IMG/VR virus record: IMGVR_UViG_3300046660_000716
Span: 62,001-126,000 of that record
Strand: one strand, 5' to 3'
Length of the DNA: 64,000 bases
Source of the DNA: a virus
Position numbers and translations under genes: made by a program. This document shows, piece by piece, positions 1 to 64,000 of the stretch; positions within the stretch are counted from its first letter, which is position 1, and each line of letters begins with the position of its first letter. The notes beneath the pieces are model-generated. The model was not told where the DNA came from, did no database searches, and saw only the letters and a program-made list of their open reading frames with translations.

Positions 1-2192
1 GCGGCATCCCGGTCGAGGAGCACCCGCAGCACCCGGGCGTCTCCACGCTGGAGGCCGTCCTGACCAAAGCCCACACGGGCGGCAAGTTCGGCAAGAGTTA
101 CGGCATCTCCGGCGGCCTGCACGGTACGGGTCTGAAAGCGGTCACCGCCACATCCACCCACCTCCGTGCCACCGTCTGGCGCAACGGCCTCGAGAGCGTC
201 CTGGTGTTCAACAACGCCAAGATCGTCGCGCCGCTGGCGTCGACCCCGCTGCCGAAGTCCCAGGCCAAGCTGACCGGCACGCGCATCGAGTTCGTGCTGG
301 ACAAGACCGTGTTCAAGGACGCCACCAGCCTGGTGCCGAACCGCGAGACCCTGCGCCGCATGCTCCGCGAGCGGGCGTACATCAACGCCGGCCTGACGCT
401 GACGCTGAACTGGGCCGGGCAGCCGAGCGAGACCTTCTTCGAGCGCGACGGCATCGCGGCCTTCGCGGCCCACCTGGCTGACGGTAAGCAGATCTTCAAG
501 AAGCCGTGCTACTTCCAGAACCCGGAAGACTCCGAGGTGCGCGTCGCGGTGGCCCTGGCCTGGACCTCCGGCTACGGTCGCGACAACGTGCAGGGCTTCA
601 CCAACAGCGTGCGCCAGAGCGAGGGCGGTACCCACATCACCGGCCTGAAGATGGCTGTACCGCAGGTCATGCGCGCCTACGTCGAAGCGAACGGGATCTT
701 GACTGGAAAGGACAAGGACCTGAAGATCGAGGCGCAGGACTTCTTCGAGGGCGTGATCGCGCTGGTGAGCATCCGCCACAAGTCGCCGGTCTTCAAGGGT
801 CAGCACAAGGGCGGGCTGTCCAACACCGACGCCCAGGGCGCAGTGATCAAGGCGGTCAACACCGCGCTGGCGCAGTGGCTGGAGGAGAATCCGAAGGAGG
901 CTCGCTCGGCCGCCCTTCGCGCGGTCGGTGCCGCCAAGGCCCGCATCGCCGCATCCAAGGCCCGCGAGGCCGTGCGCAAGAACGACGCCGGCACCTTCGG
1001 CATGAAGAACTTCGGCAAGCTGAAGGACTGCGCGTCCAAGGACCCGACCATCAACGAGCTCTTCCTGGTCGAGGGCGACTCCGCGGGCGGCAGCGCCAGC
1101 ATGGGCCGCAACCGCGAGACCCAGGCCATCTACGCCCTGCGCGGCAAGCCGCTCAACTCCTGGGAGGCCGACGCCAACCAGGTAATGAGCAACAACGAGC
1201 TGTCCGACCTGGCCGCCGCCGTGGGCACCGGCCTGTTCAACGACCAGATGACGCAGGAAGAGATCGATGAGCTGATGGCCAAGCTCCGGTACCACAAGAT
1301 CGTCATCCTGGCCGACGCCGACATCGACGGCTCGCACATCGACTGCCTGCTGAACGGCCACTTCTACAAGCACATGCTGCCGCTGATCGAGCGCGGTCAT
1401 ATCTACATCGGGCAGCCCCCGCTGTACCGCGTGACCGAGCGCGGCAAGCACACGTACCTGAAGGACGAGACGGCCCTGCGCGCGTTCTTCCGCAAGCGGG
1501 CCAAGGCGTCCATCGGGGACGACAAGGACCTGCTGGCCCTGGCCGGCGTCGCCACCCAGGTGCGCGGCGCGTTCGAGAAGGCCGCGTCCAGCGTCGGCGT
1601 GACCGCGGCGGACATCTCGCAGGCGTTCGAAGCGGTGATCAGCTACGACCAGAACCGCGAGGACTGGCTGATGGCGTTCGCCGAGCGGCTGGTGTCCATC
1701 CGCGAGCGCGACTGCGAGGCCGTGGAGGCGGGCATGCTGGAGAACGGCGCCGTCATCATGTCCGGCCTCGAACCGAGCGGGCGCTTCTTCACCACGGTGG
1801 TGAACGACGTGTTCTACGGCGCGGTGGCCGAGACGTGGAAGACCATCGGCGAGCTGATGGACGACGACTCCTTCGCGAACATCAACCACGGCGAGCCGCG
1901 CTCGATCGGCGAGCTGGTGTCGCGCGATCTCTTCCAGCTGGCCAAGGAGATCGAGCGTATCTCCACCAAGGGCATCTCCATCCAGCGCATCAAGGGGCTG
2001 GGCGAGATGCAGGCGGAGGAGCTGGGGGAAACCACGCTCGATCCGGCCACCCGCCGCATGGTGCGCGTGAGGGTCAGCGACTTCGACTCCACGGGCGCTT
2101 TCATCCGCGACATGCTCAGCAAGAGCACGGTGCCGGCCCGCGTCGAGATCATTCGCTCGACGCACATCGACAGCGAGATGGTGGACGCCTGA
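1..2192 (+). CDS. Type II DNA topoisomerase subunit B (GyrB/ParE-like), 5' end cut by window edge
   Basis: The reading frame is open from base 3, so 729 residues are visible and the true start lies upstream; the ATG at 204 is internal. The first visible residues continue the GHKL ATPase domain (RGIPV-like start, then SGGLHGTGLKAV). The TOPRIM domain is clear: VEGDSAGGSA near visible residue 356 and DADIDGSH at about 438-445, which bind the catalytic metal. The end has the conserved IKGLGEMQAEEL segment and an ETTLDP segment. It should supply ATP hydrolysis and part of the DNA cleavage core, acting with the A subunit at 9442. GyrB and ParE cannot be separated here. It overlaps the next start as TGATG. 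Confidence 0.95.
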   Translation, partial: GIPVEEHPQHPGVSTLEAVLTKAHTGGKFGKSYGISGGLHGTGLKAVTATSTHLRATVWRNGLESVLVFNNAKIVAPLASTPLPKSQAKLTGTRIEFVLDKTVFKDATSLVPNRETLRRMLRERAYINAGLTLTLNWAGQPSETFFERDGIAAFAAHLADGKQIFKKPCYFQNPEDSEVRVAVALAWTSGYGRDNVQGFTNSVRQSEGGTHITGLKMAVPQVMRAYVEANGILTGKDKDLKIEAQDFFEGVIALVSIRHKSPVFKGQHKGGLSNTDAQGAVIKAVNTALAQWLEENPKEARSAALRAVGAAKARIAASKAREAVRKNDAGTFGMKNFGKLKDCASKDPTINELFLVEGDSAGGSASMGRNRETQAIYALRGKPLNSWEADANQVMSNNELSDLAAAVGTGLFNDQMTQEEIDELMAKLRYHKIVILADADIDGSHIDCLLNGHFYKHMLPLIERGHIYIGQPPLYRVTERGKHTYLKDETALRAFFRKRAKASIGDDKDLLALAGVATQVRGAFEKAASSVGVTAADISQAFEAVISYDQNREDWLMAFAERLVSIRERDCEAVEAGMLENGAVIMSGLEPSGRFFTTVVNDVFYGAVAETWKTIGELMDDDSFANINHGEPRSIGELVSRDLFQLAKEIERISTKGISIQRIKGLGEMQAEELGETTLDPATRRMVRVRVSDFDSTGAFIRDMLSKSTVPARVEIIRSTHIDSEMVDA

Positions 2193-2497
2193 TGCGGTGC
2201 GACCACCGGGTCGCGCTGGTGGGGAACATCGACATACAGGAATCCGGCTGGGATGCGGGCGTGCGCAGGTACGCCCGGCTCCTGGCCTCCTGGTACGCGC
2301 TGGGCGAGGAGCGGCCGGCGGTACGCGTGCCGAGGCCCGGCAGCGTGGTCGTCCACAACTTCTGCCCGGACTGCGGGCGGCGGCTGGACGATCTGAAGGT
2401 TCGCGCTCTGCTGCACGACGCCTACGTGGCACCGATGGTGCTGCTCGGGCGCGAGGAGTACGTGGAGGAACTGAAACACATGGAGAGCGGCGCTTAG
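2192..2497 (+). CDS. Small protein with a CPDCGR zinc-knuckle half motif
   Basis: This 101-residue protein starts at the ATG that shares a base with the topoisomerase stop (TGATG), so it is probably translationally coupled. One CxxC pair (CPDCGR) lies near the middle, with no second pair, so a full zinc ribbon is not supported. No family was recognised. Confidence 0.7.
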   Translation: MRCDHRVALVGNIDIQESGWDAGVRRYARLLASWYALGEERPAVRVPRPGSVVVHNFCPDCGRRLDDLKVRALLHDAYVAPMVLLGREEYVEELKHMESGA

Positions 2498-2543
2498 GTC
2501 GCTCGTCGATCAACTGAACATCGCAACCGGGACGGGAACCACC

Positions 2544-2780
2544 ATGGCACACCGCCCCCTGAACCTCCCGGGGACCCACGAGTTCTTCGACATCCGCGAT
2601 GCCCAGAAGGCCGCCGACCTCGGCATGATACGGCCAGGGGCCATCGTCATGGTGGAGGGGAAAGCCTTCAAGGCCCTCTACTACGACGAGGAGAAGCGGG
2701 TCGTCCTCGTGGGCGGCCCTGACTACACATTGGGAAGCAGGGACCACCTGCTCCTGCCAGCAGACAAGAGAAGGAAGTGA
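2544..2780 (+). CDS. Hypothetical protein, 78 aa
   Basis: A short acidic/basic mixed protein. Its middle segment (GAIVMVEGKAFKALYYDEE) looks like a small beta-barrel. The start follows the leader GGGACGGGAACCACC. It ends two bases before the next gene's ATG. Function unknown. Confidence 0.7.
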   Translation: MAHRPLNLPGTHEFFDIRDAQKAADLGMIRPGAIVMVEGKAFKALYYDEEKRVVLVGGPDYTLGSRDHLLLPADKRRK

Positions 2781-2782
2781 CA

Positions 2783-3733
2783 ATGGAACTGATCCAGTAC
2801 GACGCGTGGATGGGCGGCCAGATCGTGGACACGTTCGGCGCCGCCGACAAGGCCCAGGCCAAGCGCCTCGCCATACAGCGCATCTCGCAGACGAAGGAGG
2901 GCGTGTTCGCCAGCGTCGTCGTCTGCCGCAAGGACGCCAGCGAGTCGGAGAAGGAGAACGCCTGGGCCGAGTCGCTGAACGACGCAGACCTGCGCGACGA
3001 CCACCCGCCGGAGGGACGCATGTCCAGCGTGACCGTGGGCGCCCCGGTCGAGAGCGCGGTCAACGCCGACCTCGTGGCGGACTACTCGATGACGTTCCGC
3101 ACCACCGACGGCTCGGAGCTCATCACGTTCGGTAAGGAAGCCGTGATCTACCGCGGTCGCCTGCTGACGGACGAGAAGGAGATCGTGGACGGCATGCGCG
3201 CGTTCCTGCGCAACACCATGAAGCCGACGCCCCGCGACGGCGTGATCAGCCGCGTGGTGTTCTCGGTCGCGACGCGGCACGTCATCAGCAAGATCGCCGG
3301 CCTGATCGCCAAGGAGACGGTCGAGGCCATCCAGCGCCTCGGGTTCCGGTCCGAGCCCGAGATCCGCGACTCCGGCATGCTGGTGGCGACCATGTACAGC
3401 GGGCTGGTGCCGGTCGAGGCCTTCGACGCCGTGGAGATCCACGACATGACGGTCAGCCTGGAGGACGGCGGGTTCGTTCCGCTCAACCTCCCGACGGACC
3501 GCGCGTGCGCGTTCTCCGTCCAGGCCCACTACGTCCGCGGCGGCGTGGACACGGTGGCGGACTTCCGGTTCGACCCGGACGACGCACACTCGAAGGCGGT
3601 CGCCACCATGGCGGCCAACGAGCTGGCGAACTCGCTCGGCAGCATGATCATGGCGGCCTCGCCGGACCTGAAGCGCGGCTTCGTCCTGCGCGGCGTCCCG
3701 GACCTGCCCGTGTCTGGCAGCAGGGGAGGCTGA
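2783..3733 (+). CDS. Hypothetical protein, 316 aa
   Basis: The start is the ATG at 2783, placed 8 bases after AGAAGGAAG; an in-frame GTG at 2777 overlaps the preceding stop and is less likely. The protein is an alpha/beta mixture without transmembrane segments or recognised motifs. Its C-terminal part has a long helical stretch (AVATMAANELANSLGSMIM). Confidence 0.75.
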   Translation: MELIQYDAWMGGQIVDTFGAADKAQAKRLAIQRISQTKEGVFASVVVCRKDASESEKENAWAESLNDADLRDDHPPEGRMSSVTVGAPVESAVNADLVADYSMTFRTTDGSELITFGKEAVIYRGRLLTDEKEIVDGMRAFLRNTMKPTPRDGVISRVVFSVATRHVISKIAGLIAKETVEAIQRLGFRSEPEIRDSGMLVATMYSGLVPVEAFDAVEIHDMTVSLEDGGFVPLNLPTDRACAFSVQAHYVRGGVDTVADFRFDPDDAHSKAVATMAANELANSLGSMIMAASPDLKRGFVLRGVPDLPVSGSRGG

Positions 3734-3785
3734 CATCATGCAAGACGGAATCATTCTCAACGGACACAAAAAAGGAGCAGCACAG

Positions 3786-4034
3786 ATGATAGGAATGATC
3801 CCAACGGCGGAGCCGACGTGGACTTCAGAGGACGAAGAAACCTTGATGGCCTTGATGCGCCGCCGCCAGGAATTCGAGGGTCTCAAGCGCGATCGGGTGA
3901 AGCAGGCCGTAAACCTCTTCTTCGACGACAACCTGACGGTCGATGGCATCATTGATGGCCTGATCTCGCAGTCCGGTCACGTGTTGATCGCGCTGGAGGC
4001 GTACCGTCCCGAATGGGCCAGGGACGCGAAGTGA
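3786..4034 (+). CDS. Hypothetical protein, 82 aa
   Basis: The start at 3786 follows AAAGGAGCAGCACAG, the usual leader style of this phage. An upstream in-frame ATG at 3738 after GGGGAGG would add 16 residues and cannot be excluded. The predicted protein is helical and charged (MALMRRRQEFEGLKRDRVKQ). Its stop overlaps the next GTG start (GTGA). Confidence 0.65.
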   Translation: MIGMIPTAEPTWTSEDEETLMALMRRRQEFEGLKRDRVKQAVNLFFDDNLTVDGIIDGLISQSGHVLIALEAYRPEWARDAK

Positions 4035-4387
4035 TCCACGTCTACAACATCGTCCGGGCGTCCATGAACGGCGCCCCGGACGAACCGCTGCGCGCCGACG
4101 TCGTGTCCACGCACATCAACCCGAAGTTCAACGACCGCGCCGAGAAGTCGGCGACGCTGGCCTTCGAGGCCGCGTGCCAGGAGTTCCGGCGCGCGACGAT
4201 CGGCACGGACTACGAGCTGCTGGAGGAGCACGACTACTCGCGCTCCGACATGACCGGCCACTACATGCGCCTGGAGGCGGACCCGAAGGCGCCGAGCACC
4301 ATGATGCGCCTGCAGTTCACGCTGCGCCACCGCAACGGGGAGCTGCGCCACGTGACGTTTCAGCTCGTGCAGAGCTGCATAGCCTAG
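4031..4387 (+). CDS. Hypothetical protein, 118 aa
   Basis: I chose the GTG at 4031 because it overlaps the preceding stop (GTGA) and has AGGGA 7 bases upstream. An ATG at 4013 would add 6 residues. The second half is beta-rich (MMRLQFTLRHRNGELRHVTF). No family was recognised. Confidence 0.65.
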   Translation: MIHVYNIVRASMNGAPDEPLRADVVSTHINPKFNDRAEKSATLAFEAACQEFRRATIGTDYELLEEHDYSRSDMTGHYMRLEADPKAPSTMMRLQFTLRHRNGELRHVTFQLVQSCIA

Positions 4388-4397
4388 GAGGCGTGCC

Positions 4398-5426
4398 ATG
4401 TCTGTCTACACCGATATATATCAGTGGGCCGTGCAGACAACCAGCACGACCGCGACGTACTACACCACCAGCACAATGGGCGCCACGACATCCGGCGCCT
4501 TCATCACCACCCCCGCCGTCTGGCGCTCCGTCGAGGAGTGGGACGACGGGGGAAGAGGGGGTTGGCAGAGCGCCGACGCCCAATCCAACGGAATCAACCA
4601 AGGAGATCACCTAATGCGCGTATCAGAATTCACCCCCGGCGACGCCGACCGCTCAGTCTGGCAGAAGCCCCGCGACCTGTGGACCCTGTGGGTCGACGGC
4701 AACGTGAGCGGCCACCACCGGGGCGTACACGTCGCAAGCTTCCATCAGTCCATCAAGGTGGAGGAGCGCCGCAGCCTCGCGCTGCACATCGCCGACGTGA
4801 TGAACCGCGTCCCCGGCACCAAGTCCCTGGGCACCTGGACCCCGGCCGGCACGAGCTCGATCGCGCTGGACGGCAAGAAGGCCGTCACCTTCTCGACGCA
4901 CCTCGCCGAGGACACCTACAAGCACTTCGTCCAGATCGCCTGCGAGCGCCTGAGCGCCGACGTGCCGGAAGCCGAGCCGCAGCCGGAGGCGCCCGCGCTG
5001 GATTGGGGTCACACGTCCAAGGTGACGTTCGAAGCCACCGCCTTCGTCGCCGACCCGAGCCTCTACGAGGGCTGCGTGATGCAGGACACCCTGATCGGCT
5101 ACAACGACGCGGCGCGCATCGCCGGCCTCCTGCCGCCCGAAGTGATGGCCGTGACCTCGGCGCGCATCTCGGTGGACGATGACCAGCCCGAGGGCGACGC
5201 AAAGATCTTCATCAGCGTCACGCTGCTGGTCGATCTGCCGGAGGACCAGGCCGCACGCATCCCGGTCCCGGAGCAGCTGCTGAACACGGTCGCCGCGCTG
5301 ATCCCGACCGAGGGCGCTCCCGGGTTCGACATCGACGCGGCATGGGAGGTGTCCGACACCGACGAGACCCTGCCGACCGACATGGCGGAAGCCACCTCGG
5401 CCGTGTCCTACCGGCCGCAAGCGTAG
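4398..5426 (+). CDS. Hypothetical protein with two plausible starts (4398 and 4614)
   Basis: The frame is open from ATG 4398, preceded by TAGGAGGCGTGCC (342 residues). A second in-frame ATG at 4614 is preceded by CAACCAAGGAGATCACCTA, which looks exactly like a gene leader in this genome (271 residues). Residues 1-45 are Thr/Ser-rich. The codons just before 4614 (GGG GGA AGA GGG GGT) are unlike the rest of the gene, so the first 72 codons may be a separate small cistron that lost its stop. The C-terminal part has an acidic segment (ISVDDDQPEGDAKIFISVTL). Function unknown. Confidence 0.6.
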   Translation: MSVYTDIYQWAVQTTSTTATYYTTSTMGATTSGAFITTPAVWRSVEEWDDGGRGGWQSADAQSNGINQGDHLMRVSEFTPGDADRSVWQKPRDLWTLWVDGNVSGHHRGVHVASFHQSIKVEERRSLALHIADVMNRVPGTKSLGTWTPAGTSSIALDGKKAVTFSTHLAEDTYKHFVQIACERLSADVPEAEPQPEAPALDWGHTSKVTFEATAFVADPSLYEGCVMQDTLIGYNDAARIAGLLPPEVMAVTSARISVDDDQPEGDAKIFISVTLLVDLPEDQAARIPVPEQLLNTVAALIPTEGAPGFDIDAAWEVSDTDETLPTDMAEATSAVSYRPQA

Positions 5427-5446
5427 CACCCTCCCTCCGGCGATCC

Positions 5447-5453
5447 ATATCAT
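5447..5453 (+). promoter_or_regulatory. ATATCAT promoter-like motif before the 5506 gene
   Basis: CATATCAT lies in a short intergenic gap 52 bases before the start codon. TATCAT fits a sigma70-type -10 hexamer with one mismatch. It is one of eleven gap or gene-end copies of ATATNAT in this window. No clear -35 box is present. Confidence 0.5.
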
Positions 5454-5463
5454 GTGGTCGACA

Positions 5464-5481
5464 GGAGGGAACTCTCCCTCC
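5464..5481 (+). promoter_or_regulatory. Leader hairpin (GGAGGGA / ACTC loop / TCCCTCC)
   Basis: A perfect 7-bp stem with a 4-base loop between the promoter motif and the ribosome-binding site of the 5506 gene. There is no T-run, so it looks like a 5' untranslated hairpin rather than a terminator. Confidence 0.45.
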
Positions 5482-5505
5482 GCTCAACCACACAAGGAGA
5501 TACAC

Positions 5506-5952
5506 ATGAAATCGAAACTCGCAGCAGCCCTCGCCATGGCGGCCTCGATGGTCGCCTGCCACAACGTCCAGGCCGCCAGCATGGAGGTCATCAAGAACTT
5601 CGACCAGTTCCTGGGCGCGGTGCACCGCAGCAAGGTGCAGGGCGAGTACACCGACAAGCGCATCAACTACGATGCGTTCGTCAGCCGCGTCGGCACCATG
5701 ATGGCCAACGACCACAAGTCGACCATCTACTTCGCCGAGCTCGGCCCGGTCCGCACCGGCGACCACGTGTCGCCCGGCCTGAGCAACATGACCTGCGTCC
5801 TGCGCAAGCAGGATTACGATCGCGTGCACAACGGCAACCGCATCGCATTCAACGGCGTCATCAAGCAGGTGACCGTCGATCCGCGCTGGAACGGCACGGT
5901 CGGCATGCGCGTGGACGAGCACACCGTCATCGCCGTCTGCGAGGTGGAGTGA
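5506..5952 (+). CDS. Exported protein with N-terminal signal peptide, 148 aa
   Basis: The start follows CACAAGGAGATACAC. Residues 1-23 form a typical Sec signal (MKSKLAAALAMAASMVACHNVQA), with VQA-AS as a likely signal peptidase I site. The SMVAC segment is only a weak lipobox. The mature part of about 125 residues has one Cys pair (TCVL and AVCE) and short beta-strands. It probably acts in the host periplasm, but the family was not recognised. It sits behind its own promoter motif and starts a three-gene group ending in a terminator at 6603. Confidence 0.75.
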   Translation: MKSKLAAALAMAASMVACHNVQAASMEVIKNFDQFLGAVHRSKVQGEYTDKRINYDAFVSRVGTMMANDHKSTIYFAELGPVRTGDHVSPGLSNMTCVLRKQDYDRVHNGNRIAFNGVIKQVTVDPRWNGTVGMRVDEHTVIAVCEVE

Positions 5953-6398
5953 TGCGAATGGTGTACATCAAGTACGATGCGGAAAACGTGCGGAGGGACC
6001 TGGAAGCGTTGGGCGTGCAGCCCTACCGCTTCGTGGACACCAAGGGCTTCGGTCCTTCCGCCGAGCTGGTCGAACAGGCCGCCGCACTCAACAAAGAGCT
6101 GCTGTCCAACGATTACCTGGTCCATCCCGTCTTCCACGATGACGAGTGGATGGGAGAGTGGAAGTTCGCGCTGGTCGACCTGGGGCTCCAGACCGGGCCG
6201 CTGCCGGCGCGAGTCCTGACCGAGTTCATCGTGCCGAAGCACGCCGACTGGCACACGCTGTACCTCTTCGGCGAGGCCTGCCGCACGACCTGGCACCAGG
6301 CCAAGCTGGTGGGCAAAGCCGTGATGCTGGCTGGCCAGCTGCGCCAGACTTGCTCGCAGACTGGCGTGCCGGTTGAGCTCATCGTGGCGCACTTATGA
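5952..6398 (+). CDS. Hypothetical protein, 148 aa
   Basis: The start overlaps the upstream stop (TGATG), implying coupling to the exported-protein gene. The protein is soluble and alpha/beta, with a helix-rich C-terminus (LVGKAVMLAGQLRQTCSQ). No family was recognised. Confidence 0.7.
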   Translation: MRMVYIKYDAENVRRDLEALGVQPYRFVDTKGFGPSAELVEQAAALNKELLSNDYLVHPVFHDDEWMGEWKFALVDLGLQTGPLPARVLTEFIVPKHADWHTLYLFGEACRTTWHQAKLVGKAVMLAGQLRQTCSQTGVPVELIVAHL

Positions 6399-6592
6399 TA
6401 GAGCCGCGCGAGATAGCCGGGCGACAGAATGCCCGCCACGTCGGCGACTGGATCTGCCAGGGCGTCACAGACGACTTCGGTACCCTGACCGGCATCTTCG
6501 AGCTGCCGCCGGGCGCCTACGCTGCACGCTACAGCTGGTTCTGGGACACGGACTACGAGTTCGAGTTCTTCGGCGCCGGACCCCGCCGCTAG
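6395..6592 (+). CDS. Small hypothetical protein, 65 aa
   Basis: The ATG overlaps the upstream stop (ATGA). The protein is rich in aromatic residues towards the end (YSWFWDTDYEFEFF). It is the last gene before the terminator at 6603. Function unknown. Confidence 0.65.
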   Translation: MIEPREIAGRQNARHVGDWICQGVTDDFGTLTGIFELPPGAYAARYSWFWDTDYEFEFFGAGPRR

Positions 6593-6602
6593 GGGAGGAA
6601 GA

Positions 6603-6628
6603 GGGGTCGCCGGACCCCCTCTTTTTTT
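6603..6628 (+). terminator. Intrinsic terminator
   Basis: GGGGTC, loop GCCG, GACCCC, followed by CT and seven T residues. It closes the 5506-6592 gene group. Confidence 0.8.
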
Positions 6629-6652
6629 CAGCACAAAGACAGCGAAGAATCC

Positions 6653-6659
6653 ATATTAT
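6653..6659 (+). promoter_or_regulatory. ATATTAT variant promoter motif
   Basis: CATATTAT lies between the terminator at 6603 and the start at 6693. Its spacing to the start codon (33 bases) matches the ATATCAT copies elsewhere, so it probably restarts transcription. Confidence 0.5.
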
Positions 6660-6692
6660 ACCAATGCTATAGCAATTCCAAGAGAGGAAACC

Positions 6693-7061
6693 ATGGAAAC
6701 ATTTCACTTCACGCGCTTGAACGAGTTTCACTTCAAGCGTCTGCTGGACTACGTGCGCGGTCAGAAGTTCCCGATCCGGTTCAAGACGTCCCGGGACGGC
6801 GTGCTGCACTTCACGGCGCACTTGGACCCAGCCTACGAACTTGACTTCCAGCTGACTGCTGCCGACGTCATGAGCGAAGCAGCCATTGGCGCCCTCGGCA
6901 TCACGAGCTACCTGGAGAAGATATCGTCCAACATGTGCAGGGCCGTCGAGGCGGCGTTCTGCATGCGCGAGATGTTTGACGAAAACGGCGTGGTCACCGA
7001 GCTCGGTAAGAACTTCCCGGATCTGATCAAGTCCACCATCGAGTATATCGATGGAAATTAG
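6693..7061 (+). CDS. Hypothetical protein, 122 aa
   Basis: The start follows CCAAGAGAGGAAACC. It is the first gene after a terminator plus promoter pair. The protein is soluble and mixed alpha/beta with no recognised motif. It overlaps the NADAR gene by 11 bases. Confidence 0.75.
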   Translation: METFHFTRLNEFHFKRLLDYVRGQKFPIRFKTSRDGVLHFTAHLDPAYELDFQLTAADVMSEAAIGALGITSYLEKISSNMCRAVEAAFCMREMFDENGVVTELGKNFPDLIKSTIEYIDGN

Positions 7062-7536
7062 GTCCGGCGCCGGCTACCCGGCATCCGCGCTGAGCAACTT
7101 CGCCGCCCACTTCTTCGTCTTCGACGGCGTGGAGTGCGGATCGATGGAGGGTCTCCTGCAGGCGCTCAAGTTCGACAAGCCGCACGTCCAGGCGAACGTT
7201 TGCCGCATGACGGGCATGGCGGCCAAGATCCGCGGTAAGAAGCGCAACAAGGCGTGGCAGTCCAAGCAGACGCTCTGGTGGAAGGGAGCGGCCTACGACC
7301 GACACGGAGCCGAGTACCAGGCCCTGCTCGACAGCGCGTACGGCGCGCTCGCGGACCAGAACGAGGGCTTCCGCCGGGCGCTGCTCGCCACGGGAAAGTC
7401 CGTTTTCACCCACGCGCTCGGCAGCTCCAAGGAGTCCGAGACCGTCCTGACCGCCAGGGAGTTCTGCTCCCGGCTCCACGCGATCCGCAATCGCATAACG
7501 AAACCCTGTGATCCGCCGACGAGGAAAACCAAATGA
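7051..7536 (+). CDS. NADAR / YbiA-like family protein
   Basis: The 161-residue protein has the family hallmarks in order: SNFA near residue 15, SMEGLLQALKF at 31-41, a Q..VC.M.G..AK segment at 47-59, LWWKG at 75-79, EYQ at 88, and TVLTAREFC near 130. Its length matches the single-domain family (DUF1768, N-glycosidase/NADAR fold). Family members act on NAD-, ADP-ribose- or riboflavin-derived N-glycosidic bonds, and some remove ADP-ribose from guanine in DNA as antitoxins to DarT1. A phage copy may undo a DarT-type defence; that role is inferred. Confidence 0.85.
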   Translation: MEIRSGAGYPASALSNFAAHFFVFDGVECGSMEGLLQALKFDKPHVQANVCRMTGMAAKIRGKKRNKAWQSKQTLWWKGAAYDRHGAEYQALLDSAYGALADQNEGFRRALLATGKSVFTHALGSSKESETVLTAREFCSRLHAIRNRITKPCDPPTRKTK

Positions 7537-7943
7537 GCGAGCGAACCGAAGAGACGTTCGACGAGTACTGCGAGCGCCAGCGCCGGCAGTTCTGGTGGCT
7601 CGCCCGGTGGATGGCGTTCATCATCGCCGCGATGATAGTTCACCTGGCGGTGAGCATATACTGTGGCGATCGCGATTCCGCGATCAATCGCCGCGAGATG
7701 GCGATCGCCGGCCACGTGCCGGCGGCTCTCACGGCGCCGCGCCCGGTCCGCGTCGGAGACACGATGTTCTGGTACGACAGGCGAGGGCACGGCAAGCGGC
7801 AAGCCCAGATCTACTGGTGCGAGGGCATCGGCGGCCGATACGAGTCGCTGGGGATGTGCCGCCTCAGCCACGTGCTCACCGAGGAGGACATGGCGCGCAT
7901 GCAGCACCTAGACATCCGCCTCGGCGACAGAGTTCGATTTTAA
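7533..7943 (+). CDS. Single-pass membrane protein, 136 aa
   Basis: The ATG overlaps the NADAR stop. One hydrophobic helix lies at about residues 22-44 (ARWMAFIIAAMIVHLAVSIY), preceded by a charged Arg-rich N-terminus, which suggests an N-in inner-membrane protein. The roughly 90-residue C-terminal domain contains two cysteines. No family was recognised. Confidence 0.7.
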   Translation: MSERTEETFDEYCERQRRQFWWLARWMAFIIAAMIVHLAVSIYCGDRDSAINRREMAIAGHVPAALTAPRPVRVGDTMFWYDRRGHGKRQAQIYWCEGIGGRYESLGMCRLSHVLTEEDMARMQHLDIRLGDRVRF

Positions 7944-7958
7944 CGAAAGGAAGACCAA

Positions 7959-9074
7959 ATGAGCACACCGACACCCGCGTTCAAGGACGTCCCGACCCAG
8001 GCCAGCGGGCGCTGGGAGGTCGCCACGACCGGCATCTTCACGCACGAGCGCGCCCTGTGGGTGATGAGCGGCGGCGGTTACATCCAGCCGGCCATCACCG
8101 TGGCCACGCTCGGCGACGGGAGCGTCTTCCGCGTGGCAGTGCTGGAGGGCGGCGCTTGGTCTGGCGACGTCTGGACCGACTACGAGCCTGTGGGCGGCTA
8201 CAGCTACATGCCGCGCCAGTTGGACGACATGCGCGCATCGGCGTGGCTGCTGGCCTACGTCAACCACAAGATGCACGAGTACGACCACCCGCGCATGGGG
8301 CAGGCGAAGAAGGGACGGATGGACCGCCTGCTGTTCGACGTTGATGCCGCGCTGGAGAAGGTCGTCCGCGCGCTGGAGTACAAGGACCTGCGCACGCTGA
8401 TGGAGATGTACATCCCGTCGAACGCCCGGTCCGAGAGCGCCAGGAACCTCATGGGCTACGCCCTGAAGATCGGCGCGATTCCGGCCGACAGCGCCTACCG
8501 CGCCCATGCGATCATGCGTCAGCGCGAGGACGAAAATGGCGGCGAGGAGTTCTTCTTCACCGCCCTCCACCACCGCGACACCGCCCTCAGCAAGGGCGAG
8601 CGCTACCTGGACGGCTGGTTCGTGCCGGACGTCCTGCAACAGTCACCAACCGAGCAAGGAAAGAGCATCATGTCAATCGTACACATGGACGTCAAGTCCG
8701 ACGGCCCCGTGGCCCTCCTGAAGGCGCTGGACCTCGCCATGCTCTTCGATGGCCACTTCACCCACACGCGTGCGGGCAAGAACGAAGAGGGCTACGGCAC
8801 GATGGACTTCATCCGCCACTACGGAAGCCAAGCCCTGCCTCCCGAGTACACCCCTCTGCCGTTCAGCATGGACAAGAACCCGGCCGCGGTGGCCGACTTC
8901 GTGAGCGCGTGGCTGAAGAACGGCGACGTCTACCCCCGCCCCAACAACCGCGGCGACGGCTCCCTCAACCGCGGATGGCGGGTCCAGGTCCGCAGCGGCC
9001 TCGACGTCACGTTCGGGATGGACCCCACCCCGGCGATCCGCGTGACCACGTACTTCAACTACTACGGGAAGTGA
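7959..9074 (+). CDS. Hypothetical protein, 371 aa, with possible internal gene start at 8670
   Basis: The start follows ACGAAAGGAAGACCAA. Inside the frame, ATG 8670 is preceded by CAACCGAGCAAGGAAAGAGCATC, which resembles the A-rich leaders used by separate genes here. It would yield a 134-residue product. Either two neighbouring genes fused in frame or the gene has two products. Neither half was recognised; there are no membrane segments. Confidence 0.65.
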   Translation: MSTPTPAFKDVPTQASGRWEVATTGIFTHERALWVMSGGGYIQPAITVATLGDGSVFRVAVLEGGAWSGDVWTDYEPVGGYSYMPRQLDDMRASAWLLAYVNHKMHEYDHPRMGQAKKGRMDRLLFDVDAALEKVVRALEYKDLRTLMEMYIPSNARSESARNLMGYALKIGAIPADSAYRAHAIMRQREDENGGEEFFFTALHHRDTALSKGERYLDGWFVPDVLQQSPTEQGKSIMSIVHMDVKSDGPVALLKALDLAMLFDGHFTHTRAGKNEEGYGTMDFIRHYGSQALPPEYTPLPFSMDKNPAAVADFVSAWLKNGDVYPRPNNRGDGSLNRGWRVQVRSGLDVTFGMDPTPAIRVTTYFNYYGK

Positions 9075-9076
9075 CC

Positions 9077-9445
9077 GTGAAGCTCATCAATCTGAGCCTG
9101 CATGTGCGGGACAACGGCCCGTGGAAGCGGCAAGCGGGCGGCGCGGCGTGGTCCGGCATGGAGTACCATCGCCAGCATATCATGGATGCGGTGAAGGCGC
9201 TGCACTCCTGCGGCGCCACGCTGATCCACATCCCGCTCGACCCGCTCTCGCTCGACCAGTCGAACGACGCGTTCGTGATGCACCGCTTCTTCGGCGACGA
9301 CCACCGCGTCTCTCCCGTCGTGCGCCGCCTGGCCGTCATCCCGGACGGGTCCGCGCGCATCGAGTGGTGGCAGGCGAACTCCAGCCGGCTGGTCTGCACC
9401 GACCAATTCACGCTCCCAGAAACCGAACCAGAAAGAACCGCATGA
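9077..9445 (+). CDS. Hypothetical protein, 122 aa
   Basis: I chose GTG 9077, spaced 6 bases after GGGAAG and just past the upstream stop; GTG 9071 is also in frame but has no room for a ribosome-binding site. The stop overlaps the ATG of the topoisomerase A subunit (ATGA), so the two are probably co-translated. Function unknown. Confidence 0.65.
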   Translation: MKLINLSLHVRDNGPWKRQAGGAAWSGMEYHRQHIMDAVKALHSCGATLIHIPLDPLSLDQSNDAFVMHRFFGDDHRVSPVVRRLAVIPDGSARIEWWQANSSRLVCTDQFTLPETEPERTA

Positions 9446-11955
9446 CCAACATGGCAGACAGCAGCATCATCGACGGCGAACTGGAGGACATGTTCCGCCT
9501 CAAGTACACCGCCTTCGCCAAGTCCAGCAACGGCCGCGCCATCCCGGACGCGCGCGACGGCCAGAAGCCCGTGCACCGCCGCGTGCTCTTCCAGACCCTT
9601 CAGACCGCTCCGCCGAGCCGCGGCACCGTCAAGTGCGCCTCCATCGTGGGCAACGCGCTGGGGAACTACCACCCGCACGGCGACACGTCGGTGTACGACG
9701 CGATGTGCCGGATGGTGCGCCCCTACGCCAACAACGTCACCATGATCGTCGGCCAGGGCAACTTCGGCGCCATCGACGGCTCGTCCGCGGCCGCCATGCG
9801 CTACACCGAGGCCAAGCTGGACCCGCTGGCCAACTGGCTGATGATGGACGGCGTGGACGAGGGCGCGGTCCCGATGGCGCCGAACTACGACGGCCGCCTC
9901 ACGGAGCCGACGCTGCTGCCCGTGAAGATGCCCATGCTGCTCCTGAACGGCGTGCCTGCCGGCTCGATTGGGGTCGGCTTTGCCTCCGTCATCCCCTCCC
10001 ACAACGCGGCCGAGCTCGCGACCGCCTCGAAGTACGTGCTGCAGTGCATGGCGGCCGGCGTGGAGCCGCTGCTGGCGGACATCCTGACCGCGATGCCAGG
10101 CCCGGACTTCCCGACCGGCGGCACGGTGAGCTCCGCCGAGGAGATCGCCCGCATGTACGAGACGGGCCGCGGCCTGCTCAAGATCCGCGCCACCGCGAAG
10201 TGCGAGGACGGCGAGGGCCGCTCCGGCGGCCGCATCGTGATCACCTCCATCCCCTACGCCCAGAACACCACGTCACTGGTCGAGGAGATCATGGACGCCA
10301 AGCTGGGCAAGAAGCTGGCCGCCGGCAAGGGCCGCGCGGAGCCCCTGGTCCCGGAGGTCAAGGACGTCCGCGACGAGACCACCACAGACCGCGTGACCAA
10401 GCAGGTCAAGGTGCGCATGGTCATCGAGGTCAAGGCCGGCGAGGACCCGCGCGTGACGCTGGAGAAGCTCTACATCAACACGTCGCTGGAGACCACCTTC
10501 GCCGCCAACATGGTCGCGCTGGACGAGGAGGGCCAGCCGATCATGCTGACGCTCGTCGAGGCCATCACGCGCTGGGCCAACTTCCGCGCCGAGTGCGTGC
10601 GCCGCCAGGCCGCCGCCGACCTGGAGCGCGCCCGCGACCGGGAGCACGTCATCAACGGCCTCGTGGCCGCCATCCCGAAGATCGAGGACGTCATCTCCGT
10701 GGTCAAGGGGTCGGAGTCCGAGGAGGTCGCCAACTACCAGCTGCGCGTTCTCATTCCCTGCACCAGCAAGCAGGCGACCGCCATCCTGGCCATGCGCATC
10801 AGCCGCCTCACCGGCCTGCGCACCGAGGAGCTGGAGGCCGAGCGCGTCGAGCTGCACAACCGGGCGAACGACCTGATCGTGCTGCTGACATCCCAGGAGG
10901 CCGTCATCGCCCACATCGAGCGCGAGCTCGACGAGGCGTCAGCGAAGCTCGCCCGCCCGCGCCGCACGGTCATCGCCGAGTTCAGCGCCACGGGCGACCC
11001 GCGCGACCTGGTGGTCCCCGAGCACTGCCTGGTGCAGGTCACCGGCCGCGGCTACCTCAAGCGGTCGCAGGCCGACGAGTTCCGCACCCAGCTGCGCGGT
11101 GGCAAGGGCAACAAGAAGGCCACCGTCAAGGTCAAGGACGAGGACGTGCTGCAGTCGGTCGTCGGCTGCCACTCGCACGACCGCCTCTTCGCCGTGACGG
11201 ACGGGGGCGCGGTCGTGCGGCTTGAGGCCCACGAGGTGCCGGTCGTCAGCGCCGGCCGCCACGCCGCCAACCTCGGCTTCGAAGAGGGCGAGCTGGTCCG
11301 GGCGCTGCTGGTCAGCCCGTGGCCGGTGCCGGAGGAGGCGCAGGCCGTCTTCGCTACCACCGACGGCGAGGTCAAGCGCGTCGCCATGCCGGACCTGTCC
11401 AGCAAGATGACAAAGCGTCTGGTCTTCTTCCGCTCCGCGACGGAGAGCAACATCCGCGGCGGCATCGAGCTGCCGACCGGCGAGACCTCCGGCGACGTGT
11501 TCCTCGCGTCGGCGCACGGCCAGGGCACGCGCTTCGCCCCGAGCGAGGTCCGCCTGTCCAAGCGCGACAGCGGCGGGGTCCGCGGCATGGACCTCCGCGA
11601 GGACGACCGCCTGGTCTCCATCGGCCGCATCGACTCGGAGGACCAGCTGATCCTCTGCGTCACCAGCGACGGCATCGGCAAGCGCACCGCGTCGTCCGCG
11701 TTCCCCACCCAGGGCCGCGGCAACAAGGGCCGCATCCTGATCCGCCCGCGCCCCGGCGCCGAGCTGGTCCAGGCGCTGGTGGTCCGCGACGCCGACAGCG
11801 TGCTGATCGCGACGAAGGACGGCGTGACCGTCCGGATCCGCGTAGGCGAGGTCAAGGAGCTCGGCCGCTCAGCGATGGGCGTCAAGCTGATCGCCCTGAA
11901 CAAGGGCGACGTCGTCGTGTCCGCGGCGATCCTGCCGCTGGACGACGAGGAGTAA
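9442..11955 (+). CDS. Type II DNA topoisomerase subunit A (GyrA/ParC-like)
   Basis: The 837-residue protein starts at the ATG overlapping the upstream stop; the frame stays open further 5' but without family similarity. The breakage-reunion domain shows RAIPDARDGQKPVHRR, HPHGD, and AAMRYTEAKL with the catalytic tyrosine at residue 121 (E. coli GyrA uses Tyr122). A coiled-coil tower follows. The last 300 residues contain pinwheel-like repeats and TQGRGNKGRI near residue 757, resembling the GyrA box (QRRGGKG). That favours a gyrase-like enzyme, but the box is imperfect. It pairs with the B subunit at the left edge to relieve torsion during replication. Confidence 0.95.
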   Translation: MTNMADSSIIDGELEDMFRLKYTAFAKSSNGRAIPDARDGQKPVHRRVLFQTLQTAPPSRGTVKCASIVGNALGNYHPHGDTSVYDAMCRMVRPYANNVTMIVGQGNFGAIDGSSAAAMRYTEAKLDPLANWLMMDGVDEGAVPMAPNYDGRLTEPTLLPVKMPMLLLNGVPAGSIGVGFASVIPSHNAAELATASKYVLQCMAAGVEPLLADILTAMPGPDFPTGGTVSSAEEIARMYETGRGLLKIRATAKCEDGEGRSGGRIVITSIPYAQNTTSLVEEIMDAKLGKKLAAGKGRAEPLVPEVKDVRDETTTDRVTKQVKVRMVIEVKAGEDPRVTLEKLYINTSLETTFAANMVALDEEGQPIMLTLVEAITRWANFRAECVRRQAAADLERARDREHVINGLVAAIPKIEDVISVVKGSESEEVANYQLRVLIPCTSKQATAILAMRISRLTGLRTEELEAERVELHNRANDLIVLLTSQEAVIAHIERELDEASAKLARPRRTVIAEFSATGDPRDLVVPEHCLVQVTGRGYLKRSQADEFRTQLRGGKGNKKATVKVKDEDVLQSVVGCHSHDRLFAVTDGGAVVRLEAHEVPVVSAGRHAANLGFEEGELVRALLVSPWPVPEEAQAVFATTDGEVKRVAMPDLSSKMTKRLVFFRSATESNIRGGIELPTGETSGDVFLASAHGQGTRFAPSEVRLSKRDSGGVRGMDLREDDRLVSIGRIDSEDQLILCVTSDGIGKRTASSAFPTQGRGNKGRILIRPRPGAELVQALVVRDADSVLIATKDGVTVRIRVGEVKELGRSAMGVKLIALNKGDVVVSAAILPLDDEE

Positions 11956-11961
11956 AACCAC

Positions 11962-11987
11962 ACGGGGTATCCTCCGGGATGCCCCGT
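11962..11987 (+). promoter_or_regulatory. Intergenic hairpin, 11-bp stem, TCCG loop
   Basis: ACGGGGTATCC pairs with GGATGCCCCGT (one G-U pair) around a 4-base loop, 19 bases before the next start codon. No T-run follows. Confidence 0.5.
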
Positions 11988-12006
11988 TCACACACAGGAG
12001 CACCGA

Positions 12007-13026
12007 ATGAGCGACAAGAACTACAAGCAGATGACGACGCCGCAGCTGAGCAACGAGTACGCTCGTCGCCTCGGACCAGGTCACGTCTTTCTGAGCCCCG
12101 ACGAGGCCGGCTTCCGCAACGAGATGGTCGCCGCGCTGGAAAAGCAGGACGCCGTGGACCTGCCCGGCGAACTCGACGAGTACATGCAGATGCCGCTGAG
12201 CGCCCTGGAGAGCCTGGCCGTGCGCTACGACCGCCACTCCTACACCAGGCTCAGAGAAGTGCACGAATCGAGCCGGGGCAAGGAATCGGAGCTGCGCGCC
12301 GCCCACACCTTCCGCATGGCCATGGTCGCGCTGCTGAAGGGTCTGACGGTCGCGAAGGTCGAAGAGAATGTGGCTGAGGCCGGCAACCGCCGCATGACCC
12401 AGGCCGAGTCCGAGGCGATGGACGCGCCCACCGACATGACGGACGAGAAGGCTCGGCTGATGGCGGTGCAGATGAAGGCGCGCGCCAGGCCGGTGATCTT
12501 GAAGAGCTCCCTGCACAAGATCGTCGACACGCGACCGCGTCGCCGCCACGGGGGCGCGCCCCTTCCGAAATTCCTGCGGGAGGCGCTGAACCCGGCGTAC
12601 GGAGACGGCACGGTCGAAGGCGAGGTGCAGGTTCATATCGCGCAAAGTCGCAGAGCAGCCATCGAAGTTAAAGCCAACTTGACCTCCAGCGAGGTGCATC
12701 ACGTGGGGCTGGCAATCGACGCGCTGCTGTGCGGCTACTCGGGCGCATTCGTCGCGAGCGTCGACACCGACGACCGCGGCATCGTGATCGGCGCCGACTA
12801 CGAGGTCGGCTCGATCGAGTCCGACAGCAAGGGCGCTTCCGTGCGCGCCAGCGCCGAGGACGCCATGTACGACATCGTTTTCGACGACACCGAGGCGTCC
12901 GGCACGCTGAAGCTCGTGCGTCTGGTCCTGCTCGTGATGCTGCCGAACGGCCACGTCGCGCCGTGGGAGCCGCGGAGCACCAAGCCGTCCACCCGTGTGG
13001 CGTTCTGCAACCAGTACTACGCCTGA
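12007..13026 (+). CDS. Hypothetical protein, member of the 'LPxGxVxxW' paralogous family
   Basis: The start follows ACACAGGAGCACCGA. The last 110 residues (AFVASVDTDDRGIVIGADY ... LLVMLPNGHVAPW) align by eye with the proteins at 19458 and 20822, suggesting a shared beta-rich domain duplicated within this phage. The first 200 residues are helical and charged and include a basic patch (TRPRRRHGG). Function unknown. Confidence 0.75.
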   Translation: MSDKNYKQMTTPQLSNEYARRLGPGHVFLSPDEAGFRNEMVAALEKQDAVDLPGELDEYMQMPLSALESLAVRYDRHSYTRLREVHESSRGKESELRAAHTFRMAMVALLKGLTVAKVEENVAEAGNRRMTQAESEAMDAPTDMTDEKARLMAVQMKARARPVILKSSLHKIVDTRPRRRHGGAPLPKFLREALNPAYGDGTVEGEVQVHIAQSRRAAIEVKANLTSSEVHHVGLAIDALLCGYSGAFVASVDTDDRGIVIGADYEVGSIESDSKGASVRASAEDAMYDIVFDDTEASGTLKLVRLVLLVMLPNGHVAPWEPRSTKPSTRVAFCNQYYA

Positions 13027-13059
13027 TCAACAACGCAACACCAACCGAAGGAGAATGAA

Positions 13060-13572
13060 GTGAACACCGAATCCAATACCGAAGTGGCGGTCGCGTCCCT
13101 GAAGCTGTCCGGCCAGAAGTCCATGGTCGTCGCGTCCCTGTACTCGTGCCGGGAGTCCAACGGCTACAGCGTCCAGTCGGACGGCTGGCGCGCGCTGGTC
13201 GTGCCGACCGAATTCCTCGACCTGCTCTCCGAGGGCGACAGCCCCGTTTCCAAGACCGACGTCACCAACGGCCGCGAGCTGGACTTGGCCAACAATCCGA
13301 CCGCTTACGCCGACCAGATCGGCCTGGAGTTCGACACCACTCAGGACCAGTACGACGACTTCGAGCTGTGGCTGGCCGACGGCGAGTCCAAGCTGGGCGC
13401 CCTGTTCGGCCGCTGCGAGCTGCTGCCGAACGAAGTGACGAGCCTCGTCAGTATGTGCGGCGACGTCGAGCAGGCCGCCAAGATGGCGCTGTCGGCCGGC
13501 CAGGGCATGGCAAACACCCGCTTCACCGGAAAGCCCGTCTTCTTCGGCCTCTGCATCCACTGGGACAACTGA
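13060..13572 (+). CDS. Hypothetical protein, paralogue of the 14088 product
   Basis: The GTG start at 13060 follows CCAACCGAAGGAGAATGAA. An ATG at 13055 in another frame makes only a two-codon minicistron (ATG AAG TGA) over the ribosome-binding region. The acidic 170-residue protein shares layout with the 14088 product: an N-terminal beta pair, a PTEFL/PPTFL segment, a D..W segment, then helices ending in a hydrophobic strand. Function unknown. Confidence 0.7.
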   Translation: MNTESNTEVAVASLKLSGQKSMVVASLYSCRESNGYSVQSDGWRALVVPTEFLDLLSEGDSPVSKTDVTNGRELDLANNPTAYADQIGLEFDTTQDQYDDFELWLADGESKLGALFGRCELLPNEVTSLVSMCGDVEQAAKMALSAGQGMANTRFTGKPVFFGLCIHWDN

Positions 13573-13573
13573 T

Positions 13574-14086
13574 ATGAACTCCATCCAAGACGTATACAGT
13601 CAGCTCGACACCAACACGCTGGGGCACCTGCTGTCCGAGCGCGCCCCCGCGGTGGCGGCCTCCGTCACCGCCCATGCTGTGCACCGCCGTCGCGAGCTGC
13701 TGACGGCACTGCGCAAGCTGGCGGAGCCAGGCCGCGTCGATACCATGAGCATCATTCCGGTCCGGCGCGGCTCGTTTGTCGATGCTGTACTCGCAGTAAT
13801 CGGCACGCGCGTGATCGTGTCGCCGGTGGAACCGGACGAGGACGGCAATCTGAAGCTGCTGCCGGACTCGACAGGCCAGCTGATGATCGACGACGATCTG
13901 ATCTGCCTGCTCCCGGTCGTCGCAGCCTACGTCACTACCAAAGGCCACCTGACGCTCCTGGCCGACCACCCGGAGCGTGGCTGGATCGAGTTCGCCGTCA
14001 CCGCCGCGGAAGAGGACGATCACATCCTGCCGCTGGAGCCGAAGCAAGTCAAGATCATGTACAACCTGAACGTGAAAGAAGACTGA
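13574..14086 (+). CDS. Hypothetical protein, paralogue family of 14622 and 15014
   Basis: A 170-residue protein in a run of close-packed small genes. Residues 80-140 (GTRVIVSP ... YVTTKGHLTLLADHPE) align by eye with the products at 14622 and 15014. An N-terminal helical extension is specific to this copy. Function unknown. Confidence 0.7.
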   Translation: MNSIQDVYSQLDTNTLGHLLSERAPAVAASVTAHAVHRRRELLTALRKLAEPGRVDTMSIIPVRRGSFVDAVLAVIGTRVIVSPVEPDEDGNLKLLPDSTGQLMIDDDLICLLPVVAAYVTTKGHLTLLADHPERGWIEFAVTAAEEDDHILPLEPKQVKIMYNLNVKED

Positions 14087-14087
14087 C

Positions 14088-14609
14088 ATGGGCGCAGCAC
14101 AAATGGATCTGAACCTCGCCGAGCGCGACGACCTGAGCGTCGGCGAGACGCTCGACATCATCAACAGCGGCGAGATGGTCCTCGTCGCGGCGGTCATCTA
14201 CTCGATGACCGAGCAGACCGGCTGGACCACCGTGATCAACGGCATCGTCGTGGCCCTGGTGCCACCGACGTTTCTCGGCATGCTCACGCACGGCAGCGAC
14301 GTGCGCGTGCTGGGCATCGATTACAAGCTGGACCTGGTGAACGAGCGCACGGTCGCCTCGGACTACTGCGCCCTCGACTTCGAGAGCGAGCACGAGCAGG
14401 CCGAAGACTTCGCCACGTGGGTCACCGGGCAGGACAGCGCGTTCGAGGAGGCGCTTGGGATGGCCACCATGCTGCGCCGCGTAACCGGCACCGACGCCGA
14501 GTCGATGGCCCAGGCGTTCCACGACGTCCCGGAGGCGCTCGAGCACGCGCTCGGAACCGAGCTGGCGGACTGCGTCCTGCCGTTCGCCCTGTGCGCAAAC
14601 TACGGCTAA
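14088..14609 (+). CDS. Hypothetical protein, paralogue of the 13060 product
   Basis: A 173-residue acidic protein with the same order of segments as the 13060 product (VVALVPPTFLGML, then EDFATWVTGQDS, then a C-terminal LPFALCANYG against FFGLCIHWDN). The alternation of this family with the 13574/14622/15014 family suggests tandem duplication of a two-gene unit. Function unknown. Confidence 0.7.
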   Translation: MGAAQMDLNLAERDDLSVGETLDIINSGEMVLVAAVIYSMTEQTGWTTVINGIVVALVPPTFLGMLTHGSDVRVLGIDYKLDLVNERTVASDYCALDFESEHEQAEDFATWVTGQDSAFEEALGMATMLRRVTGTDAESMAQAFHDVPEALEHALGTELADCVLPFALCANYG

Positions 14610-14621
14610 GGGGGATTCGTC

Positions 14622-15017
14622 ATGCATACAGTGACCCAGGACATGCTGTCCCTAATTCGCCCGGAGCATTTGAACCCGCTGGTACGGCGTGTGATCGCTG
14701 AGCTGGGGCAGTACGTCACGATCAAGATGGAGGACGAAGTCGACGACATCGCCGACGAAACCAACGAGTACGAGTTCCCCGAGCGCACCGCAAATACGCT
14801 GCTTTGCGGCGGCGAGGACTCGTGGGGTGCGCTGGTCGGCGCCTTCGTCCTCGAGGGCGAATTTGTGATCGCAGCCAACTTCGGCGACGACGGCGTGGTC
14901 TTCTACTCGCTGTCCGGAACCGAATCACCGCTGTGCCACGTCAGCAATGTGCTCTCAGCCAAGGACATCATCATCGGCCGATCGCTCGACGAGCTCAACC
15001 CGGAACTGGCAGAATGA
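14622..15017 (+). CDS. Hypothetical protein, paralogue of the 15014 product
   Basis: The start follows AGGGGGATTCGTC. The 131-residue protein contains SWGALVGAFVLEGEFVIAANF, matching AWGEVIGAYTEKGHLVMVARF in the next gene. Its stop overlaps the next ATG (ATGA). Function unknown. Confidence 0.7.
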   Translation: MHTVTQDMLSLIRPEHLNPLVRRVIAELGQYVTIKMEDEVDDIADETNEYEFPERTANTLLCGGEDSWGALVGAFVLEGEFVIAANFGDDGVVFYSLSGTESPLCHVSNVLSAKDIIIGRSLDELNPELAE

Positions 15018-15433
15018 GCGCCACTGAGACCATCAGCCTGGGAACCGGCATCGCCGAGGGGAACAGGACGCGGCTCGTCGAGTCCGTGCTGAACTACCTC
15101 GGCGACAAGGTGATCATCACCACGGACGACGAGGGACTCAAAACCTACGAGATGGCCACGCCGCACCGCGGGCGCCTCATGGTCAGCGAGGAAGGCGCAT
15201 GGGGCGAGGTCATCGGCGCCTACACGGAGAAGGGCCACCTGGTCATGGTGGCCCGGTTCAGCGACCCGGAGTCGCTGGAAGTCCAGGATGACCCGCTCCG
15301 CGGCGTGTTCACCTTTTCGATCACGAAGATCCACGAGTACTATCCGACCGCGTTCACCCGGCCGCGCGTGCTGAAGGGTCACGAGATCTGCGTCTTCAGC
15401 ACGATCGCCGAAATCTACCCGGAGGCCGCGTGA
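15014..15433 (+). CDS. Hypothetical protein, paralogue of the 14622 product
   Basis: The ATG overlaps the previous stop; the frame is open further upstream but only antiparallel to the real gene. The 139-residue protein is about 30% identical by eye to its neighbour through the LGDKVIITTDDE and AWGEVIGAYTEKGHLVMVA segments. Function unknown. Confidence 0.7.
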   Translation: MSATETISLGTGIAEGNRTRLVESVLNYLGDKVIITTDDEGLKTYEMATPHRGRLMVSEEGAWGEVIGAYTEKGHLVMVARFSDPESLEVQDDPLRGVFTFSITKIHEYYPTAFTRPRVLKGHEICVFSTIAEIYPEAA

Positions 15434-15840
15434 GCTGGCAGCAGGGGCGGCTCGTCACGCTACAGGAGATACTGGAATCGGCCACGTCGGTCCTGCCGTC
15501 GCGCTTTCAGATCGCCGATCCAGTGTGGGTCTGGGTCAACGAGGAGCACGGCTTCGAGCGCCCGATCGAGGGAGTGATAGTAGGCGCGTCGTTCGGCCTG
15601 CTCGGACGGATGTCCTACAGCATCGCTTTCCGCATCGGGACTGGACCGTACTACGCCGTCGCCACCGGCGTGCGCGGCTGGCTCACATCCCCGGGTGAAT
15701 CCCTATCGCCGGAGGACGGCCTTGTCGAAGTCACGAAAATCGAGGGCGCCGTGAGGAGTGTGAAGGCCGTCGAGCGCCGCGCTTCTATGCGCATCGTACC
15801 ACCTCCCGGCACGCCGCCGGAACCGGAGGAACCGGATTAG
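15430..15840 (+). CDS. Hypothetical protein, 136 aa, proline-rich tail
   Basis: The GTG start overlaps the previous stop (GTGA). The protein has a beta-rich core (PVWVWVNEEHGFERPIEGVIVG) and a Pro/Glu-rich C-terminus. It is the last gene before the terminator at 15844. Function unknown. Confidence 0.65.
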   Translation: MSWQQGRLVTLQEILESATSVLPSRFQIADPVWVWVNEEHGFERPIEGVIVGASFGLLGRMSYSIAFRIGTGPYYAVATGVRGWLTSPGESLSPEDGLVEVTKIEGAVRSVKAVERRASMRIVPPPGTPPEPEEPD

Positions 15841-15843
15841 ACG

Positions 15844-15871
15844 GATGCGGCCGAGCGCCGCATCTTTTTTT
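15844..15871 (+). terminator. Intrinsic terminator
   Basis: GATGCGG and CCGCATC pair across a 7-base loop, followed by seven T residues. It ends the run of genes from 12007. Confidence 0.75.
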
Positions 15872-15899
15872 CACGAGTTGAGCCCCTCCGCTTATGAGC

Positions 15900-15906
15900 A
15901 TATCAT
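15900..15906 (+). promoter_or_regulatory. ATATCAT promoter-like motif
   Basis: CATATCAT lies just after a terminator and 34 bases before ATG 15941. TTGAGC occurs 17 bases upstream of TATCAT, the best -35-like match among the copies. Confidence 0.6.
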
Positions 15907-15940
15907 TCCTGTGAGACTAACCCACACAAAGGAGAACCAC

Positions 15941-16381
15941 ATGTCACTATCACCAGCAAACACGCAGCAGACCGACCCGCGCGTCCGCGCCAGCGCCCAC
16001 GACGACCTCAAGATTCTCGCCAAGGCATGTCTGGTCACCGCCAACCTGGCGGACAGCCTGATGTCGCGCAACATGGTCGCGTCCCTGTACGCGGACGGCA
16101 TCGGCGAGGCGCTGACGGAGTACTTCATCGGCGACCCGTTCACCCGCACCGAGGTGGACTGCGCCGGGGCGCTGGTCAAGGCAGCCTTCGAAGAGGCGGA
16201 CGTTGGCCCGCTGGTGAACCGCTGCGGCGACCTGGAAGTCACCTACGGTGAAGATCTGAACAGCGACGACGCCGTCGAGAACCAAGCGTGCATGATCCGC
16301 ATCCGCTTCGAGGCCCGCTCGACCAAGCGCCGCCACTGCATCGAGGTGCCGTTCGGCTGCAACGGCGCGAGGCGCCTGTGA
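15941..16381 (+). CDS. Hypothetical protein, 146 aa
   Basis: The start follows CACAAAGGAGAACCAC. An upstream in-frame ATG at 15845 is rejected because it would translate the terminator and promoter. The protein is helical in its first half and beta-rich at the end (CMIRIRFEARSTKRRHC). Function unknown. Confidence 0.75.
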   Translation: MSLSPANTQQTDPRVRASAHDDLKILAKACLVTANLADSLMSRNMVASLYADGIGEALTEYFIGDPFTRTEVDCAGALVKAAFEEADVGPLVNRCGDLEVTYGEDLNSDDAVENQACMIRIRFEARSTKRRHCIEVPFGCNGARRL

Positions 16382-16698
16382 CCGGTCTGCCAGAAGCCAT
16401 GTTCCCCACCAGCGGTCCGACCGTCATCTCCGAGCACATCGATGACTACGTCAAGGGCATGCGCCATGAGGACGGTCGCGTCGAGATCTTCATCAAGTCG
16501 GACTTGGTGATCGCATTTCCGACCCAGGAAGCAGCCCTCGCCAAGCTCAACGAGATGGCGCCGGACATGAAAAACCGCGGCCACTTCATCCGCGTCGTCG
16601 GCCGCCGCACCATGCGGTCCTACGACGTGAAATCTATGGTCCGGGTGCTCCGCAAGATCCTGAAGCCCATCAAGCCACCGAAAGCGAAGAAAGCATGA
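16378..16698 (+). CDS. Hypothetical protein, 106 aa, basic C-terminus
   Basis: GTG 16378 overlaps the previous stop and has GAGG upstream; ATG 16399 is an alternative. The tail is strongly basic (VLRKILKPIKPPKAKKA), so nucleic-acid contact is possible. Function unknown. Confidence 0.6.
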   Translation: MTGLPEAMFPTSGPTVISEHIDDYVKGMRHEDGRVEIFIKSDLVIAFPTQEAALAKLNEMAPDMKNRGHFIRVVGRRTMRSYDVKSMVRVLRKILKPIKPPKAKKA

Positions 16699-17234
16699 AG
16701 AAGATGAACCAAGAGAAGGGTCCGGCCTACGTGGACTTCAGCCGCGAGACCATGTACCCCGTCGTGCGCGCCGTGCTTGCGGCCACGCGGTTCTCCGGCC
16801 ACATCTACAACCTGGAGCGCGTAGACCATCCGGTAACGTCCGACGCGCTCTGCGCCGAGGCGGTCCGCGTGCTCAAGGCGGCAGGATACACCGACCGCGT
16901 GTACAACTGCATCACGCCGCGCATGACGCTGCAGCGCGAGGGCTTCCCGTGGGAGTACGCGGAAGTGGAGGTCGACCTGCGCAAGTTCGCCCACGGCGAC
17001 GACGCCTGCCAGCATGAGTACATCCGCCTGTACTGGGAGGAGGGCGGCGGCGCGATGGACAGCGGCACGCCGCACACGTATATCATGTGCATGCGCTGTG
17101 CCAAGAGCCCGGTCCTGCCGAGCATCGGCACACGCCGCAAGCCCGGCGCCGGGCTGACCGTGGAGCGCGTGCCAGCTCCGCCCAGCCTCTGGCGTCGCGT
17201 CCTGCAGTTCCTGAACCCCTGCGACAAAACGTAA
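16695..17234 (+). CDS. Hypothetical protein, 179 aa, with cysteine pairs
   Basis: The ATG overlaps the previous stop. There is a CMRC pair near residue 133, with an HEY..LYW segment before it. Only one CxxC is seen. Function unknown. Confidence 0.7.
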   Translation: MKKMNQEKGPAYVDFSRETMYPVVRAVLAATRFSGHIYNLERVDHPVTSDALCAEAVRVLKAAGYTDRVYNCITPRMTLQREGFPWEYAEVEVDLRKFAHGDDACQHEYIRLYWEEGGGAMDSGTPHTYIMCMRCAKSPVLPSIGTRRKPGAGLTVERVPAPPSLWRRVLQFLNPCDKT

Positions 17235-17246
17235 AGGAAGCAATCA

Positions 17247-17594
17247 ATGAAAAAAGTGATCTACGTCGCGCTGGCCCTGGCCTTCGCGCTCCCGGCACAC
17301 GCCGGATTCGTCACCGGCGTGATCGTCGGGAGCGCGATGTCCGACAAGGGCAAGAAGCCTCCGGGCGACTCCATGGTCGTGGCCTCCGACACCCACGACG
17401 TCCTGGTCTGCGTGCGCAAGCGAGACAGTCCCGGGCTGTGCAACGACGTGTGCTTCTGGGACGAGGCCAAGAGGATCAACCGCTGCCTGACGCCGGCCGA
17501 GTACGCGGGTCGCGCCGGCTACAAGACGCTGCACCGCGTCGGCGCCGCGTTCCACGACGGGACGAGCTACATCACCATGGAGGTCTCCCGCTAG
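17247..17594 (+). CDS. Small exported cysteine-containing protein
   Basis: The start follows AAAGGAAGCAATCA. Residues 1-19 form a clear Sec signal (MKKVIYVALALAFALPAHA, cleavage before G). The mature chain of about 96 residues has four cysteines (VCV, LCN, DVC, NRC), consistent with disulphides in the periplasm. Function unknown. The phage carries another exported protein at 5506. Confidence 0.75.
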   Translation: MKKVIYVALALAFALPAHAGFVTGVIVGSAMSDKGKKPPGDSMVVASDTHDVLVCVRKRDSPGLCNDVCFWDEAKRINRCLTPAEYAGRAGYKTLHRVGAAFHDGTSYITMEVSR

Positions 17595-17631
17595 GGGACT
17601 CCGACCAACCATAACCGAAGGAGAATCACCA

Positions 17632-18078
17632 ATGACCGAACAAGACCAACTCATCCAGAAGCTGGAGGCGGTCGGCGCCTCCACCGAGGAGATGAAGTCC
17701 ATCGCCAAGGACCTGAAGACGCCGGTCTGTCCGTACGGCTGGATCATCGACATCGACCACATCCCGAGTGAGGGCGCGGCCGAAGGCACCAACAGCAACG
17801 CCAAGGGCATGATGGGGCCGCGTGGCATCAACGACGACGTCGCGGCCCTCCTGAAGCTCGGCTCCGGCCGCGAGTTCCGCATGTACGACGACGACGCCGA
17901 GCTGTACTACACCGGCCGCATCATCGTCCGCGGCGACCCGTGCAGCACCGGCGATATGAAGAGCGACGCCTTCGGCGAGGAGTACTTCGCGCCGCTGGAC
18001 GACTTCGGCATGCCGAACGCCGGCGCCGTCCGCATCGACTACCAGAATGCCGGAAGCGGCAAGTGGGAGACGCTGTGA
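17632..18078 (+). CDS. Hypothetical protein, 148 aa
   Basis: The start follows CATAACCGAAGGAGAATCACCA, a consensus leader here. A helical N-terminus is followed by an acidic beta-rich domain. The stop overlaps the next GTG (GTGA). Function unknown. Confidence 0.75.
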   Translation: MTEQDQLIQKLEAVGASTEEMKSIAKDLKTPVCPYGWIIDIDHIPSEGAAEGTNSNAKGMMGPRGINDDVAALLKLGSGREFRMYDDDAELYYTGRIIVRGDPCSTGDMKSDAFGEEYFAPLDDFGMPNAGAVRIDYQNAGSGKWETL

Positions 18079-19397
18079 GCGCCGCCGCGACCGTGCAGGA
18101 ACCGGAGATCGAATTCGACATCCGCCTGGTCTGGCCCGACGGCAGCCACGGCGAGTACAAGCAGAAGGCCCCGAACCCGACCGTCGCCATGGACCGCCTG
18201 CTGTTCCGCATCATGCCCGACGCGCAGCGCGCTGACGACTTCCGGCGCCAGCTCGCGGAGAACCAGGCCGGCGCCACCGTGTCCTGGCCCGGCACGGCGA
18301 GGTTCGGCTGGCACCTCTCGCCGGACACCGAGTACAACCGCGAGTACGTCGTCACCCTGCCGTGGAACCCGGACAACCCCGGCTCCGACGAGGGCGACTA
18401 CTCGACGAGCGTCTGGGCCTCGTCCGACACCAGCGCCATCCTCCAGGTGGCCGAGGAGATGGCCGACCACAGGGACTCCGGCGCGCAGACCGAGCAGGAG
18501 CAGGCCGAGTTCGCCGCGCGCCTGGTCGATCTCGCGTCGGGCGAGCCGTGCCGCTACGCCCTGCTGAGGGAGCAGCCGCTCCTCCCGCCGGCCCTTCCTC
18601 CCGCCCTCGATCGCAAGCGCGAGACGGTGCTCTACCAGGTCTTCGAGCGCTACCGCCGCCTCGTCATCGCGTGCCTCCAGACCGTCGTCCTGGCGCCGTA
18701 CGACAGCCCGTCGAGCAACGGTCGCTTCGAGATCCTGGAGGAGCTCCCGCCGTCCGAGTACATCCGGGCGCTGGAGGGCCACCGCATCCTGACGGTCGAC
18801 CGCATGGCCGACTTCATGGACGACCACGCCGTATCGATCCTCGACTTCTGCGAGGACCTGTCGAACAAGGCCGTCGCGGAGATGACCAAGTTCGTGCACC
18901 TGCACGGCGAGTCGATCGCGGCGGTCAAGATCATGGCGAGCAAGGTGCTCGGCGCCCACGGCAAGGAGCCGGTGGAGATGGACCCCAACGTCCACAACCA
19001 GCACTCCCGCTTCCGCGTCGAAGCGTTCTCCCCCACCAGCCAGGTCTACGTGATCGAGTGGCAGCCGCGCGGCGCGCCGTTCGTTCGGCTGCGCACCGTC
19101 GAGCGCGTCAACGTGTCGATCGGCCCGAACATGGAGCAGACGTTCACTTACGTCTTCATCCGTGTGCCGGGGGACGACGCGTACTCGGACATGACCAACA
19201 GCATCAACGTGCACGGCCGTCTCGAGAGCGCCGAGCGCCAGCTGAGTCGAATCGGCCACTGCAGCCTCTCCACCGACACGATCCGCACCGCCGGTCAGCC
19301 GGACGTCCATAAGCTCGTGTACAAGTCCACCGTCAAAGGCTGGACGCATCACGAGGACGGCTGGGATGCCGCCGACGAGCACTGGACCAAATCGTAA
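18075..19397 (+). CDS. Hypothetical protein, 440 aa
   Basis: GTG 18075 overlaps the previous stop. The protein is soluble. Residues 1-120 look beta-rich, the middle is helical (ETVLYQVFERYRRLVIACLQ), and the C-terminal part is beta-rich again. No motif was recognised. A 913-codon open frame on the opposite strand is a codon-bias shadow. Confidence 0.75.
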   Translation: MSAAATVQEPEIEFDIRLVWPDGSHGEYKQKAPNPTVAMDRLLFRIMPDAQRADDFRRQLAENQAGATVSWPGTARFGWHLSPDTEYNREYVVTLPWNPDNPGSDEGDYSTSVWASSDTSAILQVAEEMADHRDSGAQTEQEQAEFAARLVDLASGEPCRYALLREQPLLPPALPPALDRKRETVLYQVFERYRRLVIACLQTVVLAPYDSPSSNGRFEILEELPPSEYIRALEGHRILTVDRMADFMDDHAVSILDFCEDLSNKAVAEMTKFVHLHGESIAAVKIMASKVLGAHGKEPVEMDPNVHNQHSRFRVEAFSPTSQVYVIEWQPRGAPFVRLRTVERVNVSIGPNMEQTFTYVFIRVPGDDAYSDMTNSINVHGRLESAERQLSRIGHCSLSTDTIRTAGQPDVHKLVYKSTVKGWTHHEDGWDAADEHWTKS

Positions 19398-19457
19398 ACG
19401 CAGCACCCCGACCCGGCACCCCGCCGGGCGGGCAACCCAAAGAAAGGTAAGCTCCCC

Positions 19458-20393
19458 ATGAAGATCGTATCCACCAACAACACCCTGCCCAACACCCACA
19501 AGCTGGCGGCCCAGTCCACCATGACCGACCCGCGCTTCCCGAACGGCGAGCTGCAGGCGATCGCGGCGGCCCTGGGCTCGTCCTTCCCGGCCCACCTGGA
19601 GAGCGGCGTCCAGGAGACGATGCAGAAGGTCGCGACCATGCCCAAGCTGCGCGTCTGGGCTGACAAATCGGCCCTGTCTGCCAGCGTCGTGCGCTTCCTG
19701 ACCCACGCATGCGGCGCCACGCTGTACTCCAAGCTGAACGCCGGCCGCAGCCCCGTCTTCGTGCGCAACAACAAGACCGAGGACATCGGCCTGGCCTACG
19801 ACGTGGCGTACTCGGCCCACGGCGTGTCCGACGCGCAGGACGAGACCATCCGCAACGCATGCGGCGTCGAGGGCACGAACGGCGTGACCGTGATCGAAGA
19901 CGACGGCAAACACTTCGTCGCAGCCATCCATGTGATGGCCCTGCTGCCGACCGGCTTCGTCGCTGCGTGGCCGCTGGTGGAGTGCACGTTCGGCAAGGAC
20001 GATGACGAGGAAGAGCCGACCAACCTGATGAGCGCCATCATCCGCACGGTCACCACCTCGGCCCGCAAGATCAATGCTGACGCCTTCCGCGCCCAGTACT
20101 GGAACGACGCCGAAGGCAACATCGTCGTGGCCGGCCCGCACCTGACCAACACGGGTAAAAACATGACCGTGATCGGCCGGCTGGAGGGCATGGAGGTCGC
20201 CCGCTTCGACGCCATCGAGCTGTGCTGCGAGGCCCACGCGGAGCAGCACAAGGAAAGCCTGATGGACGCGTATCGCGGCCAGATCGCCAACACGCTGGGC
20301 CTGGACGCGGCTCAGTGGGCGGCGCTGGAGGTCGATCTGGTGAAGAGCGACACCGCGGTGGCGGAGACCTGCACGTCCCGCCACGTGCACTAG
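19458..20393 (+). CDS. Hypothetical protein, member of the 'LPxGxVxxW' paralogous family
   Basis: The start follows AAAGAAAGGTAAGCTCCCC. The central segment VFVRNNKTEDIGLAYDVAY followed by MALLPTGFVAAW resembles the products at 12007 and 20822. An acidic loop (DDDEEEP) follows. The intergenic gap before it contains a 6-bp GC stem (CCCGGC/GCCGGG) without T residues. Function unknown. Confidence 0.75.
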   Translation: MKIVSTNNTLPNTHKLAAQSTMTDPRFPNGELQAIAAALGSSFPAHLESGVQETMQKVATMPKLRVWADKSALSASVVRFLTHACGATLYSKLNAGRSPVFVRNNKTEDIGLAYDVAYSAHGVSDAQDETIRNACGVEGTNGVTVIEDDGKHFVAAIHVMALLPTGFVAAWPLVECTFGKDDDEEEPTNLMSAIIRTVTTSARKINADAFRAQYWNDAEGNIVVAGPHLTNTGKNMTVIGRLEGMEVARFDAIELCCEAHAEQHKESLMDAYRGQIANTLGLDAAQWAALEVDLVKSDTAVAETCTSRHVH

Positions 20394-20402
20394 GAGCGGA
20401 GG

Positions 20403-20732
20403 ATGACCACTCACCTGCCCGAGACCATAGTGCTGGACGACATCCTCCGCCCGGAGGCGGTCGTCGTCCACAACCACCTGGCGTTCCTGTGGGAAGCCAG
20501 CCCGAAAGCGAAGCGGGATGAGGTCAAGGAGGGGGACGTCGTGCTCTTCCAGGGCTTCGACACCGAGGACCTGGAGCGCCCGGCCGACGCCCCGACGTAC
20601 CACTTCGCCACCGTGTACTGCGCCCAGGACGGCCGCCTGATGCTGGCGATCAGCGGCATGCACACGATCCAGGGCCGGATAACGGTCGATGACCCCGAAG
20701 AGCAGTTCGTAGTCATGGTCCCGCGAGACTAA
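20403..20732 (+). CDS. Hypothetical protein, 109 aa
   Basis: The start follows CTAGGAGCGGAGG. The protein is acidic and beta-rich, with VKEGDVVLFQGF typical of a small barrel. Function unknown. Confidence 0.7.
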   Translation: MTTHLPETIVLDDILRPEAVVVHNHLAFLWEASPKAKRDEVKEGDVVLFQGFDTEDLERPADAPTYHFATVYCAQDGRLMLAISGMHTIQGRITVDDPEEQFVVMVPRD

Positions 20733-20758
20733 AGCGGGCCCAACCAGGGAATAGCTCC

Positions 20759-20784
20759 GGCGGTGGCCCCTGAAGGCCACCGCC
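20759..20784 (+). terminator. Hairpin, probable weak terminator
   Basis: GGCGGTGGCC and GGCCACCGCC form a perfect 10-bp stem with a 6-base loop. TAGCTTTCCCTTTT follows, a broken T-run, so termination may be partial. Confidence 0.55.
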
Positions 20785-20821
20785 TAGCTTTCCCTTTTGA
20801 AACCAAACCAGAGAGAACCGC

Positions 20822-21637
20822 ATGACAATCACCCAAGTAGTAGCATCGAACCCGAAGCCAATTCGCTTCCTGGTAAGCGCCAGCGCCGAGCAGGATCCGC
20901 TGGGCCGCGCCTCCGCGATGGCCATGATCGCCCAGCCGGGTCACCTCCCCCAGTGGCTGAGCTACGCTGACATCATGGTCGGCAGCCTGGTGGCGGCGAA
21001 GCACTTCGAGCTCGACAACGACATGCCGCCTGGGATCGAGCCGATGCCCGGCGAGTACATGCTGGCGGAGCACACCCTGAATCTGGTCCTCGCGAAGAAG
21101 CTGAGCGCTTTGCCGGCATCGTCGGTGTTCGGCGAGGACATCATGTTCGTGCAGAACGAGGGCTCGGACGACGTCGGCATCGTGATCGACATGGCCGCGC
21201 GCATCTACGGGCTGGAAAACGGAAACGACGAGAATAACGAGTTCGATCTGATCATCGAGCGCGACGGCAATTACCTCGGCTTCCAGACCCTGCTGCTGGT
21301 GGCTCTTCCGAACGGCGCCGTCGATCGCTGGGACGCCGACAAGGTCAGCCACATCGAAGGCGAGGACGGGCTGGAGCTGTACCGCGCCCAGATCTGGGTC
21401 GTGGGCGACGACATCGCCGCGCCGACCCCGCCGGCCGACGTCCAGCTGCCGAAGAACTGGGCCGTGAGCGGAACCGACGTCAACGGCGAGTTCTACACCC
21501 ACATCTACAACAGCATGGACGAGGAAACCGCCAAGGCCACTTTCATCTCCGAGATGGGCACCGAGGGCGACGAGGCCGGCGCGGCTGCGCAGATCCTGGG
21601 CGTCGTCAGCTCCTACACCGAGATCATGTCTGCATAA
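20822..21637 (+). CDS. Hypothetical protein, member of the 'LPxGxVxxW' paralogous family
   Basis: The start follows AACCAGAGAGAACCGC. MFVQNEGSDDVGIVIDMAA and LLLVALPNGAVDRW match the corresponding parts of the 12007 and 19458 products. Residues after 200 are specific to this copy. Function unknown. Confidence 0.75.
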   Translation: MTITQVVASNPKPIRFLVSASAEQDPLGRASAMAMIAQPGHLPQWLSYADIMVGSLVAAKHFELDNDMPPGIEPMPGEYMLAEHTLNLVLAKKLSALPASSVFGEDIMFVQNEGSDDVGIVIDMAARIYGLENGNDENNEFDLIIERDGNYLGFQTLLLVALPNGAVDRWDADKVSHIEGEDGLELYRAQIWVVGDDIAAPTPPADVQLPKNWAVSGTDVNGEFYTHIYNSMDEETAKATFISEMGTEGDEAGAAAQILGVVSSYTEIMSA

Positions 21638-21649
21638 CCGGAGAGCGAC

Positions 21650-22816
21650 ATGGAAGGACTGGAAAAGATAGGATTCGAGGTGGGCTGGGATCACGCCGAG
21701 TACGGCCTGTCCCTGCCTGCCGACTTCTCCGGGCCGGGCGTGATGCTTGACGGTTACAAGGCCGGCATCCTCAGACTGGGCCAGGCCAGGCCCAAGGAGC
21801 ACGACATCTTCACCAAGAAGTGGCTGCAGCTGCGCCGGTCGGCGTGGCGCCGCGGCCGCATCTTCGAGGAGGCGGTGACCCCGCGCTTCCTGGTGCAGAT
21901 CGCGCAGGACAACTGCCCGATCTGCCGGTTCGAGATGACCTCCGGGACGGGCGAGGACACGGACTGGTCCGTCGACCGCCTCAACAACGACGGCGGCTAC
22001 GCCCGGGGAAACCTGGTCGTGATGAGCGTCAGGGCCAACAAGGCCAAGGCAGCGCTCACGGTCGAGGAGATCGTGAAGCGCTCCACCGAGTTCAGCGAGG
22101 AGCACCAGGCGATGGTCCTCGACAGCACGCCCCTGTACGGTCTGACCGTGCAGGAGACGATGCGGCTCTACACCCTGACCGTGCTCACGTCCGTCGAGCA
22201 CATGGTCATCCCCTCGGTCGTGATGGTGCCCCCTCACGTGCCGACGGGCGTGCCGTACATCCTGCAGTGCTACCTCGCCCGCCTGTCGGTGATCGCCGTG
22301 TTCTCGGCGAAGCTGATGAGGGAGCTCAAGGCGCTCGACGGCCGCCCGAACGGTATCTGGCGCGTCGTCCGCCTCATGATGGAGCGCGCCAAGCCGCGCA
22401 TCGCCGACCACCCGAACAGCGCCAGCTGGTTCGACTGGGGCGCGCGGGAGTACGTCATCGGAGGCCAGGACGTCGACTGGCTGGCCGAGGACATCTGGCT
22501 CTACAACGCGGACGTGTACAAGGCGTTCCACAAGTGGGCGCTTAACGCCCCTCCGAAGGTGTTCGAGTACGTGACCCGCTCCGTGTTCGACCTCGCCGCC
22601 CGCCAGGGGTGCGGCACCTCCTTCAACCGCACCACGAACGTGGACCGCGAGGCGCTGGGCCACCGCATCGGCCTGGACACGCGCGGGTTCGTCGACGCGC
22701 ACGACCGCCGGGCCTCCCCGCGCCCGGACTCCGAGGACCGGCGCGCGCCGATCGAAATGCCTCCCGGCACGGATATCATTCCCGTGCAACCAACCGAAGG
22801 AGTAAGCACCGCATGA
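21650..22816 (+). CDS. HNH-like endonuclease domain protein, 388 aa
   Basis: The start follows CCGGAGAGCGAC. Residues 89-135 contain CPIC, then SVDRLNNDGGYARGN, then VRANKAKAALT, the spacing of small HNH nucleases (zinc-knuckle pair, active-site region, structural Asn). The usual first histidine is not obvious, so activity is uncertain. The remaining 250 residues are helical and unrecognised. The last codons run through the promoter motif at 22773 and the stop overlaps the next ATG. Confidence 0.6.
   Translation: MEGLEKIGFEVGWDHAEYGLSLPADFSGPGVMLDGYKAGILRLGQARPKEHDIFTKKWLQLRRSAWRRGRIFEEAVTPRFLVQIAQDNCPICRFEMTSGTGEDTDWSVDRLNNDGGYARGNLVVMSVRANKAKAALTVEEIVKRSTEFSEEHQAMVLDSTPLYGLTVQETMRLYTLTVLTSVEHMVIPSVVMVPPHVPTGVPYILQCYLARLSVIAVFSAKLMRELKALDGRPNGIWRVVRLMMERAKPRIADHPNSASWFDWGAREYVIGGQDVDWLAEDIWLYNADVYKAFHKWALNAPPKVFEYVTRSVFDLAARQGCGTSFNRTTNVDREALGHRIGLDTRGFVDAHDRRASPRPDSEDRRAPIEMPPGTDIIPVQPTEGVSTA
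22773..22779 (+). promoter_or_regulatory. ATATCAT promoter-like motif inside the end of the HNH-like gene
   Basis: GATATCAT lies 33 bases before ATG 22813 and within the last codons of the upstream gene. It would allow separate expression of the 22813 gene. Confidence 0.5.
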
Positions 22817-23382
22817 GCCAAGAGAAACTGAACGAGATGCAGAAGGTAGTGTGCGCCCACTACTGCCAGGGCGAGTACGCCGATCTGGAGACGGCCGAGG
22901 AGGTCGAGCAGGTCGGCGACCTCCTCTTCCAGTTCCTGGTCCTAGAGGCCGAGGAAGTCAAGACCCTGGCGGACCTCCAGGACCGCCTGCAGACCGCCAT
23001 GAACGACATCCAGAACATGGGCGACTCCATCGAGGACGCGGTGTCCTCCGGCGAGATGACGACCGTCCCCCTCGCCGAGCGCTACGCGCACAAGGTCATC
23101 ACCAACCCGGCCGACGTCGTGCAGCTCGAGATCGAGGGCGTGCGCTACACGTCGCCGGCCAGGGACAACATCACCGTCGACAACGAGGCGCCCGACTTCT
23201 TCACGGTCTACGCGCGCATTCGCTGCCCGGTCGGCGAGGGCGTGCAGGACCTGGCGGCCGCCGTCGGCGACTTCATGGACGTGGACGCGTGCCGCCACTA
23301 CGCCGGCCAGCTGATCAACGAGCGCTACAAGCGCCCCGAGTGGCCGCTGGTCGACCGCTACTACGAGGTTAGCGGCAAGTAA
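22813..23382 (+). CDS. Hypothetical protein, 189 aa
   Basis: The start follows CAACCGAAGGAGTAAGCACCGC. The first 90 residues are acidic and helical with coiled-coil character (EAEEVKTLADLQDRLQTA). The C-terminal half is mixed. It ends before a terminator. Function unknown. Confidence 0.75.
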   Translation: MSQEKLNEMQKVVCAHYCQGEYADLETAEEVEQVGDLLFQFLVLEAEEVKTLADLQDRLQTAMNDIQNMGDSIEDAVSSGEMTTVPLAERYAHKVITNPADVVQLEIEGVRYTSPARDNITVDNEAPDFFTVYARIRCPVGEGVQDLAAAVGDFMDVDACRHYAGQLINERYKRPEWPLVDRYYEVSGK

Positions 23383-23390
23383 TTCCGGGA

Positions 23391-23429
23391 CGGGAGCGGC
23401 TGCGGTCGCTCCCGCCTCTTTCGTTTTTT
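23391..23429 (+). terminator. Intrinsic terminator
   Basis: CGGGAGCG and CGCTCCCG form the stem, followed by CCTCTTTCGTTTTTT. The stem arms GGGAGCG/CGCTCCC recur in the terminator at 33169. Confidence 0.75.
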
Positions 23430-23492
23430 CTGCGCTCCGCAACCTGGGCTCGATCCTGGAACATCCACTTAGCCAAACAGAGGATCACGCTC

Positions 23493-24719
23493 ATGTCCAA
23501 CACAACGCAGGGTAAGGTCTTCCTTTCCCGAGAGTACCACAAGGTCGAGGAGGCGCTGTCGCGCCCCGGCGCCGCGGCCCGCCTGCACGCCCACATGCAG
23601 GGCGTCATCGGGTCCGACCGGCTCATGAAGGCCCTGGAGGCCACGCATCCCGGCGAGACGGTCTACTTCGGCGACAAGGAGGGCAGCGCCGACCAGGTGC
23701 CGGTTTACGAGATCTCCGGGCTGAACCCGCTCGAGGTGCGCAAGGCCATCAAGGACACCGGCGTCGTCCAGGCGTCCTGGGCGCACGCCAACAAGCCGCT
23801 GTACTGGACGATGATGATGATCATCCGCTTCCACGCGCGCCAGAAGAACACCGCCCCGACCGCGATGAAGGTCGGCTTCCGCGCCGCCGAGATCGAGGAG
23901 AACACGAAGATGGCCGTCATGTTCATGGCCACCGCCATGTACGCCGGCCTGCAGTTCCGCTACTTCCGCCGCTTTTACCAGCCGAACGCCATGGCCTACG
24001 CGATGAACACGCTGACGGACAAGTTCACGCTGAAGCAGGAGGGCACGATGATCAAGACCATCTTGACCATCGCGTGGCGCGCGCACCTCAAGTACGCCCC
24101 GGACCTGGAGAACGGCTCCGACCTGCTCCTGCTCAAGTACCTCGTCAGCATGTGGGGCCGCCTGAACGGGATGGTCAAGGCGCTGAAGAACCAGTACGAG
24201 AACACCAAGCTCGCCGGCAACTACCTCAACCAGTCCCGCGACCGCCACGACGACGGCGAGATGGTCGAGCGCGAGACGGACGGCGGGCGGGTGGAGGCCA
24301 CGGTCAACAAGGTCAACGAGGCGTTCTTCGGGGAGCCGATGCCGCCGCGCATCGTCGACATCGCCGCGCAGATGACCGACACGCCGCAGCAGAGCCTGGT
24401 GCTGGCGGTCAACGAGATCCGACAGGGCGACCCAGGCCCGGTCCAGGAGGCCATCCACATCATCGTGGAGCTCTTCTTCGAGGAGACGCGGGGCACACGC
24501 GAGGACATCAGGACGCGGAACTTCCTGTCGTTCTGCAACAGCGTGTACATGCGATCAAATACAGTGGATCAAAGAGTCGAAAAGCTCAAGGCGATCCTTG
24601 ATAAACTCCTCCGCGAGCGCAGCCCGCAGTACCTCCGCACGAACCGGGAGGCCACCAAGGGCGCGTTCCGCAAGGCCATGTACCTGACCCTGGTGCTCTA
24701 CATCCAGACCAAAGCCTAG
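23493..24719 (+). CDS. Hypothetical protein, 408 aa, mostly helical
   Basis: The start follows AACAGAGGATCACGCTC. The protein is long and helical with a Met-rich hydrophobic segment (YWTMMMIIRF and MAVMFMATAMYAGL) that is too broken by charges to be a confident membrane helix. Bases 24545-24610 use A/T-ending codons unlike the rest. Function unknown; a structural role is possible but not shown. Confidence 0.75.
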   Translation: MSNTTQGKVFLSREYHKVEEALSRPGAAARLHAHMQGVIGSDRLMKALEATHPGETVYFGDKEGSADQVPVYEISGLNPLEVRKAIKDTGVVQASWAHANKPLYWTMMMIIRFHARQKNTAPTAMKVGFRAAEIEENTKMAVMFMATAMYAGLQFRYFRRFYQPNAMAYAMNTLTDKFTLKQEGTMIKTILTIAWRAHLKYAPDLENGSDLLLLKYLVSMWGRLNGMVKALKNQYENTKLAGNYLNQSRDRHDDGEMVERETDGGRVEATVNKVNEAFFGEPMPPRIVDIAAQMTDTPQQSLVLAVNEIRQGDPGPVQEAIHIIVELFFEETRGTREDIRTRNFLSFCNSVYMRSNTVDQRVEKLKAILDKLLRERSPQYLRTNREATKGAFRKAMYLTLVLYIQTKA

Positions 24720-24729
24720 GAGGGCGATT

Positions 24730-24957
24730 ATGAAACGTGGTGTCTTCAACGAAGCCGATCTGATTCGGTGCTACGCCCCGCCTAACCTTCTTTCGGTCAT
24801 GCCCGGAAACCGCGTGATGCTCCGATCGGGCGGCCCTGAGATGACCGTCTACGACGTGGCGGAGAACGGCGACGCCCTCTGCCAGTGGATGGCCGGGGGC
24901 AAGCTGGAGAAACATGCTTTCACCCTCGCCTGCCTCACGTGCTACGGTGCGCGCTAG
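24730..24957 (+). CDS. YodC-like (DUF2158) small protein
   Basis: The start follows CTAGGAGGGCGATT. The 75-residue protein contains PGNRVMLRSGGPEMTVYDV (residues 25-43), then CQWMAGGKLEKHAF, matching the small DUF2158/YodC family (GD.V.LKSGGP.MTV ... C.WF). The family function is unknown. The length is typical. Confidence 0.75.
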   Translation: MKRGVFNEADLIRCYAPPNLLSVMPGNRVMLRSGGPEMTVYDVAENGDALCQWMAGGKLEKHAFTLACLTCYGAR

Positions 24958-24988
24958 GCGGGCCGCCGCAGCAGAGAACCATGCCAGC

Positions 24989-24995
24989 ATATCAT
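24989..24995 (+). promoter_or_regulatory. ATATCAT promoter-like motif
   Basis: GCATATCAT in the gap 37 bases before ATG 25033. No -35-like hexamer is evident. Confidence 0.55.
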
Positions 24996-25032
24996 TCTCC
25001 TGTCCAAGCCGGACTACTAAGGAGAATTCGAT

Positions 25033-25494
25033 ATGCTGGCATCATCCGCACCACTGATCAAGTTCCACGGCCACGTCGAAGCGACGACGGGCATGCTCTT
25101 CGACGCCGACACGATCAAGAAGCTGAGCTACAAGGTCACGTCGCCGACCAAGTTCGAGGTGCGCAACCTGGAGGGCCTCCACACGGAGCCGTTCATGGAC
25201 AACCTGGCCGCGCTGGTGGGCATCGACCGCGAGAAGCTGGACTTCGTCTACTTCAGCGTCTGCACCGGCGCCGAGCCGCACACCGACTCGCTGGACCACC
25301 AGAAGTTCACCCCGACGACCTTCGTCGTGCCGATCGTCCTGCCGAAGGGCCGCTCGGTGATCACCTCCGAGGAGGAGGAGAAAGAGGTGGAGCTGTTCGG
25401 CGTGTACGAGTTCAACCACGAGCGCACGCACTCGATGGTGCTGGAGGACAACGAGTCCGGCTGCGTCGTAGTCATGGTCGCGGTCAAGTACTAA
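25033..25494 (+). CDS. Possible double-stranded beta-helix (2OG-Fe(II)-type) protein
   Basis: The start follows CTAAGGAGAATTCGAT. The 153-residue protein is beta-rich, with HTD at residues 83-85, TTFVVPIVLPKG after it, and YEFNHERTHSM carrying candidate distal histidines at 129 and 133. This HxD...H order fits iron-binding DSBH oxygenases. The distal arginine that binds 2-oxoglutarate is not clear, so a cupin-like binding protein is the alternative. Confidence 0.5.
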   Translation: MLASSAPLIKFHGHVEATTGMLFDADTIKKLSYKVTSPTKFEVRNLEGLHTEPFMDNLAALVGIDREKLDFVYFSVCTGAEPHTDSLDHQKFTPTTFVVPIVLPKGRSVITSEEEEKEVELFGVYEFNHERTHSMVLEDNESGCVVVMVAVKY

Positions 25495-25513
25495 CCCAAC
25501 CGAAAGAGAACCG

Positions 25514-26083
25514 ATGCACGTTGAAACCACCAGAACCCGGATCGTCCTGGAGCGCCCCGACGGGCACGTCCTGGCGCTCGTCCGCAACTTCCTCGACCGC
25601 CTCGGATACGACTGGATGAGCATCCAGATGCCGGGCGGCGGCATCGACGAGGGCGAAGACGCCCTCCAGGCCCTCATCCGCGAGATCCGCGAGGAGCTCG
25701 GTCTGGAGCTCGACCCGAAGACGGTGAGGCTGCTGTACGTCTACCGCGAGACCCGCGAGGCGGACGCCGTGGAGAAGGCCGTGTGGCCGGGCTGCACCAC
25801 GATCACCAACCACTTCATCTTCTTCAACGCGGACGTCACGACCGAGGCCGCATACTCCGTGTTCCTGGCGGAGCCGCACAAGTTCAAGGCGATGGAGTGG
25901 ATCCCGCCCTACCAGGTCGCGACGGAGATGGCCGGGCGCTTCGGCGCCCGCCTGGGCGACGGCATCAGCGAGGCCATGGCCAACGTCCAGGGCCGGCGCA
26001 CCTTCTACAGGAGCAATCCGAACGTCGACGTGGTGGGCATGGACGCCCGCTGGGCGGCCCAGTGGAGCAGCGCCCCCGTGTGA
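25514..26083 (+). CDS. Nudix hydrolase
   Basis: The start follows AACCGAAAGAGAACCG. The full Nudix box GX5EX7REUXEEXGU fits residues 42-64, including REIREELGL. The family hydrolyses nucleoside diphosphates linked to another moiety using Mg2+ bound by the box glutamates. The substrate cannot be read. The 189-residue length leaves about 70 residues after the core fold. Phage Nudix enzymes may clean nucleotide pools, decap RNA or remove signalling nucleotides. Confidence 0.9.
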   Translation: MHVETTRTRIVLERPDGHVLALVRNFLDRLGYDWMSIQMPGGGIDEGEDALQALIREIREELGLELDPKTVRLLYVYRETREADAVEKAVWPGCTTITNHFIFFNADVTTEAAYSVFLAEPHKFKAMEWIPPYQVATEMAGRFGARLGDGISEAMANVQGRRTFYRSNPNVDVVGMDARWAAQWSSAPV

Positions 26084-26090
26084 CGCACCA

Positions 26091-26097
26091 ATATCAT
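26091..26097 (+). promoter_or_regulatory. ATATCAT promoter-like motif
   Basis: AATATCAT lies 32 bases before ATG 26130, directly after the Nudix stop. Confidence 0.55.
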
Positions 26098-26129
26098 ACT
26101 TTCGCAAGACCAACAACCAAGGAGCAGCA

Positions 26130-27056
26130 ATGCACATCAAGGACATACAGCCAACGGAGCACGGCTGGGTCATCTACCTGACCCGCAACGGCGAGACCGG
26201 CCCGATGCTCAACGTCGGCCGCATGGACGACGATCCGGTGGCGTGCCTCATGCGCCGCCTGGAAACCGAGGCGGCCCGCCAGTGGACCATCGCCACGGCG
26301 CCGCAGGGGCTCGTGCCGGTCTATAGCCGCCGCCCGGACCCGATCGGCGAACTGGAACCCCGCCGCCCCAACGCGAACGACGAGGCCATCGCGCTCTATG
26401 CCAGCATGGGCGGAGTAGTCCTGGACTCCGACACGGAATTCACGGACTACCCCATCGAGAGCTGGTCCAAGACCGACAAGGGCTACGACCTGAACATCGA
26501 CGGCGGAACGCTGCACGTGACGCCGGAGGACTTCACGCCGGCCGAGCCGCTGACCAGCGTGCGCATCTACGGCAATGCACGCACGATGCAGATCCGCGGA
26601 CTGATGCTGGACGGCAAGCTGGTCCACTACCGTACCCCGGGCGAGTACCGGCAGGACTCGCTGAACGCCAAGTACGCGGCCACGGGCGCCGAGTGGCTCG
26701 AGCGCTGGGATCGCGGCGAGGTCGTCTACTCCGTCAAGATGGCGGGCATGTACGGGCCGGCAGTCGAGCAGATCATCCAGATCACCGCGGCGGAGAACCT
26801 CCGCGTGATGGTCAACCGCAAGATGGATGTGGCCTTCTGGGCCAATCGCGACGCGTGGGAAGAGGATCGCAAGATCGTCTTCGATGCGTCGATCACCAAT
26901 CCCCGCATCGCAGGGCTTGGTCTGGGCGGCAACCAGTTCAGCGCTGCGCTGAGCCTGGCAGTCGCCCTCTACAAGGACGGCCCCGTCGTGGCCGTCGGCA
27001 CGCAAACGCAGGAGCGCCAGATCATGGTCTCCAGCACGTTTCCCACCGTTGTATGA
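26130..27056 (+). CDS. Hypothetical protein, 308 aa
   Basis: The start follows AACAACCAAGGAGCAGCA. The protein is soluble alpha/beta. Gly-rich GLGLGGNQFSAALSLAVAL near residue 265 is the most distinctive segment. Function unknown. Confidence 0.75.
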   Translation: MHIKDIQPTEHGWVIYLTRNGETGPMLNVGRMDDDPVACLMRRLETEAARQWTIATAPQGLVPVYSRRPDPIGELEPRRPNANDEAIALYASMGGVVLDSDTEFTDYPIESWSKTDKGYDLNIDGGTLHVTPEDFTPAEPLTSVRIYGNARTMQIRGLMLDGKLVHYRTPGEYRQDSLNAKYAATGAEWLERWDRGEVVYSVKMAGMYGPAVEQIIQITAAENLRVMVNRKMDVAFWANRDAWEEDRKIVFDASITNPRIAGLGLGGNQFSAALSLAVALYKDGPVVAVGTQTQERQIMVSSTFPTVV

Positions 27057-27129
27057 AGGGGGTGATGCCATGGGCGATAACGACCACGTGATCGGCATCT
27101 GAGCCGGCTGAGGGGCAGTCCAGCGGCCC

Positions 27130-27211
27130 CGCATATGGCGCCCGTCCTTGCGCAGGACGGGCACGTCAACACACTCATGGGAGCTCCGGCCGGAGCTCTC
27201 TTTTTTTTTTT
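27130..27211 (+). ncRNA. Candidate structured RNA: two hairpins ending in a strong terminator
   Basis: The 173-base gap between the genes at 26130 and 27230 holds GCCCGTCCT/AGGACGGGC (27140-27162, 5-base loop), then the self-complementary GAGCTCCGGCCGGAGCTC (27181-27198) and a run of eleven T residues. The run ends 18 bases before the next ATG. A mini-ORF of ten codons (27070-27102) lies just upstream. It could be a small RNA, an attenuator leader, or simply a double terminator. Confidence 0.4.
27181..27211 (+). terminator. Strong intrinsic terminator
   Basis: An 18-base perfect GC-rich palindrome followed by TC and eleven T residues. It is the longest T-run seen in the window. Confidence 0.85.
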
Positions 27212-27229
27212 GCCATTTGCGGAAGCTGT

Positions 27230-27697
27230 ATGACAGGATACATCAGAGTAGGCAACAAGCACGGCGGGAAAGAGATCCTGGCCGAGGGCGAGGCGATGGT
27301 ATCCGTCGACCGGGGGACCGACTTCGGGAACCCCTGGCCGCTGAGGGACGCGAAGGACGACGCGGCGAGGAACCTGTGCTGCGACAGGTTCGCGCGCATG
27401 GCGGATCGCGACATGGCCGTGCACGGCCCCATCTGGCGGGCGGTGCAGGAGCTGGCACGCCGCGTCATGGACGGAGAGCGCATCGTCCTGATGTGCTGGT
27501 GCACGCCGAAGCGGTGCCACGGACACTACATAGCCATGCTCGTCGAACGGGTCGTGGCGCAACTAACGGAAGCTAAAAATGAACGTATGCGGAGAGCAGT
27601 GCCGGCGCGCAGGACTGGCGACGCCGTCGAACGCCGTGGGAACGGAGGTCCAGTTCTTCGATCCAACTACCGGCTGGACCGCGACGCCGAAGACTAA
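27230..27697 (+). CDS. DUF4326-family protein
   Basis: The start follows GCGGAAGCTGT. GNPW at residues 33-36 and CWCTPKRCHGHYI at 89-101 are the conserved family landmarks. The family is common in phages and its function is not established; the Cys/His motif suggests metal binding. The last 38 residues overlap the 27579 gene in another frame and look unrelated to the family, so the C-terminus may be an extension caused by a shifted stop. Confidence 0.8.
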   Translation: MTGYIRVGNKHGGKEILAEGEAMVSVDRGTDFGNPWPLRDAKDDAARNLCCDRFARMADRDMAVHGPIWRAVQELARRVMDGERIVLMCWCTPKRCHGHYIAMLVERVVAQLTEAKNERMRRAVPARRTGDAVERRGNGGPVLRSNYRLDRDAED

Positions 27698-27794
27698 GTT
27701 CGGCACCTGCCGCGAGGCGTGCAAGGCGCTGAGCGAGGTTCCCGAGGGGAAGGAGGCGCGCCTCTACGCGACGCTGGGAGAGGCCCATGGCTAA
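27579..27794 (+). CDS. Small hypothetical protein, 71 aa
   Basis: The start follows ACGGAAGCTAAAA and lies inside the end of the DUF4326 gene. It has cysteines at CGEQC and TCREAC. It overlaps the next start by 8 bases. Codon use favours this frame over the overlapped tail of the upstream gene. Function unknown. Confidence 0.55.
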   Translation: MNVCGEQCRRAGLATPSNAVGTEVQFFDPTTGWTATPKTKFGTCREACKALSEVPEGKEARLYATLGEAHG

Positions 27795-28530
27795 GCTGAC
27801 ACCCGACAAGCGCGCCCGGATCGAGAAGCTGGTGGTCTCGGCCTTCGCCGCCCTCGACGAAACGGGCGCGAACGCGGCCAAGTACGAGAAGGAGCTCAAG
27901 GGAATGAGCGACGCCCAGTTCACGAGGTGGCTGGACGAGTTCGTTCGCAACGAGGACAAGCACTTCTACCTGGACGTGCAGCCCTTCCACAACGAACCGA
28001 CGCTGGAGCAGATCGAGAAGGCTGCCAAGATCACCGGCACGAAGCTCCACCAGTACGTCTACTTCAAGCACGACGGCGCCCAGGGCGACCCGGTGCGCAC
28101 CGCGAAGCGCCTGCCCTGCGGCTACATCCACGTCCGCCGCCTGCAGCAGATCCTGGCCAAGAAGACGTCCTACTCGACCGAGGCCAGCAAGCGCAGCCAG
28201 CTGACAGGCCAGCTCTCAGGCGACGACGCCGTTGGCCGCCTGGCCGACGAAGAGGCGTACGCCCTCAAGACCGTCGGCGCCAACGCCATCCTGCGCGAGC
28301 TCCTGGGTCCGCGCGCCGACAACCGGGGCAAGCGCCTCGGCATGTACCACGCGATCGAGCGCGACGGCTACGTGCAGTACAAGGACCTCGTGGGCGACAC
28401 GAAGGACCAGCCGACGCTGAACTACCTCAACACGCTGCTCCTGGCGGCCGGGCTCAAGTCCGACCTCGTCGACTCGACCGAGCTGCTGCGCGTGAGCGTC
28501 GATCGCCCCATCGAAAACCAAAGGAAATGA
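27787..28530 (+). CDS. Protein resembling the extreme C-terminus of RNA polymerase beta
   Basis: The 247-residue protein has an N-terminal helical region. From residue 112 it follows the order of bacterial RpoB's end: GYIHVRRL (against GYMYMLKL), a KKTSYSTEA segment at the KMHARS position, QLSGDDAVGRLADEEAYALKT (against FGEMEVWALEAYG), GMYHAIERDG (against KMYKNIVDG), and NYLNTLLLAAGLKSDL (against NVLLKEIRSLGINIEL). The alignment is by eye and identities are modest. It would be the beta region that contacts the beta' N-terminus. It is distinct from the larger beta-like gene at 34677, which has its own C-terminus. Confidence 0.5.
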   Translation: MAKLTPDKRARIEKLVVSAFAALDETGANAAKYEKELKGMSDAQFTRWLDEFVRNEDKHFYLDVQPFHNEPTLEQIEKAAKITGTKLHQYVYFKHDGAQGDPVRTAKRLPCGYIHVRRLQQILAKKTSYSTEASKRSQLTGQLSGDDAVGRLADEEAYALKTVGANAILRELLGPRADNRGKRLGMYHAIERDGYVQYKDLVGDTKDQPTLNYLNTLLLAAGLKSDLVDSTELLRVSVDRPIENQRK

Positions 28531-28531
28531 C

Positions 28532-29086
28532 ATGATCATCGAAGACATGGGCCTCATGGAGGCCCTCGAGATGCCGTACGCACCGATCAAGATCTGCGCC
28601 GCCGGTCTGACCGGCACCTCCGGCACCTACGCGCGCGCCGACCCGATCTACGACGACGTGGCCGCCGTCCTGGCCGCGATGCCGGCCGCGTGCCCGTTCG
28701 ACGCGAAGACGCTGCGCGAGGAGGCACACGTGACCATCGTGTACTCCCGCGAGCACGCCGCCGACATGTCGCTCATCGACAAGTCCGCGTTCGACCTGCG
28801 CTGCATCGAAGCCAAGATCACCGGCATCGAGCACTGGGACGGCCACGACGGCGACGGGTACGTCGTACTGAAGCTGGCGAGCGAGTCGCTGGCGGCCTGG
28901 AACCGCTACCTGATCGACGCGGGCGCCCAGCATAGCTTCCCGGACTACTCGCCACACCTGAGCCTCTGCTCCAAGGCCGGCCCGAAGACGCCGGAGATGG
29001 TGAGCTGGATGGAGTCGGCGTGCGAGAAGCTGGTGGGCATGTGCCTGTGCTTCGACGCCATCATCATCGAAGACATCAAGAAGTAG
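28532..29086 (+). CDS. 2H phosphoesterase-like protein, candidate anti-CBASS Acb1
   Basis: The start is one base after the previous stop, preceded by AAAGGAAATGAC. The two signature motifs are HVT at residues 66-68 and HLS at 142-144, each after a beta-strand (EEAHVTIVYS and YSPHLSLC). The segment between them (HWDGHDGDGYVVLKLAS then LIDAGAQHSFPDYSPH) fits the layout of phage Acb1 enzymes. Acb1 cleaves cyclic oligonucleotide messengers of CBASS defence. The second motif has Ser where Thr is usual. Other 2H enzymes (RNA ligase-like or 2',5'-phosphodiesterases) are the alternative. Confidence 0.65.
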   Translation: MIIEDMGLMEALEMPYAPIKICAAGLTGTSGTYARADPIYDDVAAVLAAMPAACPFDAKTLREEAHVTIVYSREHAADMSLIDKSAFDLRCIEAKITGIEHWDGHDGDGYVVLKLASESLAAWNRYLIDAGAQHSFPDYSPHLSLCSKAGPKTPEMVSWMESACEKLVGMCLCFDAIIIEDIKK

Positions 29087-29089
29087 GCC

Positions 29090-29437
29090 ATGGACCTCCT
29101 CGAGCCCGTCGAGCTGATGGAGGCGTACAGCGAGTACCGGAGCTTCTTCTTCCACCAGGGGCGCCGGTACAGCCTCAACAAACTGCTCGCCGCCACGGCC
29201 AAGCTAAAGACCGAGCGGGTGCCCATGTCCAGGCTGGCGTGGAACCTGGCCGGCGACGCCGACCCGGAGCGCGTGGCCGCCGCCGATCCGTCCGTGCCCA
29301 TCCTGGTCTTCCGCCAGGGCACGCGCGAGGTGATCGTCGACGGGCTGCACCGCACCAAGAAGGCGCTCGCCCTCGGCGACTCCTCGATGGGCGCGCGCCG
29401 CATCTCCCAGTCCATGCTGAACGCCGCCGCCCTGTAG
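29090..29437 (+). CDS. ParB/Srx-fold protein, 115 aa
   Basis: The start follows AGAAGTAGGCC. ADPSVPILV then VIVDGLHRTKKALALG (residues 65-96) matches the ParB-like fold core, in which DG.HR..KA binds nucleotide or phosphate. ParB-fold phage proteins may be nucleases, CTPases or kinases, and no specific activity can be assigned. It follows the Acb1-like gene by 3 bases. Confidence 0.6.
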   Translation: MDLLEPVELMEAYSEYRSFFFHQGRRYSLNKLLAATAKLKTERVPMSRLAWNLAGDADPERVAAADPSVPILVFRQGTREVIVDGLHRTKKALALGDSSMGARRISQSMLNAAAL

Positions 29438-29465
29438 GGGCGTCGGAGCCCCGCAGAGCGAGCGC

Positions 29466-29472
29466 ATATCAT
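29466..29472 (+). promoter_or_regulatory. ATATCAT promoter-like motif
   Basis: GCATATCAT lies 70 bases before ATG 29543, with a hairpin between them. An ATG inside the motif (29471) opens a frame into the 29543 gene and is not taken as the start. Confidence 0.55.
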
Positions 29473-29490
29473 GCGTTTGAACCAACAGAG

Positions 29491-29514
29491 ACCATGCGCC
29501 CAAAGGCGCATGGT
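29491..29514 (+). promoter_or_regulatory. Leader hairpin, 10-bp stem, CAAA loop
   Basis: ACCATGCGCC pairs perfectly with GGCGCATGGT. CCTCTTTCC follows, so it is at most a weak terminator. It sits after a promoter motif and before the ribosome-binding site of 29543, so it may be an attenuator or a 5' stabilising structure. Confidence 0.5.
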
Positions 29515-29542
29515 CCTCTTTCCAACCTTTCAGGAGCCGACC

Positions 29543-29680
29543 ATGAGAACCCTCACCACACTCGCGCTGCTCGCCGCCCTGGCGGTCTGCATCGACAACG
29601 TAGCAAACGACGGCCGCTTCAGCGACCGCGCCCTGGTCCTCTTGAAGAGCGGGATCGATTACGCACGCACACAGTCATAA
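29543..29680 (+). CDS. Tiny exported or membrane peptide, 45 aa
   Basis: The start follows TTTCAGGAGCCGACC. Residues 1-17 are signal-like (MRTLTTLALLAALAVCI), and the rest is polar. It could be a secreted peptide or membrane-anchored. Function unknown. Confidence 0.55.
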   Translation: MRTLTTLALLAALAVCIDNVANDGRFSDRALVLLKSGIDYARTQS

Positions 29681-29696
29681 GACGAAAGGAAGCAAG

Positions 29697-30152
29697 ATGC
29701 TGAAGCAAGAGCCACGCCCGACCCTGTCCCCGGTCAAGATCACCAAGCAGTGCGCCAGGAAGTTCGGCGACGCCGAGACCATCGCCATGCTGCTGAACGA
29801 CGCGACCCGGACGCTGAGCGACTACGCCGGCCGGGCGCACCGCGACGACCGCTCCGTCGTGGCCGCCTGCGCCCTGCAGTACGCCAAGGAGCTGGACGGC
29901 GGGGTGCCGCACGTCGTCACCTGGCTGCTGGACGCGATCGCCCTGGACCTGTCCGACTCCCAGCTCGGCTCCCACGCCGCGGATATCCTGCGCTCCGCCT
30001 CCACGGCGGCCTCCGAGTCGATCAACGCGGCCGGCTGCTGGATGACCAAGTACGTCGGCTCCCACGGGCGCGGCCGCCACGAGGCCATCCTCCAGCACAC
30101 CGCCGGGATCGGCGCCCTCGTGCGCCACGCGCAGCGCCGCACGCTGATGTGA
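29697..30152 (+). CDS. Hypothetical protein, 151 aa, helical
   Basis: The start follows ACGAAAGGAAGCAAG. It is rich in Ala/Asp and predicted all-helical (SVVAACALQYAKEL and ILRSASTAASESINAAGCW). No family was recognised. Confidence 0.7.
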   Translation: MLKQEPRPTLSPVKITKQCARKFGDAETIAMLLNDATRTLSDYAGRAHRDDRSVVAACALQYAKELDGGVPHVVTWLLDAIALDLSDSQLGSHAADILRSASTAASESINAAGCWMTKYVGSHGRGRHEAILQHTAGIGALVRHAQRRTLM

Positions 30153-30178
30153 CCGTAGGAGCCCCGAAAAGCGGGCCC

Positions 30179-30185
30179 ATATCAT
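30179..30185 (+). promoter_or_regulatory. ATATCAT promoter-like motif
   Basis: CATATCAT lies 53 bases before ATG 30239. A short CCCG/CGGG stem precedes it. Confidence 0.55.
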
Positions 30186-30238
30186 ACTCTCGAACCGATA
30201 GCCGTACTACCTCAACCCCACAAGAAAGGTACCACACC

Positions 30239-30949
30239 ATGACCACCGCAGCCAACAACGCACAAGACGCAACCAACAACGCCAACGAAGAAGCCAAGGG
30301 CGCAGAGCAGCCGAAGGCCAAGAAGGAGTCCCTGTGGAACCGCATGAAGGCGAAGGCCAAGGCCGCCACCACGCCGACGCCGCGCAACCACGGCATGATC
30401 CACGCCCAGGCCTCGAAGGCCATCATGGAAGACACCGACACCTCCTACAGCGAGCGTCGCGTCGCGGCCCTGGCCGGCCTGGTGGACACCTACGCCACGT
30501 TCAAGTTCATCCCGGCCAACGCCTGGATCCTGCGCCTGATCGACTACACCCGCATGTACGTCCTGCGCAATCCCGGTGCCGTGGGCATGGTCGTCTTCGC
30601 CGAAGAGCTGGTCCTGCAGCTCAAGACGATGAACGCCAGCGCCGGCCTGGACTCCGCCAAGAAGGCCATCGACGTCATCGACAGCATCGTCAAGCTGCTG
30701 GGAGTGAAGAACACGGTCAGCAAGAGCAACATGGACAAGTACTACAAGGGCAAGGACAAGCTGCTGCACGCCGAGACCGAGGCCATCCTGAAAGAGATGC
30801 GCTCGATGGTCCGTTACACCAACGTGCCGCCACAGTGGTCGCTGATCAATCTGGACGCTCCTGTCGTGGAAGAGCGCGCCATCCGCAAGTCCGTGGACAT
30901 CGACCCGGTGCAGTCCATGCACGACGGCGAGCTGATCGCCGCCGAATGA
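30239..30949 (+). CDS. Hypothetical protein, 236 aa, lysine-rich N-terminus
   Basis: The start follows CAAGAAAGGTACCACACC. The first 50 residues are low-complexity Asn/Ala/Lys (NNANEEAKGAEQPKAKKE). The rest is helical. A terminator follows directly, so it is a single-gene transcript between a promoter motif and a terminator. This suggests strong, separate expression. Function unknown. Confidence 0.75.
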   Translation: MTTAANNAQDATNNANEEAKGAEQPKAKKESLWNRMKAKAKAATTPTPRNHGMIHAQASKAIMEDTDTSYSERRVAALAGLVDTYATFKFIPANAWILRLIDYTRMYVLRNPGAVGMVVFAEELVLQLKTMNASAGLDSAKKAIDVIDSIVKLLGVKNTVSKSNMDKYYKGKDKLLHAETEAILKEMRSMVRYTNVPPQWSLINLDAPVVEERAIRKSVDIDPVQSMHDGELIAAE

Positions 30950-30952
30950 TTC

Positions 30953-30985
30953 GAAGGAGGGGGGCCACCGCGCCCCTTCTTTTTT
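30953..30985 (+). terminator. Intrinsic terminator
   Basis: GGGGC/GCCCC stem with outer GAAG/CTTC pairing, followed by TTCTTTTTT. Confidence 0.7.
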
Positions 30986-31006
30986 CACAACCAACACGAG
31001 GATGCC

Positions 31007-31540
31007 ATGAGCTTCTACACCGTACTCCAAATGCAGTTCACTCTGCGCCAGGCCGCACCCGTCTTCGTGCGCGACATCGTCCGCGGCCTGATGTACATGC
31101 CCGTAGAGGGGGCAACGCCAGCCAATGAAGAGGAAGACCTCTGCGTGGCCGTGCTGCGCGCCGAGCGGAGCCTGAACAGGCCCGATTCGCTGTCGGACCA
31201 CCAGCTGTTCAGCGAAGAGCGCTGGACCGGGCTGTGTGGCAACAACGGCTTCGATCTGATCATGAAGCGCCACTCCGGCCTGTACGACGGCTACAAGCTG
31301 GAGTACACAGACAACCAGGACGGCAGCGCCACGGTCGACATCGCATCCTACGTCAACCGCACCGGCACGTGCCCGGAGCTGTTCGCCTCGTTCGTCATCC
31401 CGTGGCTCAAGGCCGGGGAGCGAGCGGTGTTCACGCGCCACGACGAGGACAGAATGTGGAACGACCCGCTGGTGATCTACGGGCGCAACATGGTCGACAC
31501 GCCGGACGTCAACAACGTACACATCCGGCCAACAAGATAA
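31007..31540 (+). CDS. Hypothetical protein, 177 aa
   Basis: The start follows ACACGAGGATGCC. It comes just after a terminator with no recognisable promoter motif between. The protein is soluble, mixed alpha/beta. Function unknown. Confidence 0.75.
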   Translation: MSFYTVLQMQFTLRQAAPVFVRDIVRGLMYMPVEGATPANEEEDLCVAVLRAERSLNRPDSLSDHQLFSEERWTGLCGNNGFDLIMKRHSGLYDGYKLEYTDNQDGSATVDIASYVNRTGTCPELFASFVIPWLKAGERAVFTRHDEDRMWNDPLVIYGRNMVDTPDVNNVHIRPTR

Positions 31541-31555
31541 ACAAGGAGAAAGACG

Positions 31556-31924
31556 ATGGGCAAGATCGAGGTTTTGCTGTGCTCCTTCTGCCCAAAGTCG
31601 GGCTGGAGGGTTAAGGGGGTGGCTCGCGCCGATAGCGACAGGATCGCCGTGGTGGTTGTGGACGGGCGCAAGCTCCTCCAGATACCGGTGGCGAAGGCCG
31701 TCAAGGGCGGGCGCTTCTGCAACCCCCGCAAGCTGGCCGTCGAGTACGTGCGCGCCAAGTGGGCGCCCCTGACCGGCGCTCCGGCGCCGAGCGGACCGAT
31801 AGTGCTTGCGCCAGCCAGGGAAGAGCGGAAGCCGATCCAGCAACAAGTCCCGCCGGCGATCACCGCCGCGGTTTTGAGAGCACTGAGGGAGATGGACGAT
31901 GGGCAAGCGCAGAACACCGGCTGA
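31556..31924 (+). CDS. Hypothetical protein, 122 aa
   Basis: The start follows ACAAGGAGAAAGACG. The N-terminus carries CSFC, a possible half zinc knuckle (LLCSFCPKSGW). A proline/glutamine-rich linker precedes a short C-terminal helix. It overlaps the next gene by 26 bases. Confidence 0.65.
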   Translation: MGKIEVLLCSFCPKSGWRVKGVARADSDRIAVVVVDGRKLLQIPVAKAVKGGRFCNPRKLAVEYVRAKWAPLTGAPAPSGPIVLAPAREERKPIQQQVPPAITAAVLRALREMDDGQAQNTG

Positions 31925-32198
31925 GCTGCAGGCCGATGGCTACTACGAGATCAGGGTCGTCGACGGCGTCACGTGCGCCCTGAAGAACTTTCTGACCACG
32001 GTGGCCGTGTGCGTGGGCATCACGTCCGCGTGCGAGGGTCGCCGGTACTGCTTCAGAGAGGCGTCGGACGCCCGGGCCGCTCTTCGCGAGTACGAGCGCC
32101 CGAGGGAGCACGTCTCCGGTCCCTGGCTGAAGTGCAAGGGAATACACAGTGGCATGATCGTAGACATGCCGAATCCAAACGAAGGAGAGCACAAATGA
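31899..32198 (+). CDS. Hypothetical protein, 99 aa
   Basis: The start follows TGAGGGAGATGGACG. It overlaps both neighbours (ATGA at its end). The N-terminal RRTPAELQADGYYEI may be a short helix-turn. No family was recognised. Confidence 0.65.
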   Translation: MGKRRTPAELQADGYYEIRVVDGVTCALKNFLTTVAVCVGITSACEGRRYCFREASDARAALREYERPREHVSGPWLKCKGIHSGMIVDMPNPNEGEHK

Positions 32199-33163
32199 GT
32201 TTTTCGGAAGTCTACCACGACGGGTCCGCCCACATGGTCGAGGGCATGCGGGCCGCCACCAGGAGAAAGCCGCACGACCGGGGCCTCGCGAAGACGGCGG
32301 CCATGGCCGAGCGATGGATCGCCCGGAGCGTGCGCTTCACCCTGCCGCACGAGGGGTACCACATCGTCCGCAAGCCCGTGCCGATGTTCCCCGCGAACAT
32401 GGCCCAGCTGGTCTTCCCGCCGTTCCCCAAGACGTACATGCAGTTCACGAGCAGCGACGAGAAGATCAGGCACGGCATGTTCTTCATGGAGCTTACGCCC
32501 GACTTGCTGCACGACCTGCTGCTCTCCGACATGCAGGCGCTCGACGTCGGCTCGCACGGAAACATCAACCGGCCCGAGTTCGCGGCCGAGATCGAGGCCG
32601 GCGAGTGGATGGCCCTCGCGTGCGTCGTCTGCCAGCCAAGGGCGGAGGTGGTGGCCCCTCCGACCATGGTCATGCTCTTCCGCCGCGGCGCCCTGGAGTT
32701 CGGCCTCGCGGACCGCATGGAGCTGGGCGGCTTCAGGCTCAAGGTCGAGTCGGCCGTCTTCGGGTTCTTCAAGACGGAGATGGAGTTCGACCAGGACCGG
32801 GCGACGAGCTTCGCCGAGTGGATGATGTCCCTCGTGTGGGTCGCGCTGGACTTCTGCCTGACGCTGAGCTGCTCGAACATCCGGCAGGAGGTCATCCAGC
32901 CTCCCGAGAAGCTCAACAGGAAGCGGATCAAGAACGGCCGCGTGCCGTTCTCCGAGTTCCGCGTGCTCGACCTCGCCCGCCCGCCCGGCGCGCTGCGCGA
33001 TCCGGAGGACTACGAGGAGGGACCGAGCCGGAACAGCCCCCGCCTGCACCTGCGCCGGTGCCACATCCGCCACTACACGAGGACGGGAAAGAGCGTGATG
33101 ATCGCCAGCCAGATGATCGGCAAGGCGGACCTTGGCACGATCCAGAAGACGTACAGGACCTGA
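32195..33163 (+). CDS. Conserved-looking phage protein, 322 aa
   Basis: ATG 32195 follows CGAAGGAGAGCACAA and overlaps the previous stop. The C-terminal RLHLRRCHIRHYTRTGKSVMI ending in LGTIQKTYRT resembles a tail seen in many unassigned phage proteins. A helix with hydrophobic character (SLVWVALDFCLTLSCSN) lies in the middle. A terminator follows. Function unknown. Confidence 0.75.
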   Translation: MSFSEVYHDGSAHMVEGMRAATRRKPHDRGLAKTAAMAERWIARSVRFTLPHEGYHIVRKPVPMFPANMAQLVFPPFPKTYMQFTSSDEKIRHGMFFMELTPDLLHDLLLSDMQALDVGSHGNINRPEFAAEIEAGEWMALACVVCQPRAEVVAPPTMVMLFRRGALEFGLADRMELGGFRLKVESAVFGFFKTEMEFDQDRATSFAEWMMSLVWVALDFCLTLSCSNIRQEVIQPPEKLNRKRIKNGRVPFSEFRVLDLARPPGALRDPEDYEEGPSRNSPRLHLRRCHIRHYTRTGKSVMIASQMIGKADLGTIQKTYRT

Positions 33164-33168
33164 AGGAC

Positions 33169-33216
33169 GGGAGCGGGCCAGAGCGGTTCGCTCCCAATCC
33201 CACTCGTTCTTTTTTT
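33169..33216 (+). terminator. Intrinsic terminator
   Basis: GGGAGCG and CGCTCCC (33189-33195) enclose a 13-base loop, with a T-run at 33210-33216. The same stem arms occur in the terminator at 23391. Confidence 0.65.
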
Positions 33217-33237
33217 ATCAAAACTAGCGGAACCGTG

Positions 33238-33244
33238 ATATAAT
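33238..33244 (+). promoter_or_regulatory. Extended -10 promoter of the recombinase gene
   Basis: TGATATAAT contains a perfect TATAAT with an upstream TG, 45 bases before ATG 33290. TTATCA lies 18 bases upstream as a weak -35. It is the best sigma70-type promoter in the window and a variant of the ATATCAT class (ATATAAT). Confidence 0.7.
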
Positions 33245-33289
33245 TGTATCGTACGACCACCGATTCACCCATTCACAAGGAAGCACACA

Positions 33290-34606
33290 ATGGCAACTCG
33301 TAAAGCGCTGGAAGAAGCGAAGGCCGCGAAGGCAGCTGAGAAAGCAGCGAACAAGGCGGCAGCGCTGACCGCCGGCGGTTTGATGGACATGATGAAGGAC
33401 ATCGCGGGCAAGGCCGGCATCAAGGAAGCCAAGTCCTACAAGCCGGTCCCGACCGGCCTGAACGTCATGGACTACTACAACGCCCGCTACTTCATGAACC
33501 ACGAGTCGAAGCAGCACGAGCTGTTCACGGGCCTGCCAACCGGCAAGCTGATCATGATGATCGGCTACACCGGCACGGGCAAGACCACCCTGGCAGTCCA
33601 GAACGCCTGGTCGATGGTAGCCCCGTTCCAGGAAGGCAGCATCTTCCACATCGACCTCGAGAACGCCTGGTCGATCGAGCGCACCGCCGACATCACGGGC
33701 GTGAGCGTCGACACGGTCAAGACCAAGTACTTCCGCACCGAGCCGATCTCGCTGGACAAGATCTACGCCTTCATCAAGCGCGTCATCTTCGCCAAGCAAG
33801 AGCGGATGAAGAACCCGAACGACCCGATCTGGGTCACGAACCCGCACACCGGCGAGCGCATGGTCACGCCGACCGTCTTCCTGATCGACACCGTCGCGGC
33901 CCTCCAGTCCGAGGAGGTCCTCTCCGAGAACGAGGAGATGGGCAAGCTGATGTACGAGAAGGGCGCCCAGGCCGGCGCCAACAATGCGTTCGCGCAGCGC
34001 CTGGCCGGCATGATCGGCGAGGTCAACATCACCATCTTCGCGATCAACCACGTCCGCGTCGGCATCAGCGACGGCGGTTCGCCGAAGCCGAAGCGCGTCC
34101 AGTACCTGGCGGCCGACGAGACCGTCCCGGGCGGCACCGGCTTCCCGCAGTACGCCGACTACTTCCTGCACCTGCGCCCGACCGACTCACTGACCATGAA
34201 GGCCGACGAGGGCTTCGCCATCCCGGGCAAGATCGTCAAGTGCTCGATCATCAAGTCGCGTCTGTCCTACGACGGCCGCCAGTTCGACCTGGTCCTGACC
34301 GACAACGGCTTCAGCAACGCCTGGTCCAACCTGCAGTTCCTGAAGAGCGTCAAGGCGATCAAGGGCGCGGGCGCCCACCTGTTCATCGAGGCGCCGGACG
34401 GCCGCGCCACGCGTAAGTTCGCCCAGCGCAACTGGTCCGAGTTCTACGAGGGCGACCAGGAATTCCGCGAGGTCGCCGACGCGCGGCTCGAGTACGAGCT
34501 GCTGGGCCTGGTTCCGCAGCCAGGCACCGCCGAAGAGCAAGAAGTCATGGCAGGCGCCGAAGCCGTGGCAGGCGACCTCGACGAGGCGCTGACCGCCACC
34601 GAGTAA
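33290..34606 (+). CDS. RecA/UvsX-type recombinase
   Basis: The 438-residue protein starts after CACAAGGAAGCACACA. Residues 1-30 are Ala/Lys-rich. The RecA core has Walker A GYTGTGKTT at 92-100 (Lys98), HIDLEN after it, and Walker B VFLIDT with Asp200. ITIFAINHVRVGI marks the region before loop L2. It should form ATP-dependent filaments on single-stranded DNA for recombination and replication restart. Sequence similarity to bacterial RecA is low; UvsX-like or SAK4-like assignment is not resolved. Confidence 0.85.
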   Translation: MATRKALEEAKAAKAAEKAANKAAALTAGGLMDMMKDIAGKAGIKEAKSYKPVPTGLNVMDYYNARYFMNHESKQHELFTGLPTGKLIMMIGYTGTGKTTLAVQNAWSMVAPFQEGSIFHIDLENAWSIERTADITGVSVDTVKTKYFRTEPISLDKIYAFIKRVIFAKQERMKNPNDPIWVTNPHTGERMVTPTVFLIDTVAALQSEEVLSENEEMGKLMYEKGAQAGANNAFAQRLAGMIGEVNITIFAINHVRVGISDGGSPKPKRVQYLAADETVPGGTGFPQYADYFLHLRPTDSLTMKADEGFAIPGKIVKCSIIKSRLSYDGRQFDLVLTDNGFSNAWSNLQFLKSVKAIKGAGAHLFIEAPDGRATRKFAQRNWSEFYEGDQEFREVADARLEYELLGLVPQPGTAEEQEVMAGAEAVAGDLDEALTATE

Positions 34607-34622
34607 CACCCGCACCAAGCGC

Positions 34623-34652
34623 AGCGCCTCCGGCCCATCGGTCGGAGGCGCT
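34623..34652 (+). promoter_or_regulatory. Intergenic hairpin, 10-13 bp stem, CATC loop
   Basis: AGCGCCTCCG pairs with CGGAGGCGCT; three inner pairs leave loop CATC. No T-run. It lies 24 bases before the start of the RNA polymerase beta-like gene. Confidence 0.5.
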
Positions 34653-34676
34653 TCCGCAACCCGAAGGAGAAGAAGA

Positions 34677-36761
34677 ATGGCAGGATCAGTAATCAAGGAC
34701 GCAGCACAGTTCGACGGCGGGCACAAGTTCCTCGCGGAGGAGCTGCTGCAGCCGATGTCGGACAAGTGCGACGTCGGCCGCACCAACATGTGGGCCGGCC
34801 ACTTCGTCCAGGCCGTGACGCTGGACCACCCGGAGCGCCCGCGCATCTTCAGTCGCTTCGAGGACGCCATCGGTGCGTACACCACCGCCGTGAAGGTGCT
34901 GCCGGCCGACGCCGAGATCGTGGCCGTGTTCCAGAAGAACGCCCTGCAGAGCGTGTACGCGATCCGCTACGCAGACGGGAAGATGGACGTGCACTTCGCC
35001 AAGCCGGTGCGCCACCTGACCGAGAACTACGGCTACACCCTGAGCAGCCACCTGGAGGGCCGCCAGGCCGGCGAGAAGCTCCCGTCCGGCTCCGTCATCC
35101 AGAGCTGGGCCTGCACGAACGAGGAGGGCAGCTTCCAGTTCGGCCAGAACCTGCGCACCGTGTACATGAACAAGGACGGCAAGACCTACGAGGACGGCTA
35201 CATCATCGGCGAGTCCGCGGCCGACAACATGTCGCACACCTCGGTCGAGGAAGTCACGGTCGTGCTCAACGCCAACGACCTGCTCGTCAACCACTACAGC
35301 GGGAACGAGGAGCACCAGGGCTTCCCGAACGTGGGCGAGAAGATCAAGAACGGCCTCATGTCCGTCCGCCGCCGGATCAACCACGAGTCGATCCTGTTCG
35401 ACCTGGCGGCGCAGCAGCTGGGCAAGATCCACTGGGACGCCGACCAGCCGTTCTACGTCGACGGCACGGTGGTGGACATCGACGTCTACTCGAACCTGTC
35501 GGCCGAGGAGCTGGACAAGCACCCGTTCAACAGCCAGATCCTGCAGTACCACAACAAGTGGCTGGAGTTCCGCGACTGGTTCACCGAGGTCTTCAGCGAG
35601 GTCACCCAGTCCGAGGGTCCGCGCATGTACTCCGACGACGTGGCCTACTGGTGGCGCCTGTGCCGCGACACCCGCACGGAGCGGTGGCGCCACGAGCGCC
35701 GCGAGTTCGACGGCGTGGTCATCCGCTTCACGGTGGCAAAGCGCAACCCGGTCAAGGCGGGCTCGAAGCTCACCAACCGCTTCGGCGGCAAGGGCGTCGT
35801 CTCGGAGGTCCGCCCGGACCACCTGATGCCGAAGACCAAGGACGGCGTCTACGCGCAGCTGATCGTCAACAGCCTGGGCGTGGTTAACCGCCTCAACCCG
35901 GCCCAGCTGTACGAGTCCGAGGTGAACTACATCGGAGAGTGCGTGGAAGCCCAGATGCGCGCGATGCCCGGCGTCGAGGCGGCCGCGACCCACTTCCTGA
36001 AGTTCCACTCGTTCGTCGACCCCGTGCACGGTGCGTTCCTGGCCGAGCAGCCCGAGCTGTACGATCTCGTGGGCGAGATCCTGCGCGGCGAGGAGCACAT
36101 CTACATCCACCAGCCGCCCTTCTTCGGCAACATCTCGCTGGATACGCTCGAGCTCACCTACAAGGAGTTCGGCGTCGAGAAGGTGTACTACGAGGGCCTG
36201 GAGGAGCCGCAGATCCCGGGCACCAACTACTACCTGAAGCTGCGCCACGAGCCGCTGTCGAAGATGTCCGCCCGCTCGGCCAAGCACCTGTCGATCAGCG
36301 GCGTCCCGACCAAGAACAGCCGGGGCGTGCGCGGCAGCACGGAGCACCACAGCACGACGCCTATCCGCCTGGGCGAGCAGGAGCTCCAGAACTTGCTGAT
36401 AGCCAACCAGCCGGACGAGCTGAAGCGCCTGCTGCGCCTGTACGCCACCGACGACCTGTCCCGCGAAGGGGCGATCGCCGAGCTGCTGGTGCGCCAGGAC
36501 GCGTTCTCGCACGAGCGCATCGAGCCGCGCGGCACGGGCATCACCCGCCCCGTCGCCGGCCTGAAGGCGCTGCTCGAGTCCATCGGGCTCAAGCTCCAGA
36601 CCACCGGCGAGATCGTGGACGAGTCCCTGGACGACGTCCCCCTGCCTACCACCTACGCCACATTGGAGATCGAAAATGAGCATGAAGAAACCGCAGCCAC
36701 CGAGGCCGCAATTGCCGTCGAAGAGCTCGACCCAGTCGACCCAGACGCCGAAGACGAGTGA
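34677..36761 (+). CDS. Multisubunit RNA polymerase beta subunit, C-terminal half
   Basis: The 694-residue protein starts after CCGAAGGAGAAGAAGA. It follows RpoB from about E. coli residue 670 onward: DVGRTNMWAGHFVQAV (against DANRALMGANMQRQAV), FGQNLRTVYM then TYEDGYIIGE with Glu172-Asp173 matching the ED pair near the active site, and VKAGSKLTNRFGGKGVV with Lys364 and Lys372 eight residues apart like Lys1065/Lys1073. VNSLGVVNRLNPAQ and LRHEPLSKMSARS at the end match NPLGVPSRMN and KMHARS. The N-terminal half of beta is absent, as in split polymerases of some jumbo phages. Other subunits must lie elsewhere. Confidence 0.9.
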   Translation: MAGSVIKDAAQFDGGHKFLAEELLQPMSDKCDVGRTNMWAGHFVQAVTLDHPERPRIFSRFEDAIGAYTTAVKVLPADAEIVAVFQKNALQSVYAIRYADGKMDVHFAKPVRHLTENYGYTLSSHLEGRQAGEKLPSGSVIQSWACTNEEGSFQFGQNLRTVYMNKDGKTYEDGYIIGESAADNMSHTSVEEVTVVLNANDLLVNHYSGNEEHQGFPNVGEKIKNGLMSVRRRINHESILFDLAAQQLGKIHWDADQPFYVDGTVVDIDVYSNLSAEELDKHPFNSQILQYHNKWLEFRDWFTEVFSEVTQSEGPRMYSDDVAYWWRLCRDTRTERWRHERREFDGVVIRFTVAKRNPVKAGSKLTNRFGGKGVVSEVRPDHLMPKTKDGVYAQLIVNSLGVVNRLNPAQLYESEVNYIGECVEAQMRAMPGVEAAATHFLKFHSFVDPVHGAFLAEQPELYDLVGEILRGEEHIYIHQPPFFGNISLDTLELTYKEFGVEKVYYEGLEEPQIPGTNYYLKLRHEPLSKMSARSAKHLSISGVPTKNSRGVRGSTEHHSTTPIRLGEQELQNLLIANQPDELKRLLRLYATDDLSREGAIAELLVRQDAFSHERIEPRGTGITRPVAGLKALLESIGLKLQTTGEIVDESLDDVPLPTTYATLEIENEHEETAATEAAIAVEELDPVDPDAEDE

Positions 36762-37407
36762 CCTCGTCCCGGCCGACGGCCTGCTGGAGTCCGGCTCGGA
36801 CAGCGCCCCGTCGATGCCCTCGGGCTCGTCGGACGGCCTGACCGAGGTGGCGTCGGAGCCGGAGACTCCGGCGGCCGAGGGGCTCACCGTGACCTCGGCC
36901 ACCGACGACTTCGACGGTGACGCCGGTGCGGCGATCGAGGTACCGCCCGGCGACCACCGCGAGTTCGAGAGCGAGGCGTTCGTGCCGCTGGTCGCCCCCG
37001 ACCCGCTGCCGTCCGCCCCGGTGGTCGGCGAGCCCGTGTCGCCGGTGTCCGAGGCGCTCCCGGACGGCGCGATGCCGTACCTGGGCGTCCTGGTCCAGGC
37101 CAACATGGTGGGTCGCTCCGGCTCCGGCCGGGTGGCCGGCCTGCCCGTGGTGATCCGCAGCACGGAGGCTGCTCCCCGCACCCTGGGGGTCCTGGTGCTG
37201 TCCGACCCGGGCACCACCATGGCCATCGAGCGCAAGCTCACGGAGGCGGGCTACGTCGGCCCGTTCGCCGTGTTCCTGCCCCACGAGCTGTCCCGCGAGC
37301 TGAAGCTGGCCGCGGCGAAGGCGATCGCTCCGCAGGCCCAGGAAGACGGGCTGGACCGCGCCGCGGCGCTGTCCGCGCTCGGCCACAGCTTCCAATCCCT
37401 CGCCTAG
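36676..37407 (+). CDS. Hypothetical protein, Ser/Pro/Glu-rich N-terminus, contains a DFDGD motif
   Basis: The start at 36676 follows TTGGAGATCGAAA and lies 86 bases inside the beta-like gene. Residues 1-120 are low-complexity. DFDGD at 78-82 followed by IEVP and E...EA recalls the beta' catalytic motif NADFDGD...VP, and gene order beta then beta' is the bacterial order. However, nothing else matches beta', and the region is acidic enough for chance. The C-terminal 110 residues look folded (GVLVQANMVGRSGSGRVAGL). Function unknown. Confidence 0.7.
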   Translation: MSMKKPQPPRPQLPSKSSTQSTQTPKTSDLVPADGLLESGSDSAPSMPSGSSDGLTEVASEPETPAAEGLTVTSATDDFDGDAGAAIEVPPGDHREFESEAFVPLVAPDPLPSAPVVGEPVSPVSEALPDGAMPYLGVLVQANMVGRSGSGRVAGLPVVIRSTEAAPRTLGVLVLSDPGTTMAIERKLTEAGYVGPFAVFLPHELSRELKLAAAKAIAPQAQEDGLDRAAALSALGHSFQSLA

Positions 37408-37411
37408 CGAG

Positions 37412-37418
37412 ATATCAT
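37412..37418 (+). promoter_or_regulatory. ATATCAT promoter-like motif
   Basis: GATATCAT lies 65 bases before ATG 37484, with a hairpin between them. Confidence 0.55.
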
Positions 37419-37427
37419 TGACATGGA

Positions 37428-37451
37428 CGGATGAGCCCTTTGGCTCATCCG
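37428..37451 (+). promoter_or_regulatory. Leader hairpin, 10-bp stem, CTTT loop
   Basis: CGGATGAGCC pairs perfectly with GGCTCATCCG, followed by CCATTCCTTTACTTTTTCC. The delayed T-rich tail could allow partial termination, which would place an attenuator between promoter and gene. Confidence 0.5.
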
Positions 37452-37483
37452 CCATTCCTTTACTTTTTCCCGAAGGACAGAAA

Positions 37484-37798
37484 ATGTCGATCGACAAGAA
37501 ATTCGATACGTTCGCAGAGACGCAGACCAAGGGGCCGCGCCTGCGCGGAGCCACCCGTGCGGTGATGATGGCCGTGCCGCCGCCCGGCCACACCTCGCCC
37601 ATCGAGGCCACGGTCCTGGAGGGCACCCCGGACCAGGCGTTCGCCGCCCTGCGCCACAAGTGCTTCAACCGCGGCGCAGTCGAGATCGTCAAGAGCATCG
37701 TGCACATGAGCTCCACGCCGAACAGCCTGGCCAACTTCGCGGTCATCATGGAGAGCGATGCCCGCATCCAGCTGTCCTTCATGAAGGCCGCCGCGTGA
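37484..37798 (+). CDS. Hypothetical protein, 104 aa
   Basis: ATG 37484 follows CCCGAAGGACAGAAA; an upstream in-frame ATG would translate the leader hairpin and is rejected. Mixed alpha/beta. It begins a chain of seven genes with overlapping or near-touching starts. Function unknown. Confidence 0.7.
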   Translation: MSIDKKFDTFAETQTKGPRLRGATRAVMMAVPPPGHTSPIEATVLEGTPDQAFAALRHKCFNRGAVEIVKSIVHMSSTPNSLANFAVIMESDARIQLSFMKAAA

Positions 37799-38112
37799 AA
37801 GTCGCTGGCAAGGCGATCGCCTTCGTGCAGATAGGCGAGCCGAACGGCAAGGAGATCCCGTATCTCCTCGAGGTGGTCAAGGAGACCCCGACGACGTATT
37901 TCACGGTCGAGGCGATCGCGCTCGGCCTGCGCGACCTGGCGCCCACCTACCGCGCGAAGCGCGTGGTGCGCTGGAGTAAGCTGGAGCGCCGCCGCAACGG
38001 CGACAACACGTCCGACCCCCATTTCAAGATCTGCCGCACGCTGTCCCGCCCCGAGGCAGACATGCTGCGCGGCAAAGTAGTGATTCTGACACAAGCAAAG
38101 GAAGCAGCATGA
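37795..38112 (+). CDS. Hypothetical protein, 105 aa
   Basis: GTG 37795 overlaps the previous stop (GTGA). The protein is basic in the middle (YRAKRVVRWSKLERRRNG), which may contact nucleic acid. The stop overlaps the next ATG. Confidence 0.65.
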   Translation: MKVAGKAIAFVQIGEPNGKEIPYLLEVVKETPTTYFTVEAIALGLRDLAPTYRAKRVVRWSKLERRRNGDNTSDPHFKICRTLSRPEADMLRGKVVILTQAKEAA

Positions 38113-38654
38113 ACGCAACTAAGAAGGAAGACAACCTGCGGGCCGTGGGCCACCATGAGACCGAGCAGGGCCGCACGCTCGACGCCGTGAACGGGTACTT
38201 CGGCCGCGGCGCCAAGAAGGTCATCGTGACCCTGCTTGATTCCGACCCGGCGAACGTCGAGTGGGACATCGTGGTCATTGGCCGCGAGAAGGACCTCGGC
38301 GGCATCATGGGCTACGCGGTCAATCCGAGCGAGTTCATCGTGGACTTCGAGCTGACTCCAAAGTTCGCGGACGGCAACGAGGTGTGGGTAGTATTCGGCC
38401 GGGGAACCCTGCGCTCCGGCACGATCATCGGTCGCCGCCAGACGCGATTCTCCGCCGAGAATACGGAATTCAACCGGACGGGCGTGCCGTCCCAGCAGGA
38501 AGAGTGGCTGGTACAGTGGATGTTCCCGCTGGACGAGAACCACGCCGGTGCGCAGAAGCCCGAGTGGATGCCGACACCTCGCTGCTTTCACACGGCTGAG
38601 GAGGCCGCGAGCAAGATGTGCATCAGCCTCTTCAGCTCCAAGGTGCAATCGTGA
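38109..38654 (+). CDS. Hypothetical protein, 181 aa
   Basis: ATGA overlap upstream, GTGA overlap downstream; SD-like AAAGGAAGCAGC. Mixed alpha/beta, no motif recognised. Confidence 0.7.
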   Translation: MNATKKEDNLRAVGHHETEQGRTLDAVNGYFGRGAKKVIVTLLDSDPANVEWDIVVIGREKDLGGIMGYAVNPSEFIVDFELTPKFADGNEVWVVFGRGTLRSGTIIGRRQTRFSAENTEFNRTGVPSQQEEWLVQWMFPLDENHAGAQKPEWMPTPRCFHTAEEAASKMCISLFSSKVQS

Positions 38655-39115
38655 TCGACCCGCGCCCCGTTCCCCCGAACGTCAACCCCGAGACCGGCGT
38701 GCGCTACGGCGCCGTCTCGGCCCGCCTGCTCTACGACGAGGTGATCGAGACCATCCAGAACGACGGTACCGACCTCACCCGCGCCGCCGAAGCGGCGGCG
38801 CTCCGCGCGGAGATCCAGACGAAGCGCCCGTACATCGGCGAGACCGAGCTGGCCAACGAGGTCTACTTCGCGCTGGAGGGCGAGTGCTACGACCAGCCCG
38901 AGCACCGCTACACTCGCCCCGACGGTCTCGACGTGCTGACGATGTGGCTGGGCGGTGCCATGCACGTCATGGTGCTGCGCTCGCCGCACTTCACGGCGAC
39001 CAACCTGTGCTCGCCCTGCATGCCGGGCGCGGGCAACCTGGACGAGGCACCCGTCAACGGCGGCCACCGCTGCTACGACGTGCCGCCGGACTGGTACCGC
39101 AAGGAGGTCGCATGA
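38651..39115 (+). CDS. Hypothetical protein, 154 aa
   Basis: GTG 38651 overlaps the previous stop. Cysteines occur in CSPC and at EC/RC positions, and LTMWLGGAMHVMVLRSPHF forms a hydrophobic core. Function unknown. Confidence 0.7.
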   Translation: MIDPRPVPPNVNPETGVRYGAVSARLLYDEVIETIQNDGTDLTRAAEAAALRAEIQTKRPYIGETELANEVYFALEGECYDQPEHRYTRPDGLDVLTMWLGGAMHVMVLRSPHFTATNLCSPCMPGAGNLDEAPVNGGHRCYDVPPDWYRKEVA

Positions 39116-39447
39116 GCATCCTCCTCCCGCAGGACGCACAGCAGAAGTCCGCCACCGCGGCGCACATGAAGCAGCTGAAGACGCTGGACAGAGTGCGCGC
39201 GAGCGATACGCTCACCAAGCACATAAACGCCGTCGGCGCCCTGGTCGAGCGCGCCGCGGCCGCCGGCGAGTACAGCGTCTGCTTCAATCTGGTGGAGTTC
39301 TTCGGTAACGAGCCGACGGCTCACAAAGGCGTGAGCTTGATAGACCCGATTCTGCGTGACCTGGGCTACAAGACCGACTTCACGTTCTCCAGCAACTACA
39401 TCAACGAGCGCATGACCGTATCGTGGTCAAAGAAAGGCAAGGAATGA
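39112..39447 (+). CDS. Hypothetical protein, 111 aa
   Basis: ATG overlaps the previous stop. A helical N-terminal half is followed by a small alpha/beta end (LIDPILRDLGYKTDFTF). Function unknown. Confidence 0.65.
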   Translation: MSILLPQDAQQKSATAAHMKQLKTLDRVRASDTLTKHINAVGALVERAAAAGEYSVCFNLVEFFGNEPTAHKGVSLIDPILRDLGYKTDFTFSSNYINERMTVSWSKKGKE

Positions 39448-39743
39448 GCGACGTCCCCAACATGTCCGGCACGCTGCTGGCGAACTACATCAAGCGCCTG
39501 AAGACCGCGCTCGACGACAAGGCCAAGGCCGAGTATCTGGCCGGCACCGGACGCGAGCCTATCGAGGGCACGGACCTGTACGCTGGTGCCTGGGTGTTCT
39601 TCCACAAGGGCGCCAGCGTGTTCGTCGACGACGCCCAATCGGTGAACGCCGACTGGATCATGCTCCACACGCCTTTCGCCAAGACGGGACGTATGACGGT
39701 TCCCCTCACCAACATCCGCGGCATCATATTTGACAGCGAGTAA
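39444..39743 (+). CDS. Hypothetical protein, 99 aa
   Basis: I chose ATG 39444, which overlaps the previous stop and follows AGAAAGGCAAGGA. A central beta-rich part contains DLYAGAWVFFHKGASVF. Function unknown. Confidence 0.65.
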   Translation: MSDVPNMSGTLLANYIKRLKTALDDKAKAEYLAGTGREPIEGTDLYAGAWVFFHKGASVFVDDAQSVNADWIMLHTPFAKTGRMTVPLTNIRGIIFDSE

Positions 39744-39746
39744 TCC

Positions 39747-40499
39747 ATGACCGAATCAGCAGTATTCTCTCTCAGCGCGGCCGTCCAGGAGATAGCCAAC
39801 CGCACCGGGCGCATCATCACCGTAGAAACGGACGATGCCGTCGCCAGCTCGTTCGTTGCGTCGCCCCACCTGCCGGCGCCGACCATGAAGGTCGAGGACA
39901 TCCACGCAGCCCTCAAGCGCCACGCTCCGCATGCGATCATCTCGTGCAAGCTCCCGACCCACCGCCAGTCCCACGTCGAGCAGTTCATGCTCGACGTCGC
40001 CCACGACATCGGCAAGATCGGGCAGAAGTCGCTCGTTATCGAGGTCGACCCGCGGGCCGTCGTACGGCCCGTTCGCATGGCGAACGCCATCCCCTCGGCG
40101 GCGGACCTGGAGACCATGTGGTCGCCGAGCGGCGACGGCGAGCACCCCGGTTTTCCGCGCGAGGACTGGCGAGCCGCCGTGGCCAATGACGACACCATTC
40201 AGGGTTACTGGGACTGGCTGCACCACGAGCTGGCGAAAGAAGCCGACCTCAAGGTCGAGCAGGCACGCGAGCAGCACAACGGCTGCGACGTCTACGTCCA
40301 GTTCGAAATGCCGTCCGACCAGGACATGCAGAAGCTCGGCCCGTTCGCCTACGCCCAGATCACCTACGGCGAGCTCCGCGTCGAGCTGCCGGACGGCACC
40401 ATGGTGGACGACCTCGCTGTCCTGGACAAGGAGAGCGGCATGTGGCGCGAGTCGGCCACGGGCAAACTGTGGACCGACATCGTCATCTTCACCGACTAA
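39747..40499 (+). CDS. Hypothetical protein, 250 aa
   Basis: It starts 4 bases after the previous stop. The acidic alpha/beta protein has no recognised motif. A 496-codon opposite-strand frame here is a shadow. Confidence 0.75.
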   Translation: MTESAVFSLSAAVQEIANRTGRIITVETDDAVASSFVASPHLPAPTMKVEDIHAALKRHAPHAIISCKLPTHRQSHVEQFMLDVAHDIGKIGQKSLVIEVDPRAVVRPVRMANAIPSAADLETMWSPSGDGEHPGFPREDWRAAVANDDTIQGYWDWLHHELAKEADLKVEQAREQHNGCDVYVQFEMPSDQDMQKLGPFAYAQITYGELRVELPDGTMVDDLAVLDKESGMWRESATGKLWTDIVIFTD

Positions 40500-40511
40500 G
40501 GAGCAACCGAT

Positions 40512-41012
40512 ATGGGCAACGCCCACCAGAAGAAAATCCTCGGCATCGTCACCCAGGCGATCGTCGACAACGGGCTGGACCCGGTGCACCGTGGCAAGTT
40601 CTCCAACATGGGCGCGATCGGAATCCAGCTTTCGACCAAGCCGGTGGACATCGCGCTGGTCAACTACGATTTCCAGAGCGACACGATGACGCTCTCGATC
40701 TACGTCAAGAACGCCGCCGGCGCCATGGTCGGCGTCCAGAGCCAGCCGCCGCGTCAGAACTACTTCGACTTCTACATGAAGTACGAGGACGAGCGCGGCT
40801 ACGACCGCTTCTACACCGCGCTGATGCAGGAGCTGAAGAAGCTGAAGCCAAAGCAGCCCAAGGGCGTGCAGGCGGCACCGCCTCCCCCGGTCGAGGCCGA
40901 GGGCCTGGTGCGCGACCTGGTCAAGGCGCTGGACGACTCCTCGCCGCTCTGGCGGGCCGCCCTGCCCGTCCTCCTGGACCGCGTCGAACGCTTCCTCGCG
41001 CCGAAAAAGTAA
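40512..41012 (+). CDS. Hypothetical protein, 166 aa
   Basis: The start follows CTAAGGAGCAACCGAT. A beta-rich first 85 residues, then a Pro/Lys linker (KPKQPKGVQAAPPPP), then a C-terminal helix. Function unknown. Confidence 0.75.
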   Translation: MGNAHQKKILGIVTQAIVDNGLDPVHRGKFSNMGAIGIQLSTKPVDIALVNYDFQSDTMTLSIYVKNAAGAMVGVQSQPPRQNYFDFYMKYEDERGYDRFYTALMQELKKLKPKQPKGVQAAPPPPVEAEGLVRDLVKALDDSSPLWRAALPVLLDRVERFLAPKK

Positions 41013-41057
41013 ACGCTCGCAACAAGCGATGTGTTCGATCAACAACGGAGAAACTTC

Positions 41058-41336
41058 ATGACCCGCAATACCCAAGTCAGTATCAGCACGGAACTCCCCA
41101 ACGCGCCCATCCGCGACTCCCTTCAGCCTGGCGACGTATTCGTCTACGCGCACCGCCGCAACGATCTGCGCCTGGTGCCGAACGTGTCGTTCTCCAGCAT
41201 GGGCCAGCACCTCGTCGGCAAGGACGTCATCCTGAGCGGCGAGCACGCCGGCATGACCGACGACTCGACGCCAAGCGCGCAGGTCATCGCCATGGACATC
41301 GTTGCGTCCCCATCCTCGACGGCGGTGCCGGCATGA
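41058..41336 (+). CDS. Hypothetical protein, 92 aa
   Basis: ATG 41058 follows CAACGGAGAAACTTC; ATG 41031 lacks a ribosome-binding site. Beta-rich (LQPGDVFVYAHRRNDLRLV). Its stop overlaps the ligase ATG, implying coupling. Confidence 0.65.
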   Translation: MTRNTQVSISTELPNAPIRDSLQPGDVFVYAHRRNDLRLVPNVSFSSMGQHLVGKDVILSGEHAGMTDDSTPSAQVIAMDIVASPSSTAVPA

Positions 41337-43528
41337 GCACCAAGACCGCGTACCACGCCGTCCTCGCGGCGGTCCAGGCCGGCAACCTGGAGCTCTCCCA
41401 GCGCCTGCTGAAGGAGCACAACGATGCGTACTACGAGAACGGCTCGTCCGCCATGACGGACCCCGAGTTCGACCACGCGTGCAAGATCTACACCGGTCGC
41501 TTCGGTCTGGTTTTCAAGACCGGTTCCGTCGCGCAGAAGGCGCAGGTCGAGGGTCACAGTCGCCACGCCGTGCACGCGCACGAGTGGCCTCTGCTGTCCG
41601 GCTGGCTGGCCAAGGCCGACGGTCCCGCAGAGATGGCCGCGTGGCTGACCAAACGCGTGCGCTCCGGCGCCAACATGATCGGCAGCCCGAAGTGGGATGG
41701 CATGAGCCTGGTCTTCACCTACAGCCAGTTCGGCATCGTCAAGCGCGTGCTGACGCGCGGTGAGGACGGCAAGGGCGTGGACGTCACCCGCCACTTCAGG
41801 GACGAGTCGCACTTCGGCGGCTACGACTTCGGCGTCGCGAAGTTCGGCGTCAAGTACGAGGCCGTGCTGTCCTGGACCGACCTCGAGCGCATGAACGAGG
41901 ACCTGGGCGGCGAGTACAAGAACCCGCGCAATACCATCGCCGGCATCATCGCCAAGGACGACAGCTCCGAGCGCCGCCAGTACGTCACGCTGGTGCCGTT
42001 GGAGATCGAGTGGAAGGACATGACCGACGACCGCGTCGAGCGTCTGACCTTCATGCAGCAGCTGTTCGCCGGCACCGAGCAGACCACGGATGAGGATACC
42101 GGGTTGGTAACTCCTGCAGCCGGACCGATCTTCAACGACGGCCACAACGCCGCACCGTTCTTCTGGTGGGGCACTGGCGATGCCGAAGCGTTCAGCGCGT
42201 GCTCGGACATCTACCAGACCGTCCACGACATGCGCGACACCTGCGACTACATGCTCGACGGCACGGTCATCGAGTTCGCCGAGGACCAGGACGTCGAGCG
42301 TCTGGGCGGCCTGGAGAACGACTGCCCGGACTACGCCCTGGCCGTCAAGTTCCCGAGCATGGTCGGCCGCACGTTCGCGCGCACGATCGACTTCGACACG
42401 GGCAACACCGGCCGGCGCACGCCGTGCGTCAACTACGACCCGATCACGCTCGACGGACGCACATTCAGCCGAACGTCACTCGCGAACATGACACGGTTTG
42501 ATCAGTTAAAGCTCGCCCCGGGAACACCAATCTTAGTCGAAATCCGTGGTGACATCATCGGCTGGGTGGACCGCGACGGGGACGACCCGGCCGGCGCCGT
42601 GCCGTTCGTCGAGCCGGAAGGCATGACGTACACGTACAACCGCAAGCTGGGCTACCGGGTCTTCGCCTACAGCGAGGCCCCGCTGGAGGGCCGCGTCGAG
42701 CGGATGGTCATCAAGTGCGGCATCAAGGGCCTGCGCATTGAGACTGCCCGCAAGCTCGTCGAGGCCGGTGTCGTGACGAAGCTGTCGGACATGTGGGACC
42801 TCGAGCCCAAGTTCGCGCAGATCGCCTCGATCCCCGGCATGGGCGAGGGCTCGGCCAACATCGTGCTGGACGCCATCGACCGCGTCCGCCGCGACGGCCT
42901 GTGGGACTGGCAGATCCTCGCCAGCATCGGGATCAACAACGTGGGCCGCACGCTGTCCAAGGAGGCGCTGAAGGTGCGCACCCTGGAGGAGCTGCTGGCC
43001 GCCACGGCCCCGTTCCCGCTCAGCGAGGCATCGATGCTGGAGAGCCGCGCCATCCTCATCGCAGAAGCGACTCAGGACCTTGTGGCTATACTCGGTAAGG
43101 AGCGCGGACCGATGGTGATGGAGGGCGTGGAGCGGTGCTGGTCGGACCTGTCTGACCTCATGCACGCCAACCTGCCCAAGGTGAACGTCACCAAGACGGC
43201 GATGCTTGCCGCCACCACAGGACAGAAGTACAAGGTCGTCGTAACCGGCGATCTCACGCACTGGGACCGAGACGTCTTCCGGGACTACATCGAGACCCTC
43301 GGCCACAAGATGGTCGGCTCGATGAGCAGAAAGGTCGACCTGCTCATCACCAACACCCCGAAGTCGGGGACGAAGAAGAACAAGGAGGCGCAAGCCCTCG
43401 AGATCCGCATCGTCACCGAGCAGGAGGCCATCGAAATCATGGGCCTGACCCCTCCCGCCGCGAAGGCGGGTTACGTTCCGGGCGCACCGGAAGCAGGAGT
43501 GCGCGAAGGCTCGCTCGACGAGCTGTGA
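41333..43528 (+). CDS. ligA: NAD-dependent DNA ligase lacking the zinc finger
   Basis: The 731-residue protein starts at the ATGA overlap. The N-terminal Ia region (LLKEHNDAYYENGSSAMTDPEFD) binds NMN of NAD+. SPKWDGMS holds the adenylated Lys120. The OB fold follows with RTSLANMTRFDQLKLAPG. After it the four-cysteine zinc finger of bacterial LigA is missing. Helix-hairpin-helix repeats (IPGMGEGSANIV) and a C-terminal BRCT domain (from about residue 632, VVVTGDLTHWDRDVF) are intact. It seals nicks during replication and repair. A patch at about 42485-42545 uses A/T-ending codons unlike the rest. Confidence 0.93.
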   Translation: MSTKTAYHAVLAAVQAGNLELSQRLLKEHNDAYYENGSSAMTDPEFDHACKIYTGRFGLVFKTGSVAQKAQVEGHSRHAVHAHEWPLLSGWLAKADGPAEMAAWLTKRVRSGANMIGSPKWDGMSLVFTYSQFGIVKRVLTRGEDGKGVDVTRHFRDESHFGGYDFGVAKFGVKYEAVLSWTDLERMNEDLGGEYKNPRNTIAGIIAKDDSSERRQYVTLVPLEIEWKDMTDDRVERLTFMQQLFAGTEQTTDEDTGLVTPAAGPIFNDGHNAAPFFWWGTGDAEAFSACSDIYQTVHDMRDTCDYMLDGTVIEFAEDQDVERLGGLENDCPDYALAVKFPSMVGRTFARTIDFDTGNTGRRTPCVNYDPITLDGRTFSRTSLANMTRFDQLKLAPGTPILVEIRGDIIGWVDRDGDDPAGAVPFVEPEGMTYTYNRKLGYRVFAYSEAPLEGRVERMVIKCGIKGLRIETARKLVEAGVVTKLSDMWDLEPKFAQIASIPGMGEGSANIVLDAIDRVRRDGLWDWQILASIGINNVGRTLSKEALKVRTLEELLAATAPFPLSEASMLESRAILIAEATQDLVAILGKERGPMVMEGVERCWSDLSDLMHANLPKVNVTKTAMLAATTGQKYKVVVTGDLTHWDRDVFRDYIETLGHKMVGSMSRKVDLLITNTPKSGTKKNKEAQALEIRIVTEQEAIEIMGLTPPAAKAGYVPGAPEAGVREGSLDEL

Positions 43529-43576
43529 CCGCCGCAACCGCAACACCATCCCAACTCACACAAGAGGAATACAGCA

Positions 43577-43894
43577 ATGGCAAATGCAGCTAGCAACCCG
43601 ATCATGAACAAAGACGCCATCATCACCGCGATGGCCGCCAAGACCGGCACCACCAAGGCCGAGTCCGAGCGTCACTTCAGCGCCCTGCTGGACTCCGTGA
43701 CCGAGGGCCTGAAGGCCGGCAACGACGTGCGCCTGGTCGGCGTCGGCACCCTGAAGACCAAGATGGTCGCCGCGCGCGCCGGTCGCAACGTGCGCACCCA
43801 GGAGTCCATCCAGATCCCGGCGCACACCGAAGTCAAGTTCAGCGTGTCGGCCGAGCTGAAGGCCGCCGTCCGCGGCGAAGAAGCGGCAGCGTAA
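43577..43894 (+). CDS. HU/IHF-family DNA-binding protein
   Basis: The start follows CAAGAGGAATACAGCA. Residues 10-100 match HU: MNKDAIITAMAAKTGTTKAE, then a helix, then VRLVGVGTLKTKMVAARAGRN, and IPAHTEVKFSVSAELK at the end. The arm that bends DNA is present (ARAGRNVRT). It should bind DNA non-specifically as a dimer and compact or bend phage DNA. A strong terminator follows. Confidence 0.88.
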   Translation: MANAASNPIMNKDAIITAMAAKTGTTKAESERHFSALLDSVTEGLKAGNDVRLVGVGTLKTKMVAARAGRNVRTQESIQIPAHTEVKFSVSAELKAAVRGEEAAA

Positions 43895-43912
43895 GCGCCA
43901 TGCAGTGAGGAG

Positions 43913-43945
43913 GCCCATCCCCGCGGGGATGGGCTTTCGTTTTTT
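43913..43945 (+). terminator. Intrinsic terminator after the HU-like gene
   Basis: GCCCATCCCCGCGGGGATGGGC is a perfect 22-base palindrome, followed by TTTCGTTTTTT. Confidence 0.85.
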
Positions 43946-43958
43946 GCAGGAGGTAGAG

Positions 43959-44603
43959 ATGTACGCACTTCCAGAATTCGACAACCCGCGCAACTGGTCG
44001 GAAGACTACGCGGCGAACGGCAGCGGCATGTACACCAACACGTGCTGCGATTGCAAGGTCCCGTTCTTCGGACACAAGCGTCGCTTCATCTGCAAGGTGT
44101 GCGACAAACAGAAAACCGACGCCGCGGCGGCGCTGCAGAAGCAGATCGCCGACGGCGCACTCACGGAAGAAGAGATGAGCATACTGCCAAAGATTTCCCT
44201 GATCGACGGGCTGACCGCGCACCTCGCGGCGTCCCTCCAGATCGACACCGCCAACCAGGAAGAGATGGCCGGCGTCGAGAAGATCGCCCAGTCGGCGGTC
44301 GAGTACTTCCAGTACAGCACGAAGGGCGCCCCCAACGGGTCCGGCGCCGTCATGCAGTGGATCCTGTTCTCCGCGGCGTGGGAGGGCAAGGTGGCCCAGG
44401 CCGAGATCGACGCGTTCTTCTCCAACGTGAACATGGACCCGACGCGCATGCTCGCCGCGTGGCGCTCGATGAGCCCGCAGGAGCGCCAGGGTGTGTTCAC
44501 GGTCGCCCTGATCCCGGGCAAGCTGGACGAAGCTGACATCAGCGACGTCGCCGCCGCCCTCTTCCACAACCGCGGCGCCGCGACCGGCGGCCTCCCGGGC
44601 TAG
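43959..44603 (+). CDS. Zinc-ribbon-containing protein, 214 aa
   Basis: ATG 43959 follows GCAGGAGGTAGAG just after the terminator. The N-terminus has NTCCDC and, 16 residues on, CKVC, forming a probable zinc ribbon around FGHKRR. The rest is helical and acidic. No promoter motif was seen between terminator and start. Function unknown. Confidence 0.75.
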   Translation: MYALPEFDNPRNWSEDYAANGSGMYTNTCCDCKVPFFGHKRRFICKVCDKQKTDAAAALQKQIADGALTEEEMSILPKISLIDGLTAHLAASLQIDTANQEEMAGVEKIAQSAVEYFQYSTKGAPNGSGAVMQWILFSAAWEGKVAQAEIDAFFSNVNMDPTRMLAAWRSMSPQERQGVFTVALIPGKLDEADISDVAAALFHNRGAATGGLPG

Positions 44604-44656
44604 CGCTCGCGGGCCGGGCAACAGCCAATCGCAGACAACACCAATCAGGAGAACCA

Positions 44657-45292
44657 ATGAAGCAAGACCAAATCACATCCCTGCCGCAGATCACGGTGAC
44701 GGACAAGTTCGACGTGCCGGACGTGCGCGCCGTGCTGCTGGCCGAGTTTGGCCCGGACGTGGGCGTGCGCGAGATCGTCGCCGCCGAGGCCGATCCGGCC
44801 GCCAATGAAGCGGAAGCGGCACCCGCGACCGCGCTGGAAGAGTACGACGCGGTGCTCGAAGCCGCAGCCGGACTGGAGGAGTTCCCCGAGACCGTCCCGG
44901 TGGCGCAGATGTCGGGCGTGCGCCTCGTGCGCGTGCTGGACTCCAAGGTCGACGGCGCGGGCAACGTGTTGCACGACCTCGTCACGGCGTTCGACGCCGG
45001 TACCGGCATGACCCCGCTGACCTTCCTGCTGGGCGGAGGCGCCGTCCTGGCCTCGACCCGCCCAGGCGAGACCTACGCCTGGCAGCTGGTCAAGGTCGGG
45101 CAGATCCCGGACGAGTCCGCGACCGCCGTGCAGATCGAGGGCTGCCGCCTGGCGACCGCCGAGGAGACGGTCACGCTGAACGAGATGTACCCGGGCTGGC
45201 TGGAGGCATGCAAGAAGGTGGACGAGGCCGCCAAGGGCGACGACTTCACCGAGACGCTGCTGAAGGCGCCGCGCATCGGCATGATGCACTAG
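44657..45292 (+). CDS. Hypothetical protein, 211 aa
   Basis: The start follows AATCAGGAGAACCA. An Ala/Glu-rich acidic segment occupies residues 40-75. Its stop overlaps the stop of the convergent minus-strand gene by 4 bases. Function unknown. Confidence 0.75.
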   Translation: MKQDQITSLPQITVTDKFDVPDVRAVLLAEFGPDVGVREIVAAEADPAANEAEAAPATALEEYDAVLEAAAGLEEFPETVPVAQMSGVRLVRVLDSKVDGAGNVLHDLVTAFDAGTGMTPLTFLLGGGAVLASTRPGETYAWQLVKVGQIPDESATAVQIEGCRLATAEETVTLNEMYPGWLEACKKVDEAAKGDDFTETLLKAPRIGMMH

Positions 45293-45966
45293 GCGCCGTT
45301 GATGTCGACCACCAGGATCAGGCGGCCGTCCGCCATCACGGCGTAGGGCTGCGGCTCCGCGTCGGGGTAGACCTCCTCCGCCTGGACGTCGGCCCGCTCG
45401 GCGCCGTTCTCGCCGACCACCCACAGGTTCCCCTGCGGGTCCGACACGGTGTCGCCGACGCTGATGTCGGCCGGCAGCTCCCGCTCCTCCTCTTCCTCGT
45501 ACGGCTCCAGGGCCGCCGCGGGGGAGGGGAGGGCCGCGCCCTCGTTTTTTGGCTCGTCGCCGCCCACGGGGTCGAGCATGGCCGCGGCCGGGGCGGTCCC
45601 GCCCTTGAGCATGGTCTGGATCGACTGCAGCAGGCTGGCGTTCACGCCGGACGCGCGCTCGTCGTTCTTGGCCGCGTCGTCCTGCTGGGCGATCTTGATC
45701 TCGCGGTCGGCCATGTCCTTCTTGGTCGCCTTGAGCTCCTTGATCAGCGCCAGGCGCTGGTTGCGGTTCGAGATCACCTGCTCCGTCGTTCGCACGACGA
45801 GGGCGGCGGCCCCGCGCGCGCGGTCCATCGTGGGGTACAGCTTGTCCAGAAGCTCGTTCAGGCGCTTGTCGAGGGCCTCGCACTCTCGGATCGCCTCCAG
45901 AATGCGCTTGGTCTCGGCCTGGTAGGACGCGCGGAACTTCTTGTCTGAGTAGTCGGCGATAGCCAT
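45289..45966 (-). CDS. Coiled-coil protein on the minus strand, 225 aa
   Basis: An isolated minus-strand gene among plus-strand genes, which probably means its own promoter or a different expression time. Residues 10-105 are strongly helical with coiled-coil character (LNELLDKLYP, LIKELKATKKDMADREIKI). An acidic EEEEERE linker precedes a small beta domain (SVGDTVSDPQGNLWVV). Function unknown. Confidence 0.7.
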   Translation of the reverse strand: MAIADYSDKKFRASYQAETKRILEAIRECEALDKRLNELLDKLYPTMDRARGAAALVVRTTEQVISNRNQRLALIKELKATKKDMADREIKIAQQDDAAKNDERASGVNASLLQSIQTMLKGGTAPAAAMLDPVGGDEPKNEGAALPSPAAALEPYEEEEERELPADISVGDTVSDPQGNLWVVGENGAERADVQAEEVYPDAEPQPYAVMADGRLILVVDINGA

Positions 45967-46074
45967 GATTGTGTCCAGTGAGGGCGCCGGCCATGGTGCG
46001 ACAACGGGTCGCGGGCTGCGGGCGCTTGGGTGCTTCGGTCAACTTGATGTTCCGCCAACGCGGAGGCCGCACGC

Positions 46075-46081
46075 ATATCAT
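46075..46081 (+). promoter_or_regulatory. ATATCAT promoter-like motif
   Basis: GCATATCAT lies 41 bases before ATG 46123 in the 156-base gap between the divergent genes 45289-45966 and 46123. The gap otherwise holds GC-rich sequence with no recognised element. Confidence 0.55.
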
Positions 46082-46122
46082 TGTCCGGAGACGCCCCGTA
46101 AATCAGACTCCTGGAAGAGCAG

Positions 46123-46332
46123 ATGAACCTAACCAAACTTTCGAAGATCCAACCCGCCCACCTGGGCGCGCTGATCCTGGTCCTCATGCCCGTGCTGCAT
46201 CTGCTGATGTGGCTGGCCATGGCGGTGATCGCGGTCATCGCAGCCCGGGACGTGCTCCGCTGCATCGGCCGCCACGCGCGCGCCCTGTGGTCCGGCCGGG
46301 CGGACACCGCCGCACTAGGAGAACCAGAGTAA
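46123..46332 (+). CDS. Small membrane protein, 69 aa
   Basis: The start follows CTGGAAGAGCAG. A hydrophobic span at residues 14-41 (LGALILVLMPVLHLLMWLAM) continues into a basic tail (RCIGRHARALWSGR), so the N-terminus should be outside if one helix is formed. It overlaps the HNH gene by one base. Function unknown. Confidence 0.65.
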   Translation: MNLTKLSKIQPAHLGALILVLMPVLHLLMWLAMAVIAVIAARDVLRCIGRHARALWSGRADTAALGEPE

Positions 46333-46967
46333 TGCCGAAGCTGATAGACCTGTCGGGACAGACGTTTGGAAGGCTCACCGTTGTGCGGCGCCACGGCCTG
46401 GACGGACGAAACACGACGTGGCTGTGCACGTGCGACTGCGGAGGTCCGAAGGCAGATGAGGTTATCGTGCAGACCTACAACCTGCGGCACGCAAAGACGG
46501 TGTCGTGCGGATGCGTTCGCAAGGAGAACTCGGCCGCTGCAACGATCACGCATGGTATGTCCGAGACGCGCGTGTACCACATATGGAAGATGATGCTGCA
46601 GCGATGCACGAATCCGAAGGCCGATGCGTACAGCAACTACGGTGGCCGAGGAATCACCGTCGACCCGTCGTGGCATGAATTCGAGAAATTCTATGCGGAC
46701 ATGGGCGAACCGCCATCGCCAAAGCACACCCTCGAACGCGAGGACAACAACGGCAACTACACATCGTCAAACTGCAAGTGGGCGACCGATGAGGAGCAGG
46801 CCAACAACCGTCGGACCAATGTGACACTCACGTTGGGCGAGCGCACGATGACGAAAGCCCAATGGGCTCGCGAGTTAGGAATCACTGATTGCTCGCTGCA
46901 GAACCGACTGGATGCCGGATGGAGCGTCGAGCGCGCACTTACCACCAAGAAACGAGGAACACAATGA
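46332..46967 (+). CDS. HNH homing-type endonuclease
   Basis: The 211-residue protein begins with a zinc-binding-like region (CTCDCGG and VSCGCVRKE). Its HNH core is W..MLQRCTNP, YGGRGITVDPSWHEFEKF, then HTLEREDNNGNYTSSNCKWAT and EQANNRR. The C-terminal TMTKAQWARELGI looks like a DNA-binding helix-turn-helix (NUMOD-like). Codons such as GGA, ATA and TTT are more frequent than in neighbours, suggesting recent acquisition. It ends overlapping the truncated DNA polymerase, a typical position for a free-standing homing endonuclease. Confidence 0.88.
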   Translation: MPKLIDLSGQTFGRLTVVRRHGLDGRNTTWLCTCDCGGPKADEVIVQTYNLRHAKTVSCGCVRKENSAAATITHGMSETRVYHIWKMMLQRCTNPKADAYSNYGGRGITVDPSWHEFEKFYADMGEPPSPKHTLEREDNNGNYTSSNCKWATDEEQANNRRTNVTLTLGERTMTKAQWARELGITDCSLQNRLDAGWSVERALTTKKRGTQ

Positions 46968-48814
46968 CCGAAACGGTATCGAAGCCTGTGGTACGCCACC
47001 AGCTGATTAACGTAATCCATCATAACATGGCGCTCTACCATTCCGACTGGTTTGGCAAGGGCCAGTGCGTGATGCTGGTCGAGAAGCTGCACTTCCCCGA
47101 CGGCACGACCAAGAAGCAGGTGCTGAAGGTCGAGAAGCCGACCCAGCAGTACTCGCTGACCGCCCCCGAGTTCCAGGCCGAGCACGAGCTGCCCGAGCTG
47201 GCCTACCCGTCGAACCGCTGCGAGCTGTACGAGAGCCCGATCGACCAGCTGGACCGCCACGTCGCCGAGCTGACCGGCCAGATGGCCTACTACAACGAGA
47301 CCAAGGGTCCGGGCGCCAACCGCCGCCGCCGGAAGCTCCACGACCACCGCTGGCTGCACGGCTCCGACGCCAACATCGCCGACGCGTACATCGACCGCTA
47401 CATGGAGAAGTACGCCAAGGAGGGCGTGCTGGACACGACCTCCCCGCTCGAGCAGGCTTTCGCCGACATCGAGGTGGACGGCGTGGACTATCGCGGCTTC
47501 CCGGACGAGCGCATCGCCCCGGTCCCGGTCAACCTGATCACGTACTTCCACCGCCCCACGCGCAAGATGACCCAGTTCATCCTGCGCAACACGGTGCGCG
47601 ACAACCCGGCCATCGCCCAGTTCGAGAGCGACACGGGCTACTGGCTCGTCCGGCTGATGGCCGAGTACAACCGCGCGCCGCTCGAGAAGGCCCGCAAGGG
47701 CGCGGACGGCGTCAAGCTGGCGCCGCTGGTCCCGAAGGACTGCGAGTGGGAGGTCATCGCCGGCCAGATCGGACTGACCGAGGGCGTGGATGCCGATCCG
47801 GACTCCGTGGCCGCCTGCCGCCTCCAGGACCTGGACCTGCTGTTCTACGACACCGAGCTCGAGCTCCTGGAGGCGTTCTTCCACCTCGTCAACGAGGTCG
47901 ACCGCCCGGACACGCTGGCCTACTGGAACGCGTCGTTCGACATCCGCACCATGATGGGCCGCGTGCAGCAGCTGGGCTTCAACCCGGCCGAGGCTTTCTC
48001 GCCGCAGGACTTCCGCCCGTGGTGCATCGCGGACTACAACGAGGACACGTTCAACGCGCTGAAGCCGACCGAGTCGGGCGACGTCTTCACCGTGAGCGCG
48101 TACACGATCTACATCGACCAGATGCTGCTGTACGCGCAGCTGCGGAAGGCCGGCGGCCTCAAGGAGAGCTACAGCCTGGACTTCACCATCGAGGCCGAGC
48201 TGGGGCAGAACAAGCTCGAATTCGCCGGTCCGATCAGCCAGTTCTCGTACAACGACTTCCCGCGCTTCGTCGAGTACGGCGGCAAGGACGTCCTGCCGAT
48301 GGCGGACCTGGAGGACAAGACCGAGGACATCGCGCAGGCGTACCAGCTGTCGATGGTCACCCGCACCCGGTTCCACAAGATCCTGAAGAAGACCGTCTGC
48401 CTGCGCAACCTGGCCAACGTCTACTACCGGGACCGCGGCCTGACGCTCAGCAACAATCGCAACCGCAACAAGGAGCGCATCGACACCGAGAAGTTCCGCG
48501 GCGCGTTCGTCGCGGACCCGCAGCTCATGGGCGCCACCGGCATCATCATGGGCGGCACGAGGTCCGACCGGGTGTTCGACGACGTGGTCGACTTCGACGC
48601 GACGGCGCTGTACCCGTCCATCATCATCGGCTTCAACATCGACCAGTCGGGCCAGGTCGGCCGCCTGGTGACGCTCGACGAGTACGGGCAGGACGTGAAC
48701 TCGTTCACGCTGATGGAGAACTGGGCGTGCGGCGACCCGCTGGAGGTCGGCCGCGAGTGGCTGGGCCTGCCGGGTGTGGCCGAGCTGGCCGAGCTGGTCC
48801 GCGACCCGCAGTAG
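46964..48814 (+). CDS. Family B DNA polymerase, N-terminal part ending after motif A
   Basis: The 616-residue protein starts at the ATGA overlap with the HNH gene. The 3'-5' exonuclease is complete: Exo I FADIEV (Asp168, Glu170), Exo II WNASFD (Asn322-Asp326) and Exo III YGGKD (Tyr438, Asp442). Polymerase motif A is DFDATALYPSI with Asp545. The protein then stops about 70 residues later, so the palm remainder, motif B (K..NS.YG) and motif C (DTDS) are missing. Either the enzyme is split and the second half lies outside the window, or it is only an exonuclease. A hairpin follows the stop. Confidence 0.88.
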   Translation: MTETVSKPVVRHQLINVIHHNMALYHSDWFGKGQCVMLVEKLHFPDGTTKKQVLKVEKPTQQYSLTAPEFQAEHELPELAYPSNRCELYESPIDQLDRHVAELTGQMAYYNETKGPGANRRRRKLHDHRWLHGSDANIADAYIDRYMEKYAKEGVLDTTSPLEQAFADIEVDGVDYRGFPDERIAPVPVNLITYFHRPTRKMTQFILRNTVRDNPAIAQFESDTGYWLVRLMAEYNRAPLEKARKGADGVKLAPLVPKDCEWEVIAGQIGLTEGVDADPDSVAACRLQDLDLLFYDTELELLEAFFHLVNEVDRPDTLAYWNASFDIRTMMGRVQQLGFNPAEAFSPQDFRPWCIADYNEDTFNALKPTESGDVFTVSAYTIYIDQMLLYAQLRKAGGLKESYSLDFTIEAELGQNKLEFAGPISQFSYNDFPRFVEYGGKDVLPMADLEDKTEDIAQAYQLSMVTRTRFHKILKKTVCLRNLANVYYRDRGLTLSNNRNRNKERIDTEKFRGAFVADPQLMGATGIIMGGTRSDRVFDDVVDFDATALYPSIIIGFNIDQSGQVGRLVTLDEYGQDVNSFTLMENWACGDPLEVGREWLGLPGVAELAELVRDPQ

Positions 48815-48824
48815 CGCAATGAGA

Positions 48825-48848
48825 CCGAAGCGGGGAAACCCGCTTCGG
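48825..48848 (+). promoter_or_regulatory. Intergenic hairpin, 10-bp stem, GAAA tetraloop
   Basis: CCGAAGCGGG pairs perfectly with CCCGCTTCGG around a GNRA-type loop. No T-run follows. It separates the polymerase fragment from the next gene, 27 bases before its ATG. Confidence 0.5.
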
Positions 48849-48875
48849 CCCATCAATCAACCGAAGGAGAATGCA

Positions 48876-49400
48876 ATGTCAATCAAGCGACACTCGCGAC
48901 CGTTCGCCGGCCTCCGCGTGCTGCCGGTCCCGTACTGGGCCAACAGCCAGCGACTCCGCACTCACATGCTGGCGAGCGGAGCCATGATGACGCGCATCGA
49001 CCCGATCGTGGGCCGCAGCGGGTACTACAACGTCCGCGCGCACGGGCAGTCCCAGCGCGACGGCTCGCCCCACACCGAGTTCCCGGCGATGACCTGGATC
49101 GAGAAGGACGGACTGGCCTGGAGGCTCGATGCGCAGGACGCGAGCGACAGCTTCACCCACGCTCTGATGCTCATGGGCGACGACGACCGCATCACCCAGC
49201 GCGAGGCCGCCGCCCTGCGCACCGTCATCAGCCTGACGACCAGCCCCCTGACCCTGACGGCCTGCCGCATGCGCCTGCAGCGCGGCCTGGAGGCGAACGA
49301 GCTGGCGAGCATCGGTCGGAAAGCCCGCCGGGCAGGCAAGCGAATCCGCGCAGCGCGCCAGGCGTTCCTGGCCAAGGTAGATTCAGACAAGAAGGAGTAA
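48876..49400 (+). CDS. Hypothetical protein, 174 aa
   Basis: The start follows CAACCGAAGGAGAATGCA. It is basic at both ends; the C-terminal RKARRAGKRIRAARQAFLAK is a positively charged helix. Nothing in it resembles the missing polymerase half. Function unknown. Confidence 0.75.
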   Translation: MSIKRHSRPFAGLRVLPVPYWANSQRLRTHMLASGAMMTRIDPIVGRSGYYNVRAHGQSQRDGSPHTEFPAMTWIEKDGLAWRLDAQDASDSFTHALMLMGDDDRITQREAAALRTVISLTTSPLTLTACRMRLQRGLEANELASIGRKARRAGKRIRAARQAFLAKVDSDKKE

Positions 49401-49403
49401 AGA

Positions 49404-49700
49404 ATGGACGTCACCAAAGACACCGAGCACTGCGACCGGTGCGCCAACCCGCTGGAGGAGTCCCAGATCGGCCTGTGCGACTCGTGCCAGGAAGACGACA
49501 CGCCCGCCGACAACGGCGAGTGGATGCACGTGCTGGGCGGCGTGGACCCGAATCCGCCGAAGCCCGCGATCCCATGGTCCGAACCGACCCTGGAGTTCGA
49601 CCCGCGCGACCGTCTCGAGACGCGCATGCAGATGCGCCGCAACCACCGCGAGGCCCATCCCGAGCTGTACGTCGACCCCAACGAGCGGAACGTGTTCTGA
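49404..49700 (+). CDS. Zinc-ribbon protein, 98 aa
   Basis: The start follows AGAAGGAGTAAAGA. CDRC and CDSC, 12 residues apart at the N-terminus, form a four-cysteine zinc ribbon. The rest is charged. Its stop overlaps the next ATG. Function unknown. Confidence 0.7.
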   Translation: MDVTKDTEHCDRCANPLEESQIGLCDSCQEDDTPADNGEWMHVLGGVDPNPPKPAIPWSEPTLEFDPRDRLETRMQMRRNHREAHPELYVDPNERNVF

Positions 49701-50260
49701 TGGAGCCGGGTGACTTCGCGGCGATGGACGCCGCCAACGAAGAAATCGCGCAGCGCGTGCGATTCAGCCCGTCCTGCGACATGCAGGTCAGCGTTCACAT
49801 GGACGAGATCATGGCCGTGGAGGCGGGCAACGGGTGGGTGGCTAAGTGGGTGGCAGAAAAGGGCATTGCCGACCTGCCTGGTTACAAGGTCCACGCATCC
49901 GACTACGACGTGCCGTCCCGCTCCGACGGGTCCGGCGGCGGAATGGTCCGGGTCAAGTGGTACGGCGTCTTTGATGACTACGACCGCTTGGTGCACGGGT
50001 ACCTGCTCAATCGCGACCTCAAGAACTGGACGCAGCTGACGTGCTTCACCATGCAGGCCGACGACCCGTGGAAACCTGTGCCCGTCTCGGCCCTGGCGCG
50101 CGAGGAAAGGGGTGAGCTCGTCTTTGCCAGGCAAATGGAATCCGGCGAGTGGGAGTACGCCATGGGCCGGTTCTACATGGGGAGCGTGCACGCCAACGGC
50201 ATGCAGCGCACCTGGAGGCCCACGCACTACCGGCCGCTGTTCCCACCGAAAGGACAATGA
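49700..50260 (+). CDS. Hypothetical protein, 186 aa
   Basis: TGATG overlap with the previous stop. A beta-rich protein with aromatic-rich segments (GEWEYAMGRFYMG). No motif recognised. Confidence 0.7.
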   Translation: MEPGDFAAMDAANEEIAQRVRFSPSCDMQVSVHMDEIMAVEAGNGWVAKWVAEKGIADLPGYKVHASDYDVPSRSDGSGGGMVRVKWYGVFDDYDRLVHGYLLNRDLKNWTQLTCFTMQADDPWKPVPVSALAREERGELVFARQMESGEWEYAMGRFYMGSVHANGMQRTWRPTHYRPLFPPKGQ

Positions 50261-50263
50261 ACG

Positions 50264-51013
50264 ATGAACGACAACATAGAGAATTTGCTCCGCGACGCGC
50301 AGCACGCGCTGCGGGCGCACCACCAGGCCGGCGTGGCCGAGGGCTCGGCCTACACGGACGAGAAGCTGTCTACCGACACGGTGGACGTCATCCAGCGCCT
50401 GCAATCCGTGCGCTCGCACCTGGCCGCGCTGCACCGCGATCCGATGCCGGCGAACGCCTGGCCCGGATACAGGCTGGTCCCGATGACGCTCACCGGCGCC
50501 GAGGTCGAGGCGCTGCAGAACCGGGCCGCCGCTATGCTGGACAAGCCCCGCAGCGCCCTGTCCCAGGGCGACCGGCACACGGCCTCGGTCGAGCTACTGG
50601 CCGCCGTGGCGAGCTACACGATCCGGCCGGACGACTCGTGGGCCCGCCTGCTGCAGAACCACATCGAACTCCACCTCTCGTCGCCCCGGGCGCATCCGGC
50701 GCACACTCTGCGAGCGGCCATCGAGGCGGTCCAGATGCACTGCGCCCGGCGCGAGGCCCTTGCGGTCGAGCCGGTCATGGACAACCTGCGCGTCGCCGTG
50801 GCAAGGGCATGGAAGGCCGACGCCCGGCTGACCAAGCTCGGATCCCAGATCCGCGCGGCCGGCTACGACATCGACTCCGACGACAACCTGGTCGCGCGCC
50901 GCCCTCCGGTGACGATGGGGGCAGTCGGCGACGGCGGCGTCATGCTCTGCGCCGGGGAACCCGAACTCAACCAGCGGGGCGGATCCGGTAACGCGGACCC
51001 GGCTCAGCGATAA
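50264..51013 (+). CDS. Hypothetical protein, 249 aa, helical
   Basis: The start follows CCGAAAGGACAATGAACG. The protein is mainly helical (RDAQHALRAHHQAG, IQRLQSVRSHLAALH). An N-terminal segment resembles small phage proteins that bind helical bundles, but no family is certain. Function unknown. Confidence 0.7.
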   Translation: MNDNIENLLRDAQHALRAHHQAGVAEGSAYTDEKLSTDTVDVIQRLQSVRSHLAALHRDPMPANAWPGYRLVPMTLTGAEVEALQNRAAAMLDKPRSALSQGDRHTASVELLAAVASYTIRPDDSWARLLQNHIELHLSSPRAHPAHTLRAAIEAVQMHCARREALAVEPVMDNLRVAVARAWKADARLTKLGSQIRAAGYDIDSDDNLVARRPPVTMGAVGDGGVMLCAGEPELNQRGGSGNADPAQR

Positions 51014-51033
51014 CACACCAGAAGGAAGACAGA

Positions 51034-51786
51034 ATGATCGAACTGACCGAGAACGGCCTGATGACCTCGGCTCCCGAGCTGGCGCAGGAGGCGGCCGACC
51101 GGGTCATCGGCGGCGCGCTGAAGGCCGCGCGCGCCTACGTGCCGACCCGCGAGAACGCCGAGGGCAAGAAGGAGCACTGCGACGTGTCGCTGCACAACGG
51201 CAAGATCTACGTCGGCACGGACCACTCCGTCTACGCGGCAGTCATCACGATGAAGCTGCACGAGCTCTGCAAGAAGCGGTCGCCCCTGCGCGCCGCCGTC
51301 GAGCAGATGCAGGAGAAGGCTTGCGCCCGCCTGAACTACGGCGACGCGTCGCCGTGGCTGAAGACCCACAAGGCCAACATCAAGGTCGCGGAGATCGGCA
51401 CCCGGGTCACGCGCATGACGGTGGTCGAGGGCGTGGTCGAGCTGGACCTCTCCCCGACGCCGGAGAGCACAGCCTACGCGGTGCAGGTGGCCGCCCTCAT
51501 CGAGGAACGCGTGCGCGACGACATGGCGATCGCGGGGCCGCACGAGATGCCCGGCCTGACCGGCGACTCGTGGGTCGTCGTGGTTGGCGCCGAAGGCATC
51601 CGCCTGGAGCAGGCCCTGGCGCCCGAGTGCACCGACACCCAGGTCAAGCTGCGGGCGTCCATGCTGCCCGGGTGCCCCTGCACGGTGACGGCGTACGAGG
51701 ACCCGAACGGCGACCGCATCGTGCGGTTCGTCGCCGACACCCCGACGATGAAGGTCGAGCAGTTCTTCAGGGTGCTCGTGGTGTAG
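51034..51786 (+). CDS. Hypothetical protein, 250 aa
   Basis: The start follows CCAGAAGGAAGACAGA. Mixed alpha/beta. It ends before a terminator and the start of the virion gene block. Function unknown. Confidence 0.75.
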   Translation: MIELTENGLMTSAPELAQEAADRVIGGALKAARAYVPTRENAEGKKEHCDVSLHNGKIYVGTDHSVYAAVITMKLHELCKKRSPLRAAVEQMQEKACARLNYGDASPWLKTHKANIKVAEIGTRVTRMTVVEGVVELDLSPTPESTAYAVQVAALIEERVRDDMAIAGPHEMPGLTGDSWVVVVGAEGIRLEQALAPECTDTQVKLRASMLPGCPCTVTAYEDPNGDRIVRFVADTPTMKVEQFFRVLVV

Positions 51787-51819
51787 CGCATCGCCTTGGT
51801 CCTCCTCGGAGGGCCGAAC

Positions 51820-51830
51820 ACTCTGATAGC
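51820..51830 (+). repeat. ACTCTGATAGC intergenic repeat, copy 1
   Basis: An 11-base exact match to 55106-55116. Both copies lie in short gaps before virion-block genes. It may be part of a late promoter or a processing site. A near copy (CTCAGATAGC) occurs at 52392. Confidence 0.4.
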
Positions 51831-51837
51831 AAGGCCG

Positions 51838-51871
51838 GGCCGGAAGGTCCGGCCGCCTACCCCGATTTTTT
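51838..51871 (+). terminator. Intrinsic terminator
   Basis: GGCCGG, loop AAGGT, CCGGCC, then GCCTACCCCGA and seven T residues. It separates the helical genes from the virion block. It also lies downstream of the ACTCTGATAGC repeat. Confidence 0.6.
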
Positions 51872-51883
51872 TGAGAGGCGACA

Positions 51884-52405
51884 ATGCAGCTCACGTTCAC
51901 ACAGATGCAGGATTACGTGAATCGCCTCCCCGTCACCGAGGCGAACTACTACATCTTCGAGGCGCTCCTGCGCCAGCCGTACGACCTGTACCGCCCGATC
52001 ATGGACATGCTCTTCGACGGCACCATCGTCGTCGAGGACCTCGTGGCGGCCGACGGCGCACCGGCCACCGGCGCGGCCCTGGCCGACATAGCGGCGGCCC
52101 GAGGCCGGCTGGCTCTGGCCTCGCGGGACGCGACGGCCGAGGCCACGTCGCAGCGCGCCCAGTCCCTGGCCTACGGTGTGCAGCCCGGCGCCGTGGTGCT
52201 CCAGCGCGACGCGACGCCGCTCACCGCCAACCCGGACGGCTCTCCGGGGTCCGTCTACGTCCCCGGCACAACGTCGGTGGTCGGCGCGGACGCGTCGTCC
52301 ATCTCCCCGAACCCGATCGAGCTGGAACGCGCGGGCTCCCTGGAGGACGCGCAGAAGGCGTCCCAGGAGGCTGTCATCGCGGCCATGCAACCTCAGATAG
52401 CATAG
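51884..52405 (+). CDS. Putative virion-block protein with shared N-terminal module
   Basis: The start follows TTGAGAGGCGACA. Residues 1-55 (FTQMQDYVNRLPVTEANYY, then ALLRQPYDLYRPIMDMLFDG) match the N-termini of the 52416 and 54065 products. The rest is Ala/Ser-rich. Position before the portal suggests a virion or assembly role, which is inferred. Confidence 0.75.
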   Translation: MQLTFTQMQDYVNRLPVTEANYYIFEALLRQPYDLYRPIMDMLFDGTIVVEDLVAADGAPATGAALADIAAARGRLALASRDATAEATSQRAQSLAYGVQPGAVVLQRDATPLTANPDGSPGSVYVPGTTSVVGADASSISPNPIELERAGSLEDAQKASQEAVIAAMQPQIA

Positions 52406-52415
52406 AAAGTACACA

Positions 52416-53498
52416 ATGCCACTAACACTGCTCACCGACGCCCAGGTGTCGGAGTACGTCGCCGGGCTCGACCTCGCGCAGGGCAGCACCGCGTACACCA
52501 CCATGAACGCCATGCTGCTCCTCCCGCCCGCCTCCTTCGCGCAGGCGGTGTCGGCGATCGCGCAGGGCCTGATCACCATGGCCGACATGCGCAACCTCCC
52601 GGCTATGAACGCGCGACTCGTGGAGGCGCTCATCAGCAGCACGATGTCAGTCACCGACGAGTCCGTGCTGGCGTGGCGGTACCGCTCCGAGTGGCTCCCG
52701 GCCAGCATCGACGTCGCCAGGCTGCGAGCCGACTCGATCGGAGACGCCGCCGCGTCCATCGCCGCCAGGTACACCGACAAGTGGGGCGGCATCATCCGCC
52801 CCGCCTACGACTACACGAAGACCGACGAGACCAAGTACCACAGCTACGGCGAGGCGTACGCGGCCTACCTCGTGATCGCCAACGACCCGCTCTGCCTCGC
52901 CGAGGCGGACGCCTTCCGCGCCGCCCACGCGGCGTTCCGCGCCGCCCACCCCGACCTGCTGCAGGCCACGGATTCCCTGTGCCCCGTGCTGGGCCTCGTC
53001 AACGCCGCCGTGTCCACCAGCCTCTTCATGGAGCGCGTGAACGGCGGCCGCGGAGCGAACGTCCTCCTGGACTACGTGACGTCGGCGTCCTGGCGGCGCT
53101 GCCTGCCGGGCGACTACGCGCGCTTCATGGACGAAGTGGCGTACCCGGCCATGGCGGCCTCCGTCGACCCGGCGCGCACGGGCCTCCCCGGCGCCCAGGC
53201 GGCGTTCGACGCGGCAACGTGGCTGCCGATCGCCCTCCCGGCTCCGGGCTGGGACATGGACAGGGCCAGGATGGCTCGCATCAACCTCCCCTCGGCCTAC
53301 GGCGCGTCGCTGGTCGGGTTCGACCGCCCCGCAGAGGTCGCGCAGGAGGCGGCGCTGCTCGGCTACCTGGAGGCGGCGCGCACCGCTTTGCTCAACATCC
53401 ACGAGCTGATCAGCCGCAAGGTGGCGGGCGACGCGTCGCTGTACCGCGCCGGACCAGGCCAGTCGGTCGGCATCCTCCTCGCAATCACCAACCCATAA
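52416..53498 (+). CDS. Putative virion-block protein, 360 aa, shared N-terminal module
   Basis: The start follows GCATAGAAAGTACACA, a weak ribosome-binding site. Residues 1-75 carry the shared module (LLTDAQVSEYVAGLDLAQGS, NAMLLLPPASFAQAVSAI). The long Ala-rich helical middle contains many YT/YD segments. Function unknown; probably structural by position. Confidence 0.75.
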   Translation: MPLTLLTDAQVSEYVAGLDLAQGSTAYTTMNAMLLLPPASFAQAVSAIAQGLITMADMRNLPAMNARLVEALISSTMSVTDESVLAWRYRSEWLPASIDVARLRADSIGDAAASIAARYTDKWGGIIRPAYDYTKTDETKYHSYGEAYAAYLVIANDPLCLAEADAFRAAHAAFRAAHPDLLQATDSLCPVLGLVNAAVSTSLFMERVNGGRGANVLLDYVTSASWRRCLPGDYARFMDEVAYPAMAASVDPARTGLPGAQAAFDAATWLPIALPAPGWDMDRARMARINLPSAYGASLVGFDRPAEVAQEAALLGYLEAARTALLNIHELISRKVAGDASLYRAGPGQSVGILLAITNP

Positions 53499-53510
53499 AC
53501 GGAAACCACC

Positions 53511-54062
53511 ATGGCCCTCTCAGTAACCGCCGGATTCGGCACCATCATCGCGACCGAGATCATCGGCGGCGCCCACCACCAGTCCGTCATCGTCTTCGAG
53601 AACCACTTCCGGTCGCAGGTGGAATCGCCCACGACCGCCGGCGCGGACTACAGCTCAGGCATGTACCTCGGAGCCCAGCTCTCGTTCGCGGCGGCGACGC
53701 GCGGGCCGGGCCAGTTCTCCATACTGGACGGCCTGCAGGTGATCCTGCGCGACATGCAGGCCGCGCCTGATCTGGACATCGTGTTCTACACGGACGCGCT
53801 GGACAACCCTCCGGTGGACGCGACCCACGCCGTCCTGTCGGCGGGCGACATCCTGGCCGTGACCGGCGTCCTGCGCATTCCAGGATCGGCCTTCGTCGAA
53901 CTTGGCGGCCACATGATCGCCGACGTGGCGCTGCCGCGATCGCTGGTCGTGCAGGCCGGCGCGGGCGAGGGTTCGTCCCACGCCGCGATCGTGGTCCGCG
54001 AGGACGTGACGATCCCGGCGGTCGACACCCTGGTCGTGTCCGCCGTGTTCCGCCGGGACTGA
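53511..54062 (+). CDS. Putative virion-block protein, beta-rich, 183 aa
   Basis: The start follows AACGGAAACCACC. Predicted nearly all beta (SVIVFENHFRSQVES, DILAVTGVLRIPGSAFVELG), as in neck, tail-tube or decoration proteins. It lacks the helical module of its neighbours. No family was recognised. Confidence 0.75.
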   Translation: MALSVTAGFGTIIATEIIGGAHHQSVIVFENHFRSQVESPTTAGADYSSGMYLGAQLSFAAATRGPGQFSILDGLQVILRDMQAAPDLDIVFYTDALDNPPVDATHAVLSAGDILAVTGVLRIPGSAFVELGGHMIADVALPRSLVVQAGAGEGSSHAAIVVREDVTIPAVDTLVVSAVFRRD

Positions 54063-54064
54063 CC

Positions 54065-55099
54065 ATGGACCGCGCACAAGTGACGGGCGCGTCCGTCCGC
54101 AACTACATGGACGCCAACCTCGACCGGACCAACTACCACCTCTTCTACGGGCTGCACCTGCTGCCGAGGGACCGCTTCCTAGCGGTCATGGACGCACTTC
54201 TCAACAACGAGTTGCAGCCCGAGGAGCTGGTTCGCCTTGGCGGATTCACAGCGGCCGAGGCGGATTCGCTGCTCAAAGACTCGCTGGGAAGCTGGACCAA
54301 CCCGTCGGTGGCCCAGCCGGTCGTTGGCACCGACGGGTACACGTACCTCGCCGAGACCCTGGGCCTGGCCCAGCTGGTGAAGGACGCGTCGCTCGCCGTG
54401 GCGGGTCCGGCCGCGTCCCGCACTCTGGGAGCGCACGTCCGCATCGGCGGCCGCGATGGGCACATTAACGAGGCGGCAGCCGAGTCGATCTTCCGAAGCG
54501 CGGTGCTTCCCGCCGCGCTGGGCGTGAGCGCGCTCGAGAGCGTGCTGCCGGGAAACGAGGCCGAGTACAGGGCTCTCCCGTGCGCCGCGGGCGCCCAGGA
54601 CCAGGCCTGGCTGTGGGGGTCTGGCGTGTTTGGTCCCCTCATCTCCCCCGACGACGGGCTCCTCCTGCGACGGCTGGTGTGGACGGGCATGGTGCCGTCC
54701 TCCCTGCAGCTGAACCCGGCCCTGGCAGAGTGGGTCATCACCACCCCCATGCCAGCGTACGACACGCACCTCCTGCTGCACAGGGTGGCTGTCGAGCGCA
54801 CCGTCGCCGGCCCGTACACCTCGGCCGAGCTGTCGGCCCTGCTGGACGAGCTCGAGTCCGCCCGGCCCAACCACGTCGGCACCTCGCGCAAGATCAGCTT
54901 CCTCGATCTCAAGGTGCGGATCGCCCGCGCCGCCGCGGCGCACCACTTCCCGGACGACGCGGTGCTGAACGGCCGCGCCGCCGTGCTGACCGGCGCGATG
55001 CAGCAACTGACGGACCACCGCGCCGTGCTGCGCTCGTTCATGGCCGCCGTGCTGGCCGGCTGCGCCTCCAACCTGCTCGGCGACTACCCGCCGGGCTGA
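54065..55099 (+). CDS. Putative virion-block protein, 344 aa, shared N-terminal module
   Basis: It starts 2 bases after the previous stop. Residues 1-70 carry the module (VRNYMDANLDRTNYHLFYG, RDRFLAVMDALLNNELQPEEL). The remainder is Ala/Leu-rich. Three genes with the same start module in one block suggest a common docking or assembly signal. Confidence 0.75.
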   Translation: MDRAQVTGASVRNYMDANLDRTNYHLFYGLHLLPRDRFLAVMDALLNNELQPEELVRLGGFTAAEADSLLKDSLGSWTNPSVAQPVVGTDGYTYLAETLGLAQLVKDASLAVAGPAASRTLGAHVRIGGRDGHINEAAAESIFRSAVLPAALGVSALESVLPGNEAEYRALPCAAGAQDQAWLWGSGVFGPLISPDDGLLLRRLVWTGMVPSSLQLNPALAEWVITTPMPAYDTHLLLHRVAVERTVAGPYTSAELSALLDELESARPNHVGTSRKISFLDLKVRIARAAAAHHFPDDAVLNGRAAVLTGAMQQLTDHRAVLRSFMAAVLAGCASNLLGDYPPG

Positions 55100-55105
55100 A
55101 CCACA

Positions 55106-55116
55106 ACTCTGATAGC
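55106..55116 (+). repeat. ACTCTGATAGC intergenic repeat, copy 2
   Basis: An exact copy of 51820-51830, only 11 bases before the portal ATG. There is no ribosome-binding site between repeat and start. Confidence 0.4.
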
Positions 55117-55127
55117 GACGACACAAG

Positions 55128-57683
55128 ATGGCAACCACTCCACAGAACGGCCGCAACCGCGGCGGCAAGCGCAACAATCCGGCCGAGAAGGCGCTCGGCC
55201 GGGCGGAGCGCTCTGCCGACAGCGCCGATCAGCTGCTGACCGGCGGGATCGAACCCGAGCTGCAGGGTGCGCGCGACCTCGACAGCGTGGTCCGCACCAT
55301 CGCCCGGCAGGTGGGCGCGGCCAACACGCGCCTGACCGGCGGCAACACGCTGGAGACCATGTCCCGCCTCAAGCAGGACACGCTGCTCTCCACCCCACTC
55401 GTGCAGCAGAACGCCTCCAACCAGATCAAGATCACCGACGGCGGCGCGACGCTGAAGGACGCGCTGGACGAGGTCGAGTCCAGCATGATCAACGAGCTCT
55501 TCGCCACGGAGAAGGGTCGGCTGGACGATTACCAGACCTACGCGCAGATCGCCGACCTGATCACCCAGGCGGGCGAGTCCATCCAGGCGTTCACCGACAA
55601 TATCGTGAGCCCGGACGACTTCACCAAGCGCGATGTGGCAGTGTTCTACGACGGCACCGACGAAGAGGGCAAGCTGATCAAGCAGGTCAAGGCCAAGGCC
55701 GACGACCTGATCAAGAAGTACATGCTGGAGGACCGCGCGGAGGAGGCCATCACCAAGGCGCTGGTCAAGGGCGACTACTTCATGGTCATCCTGAACCTAC
55801 GCCAGGAGCTCGAGGGCATCCTGAACGAGCAGGGCGCGCTGGTGGAGAACGCCCAGGCCCTGCTGGACGAGCACCGCGTGTCGCAGAAGTTCGAGGCGCA
55901 GCACGTGCCGAACCTGGAGGACCCGGACGTCAAGGGCCTCATGGAAATCATGAAGCTCGAGATCAAGGCGAGCGAGGCCAAGGGCGCCAAGGACGGAGCC
56001 CTGACCGAGAGCACGCTGGTCGCCGAGTCGTCCAAGTTCCGCGAGGAGCTGGCCGCCTACTTCAACGAGCTGCTCGTGGTCAACGAGGACGCGTCGGGCC
56101 TGGTCGGCAAGCAGGCCATGTCGATGAAGTTCGCGCAGGACCTGCCGAGCAAGCAGCGCGTCCGGGCCGGCGGCAAGATGGTCGCCCCCGGCGAGGGCAG
56201 GGGCGCCAGCCTCGCGGGCTCCAAGGTCACCGGCTCGGTGGTGAAGATGGTCCCTCCGGAGAACGTCGTCAAGCTGTACCAGGACGACACGCTGTTCGGC
56301 TACTACTTCATCGAGCTGTCCGGCCCGGACATCGCCGACTTCGCGCGCCGCGGCACGATGGACCAGACCGCCATGGTCCGCGCCATCGACCAGAACCTGT
56401 CGGTGCGCGCGCTGGGCGGCAACACGGGCGCCGTGCCGAAGGGCAAGGACGCGCTGATCAGCCGCATCATCATCAAGACGCTGAGCACGAAGCTGGGCAA
56501 CTCGAAGTACCTGAAGGACCACGAGGAGTTCGCCTCCGACGCGTACGCGATCCTGTCGCGCGCCCGCCGGGAGCGCCGCCGCGCCACCTTCACGTACGTG
56601 GCCCCGGACCAGATGGTCCACTTCACGCCGAACGGCTCTACGGCCTACGGCGAGTCCGTGCTGAGCCGCATCAAGTTCCTGTCCAAGCTGTACCTGGGCG
56701 CGATGACCAACGCGTTCATGCGCAACTCCATCCGGCGCCCCGAGCGCCTGGTGTGGTACATCGACATCGGCACGGACAACGACGGCAGCAACTCGGTCCA
56801 GAACTTCATCCGCACGATCAAGCAGCGCGAGGTCAAGTTCTCGAACCTGCGGGACATCACGACCACGATCAACCAGATCGGCGAGTTCCACGACTTCTAC
56901 GTGCCGACCTACAACGGAGAGCGCCCCGTCGACGTTGAGACGCTGAACATGGGCGCCGCCGCCGAGGTCGACAACGCCTACCTGGAGTACCTGCGCAAGG
57001 CCATCATCGGCGGCACGGGCGTCCCTGCGGCGTACCTGGGCTACTCCGAGGAGGTGGCGTTCGCCCGCTCCCTGACGATGGACAACGGCCGCTTCCTGCG
57101 CCGCGTGATCCGCAACCAGAAGCACTTCGGTGCGGCCATGACCCGCGTGCTGCAGATCCTGTGGCGCAACGAGTACATGAGCCTGGAGGAGCTGGTCGGC
57201 AAGACCAAGGACCAGTCCGCCGACGACGTGGAGCGGGCCAGCAAGGAGCGCAGCGACAAGGAGAACGCCAAGGCCGGCGTCGACCGAGCTCTGGCAGACA
57301 TCGACATCTCGAAGATCGTCGTGCGCTACCCTAGCCCGGCCACGCTGAACATGACCAACCTGGCCGACGCGATGAACCAGGGCCAACCCGTGGCCGAGTT
57401 CATCACCGACGTGGTCGGCTCCGGCGAGGAGGATGACGTCAAGAACGAGCTGAAGAAGCAGGTGCTGCAGGACCTGATGCCTCAGATCCACTGGTCGAAG
57501 TACCACGACATGCTGGACAACGCACGCAAGGCCATCGAGAAGAAGAAGGCCGGCGAATCGACGACGCCGGCCGCCGGTGGCGGCGACGGTCTCGAAGGGG
57601 GCGGCGACGGCCTCGGTGCTGCCGGCATGGATGCGGGCGGCGACGGCGGAGACACAGCCGAAGCCGACTTCCCTCCTCCGTAA
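55128..57683 (+). CDS. Portal vertex protein (T4 gp20-like)
   Basis: The 851-residue protein starts at ATG 55128 after ACGACACAAG with no clear Shine-Dalgarno. The centre matches myovirus portals: VPPENVVKLYQDD, GYYFIELSG, then RPERLVWYIDIG (against PERRVFYIDVG), IKQREVKFSN, and FYVPTYNGERPVDVETL, then LEYLRKAIIGGTGVP. The N-terminal 330 residues are mostly helical, with coiled-coil character around 250-320. The C-terminal 50 residues are Gly/Asp-rich low complexity. The portal forms a dodecamer at one capsid vertex for DNA entry and tail attachment. It is longer than T4 gp20. Confidence 0.85.
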   Translation: MATTPQNGRNRGGKRNNPAEKALGRAERSADSADQLLTGGIEPELQGARDLDSVVRTIARQVGAANTRLTGGNTLETMSRLKQDTLLSTPLVQQNASNQIKITDGGATLKDALDEVESSMINELFATEKGRLDDYQTYAQIADLITQAGESIQAFTDNIVSPDDFTKRDVAVFYDGTDEEGKLIKQVKAKADDLIKKYMLEDRAEEAITKALVKGDYFMVILNLRQELEGILNEQGALVENAQALLDEHRVSQKFEAQHVPNLEDPDVKGLMEIMKLEIKASEAKGAKDGALTESTLVAESSKFREELAAYFNELLVVNEDASGLVGKQAMSMKFAQDLPSKQRVRAGGKMVAPGEGRGASLAGSKVTGSVVKMVPPENVVKLYQDDTLFGYYFIELSGPDIADFARRGTMDQTAMVRAIDQNLSVRALGGNTGAVPKGKDALISRIIIKTLSTKLGNSKYLKDHEEFASDAYAILSRARRERRRATFTYVAPDQMVHFTPNGSTAYGESVLSRIKFLSKLYLGAMTNAFMRNSIRRPERLVWYIDIGTDNDGSNSVQNFIRTIKQREVKFSNLRDITTTINQIGEFHDFYVPTYNGERPVDVETLNMGAAAEVDNAYLEYLRKAIIGGTGVPAAYLGYSEEVAFARSLTMDNGRFLRRVIRNQKHFGAAMTRVLQILWRNEYMSLEELVGKTKDQSADDVERASKERSDKENAKAGVDRALADIDISKIVVRYPSPATLNMTNLADAMNQGQPVAEFITDVVGSGEEDDVKNELKKQVLQDLMPQIHWSKYHDMLDNARKAIEKKKAGESTTPAAGGGDGLEGGGDGLGAAGMDAGGDGGDTAEADFPPP

Positions 57684-57695
57684 AGTATAGAAAGA

Positions 57696-57725
57696 GCCCA
57701 TACCCCAGCTGGGGTATGGGCGTCT
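57696..57725. terminator. Bidirectional terminator between convergent genes
   Basis: GCCCATACCCCAG and its exact complement form a 26-base palindrome (57696-57721). GTCTTTT follows on the plus side and CTCTTTC on the minus side. It lies between the portal gene and the minus-strand gene ending at 57727. Confidence 0.8.
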
Positions 57726-57726
57726 T

Positions 57727-57990
57727 TTACGGAGCGTCGCGGAAGAACGCCACGAGCTCGACCTGGTCGACCTCGGTGCACTCGACCACCGGCATGACCT
57801 CGGGGCCGACCTCCTCGTTGTGCGTGAAGATCAGCGTGCCGCCGTCGATCACCAGGCTGTAGCGCGCCTTCACGCCCACTGAGGAGTGCATGTTCCAGTT
57901 TTTGCCGGATGTGGTGGCGATGTAGCGGACGTTCTCGAGGTCCGTGCCGCCATGGGTGGCGATGAGATCGTCGAATCGTGCTTGTTGCAT
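57727..57990 (-). CDS. Small hypothetical protein downstream of the tail fibre, 87 aa
   Basis: A minus-strand gene starting after AAGAGAGGAACACA. Beta-rich (ARYSLVIDGGTLIFTHNEE) with an acidic end. Position directly after the fibre gene fits a fibre cofactor or chaperone, but nothing in the sequence proves it. Confidence 0.65.
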   Translation of the reverse strand: MQQARFDDLIATHGGTDLENVRYIATTSGKNWNMHSSVGVKARYSLVIDGGTLIFTHNEEVGPEVMPVVECTEVDQVELVAFFRDAP

Positions 57991-58011
57991 TGTGTTCCTC
58001 TCTTCCTGTGG

Positions 58012-58031
58012 GGAGGGGCCGAAGCCCCTCC
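58012..58031 (-). promoter_or_regulatory. Hairpin with TTCG loop (minus strand) between fibre and 57727 gene
   Basis: Read on the minus strand, GGAGGGGC and GCCCCTCC form an 8-bp stem with a very stable TTCG loop, just after the fibre stop. No T-run. It is placed 21 bases before the next start, like the plus-strand pre-gene hairpins. Confidence 0.5.
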
Positions 58032-58038
58032 TTGTCGT

Positions 58039-61000
58039 TTACGCGGTGGTCCAGGTGCCGAAGCCGCCAGTGATGTGCCAGACGTAGGTGCTGGCACCGG
58101 TCTGCACGCACGTCAGCATGACGCTGGCGTTGGTCTCCGTCGCGGTCGAGTTCGTCAGAGTGCCCGCCGCCGTGGAGTCCTGTATGGTATCAGTTCCCAC
58201 GGCTTTGATCACGAAGTTCTGAGCGTTGACCTTGAAGAAGCGCAGGGTCTGGCCCACCATCGTCGAGCCTGCAGGCAGGGTGTCGGTGATGGCGCCCGCT
58301 GCACCGCGGTTGGTCAGCATCGAGCCGACGTCCGTCGACAGCACCGTGTAGGATGCGGTTTTCGGGTTGTCGACCAGGGCCGCAGCCGCGCCGTCCGTGA
58401 TGCCGTAGCCGGCCAGGGTGGTCGGCTTGCCGGTGATGCTGGCGAAGGCAGGGGTCACGGTCACATTCGCAGCCAGGACCAGGCGGCCCTTGGAGTCGAC
58501 CGTGAAGGTCGGGATCTGGGTCGCCGAGCCGTAGGCCGCCGCCGCCACCGCCGTGTTGGCCAGAGTCAGAGCGCCCGTCGCCGCAGCCGAGCCGTCGAAG
58601 TTCGTCGTCCAGGTGGCGTCGCCGGTGATCGAGATCGCCCGAGCGGTCGCCAGCTTGGTCGCCGTGTCGGCGTTGCCCGTGACGTTGCCCGTGACGTTGC
58701 CGGTCACGTTGCCCGCGACGTTGCCCTGCAGGTTCATCTGGGCGGTGCCCACCGAGCCGCTGAAGACCTCGCCGGTGTTCGACGCGTCCGGGATGAACGT
58801 GAAGAAGCCGGTGGAGTCGTCGAAGCCGAAGTAGCCCACCTTCGCGGTGGTGCCGTTGTGCCAGCGGTACTCGATGCCGCGGTCCTTGTTGTCGTCGACG
58901 GTCGGAGCCGTGTCGCCGCCCAGGGTGAAGATAGGGTCGTCGATGGTCACGGTCGTCGAGTTGAACGTGGTCGTGGTGCCGTTGAACGTCACGTTGCCCG
59001 TGAAGGTGGTGGTGCCGTTCACGACCAGCGACGCGGCGGTCAGCGCGCCCGCGGTCGTCAGGTTGGCCGAGCCAGCCCAGGTGGACAGCGCGGTGTTCTC
59101 CACGTTGCCCAGTCCGACGGCCGCGGCGTTCAGCGCTGCCATCACCTTGTCGCCGCGGTAGTACTGCGCCGCGGTGCCAGCAGCGATGAGCGGCTGCGAG
59201 TCAGTGATGCCGTATCCGGCCAGGGTGGTCGGCAGGCCCGTGATGTTGGCGAAGGCCGGGGTCACGGTCACGTTGGCCGCCAGGACCAGGCGGCCCTTGG
59301 AATCGACCGTGAAGGTCGGGATCTGGGAGCCGGAGCCGTAGGCCGCCGCCGCCACGGCGGTGTTGGCCAGGGTCAGCGCGCCGGTGGCGTTGGCCGAGCC
59401 GTCGAAGCTGGTGGTCCAGGTGGCGTCGCCGGTGATCGAGACGCTGCGGGCGGTCGCCAGCTTGGTCGCGGTCGAGGCGTTGCCCGTGAAGCCGGCCGTC
59501 GTGTTGATGGTCAGCTTGTTGTTGACGTCGTCGTAGGCCACCGAGATGTTGGTGCCGGAGACGATGTCCAGGCGCTCGGCCGTGGTGTACGAGATCTGCG
59601 CGCTGGTGCCGTCGCCGATCGACAGCGTGTGCGTGTGGTTGGACAGCGCCGCGTCGGTGATGCCGTAGCCGGCCAGGGTGGTCGGCTTGGACGTGATGCT
59701 TGAGAACAGCGGCGTGATCGTCACCGGCGCGCCGACGCTGATGATGCGGCCCTTGGAGTCGACCGTGTACGGCGTGACCGCGGTCGCCGTCGCGTTGTAC
59801 GTGCCGGCGGCGACGCCCGATGCGGCCAGCGTCATGGCGCCCGTGGCTGCGGCGGTGCCGTCGAAGTTCGTCGTCCAGGTGCCGTCGCCGGTCATGGAGA
59901 TCGCGCGGGTCGTCGCCAGAGCCGTGGCGGTCGAGGCGTTGCCCGTGAAGCCTGCGGTCGTGTTGACCGTGAGCTTATTGGTGGCGTCGTCGTAGACCAG
60001 CGAGATGTTCGTGCCGGACACGATGTCCAGGCGATCGCTGGTCAGGTAGTTGATCTGCGTCGCGGTCCCGTCGCCGATCTTCAGCGCGTGGGTGTGCACC
60101 AGCGGCGCAGCGTCGGTGATGCCGTAGCCGCCCAGCGTGGTCGGCAGACCCGTGATGTTGGCGAACGCCGGGGTCACGGCGGTGCTACCGGCGACGGTCA
60201 GGCGACCCTTGGAGTCGACCGTGAAGGTCGGAACCAGGGCGCCCGAGCCGTAGGAGGCCGCAGCGACGCCGGTGTTGGCCAGCGTGCCGGCAGCCGTGGC
60301 GTTGGCCGAGCCGTCGAAGTTGGTGGTCCAGGACACGTCGCCGGTCATCGAGATCGAGCGGGCGTTGGCCAGCTTGGTCGCGGTGTCGGCATTGCCGGTG
60401 AAGCTCGCGCTCGAACCGATCGTGATCTTGTTGTTGACGTCGTCGTAGGCCACCGTGATGTTGCTGCCCGACACGATGTCCAGGCGGTCGCTGGTGAGGT
60501 AGTTCACCCGCGCGGCGGTCCCGTCGCCGATCGTCAGCGCGTGGGTGTGCACCAGGGCCGCGGCGTCGGTGATGCCGTAGCCGCCCAGCGTGGTGGGCTT
60601 GCCGGTCACGCTGGCGAAGGCCGGGGTGATCGTGACCGCGGCGCCGGTTGCCACGATGCGGCCCTTGGCGTCCACGGTGAACGGCGTGATCGCGGTCGCC
60701 GAGTTGTTGTACTGGGCGGCGGCGACGCCGGTGTTGGCCAGCGTCAGGGCGCCGGTCGCGGCAGCGGTGCCGTCAAAATTCGTCGTCCAGGTGGCGTCGC
60801 CGGTGATCGAGATCGCACGGCTGGTGGCCAGAGCGGTCGCAGTCGAGGCGTTACCGGTCACGGCGCCCGTCAGGTTGCCGGTGACGTTGCCCAGCAGGTT
60901 AGCCTCCAGGGTGCCCACCGCGCCGGAGAAGACCTCGCCGGCATTCACCGCGTCCGGGATGAAGGTCATGCGGCCGGTGCTTCGGTCGAAGCCGAAGAAG

Positions 61001-62892
61001 CCAACCTTGGCCGCGCCGTTGTACCAGCGGTACTCGATGCCGCGGTCCTTGCCGTCGTCCAGCACCGGAGCGGTGTCGCCGCCCAGGGTCAGGATCGGGT
61101 CGTCCAGTGTCACGGTGGTCGAGTTGACGGTGGTCGTGGGGCCGTTGAAGACCACGGCTCCGGTGACGGTCAGCGAGTCCACGGTCAGGGCACCCGCGGT
61201 CGTCAGGTTCGACGAGCCAGCCCAGGTGGACAGCGCGGTGTTCTCCACCAGACCCAAGCCGACTGCGGCCTTGTCCAGGGTCGCGAAGACCTTGTCACCG
61301 CGGTAGTACTGTGCGGCGGTGCCAGCTGCGATCAGGCCCTGCGCGTCGACGATGCCGTACCCGGCCAGGGTGGTGGGCTTGCCCGTGACGCTGGCGAAGG
61401 CCGGGGTGATCGTGACAGGAGCGCCGGTCGCGACAATGCGGCCCTTCGCGTCCACAGTGAACGGCGTCACCTGGGTCGCCGAGTTGTTGTAGGTGCCGGC
61501 GGCTACGGCGGTGTTGGCCAGGGTGGCCGCGCCGGTGGCGTTGCCGCTGCCGTCGAAGTTCGTGGTCCAGGTCACGTCGCCGGTGGACGAGATCGAGCGG
61601 CTGGTGGCCAGCTTGGTCGCGGTGTCGGCGTTGCCGGTGAAGGAGCCGCTGGTGCCGATCGTGATCTTGTTGTTGACGTCGTCGTAGCCGATGGTGACGT
61701 TGGCGCCGGAGACGATGTCGAGGCGCTCTGCGGACGTGAACGAGATCTGGCTCGCGGTGCCGTCGCCGATGGACAGGGCGTGGGTGTGGCCAGCCAGCGC
61801 CGCGTCGGTGATGCCGTAGCCGGCCACGGTGGTCGGCGTGTTGGTCACGCTGCCCCAGGCCGGGGTGATCGTGACGGCCGGGCCCACGAAGGTCAGGCGG
61901 CCCTTGGCATCCACGGTGTACGGCGACAGCTGGGTGGCCGAGTTGTTGTAGGCTCCCGCAGCGACGCCGGAGTCGCCGAAGGTGATCGCAATGTCAGCGG
62001 CGGCGTGGCCGTCGAACTGCACGGTGCCGGACGCGTCGCCCGAGACGGACAGCGCCACGGCGTTGGCCAGCTTGGTAGCGGTGGACGCATTGCCAGCCAG
62101 GGCCGCGGTCACGGTGCCGGCGGCGAAGTTGCCGCTCGCGTCGCGGTAGACCAGGGTGCTAGGCGTGTTCAGGTTGTCCGAGGCGATGACGATCTGCGGG
62201 CTCGCCGCCTGTCCGTCGCCGTTGGCCACGCTCACGCCCAGACCGGTCGCGCCGATGGTGCGCAGTGCGGCGGCGCCGTCGGCCGTGCGGGCCAGCATGC
62301 CGGTGCCGGTCAGGGCGGCGATCGCCGTCAGGTCCGAGTCCAGCGCCTGCGCGTCGGTGATGCCGTAGCCAGCGCGGGTGGTCGGCTTGCCGGTCAGGTT
62401 GGTGAACGTGTGGGTGTGGCTGTCGTTCAGCACGGTGACGGTGATCGTTGCGTCGTCGGAGCCGTCGAAGAAGACGGAGCCGGTGGCGTCGCCGCCGAGC
62501 TGGATGATGCGCGCGGTCAGCAGCTTCGTCGCGGTCGCGGCGTTGCCGACGCCCTGGCCCGAGGCCAGCAGGTCGCGCAGCGACTTCTGGTTGACGATCT
62601 GGCCGTCGGGGGACTGGCCGTCCAGGTTCGGCGCCAGCGGCACGCCTGTCAGGTGCGGCGAGTCCAGCGACGCCAGGAGTGCGAGGGCGTTCTGCAGGCC
62701 GACGATCTCCGAGATGCCGTGCGTGTGGTCGGAGTTGGCGGTCAGGATGCCGCCGGGGGTGATGCCGTCCTGGACGCGGATCTGCTTCAGATCCATGTCA
62801 ATCACGACTTCACCGAACTGGCCGATGTACGCCGCTGCCAGCTCCGTGGTGCCGCGCTTCAGGCGGATATTGCGGATTTCAGTAGTGCTCAT
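58039..62892 (-). CDS. Long repetitive tail-fibre protein, 1617 aa
   Basis: The first 50 residues (IRLKRGTTELAAAYIGQFGEVVID, then IRVQDG) match the N-terminal segment common to phage fibre and tropism proteins. The body repeats a unit of about 151-153 residues: TGD.TWTTNFDGS, TPFTVDAKGRI, VTITPAF, KPTTLAGYGITDA, HTHALSIGDGT, RLDIVSG.NI..YDD, GNA.TATKLA. Eight GYGI and six TGDxTWTT copies are visible, and a longer IAAGTAAQYYRGDK...GIEYRWYNG module occurs twice. It probably forms an extended trimeric beta fibre for host binding. The C-terminal end (LPAGSTMVGQTLRFFK) may be the receptor-side tip. Confidence 0.88.
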   Translation of the reverse strand: MSTTEIRNIRLKRGTTELAAAYIGQFGEVVIDMDLKQIRVQDGITPGGILTANSDHTHGISEIVGLQNALALLASLDSPHLTGVPLAPNLDGQSPDGQIVNQKSLRDLLASGQGVGNAATATKLLTARIIQLGGDATGSVFFDGSDDATITVTVLNDSHTHTFTNLTGKPTTRAGYGITDAQALDSDLTAIAALTGTGMLARTADGAAALRTIGATGLGVSVANGDGQAASPQIVIASDNLNTPSTLVYRDASGNFAAGTVTAALAGNASTATKLANAVALSVSGDASGTVQFDGHAAADIAITFGDSGVAAGAYNNSATQLSPYTVDAKGRLTFVGPAVTITPAWGSVTNTPTTVAGYGITDAALAGHTHALSIGDGTASQISFTSAERLDIVSGANVTIGYDDVNNKITIGTSGSFTGNADTATKLATSRSISSTGDVTWTTNFDGSGNATGAATLANTAVAAGTYNNSATQVTPFTVDAKGRIVATGAPVTITPAFASVTGKPTTLAGYGIVDAQGLIAAGTAAQYYRGDKVFATLDKAAVGLGLVENTALSTWAGSSNLTTAGALTVDSLTVTGAVVFNGPTTTVNSTTVTLDDPILTLGGDTAPVLDDGKDRGIEYRWYNGAAKVGFFGFDRSTGRMTFIPDAVNAGEVFSGAVGTLEANLLGNVTGNLTGAVTGNASTATALATSRAISITGDATWTTNFDGTAAATGALTLANTGVAAAQYNNSATAITPFTVDAKGRIVATGAAVTITPAFASVTGKPTTLGGYGITDAAALVHTHALTIGDGTAARVNYLTSDRLDIVSGSNITVAYDDVNNKITIGSSASFTGNADTATKLANARSISMTGDVSWTTNFDGSANATAAGTLANTGVAAASYGSGALVPTFTVDSKGRLTVAGSTAVTPAFANITGLPTTLGGYGITDAAPLVHTHALKIGDGTATQINYLTSDRLDIVSGTNISLVYDDATNKLTVNTTAGFTGNASTATALATTRAISMTGDGTWTTNFDGTAAATGAMTLAASGVAAGTYNATATAVTPYTVDSKGRIISVGAPVTITPLFSSITSKPTTLAGYGITDAALSNHTHTLSIGDGTSAQISYTTAERLDIVSGTNISVAYDDVNNKLTINTTAGFTGNASTATKLATARSVSITGDATWTTSFDGSANATGALTLANTAVAAAAYGSGSQIPTFTVDSKGRLVLAANVTVTPAFANITGLPTTLAGYGITDSQPLIAAGTAAQYYRGDKVMAALNAAAVGLGNVENTALSTWAGSANLTTAGALTAASLVVNGTTTFTGNVTFNGTTTTFNSTTVTIDDPIFTLGGDTAPTVDDNKDRGIEYRWHNGTTAKVGYFGFDDSTGFFTFIPDASNTGEVFSGSVGTAQMNLQGNVAGNVTGNVTGNVTGNADTATKLATARAISITGDATWTTNFDGSAAATGALTLANTAVAAAAYGSATQIPTFTVDSKGRLVLAANVTVTPAFASITGKPTTLAGYGITDGAAAALVDNPKTASYTVLSTDVGSMLTNRGAAGAITDTLPAGSTMVGQTLRFFKVNAQNFVIKAVGTDTIQDSTAAGTLTNSTATETNASVMLTCVQTGASTYVWHITGGFGTWTTA
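58660..59192 (-). repeat. Long fibre module, copy B
   Basis: Encodes AAGTAAQYYRGDKVM through DRGIEYRWHNG to the TGNVTGN run. It matches 60840-61335 over most of its length. It carries an extra GNVTGN triple repeat. Confidence 0.7.
60840..61335 (-). repeat. Long fibre module, copy A
   Basis: Encodes AAGTAAQYYRGDKVF through DRGIEYRWYNG and FIPDAVNAGEVFSG. Its partner is 58660-59192. The pair are the clearest internal duplication of the fibre. Confidence 0.7.
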
Positions 62893-62913
62893 GGGGTGCT
62901 TTCCTAGCAGTGG

Positions 62914-63510
62914 TTATTGGAGCTCGCCGCAGTCGATGTCGGTGCCGACCAGGGAGAAGAGCGAGTCGGACTCGGACTTGGTGTACGACGCGCCGGCCAC
63001 CTGCACCGCCACGCCGTTGATGAACAGGCCGGAGCTGTTGGCGGTCACGACGCCGGCTACGTCCAGCGTGAGGGCGTTGACGTTGCCCGCCTCGACCGTC
63101 GCCAGGAAGCGCTGCGCGTCGGCGAAGATCACCGCGCTGCCGGTGAACGCCTCCGGCATGGTGATCTTGAACGAGTCGTCGTCGACCAGCACCCGGTCCT
63201 GCCCCTGGATGATCGATCCGTCGTCGTGGTACGCCACGAAGATCACGTCGGTCGTGCCGAGGCCGTGGTTGACGGTCCACTCCGCGGACGCGATCGCCTG
63301 GTGGTGGGCCGCGCTGTTCTTCGGGTTGGTCAGCGGGAACCAGGCCGGGATTCCGGCGACCGTGGTGTAGGCCCAGATGGCGCCCTGCACCAAGCTGATC
63401 GAGTTGGGCTTCGGTTCCGGCGGAAAGTCTTCGTGGTTCGTCCCGATGATGAGCGCACCGCCGAAGTGCGCGTCGGCGCGAAAGCGCACCGTGGAATTTG
63501 TGTTGGACAT
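62914..63510 (-). CDS. Fibre-associated protein, 198 aa
   Basis: It lies 21 bases upstream of the fibre start in the same direction. The N-terminus resembles fibre-type segments (GAIWAYTTVAGIPAWFPLTN). ASAEWTVNHGLGTTDVIFVAYHDDGSII is a beta-rich motif often found in phage tail appendage proteins. It ends with SYTKSESDSLFSLVG, a typical trimeric fibre segment. Probably a baseplate or proximal fibre piece. Confidence 0.7.
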   Translation of the reverse strand: MSNTNSTVRFRADAHFGGALIIGTNHEDFPPEPKPNSISLVQGAIWAYTTVAGIPAWFPLTNPKNSAAHHQAIASAEWTVNHGLGTTDVIFVAYHDDGSIIQGQDRVLVDDDSFKITMPEAFTGSAVIFADAQRFLATVEAGNVNALTLDVAGVVTANSSGLFINGVAVQVAGASYTKSESDSLFSLVGTDIDCGELQ

Positions 63511-63562
63511 TGAGTGCTCCGCTTAGAAGAGGTGTAGGGCGCCATAGCGGCGATCCTGTTTT

Positions 63563-63772
63563 TCAATCATCTGTTGTCCCGGATGGTGGATCTGCCTTCG
63601 GGCGGGGCGCGCCGGAGAACACGGCCTTCCCCTCCAGGACCTTCAGGGTGACCGCCAGGATTGCGTATTGCTGCGAGAAGCTCTCGGCGTCGGCCCCGGT
63701 CCGCTGGAGGCGCGCGATGTTGTCGTCGCACTTGGACAGCCAGTCCACGATCCTTGCGTTGATTGCTTTCAT
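63563..63772 (-). CDS. Small helical protein, 69 aa
   Basis: The start at 63772 follows AGGGAGCGCGCC and overlaps the upstream stop; a longer frame starting at 63817 is rejected. Helical (NARIVDWLSKCDDNIARLQR). Unrecognised; adjacent to fibre genes. Confidence 0.65.
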   Translation of the reverse strand: MKAINARIVDWLSKCDDNIARLQRTGADAESFSQQYAILAVTLKVLEGKAVFSGAPRPKADPPSGTTDD

Positions 63773-63984
63773 GGCGCGCTCCCTGCGTGGATGAGGGACC
63801 CGACGCGGCTGTAACACTGCTTGAGGAAGTCCATGTTCGCCCGGAAGACGTCGACTGTCTCCTCGTCGGAAAAGTCAGCTTTAGTGGACGCGTTTTTCAG
63901 AGCGGCGATGCAGGACCGGATGTGGGCGAGCCCGTCCTCGACCGTGGCGATCGAGGCGATGTCGAAATTCGGGAGAGGCGTCAT
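63769..63984 (-). CDS. Small helical protein, 71 aa
   Basis: A complete gene at the right edge, overlapping the next by 4 bases. Helical (GLAHIRSCIAALKNASTK and FRANMDFLKQCYSRV). It is a similar size to its neighbour, but sequence relation is not clear. Function unknown. Confidence 0.65.
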   Translation of the reverse strand: MTPLPNFDIASIATVEDGLAHIRSCIAALKNASTKADFSDEETVDVFRANMDFLKQCYSRVGSLIHAGSAP

Positions 63985-64000
63985 GGCGTTGTCCTCGGTG

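Follow-up and report, generated by a model that had tools for sequence, protein, structure and literature searches.

A GC-rich, distant relative of phage AR9 with a predicted split RNA polymerase and both of its promoter classes

The open reading frame (ORF) at positions 34677-36761 of the window is, judged by its sequence, the beta-C subunit of a split non-virion RNA polymerase (nvRNAP) of the type found in the jumbo phages AR9, PBS1 and phiR1-37. The window is the whole stretch of 64,000 nucleotides analysed here, bases 62001-126000 of a virus record of 259,338 bases; positions in the full record are called genome positions. The phage, which is GC-rich, is related only very distantly to the giant phages already known, Bacillus phage AR9 among them. 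Its beta-C protein is of a known kind and not new, and the AR9-type split enzyme has already been characterised biochemically and structurally (PMC9209446). New are the complete nvRNAP gene set and the two promoter classes in a genome of high GC content, together with a prediction of uracil in the DNA. The homology of the subunits, the catalytic residues, the full nvRNAP gene set and both promoter classes with their positions are observed directly. It is very probable that beta-C belongs to an AR9-type nvRNAP which would transcribe late genes from AACA-N6-T(A/G), a promoter that it would read on the template strand and probably with uracil in the DNA, while a virion RNAP would transcribe early genes, those of the nvRNAP included, from ATATCAT-N6-G.

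Identity of the beta-C subunit

34677-36761, + strand: beta-C subunit of the nvRNAP, equivalent to the C-terminal half of RpoB; 694 aa, ATG start, active-site residues K364/K372 and E172-D173

According to the coding model, the frame is uninterrupted, with a strong coding signal and no frameshift. The product matches Pfam RNA_pol_Rpb2_6 (E=3e-15), and PHROG 3295 "RNA polymerase beta subunit" covers its residues 16-643 (E=6e-97). Matches by tblastn were found in 159 phage records, headed by the Bacillus phages AR9 and PBS1 (32% identity over 93%, E=3e-103) and followed by Yersinia phage phiR1-37 and then by Staphylococcus and Listeria jumbo phages. The AR9/PBS1 counterpart is called gp089 in the papers and BI022_gp088 in RefSeq, and it is chain C of PDB entries 7S00, 7S01, 7UM0 and 7UM1; chain 7s00_C of the AR9 nvRNAP is also the best PDB match by sequence (phmmer, E=2e-106). 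The AlphaFold model is of moderate confidence (mean pLDDT 65), and its fold is matched best by 7s01_C (E=4e-49), then by the phiKZ nvRNAP and then by bacterial RpoB.

In the phmmer search of the PDB, E. coli RpoB 1049-1252 aligns with residues 348-539, so that K364 and K372 are equivalent to K1065 and K1073. Bacterial RpoB thus shares the hybrid-binding region and the two lysines, but it is one full-length chain that goes together with alpha subunits and omega. K364, K372, E172 and D173 do not vary in either of the two family alignments, which bears out the claim of an earlier, sequence-only reading of this DNA that both active-site lysines and the ED pair are kept. The same reading had let the product follow RpoB from about residue 670 to the end; the alignment with Thermus beta, which starts at about residue 546 of 1119 and extends close to the C-terminus, is compatible with this start in E. 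coli numbering. Profile searches and structure prediction against RpoB, run as a check of that reading, both gave matches (Pfam, PHROG, PDB and AlphaFold fold). Its statement that the N-terminal half is missing holds for the ORF itself but not for the genome, which encodes beta-N elsewhere.

Just half a beta subunit lies at the locus, and residues 348-442 match bacterial RpoB, as would be expected if the ORF were a bacterial rpoB fragment, a contaminating piece of host DNA or a non-functional, decayed pseudogene. To this explanation we assign almost no probability: the nearest relatives are phage proteins, the active site is invariant in an intact and strongly coding frame, a search of 84,980 genomes of bacteria and archaea gave no related protein of the beta-C type, and the full complement of subunits contradicts it, as does the phage phylogeny (both described below).

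Two sets of split polymerase genes

Separate genes for beta-N, beta'-N and beta'-C and for a gp226-like promoter-specificity subunit are all present in the same genome; whole-record searches were the sole cover for about 54 kb of it (genome 8-62 kb) and for some smaller gaps.

Genome 150298-151779: nvRNAP beta-N, 38% identity, E=3e-91
Genome 3006-4415: nvRNAP beta'-N, carrying the GGDYDGD motif (DxDGD)
Genome 176568-178427: nvRNAP beta'-C, AR9 homologue
Genome 234921-236438: sigma-like gp226 homologue, 28% identity, E=2e-39

The only PDB match of the gp226 homologue is AR9 gp226 itself (7s01_A, E=1e-38), and its tblastn matches are restricted to phages of the AR9, phiR1-37, Staphylococcus and Listeria type. 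A second split beta/beta' gene set comprises four subunits of the virion RNAP.

Window 27787-28530, + strand: C-terminal fragment of virion RNAP beta, homologous to the RNAP portion of AR9 RefSeq gp077, without HD domain
Genome 185780-189712: virion RNAP beta, 1310 residues
Genome 166061-167587: virion RNAP beta'-N, GADYDGD motif
Genome 242987-244255: virion RNAP beta'-C

A genome search for further polymerase fragments, also run as a check, recovered beta-N, beta'-N and beta'-C. The proposal of a split, phage-made transcription machine is therefore well founded, the genome encoding all remaining subunits of an AR9-type nvRNAP together with four of the virion RNAP. A DFDGD string in the ORF following beta-C (36676-37407) was considered as a beta' fragment and rejected as a chance match, the real beta' N-terminal genes lying elsewhere.

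The four-way split of the core, with homologues of all core subunits and of gp226, is common to this phage and AR9. The Bacillus phages fuse an HD domain to their virion beta-C, whereas the virion beta-C described here has none. The RNA polymerase genes of this phage are uninterrupted, including those for nvRNAP beta'-N and virion beta, which are annotated as joined exons in AR9. An HNH-endonuclease-like ORF (genome 184964-185758, - strand) lies right behind the virion RNAP beta gene and resembles the HNH protein that the AR9 annotation places inside nvRNAP beta'-N.

Gene neighbourhood

Window 33290-34606, + strand: UvsX/RecA-like recombinase, directly upstream of beta-C, order identical in AR9
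Window 34622-34655 (approximate ends), + strand: strong 13-bp RNA hairpin without T run in the gap between UvsX and beta-C, z = -4.0
Window 41333-43528, + strand: LigA, NAD-dependent DNA ligase, AR9 gp094 homologue
Window 9442-11955, + strand: DNA topoisomerase II subunit A, AR9 gp044 homologue, ORF start possible from 9121
Window 3-2192, + strand: DNA topoisomerase II large/B subunit (GyrB/ParE), AR9 gp024 homologue, truncated by the window start
Window 46964-48814, + strand: split family-B DNA polymerase, N-terminal/exonuclease half, AR9 gp131 homologue
Window 55128-57683, + strand: portal/virion structural protein, AR9 gp127 homologue

The gene order UvsX, beta-C, LigA is that of AR9, and UvsX and beta-C are probably co-transcribed; the hairpin between them is a possible processing or attenuation element. 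For LigA, the coding model prefers the start at 41333 over 40442. In phiR1-37 (g261, g245, g274), whose beta-C is 32% identical over 90%, LigA lies a few genes downstream. The catalytic half of the split PolB is found at genome 159817-161964. Although the combination of genes had been thought unusual, UvsX, beta-C, LigA, the topoisomerase subunits and the split PolB are standard content of AR9 and PBS1.

Several other genes are recorded here for themselves. Adjoining the 3' end of the virion RNAP beta-C gene is an Acb1-like anti-CBASS nuclease (28532-29086, + strand; Pfam Acb1, E=3e-18), the sole match in Pfam scans of 20 other window genes. A protein of 1617 aa (58039-62892, - strand) weakly matches the N-terminal domain of the major tropism determinant and is likely a tail fibre. 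The conserved gene at 23493-24719 (+ strand) is a homologue of AR9 gp052 (PHROG 2921) and has a late-type promoter upstream. Two paralogous ORFs (genome 249873-250724 and 251863-252597, + strand) each match two AR9 paralogues (RefSeq gp241 and gp260). The window contains no tRNAs and gave no Rfam matches.

Early promoters of the virion RNAP type

A repeated ATATCAT was first spotted by reading the intergenic DNA of the window. Followed by six nucleotides and a G, it occurs 11 times in the window in comparison to 0.28 expected, always on the coding strand, and 28 times genome-wide, where the reversed pattern used as control does not occur. In the 171 kb tested, a G lies exactly 6 nt 3' of the motif in 20 of 20 7-mers, compared with 1-9 at other spacings. 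As far as its sequence tells, ATATCAT-N6-G has the shape of the early, virion-polymerase promoter of AR9, for which the consensus AAATATATATTAT-6N-G is reported (PMC5312081); the core-6N-G architecture is shared, but the core is shortened to ATATCAT. The predicted early promoters of the window, all on the + strand, are:

5447-5460: ATATCAT-N6-G
6653-6666: variant ATATTAT-N6-G
9177-9190: ATATCAT-N6-G, 265 nt upstream of the predicted start of topoisomerase A
15900-15913: ATATCAT-N6-G
17080-17093: ATATCAT-N6-G, within the end of the preceding ORF
22773-22786: ATATCAT-N6-G
24989-25002: ATATCAT-N6-G
26091-26104: ATATCAT-N6-G
29466-29479: ATATCAT-N6-G
30179-30192: ATATCAT-N6-G
33238-33251: ATATAAT-N6-G, predicted TSS G33251, 39 nt upstream of the start codon of UvsX
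37412-37425: ATATCAT-N6-G, the first downstream of beta-C
46075-46088: ATATCAT-N6-G

The site at 33238-33251 is the predicted promoter of UvsX-beta-C. Variants of the form ATATAAT/ATATTAT-N6-G precede UvsX-beta-C, beta-N and the gp226 homologue, and ATATCAT precedes beta'-N; of the five nvRNAP genes or operons, no fewer than four thus have an early-type promoter upstream. The sole early-type site of beta'-C lies about 370 nt upstream, within the preceding gene. One ATATCAT-N6-G site falls inside a DCD dCTP deaminase gene (genome 239299-239733).

Late promoters of the nvRNAP type

Gapped patterns were enumerated without bias in upstream regions free of the early motif. AACA-N6-TA was one of the highest-ranking motifs, followed closely by AACA-N6-TG, and AACA-N6-T[AG] is present in 23 of the 98 upstream regions in comparison to 3.0 expected and a maximum of 9 in 300 shuffles. 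Other AACA spacings and rearrangements occur in 1-7 upstream regions, other spacings alone in 2-5. The density of AACA-N6-TR is 1.01 per kb in intergenic DNA versus 0.18 per kb in coding DNA, whose 57 matches were counted as background. The motif agrees with the AR9 late consensus AACA-6N-TA/G (PMC5312081), and on this evidence it is assigned as the AR9 late promoter. The published transcriptome of phiR1-37 yielded no late promoter consensus. The predicted late promoters in the window are:

51817-51828, + strand: AACA-N6-TA, upstream of gene 51884-52405
23460-23471, + strand: AACA-N6-TA, upstream of gene 23493-24719

Late-type sites are also located upstream of two genes expected to be late, those of the tape measure (genome 196780) and of virion RNAP beta'-N. 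Both promoter classes, the late consensus included, can be read from sequence alone because AT-rich signals are conspicuous in GC-rich DNA. Since the phage is known from its sequence record alone, promoter classes and timing are predictions of this kind.

The late promoters also bear on whether the phage could be a relative of the phiKZ type, forming a nucleus (Chimalliviridae) and using late promoters of the TATG type. The phiKZ nvRNAP (PHIKZ071, PDB 7OGP/8QUE chain C) has a homologous split beta-C fold with about 17-18% identity in the fold alignment, and it is the second-best fold match. However, the proteins of AR9 and phiR1-37 score far better, the gp226 homologue has its tblastn matches outside the phiKZ type, and the late promoters obey the AR9 consensus, unlike the T-DNA and TATG late promoters of phiKZ. 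We therefore consider a phiKZ-type phage very improbable, and retain the assignment to the AR9 type.

Relatives and base composition

The GC content of the window is about 65% in comparison to 28% in AR9, and that of third codon positions in beta-C is 95% in comparison to 19%. A single-sequence search of IMG/VR retrieved no relatives of beta-C, while an alignment search of the same collection retrieved 13 beta-C loci with 30-36% identity and 25-55% GC, AR9 and phiR1-37 included. No near-identical published phage was found over 24 kb. In the beta-C tree, the phage forms a long, lone branch on the side of phiR1-37, a dU-DNA phage; due to the long branch and the differing composition, its exact position is unsure.

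Probable uracil in the DNA

The AR9 enzyme recognises its promoters in the template strand as 3'-UUGU-5' and requires uracil at -11 and -10; the requirement at -10 is due to V206 of gp226, which leaves the methyl group no room, and a V206G variant accepts T (PMC9209446). In the alignment, this phage keeps V206, I207 and Y210 in gp226 as well as R363 in beta-N, and V206 is kept in all five aligned homologues. The beta-N pocket residue K375 aligns with a Ser next to an Arg, and gp226 S245 and F261 differ. The Staphylococcus S6/PALS_2-type and Listeria LPJP1 jumbo phages, which have Gram-positive hosts and a beta-C of 28-30% identity, possess a gp226 homologue with Val206/Ile207, in which Phe replaces Tyr210.

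The genome further contains the gene of a DCD-family dCTP deaminase (PF22769; genome 239299-239733, + strand, E=6e-20) with dCTP deaminases as best PDB matches, and a weak match (genome 163034-163744; 26% identity, E=1e-16) to the AR9 deoxyribonucleotidase, a dTMP-phosphatase homologue whose family includes the PBS1 dTMP phosphatase (PMC12697855). The dCTP deaminase is of a different family from that of AR9, and the characterised dU phages PBS1, DSS3_VP1 and phiR1-37 use dCMP-deaminase-like, zinc-type enzymes (PMC12697855). Neither the zinc-type dCMP/dCTP deaminase of PBS1 and phiR1-37 nor the Ham1-type dTTP pyrophosphatase, which phiR1-37 has in addition, was found in the genome, and the same holds for the thymidylate synthase ThyA.

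Due to the conserved Val/Ile/Tyr of gp226, the dCTP deaminase and the dTMP-phosphatase homologue, the DNA of this phage likely contains uracil. We lean towards a jumbo phage of 65% GC with uracil DNA and a uracil-dependent split RNAP reading the template strand, in which dUTP would be provided by a dCTP deaminase of the trimeric-dUTPase superfamily (DCD) in place of the dCMP-deaminase-like enzymes. It is conceivable, and has to be taken seriously, that the two-polymerase system is unchanged but operates on thymine DNA, with an nvRNAP accepting T in its promoters and with the valine, the deaminase and the nucleotidase belonging to ordinary nucleotide metabolism. In favour of this reading, neither the zinc-type deaminase nor the Ham1 seen in known dU phages was found, and some pocket residues have changed; moreover, enzymes of the DCD family occur widely in T-DNA organisms, 13 of 14 control genomes having one. 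Against thymine DNA stand the conservation of the very valine that excludes the thymine methyl group in AR9 (PMC9209446), the presence of an enzyme making dUTP together with one that probably removes dTMP, and the missing ThyA.

Discussion

By analogy with AR9, we propose that beta-N, beta-C, beta'-N and beta'-C would form a core of four polypeptides, on which the gp226-like sigma analogue would confer promoter specificity. The virion-packaged split polymerase would enter with the DNA and transcribe early genes, those of the nvRNAP included, from ATATCAT-N6-G. The resulting five-subunit nvRNAP would then transcribe late genes from AACA-N6-T(A/G), reading these promoters in the template strand, probably as uracil-containing DNA. 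Assembly, timing and template-strand recognition are transferred from AR9, and uracil in the DNA is less certain than these.

The phage offers a very divergent, GC-rich point of comparison for the multisubunit polymerases of jumbo phages. Residues and promoter bases that survive between 28% and 65% GC are those that the mechanism needs. If uracil is present, dU-DNA phages would extend to a deep, GC-rich lineage, the DCD-type enzyme would be a different solution from the dCMP-deaminase-like enzymes of known dU phages, and the AACA/UUGU promoter code would have stayed fixed while the rest of the genome drifted from 28% to 65% GC. Uracil-dependent promoter recognition also becomes testable in a second, distant enzyme.
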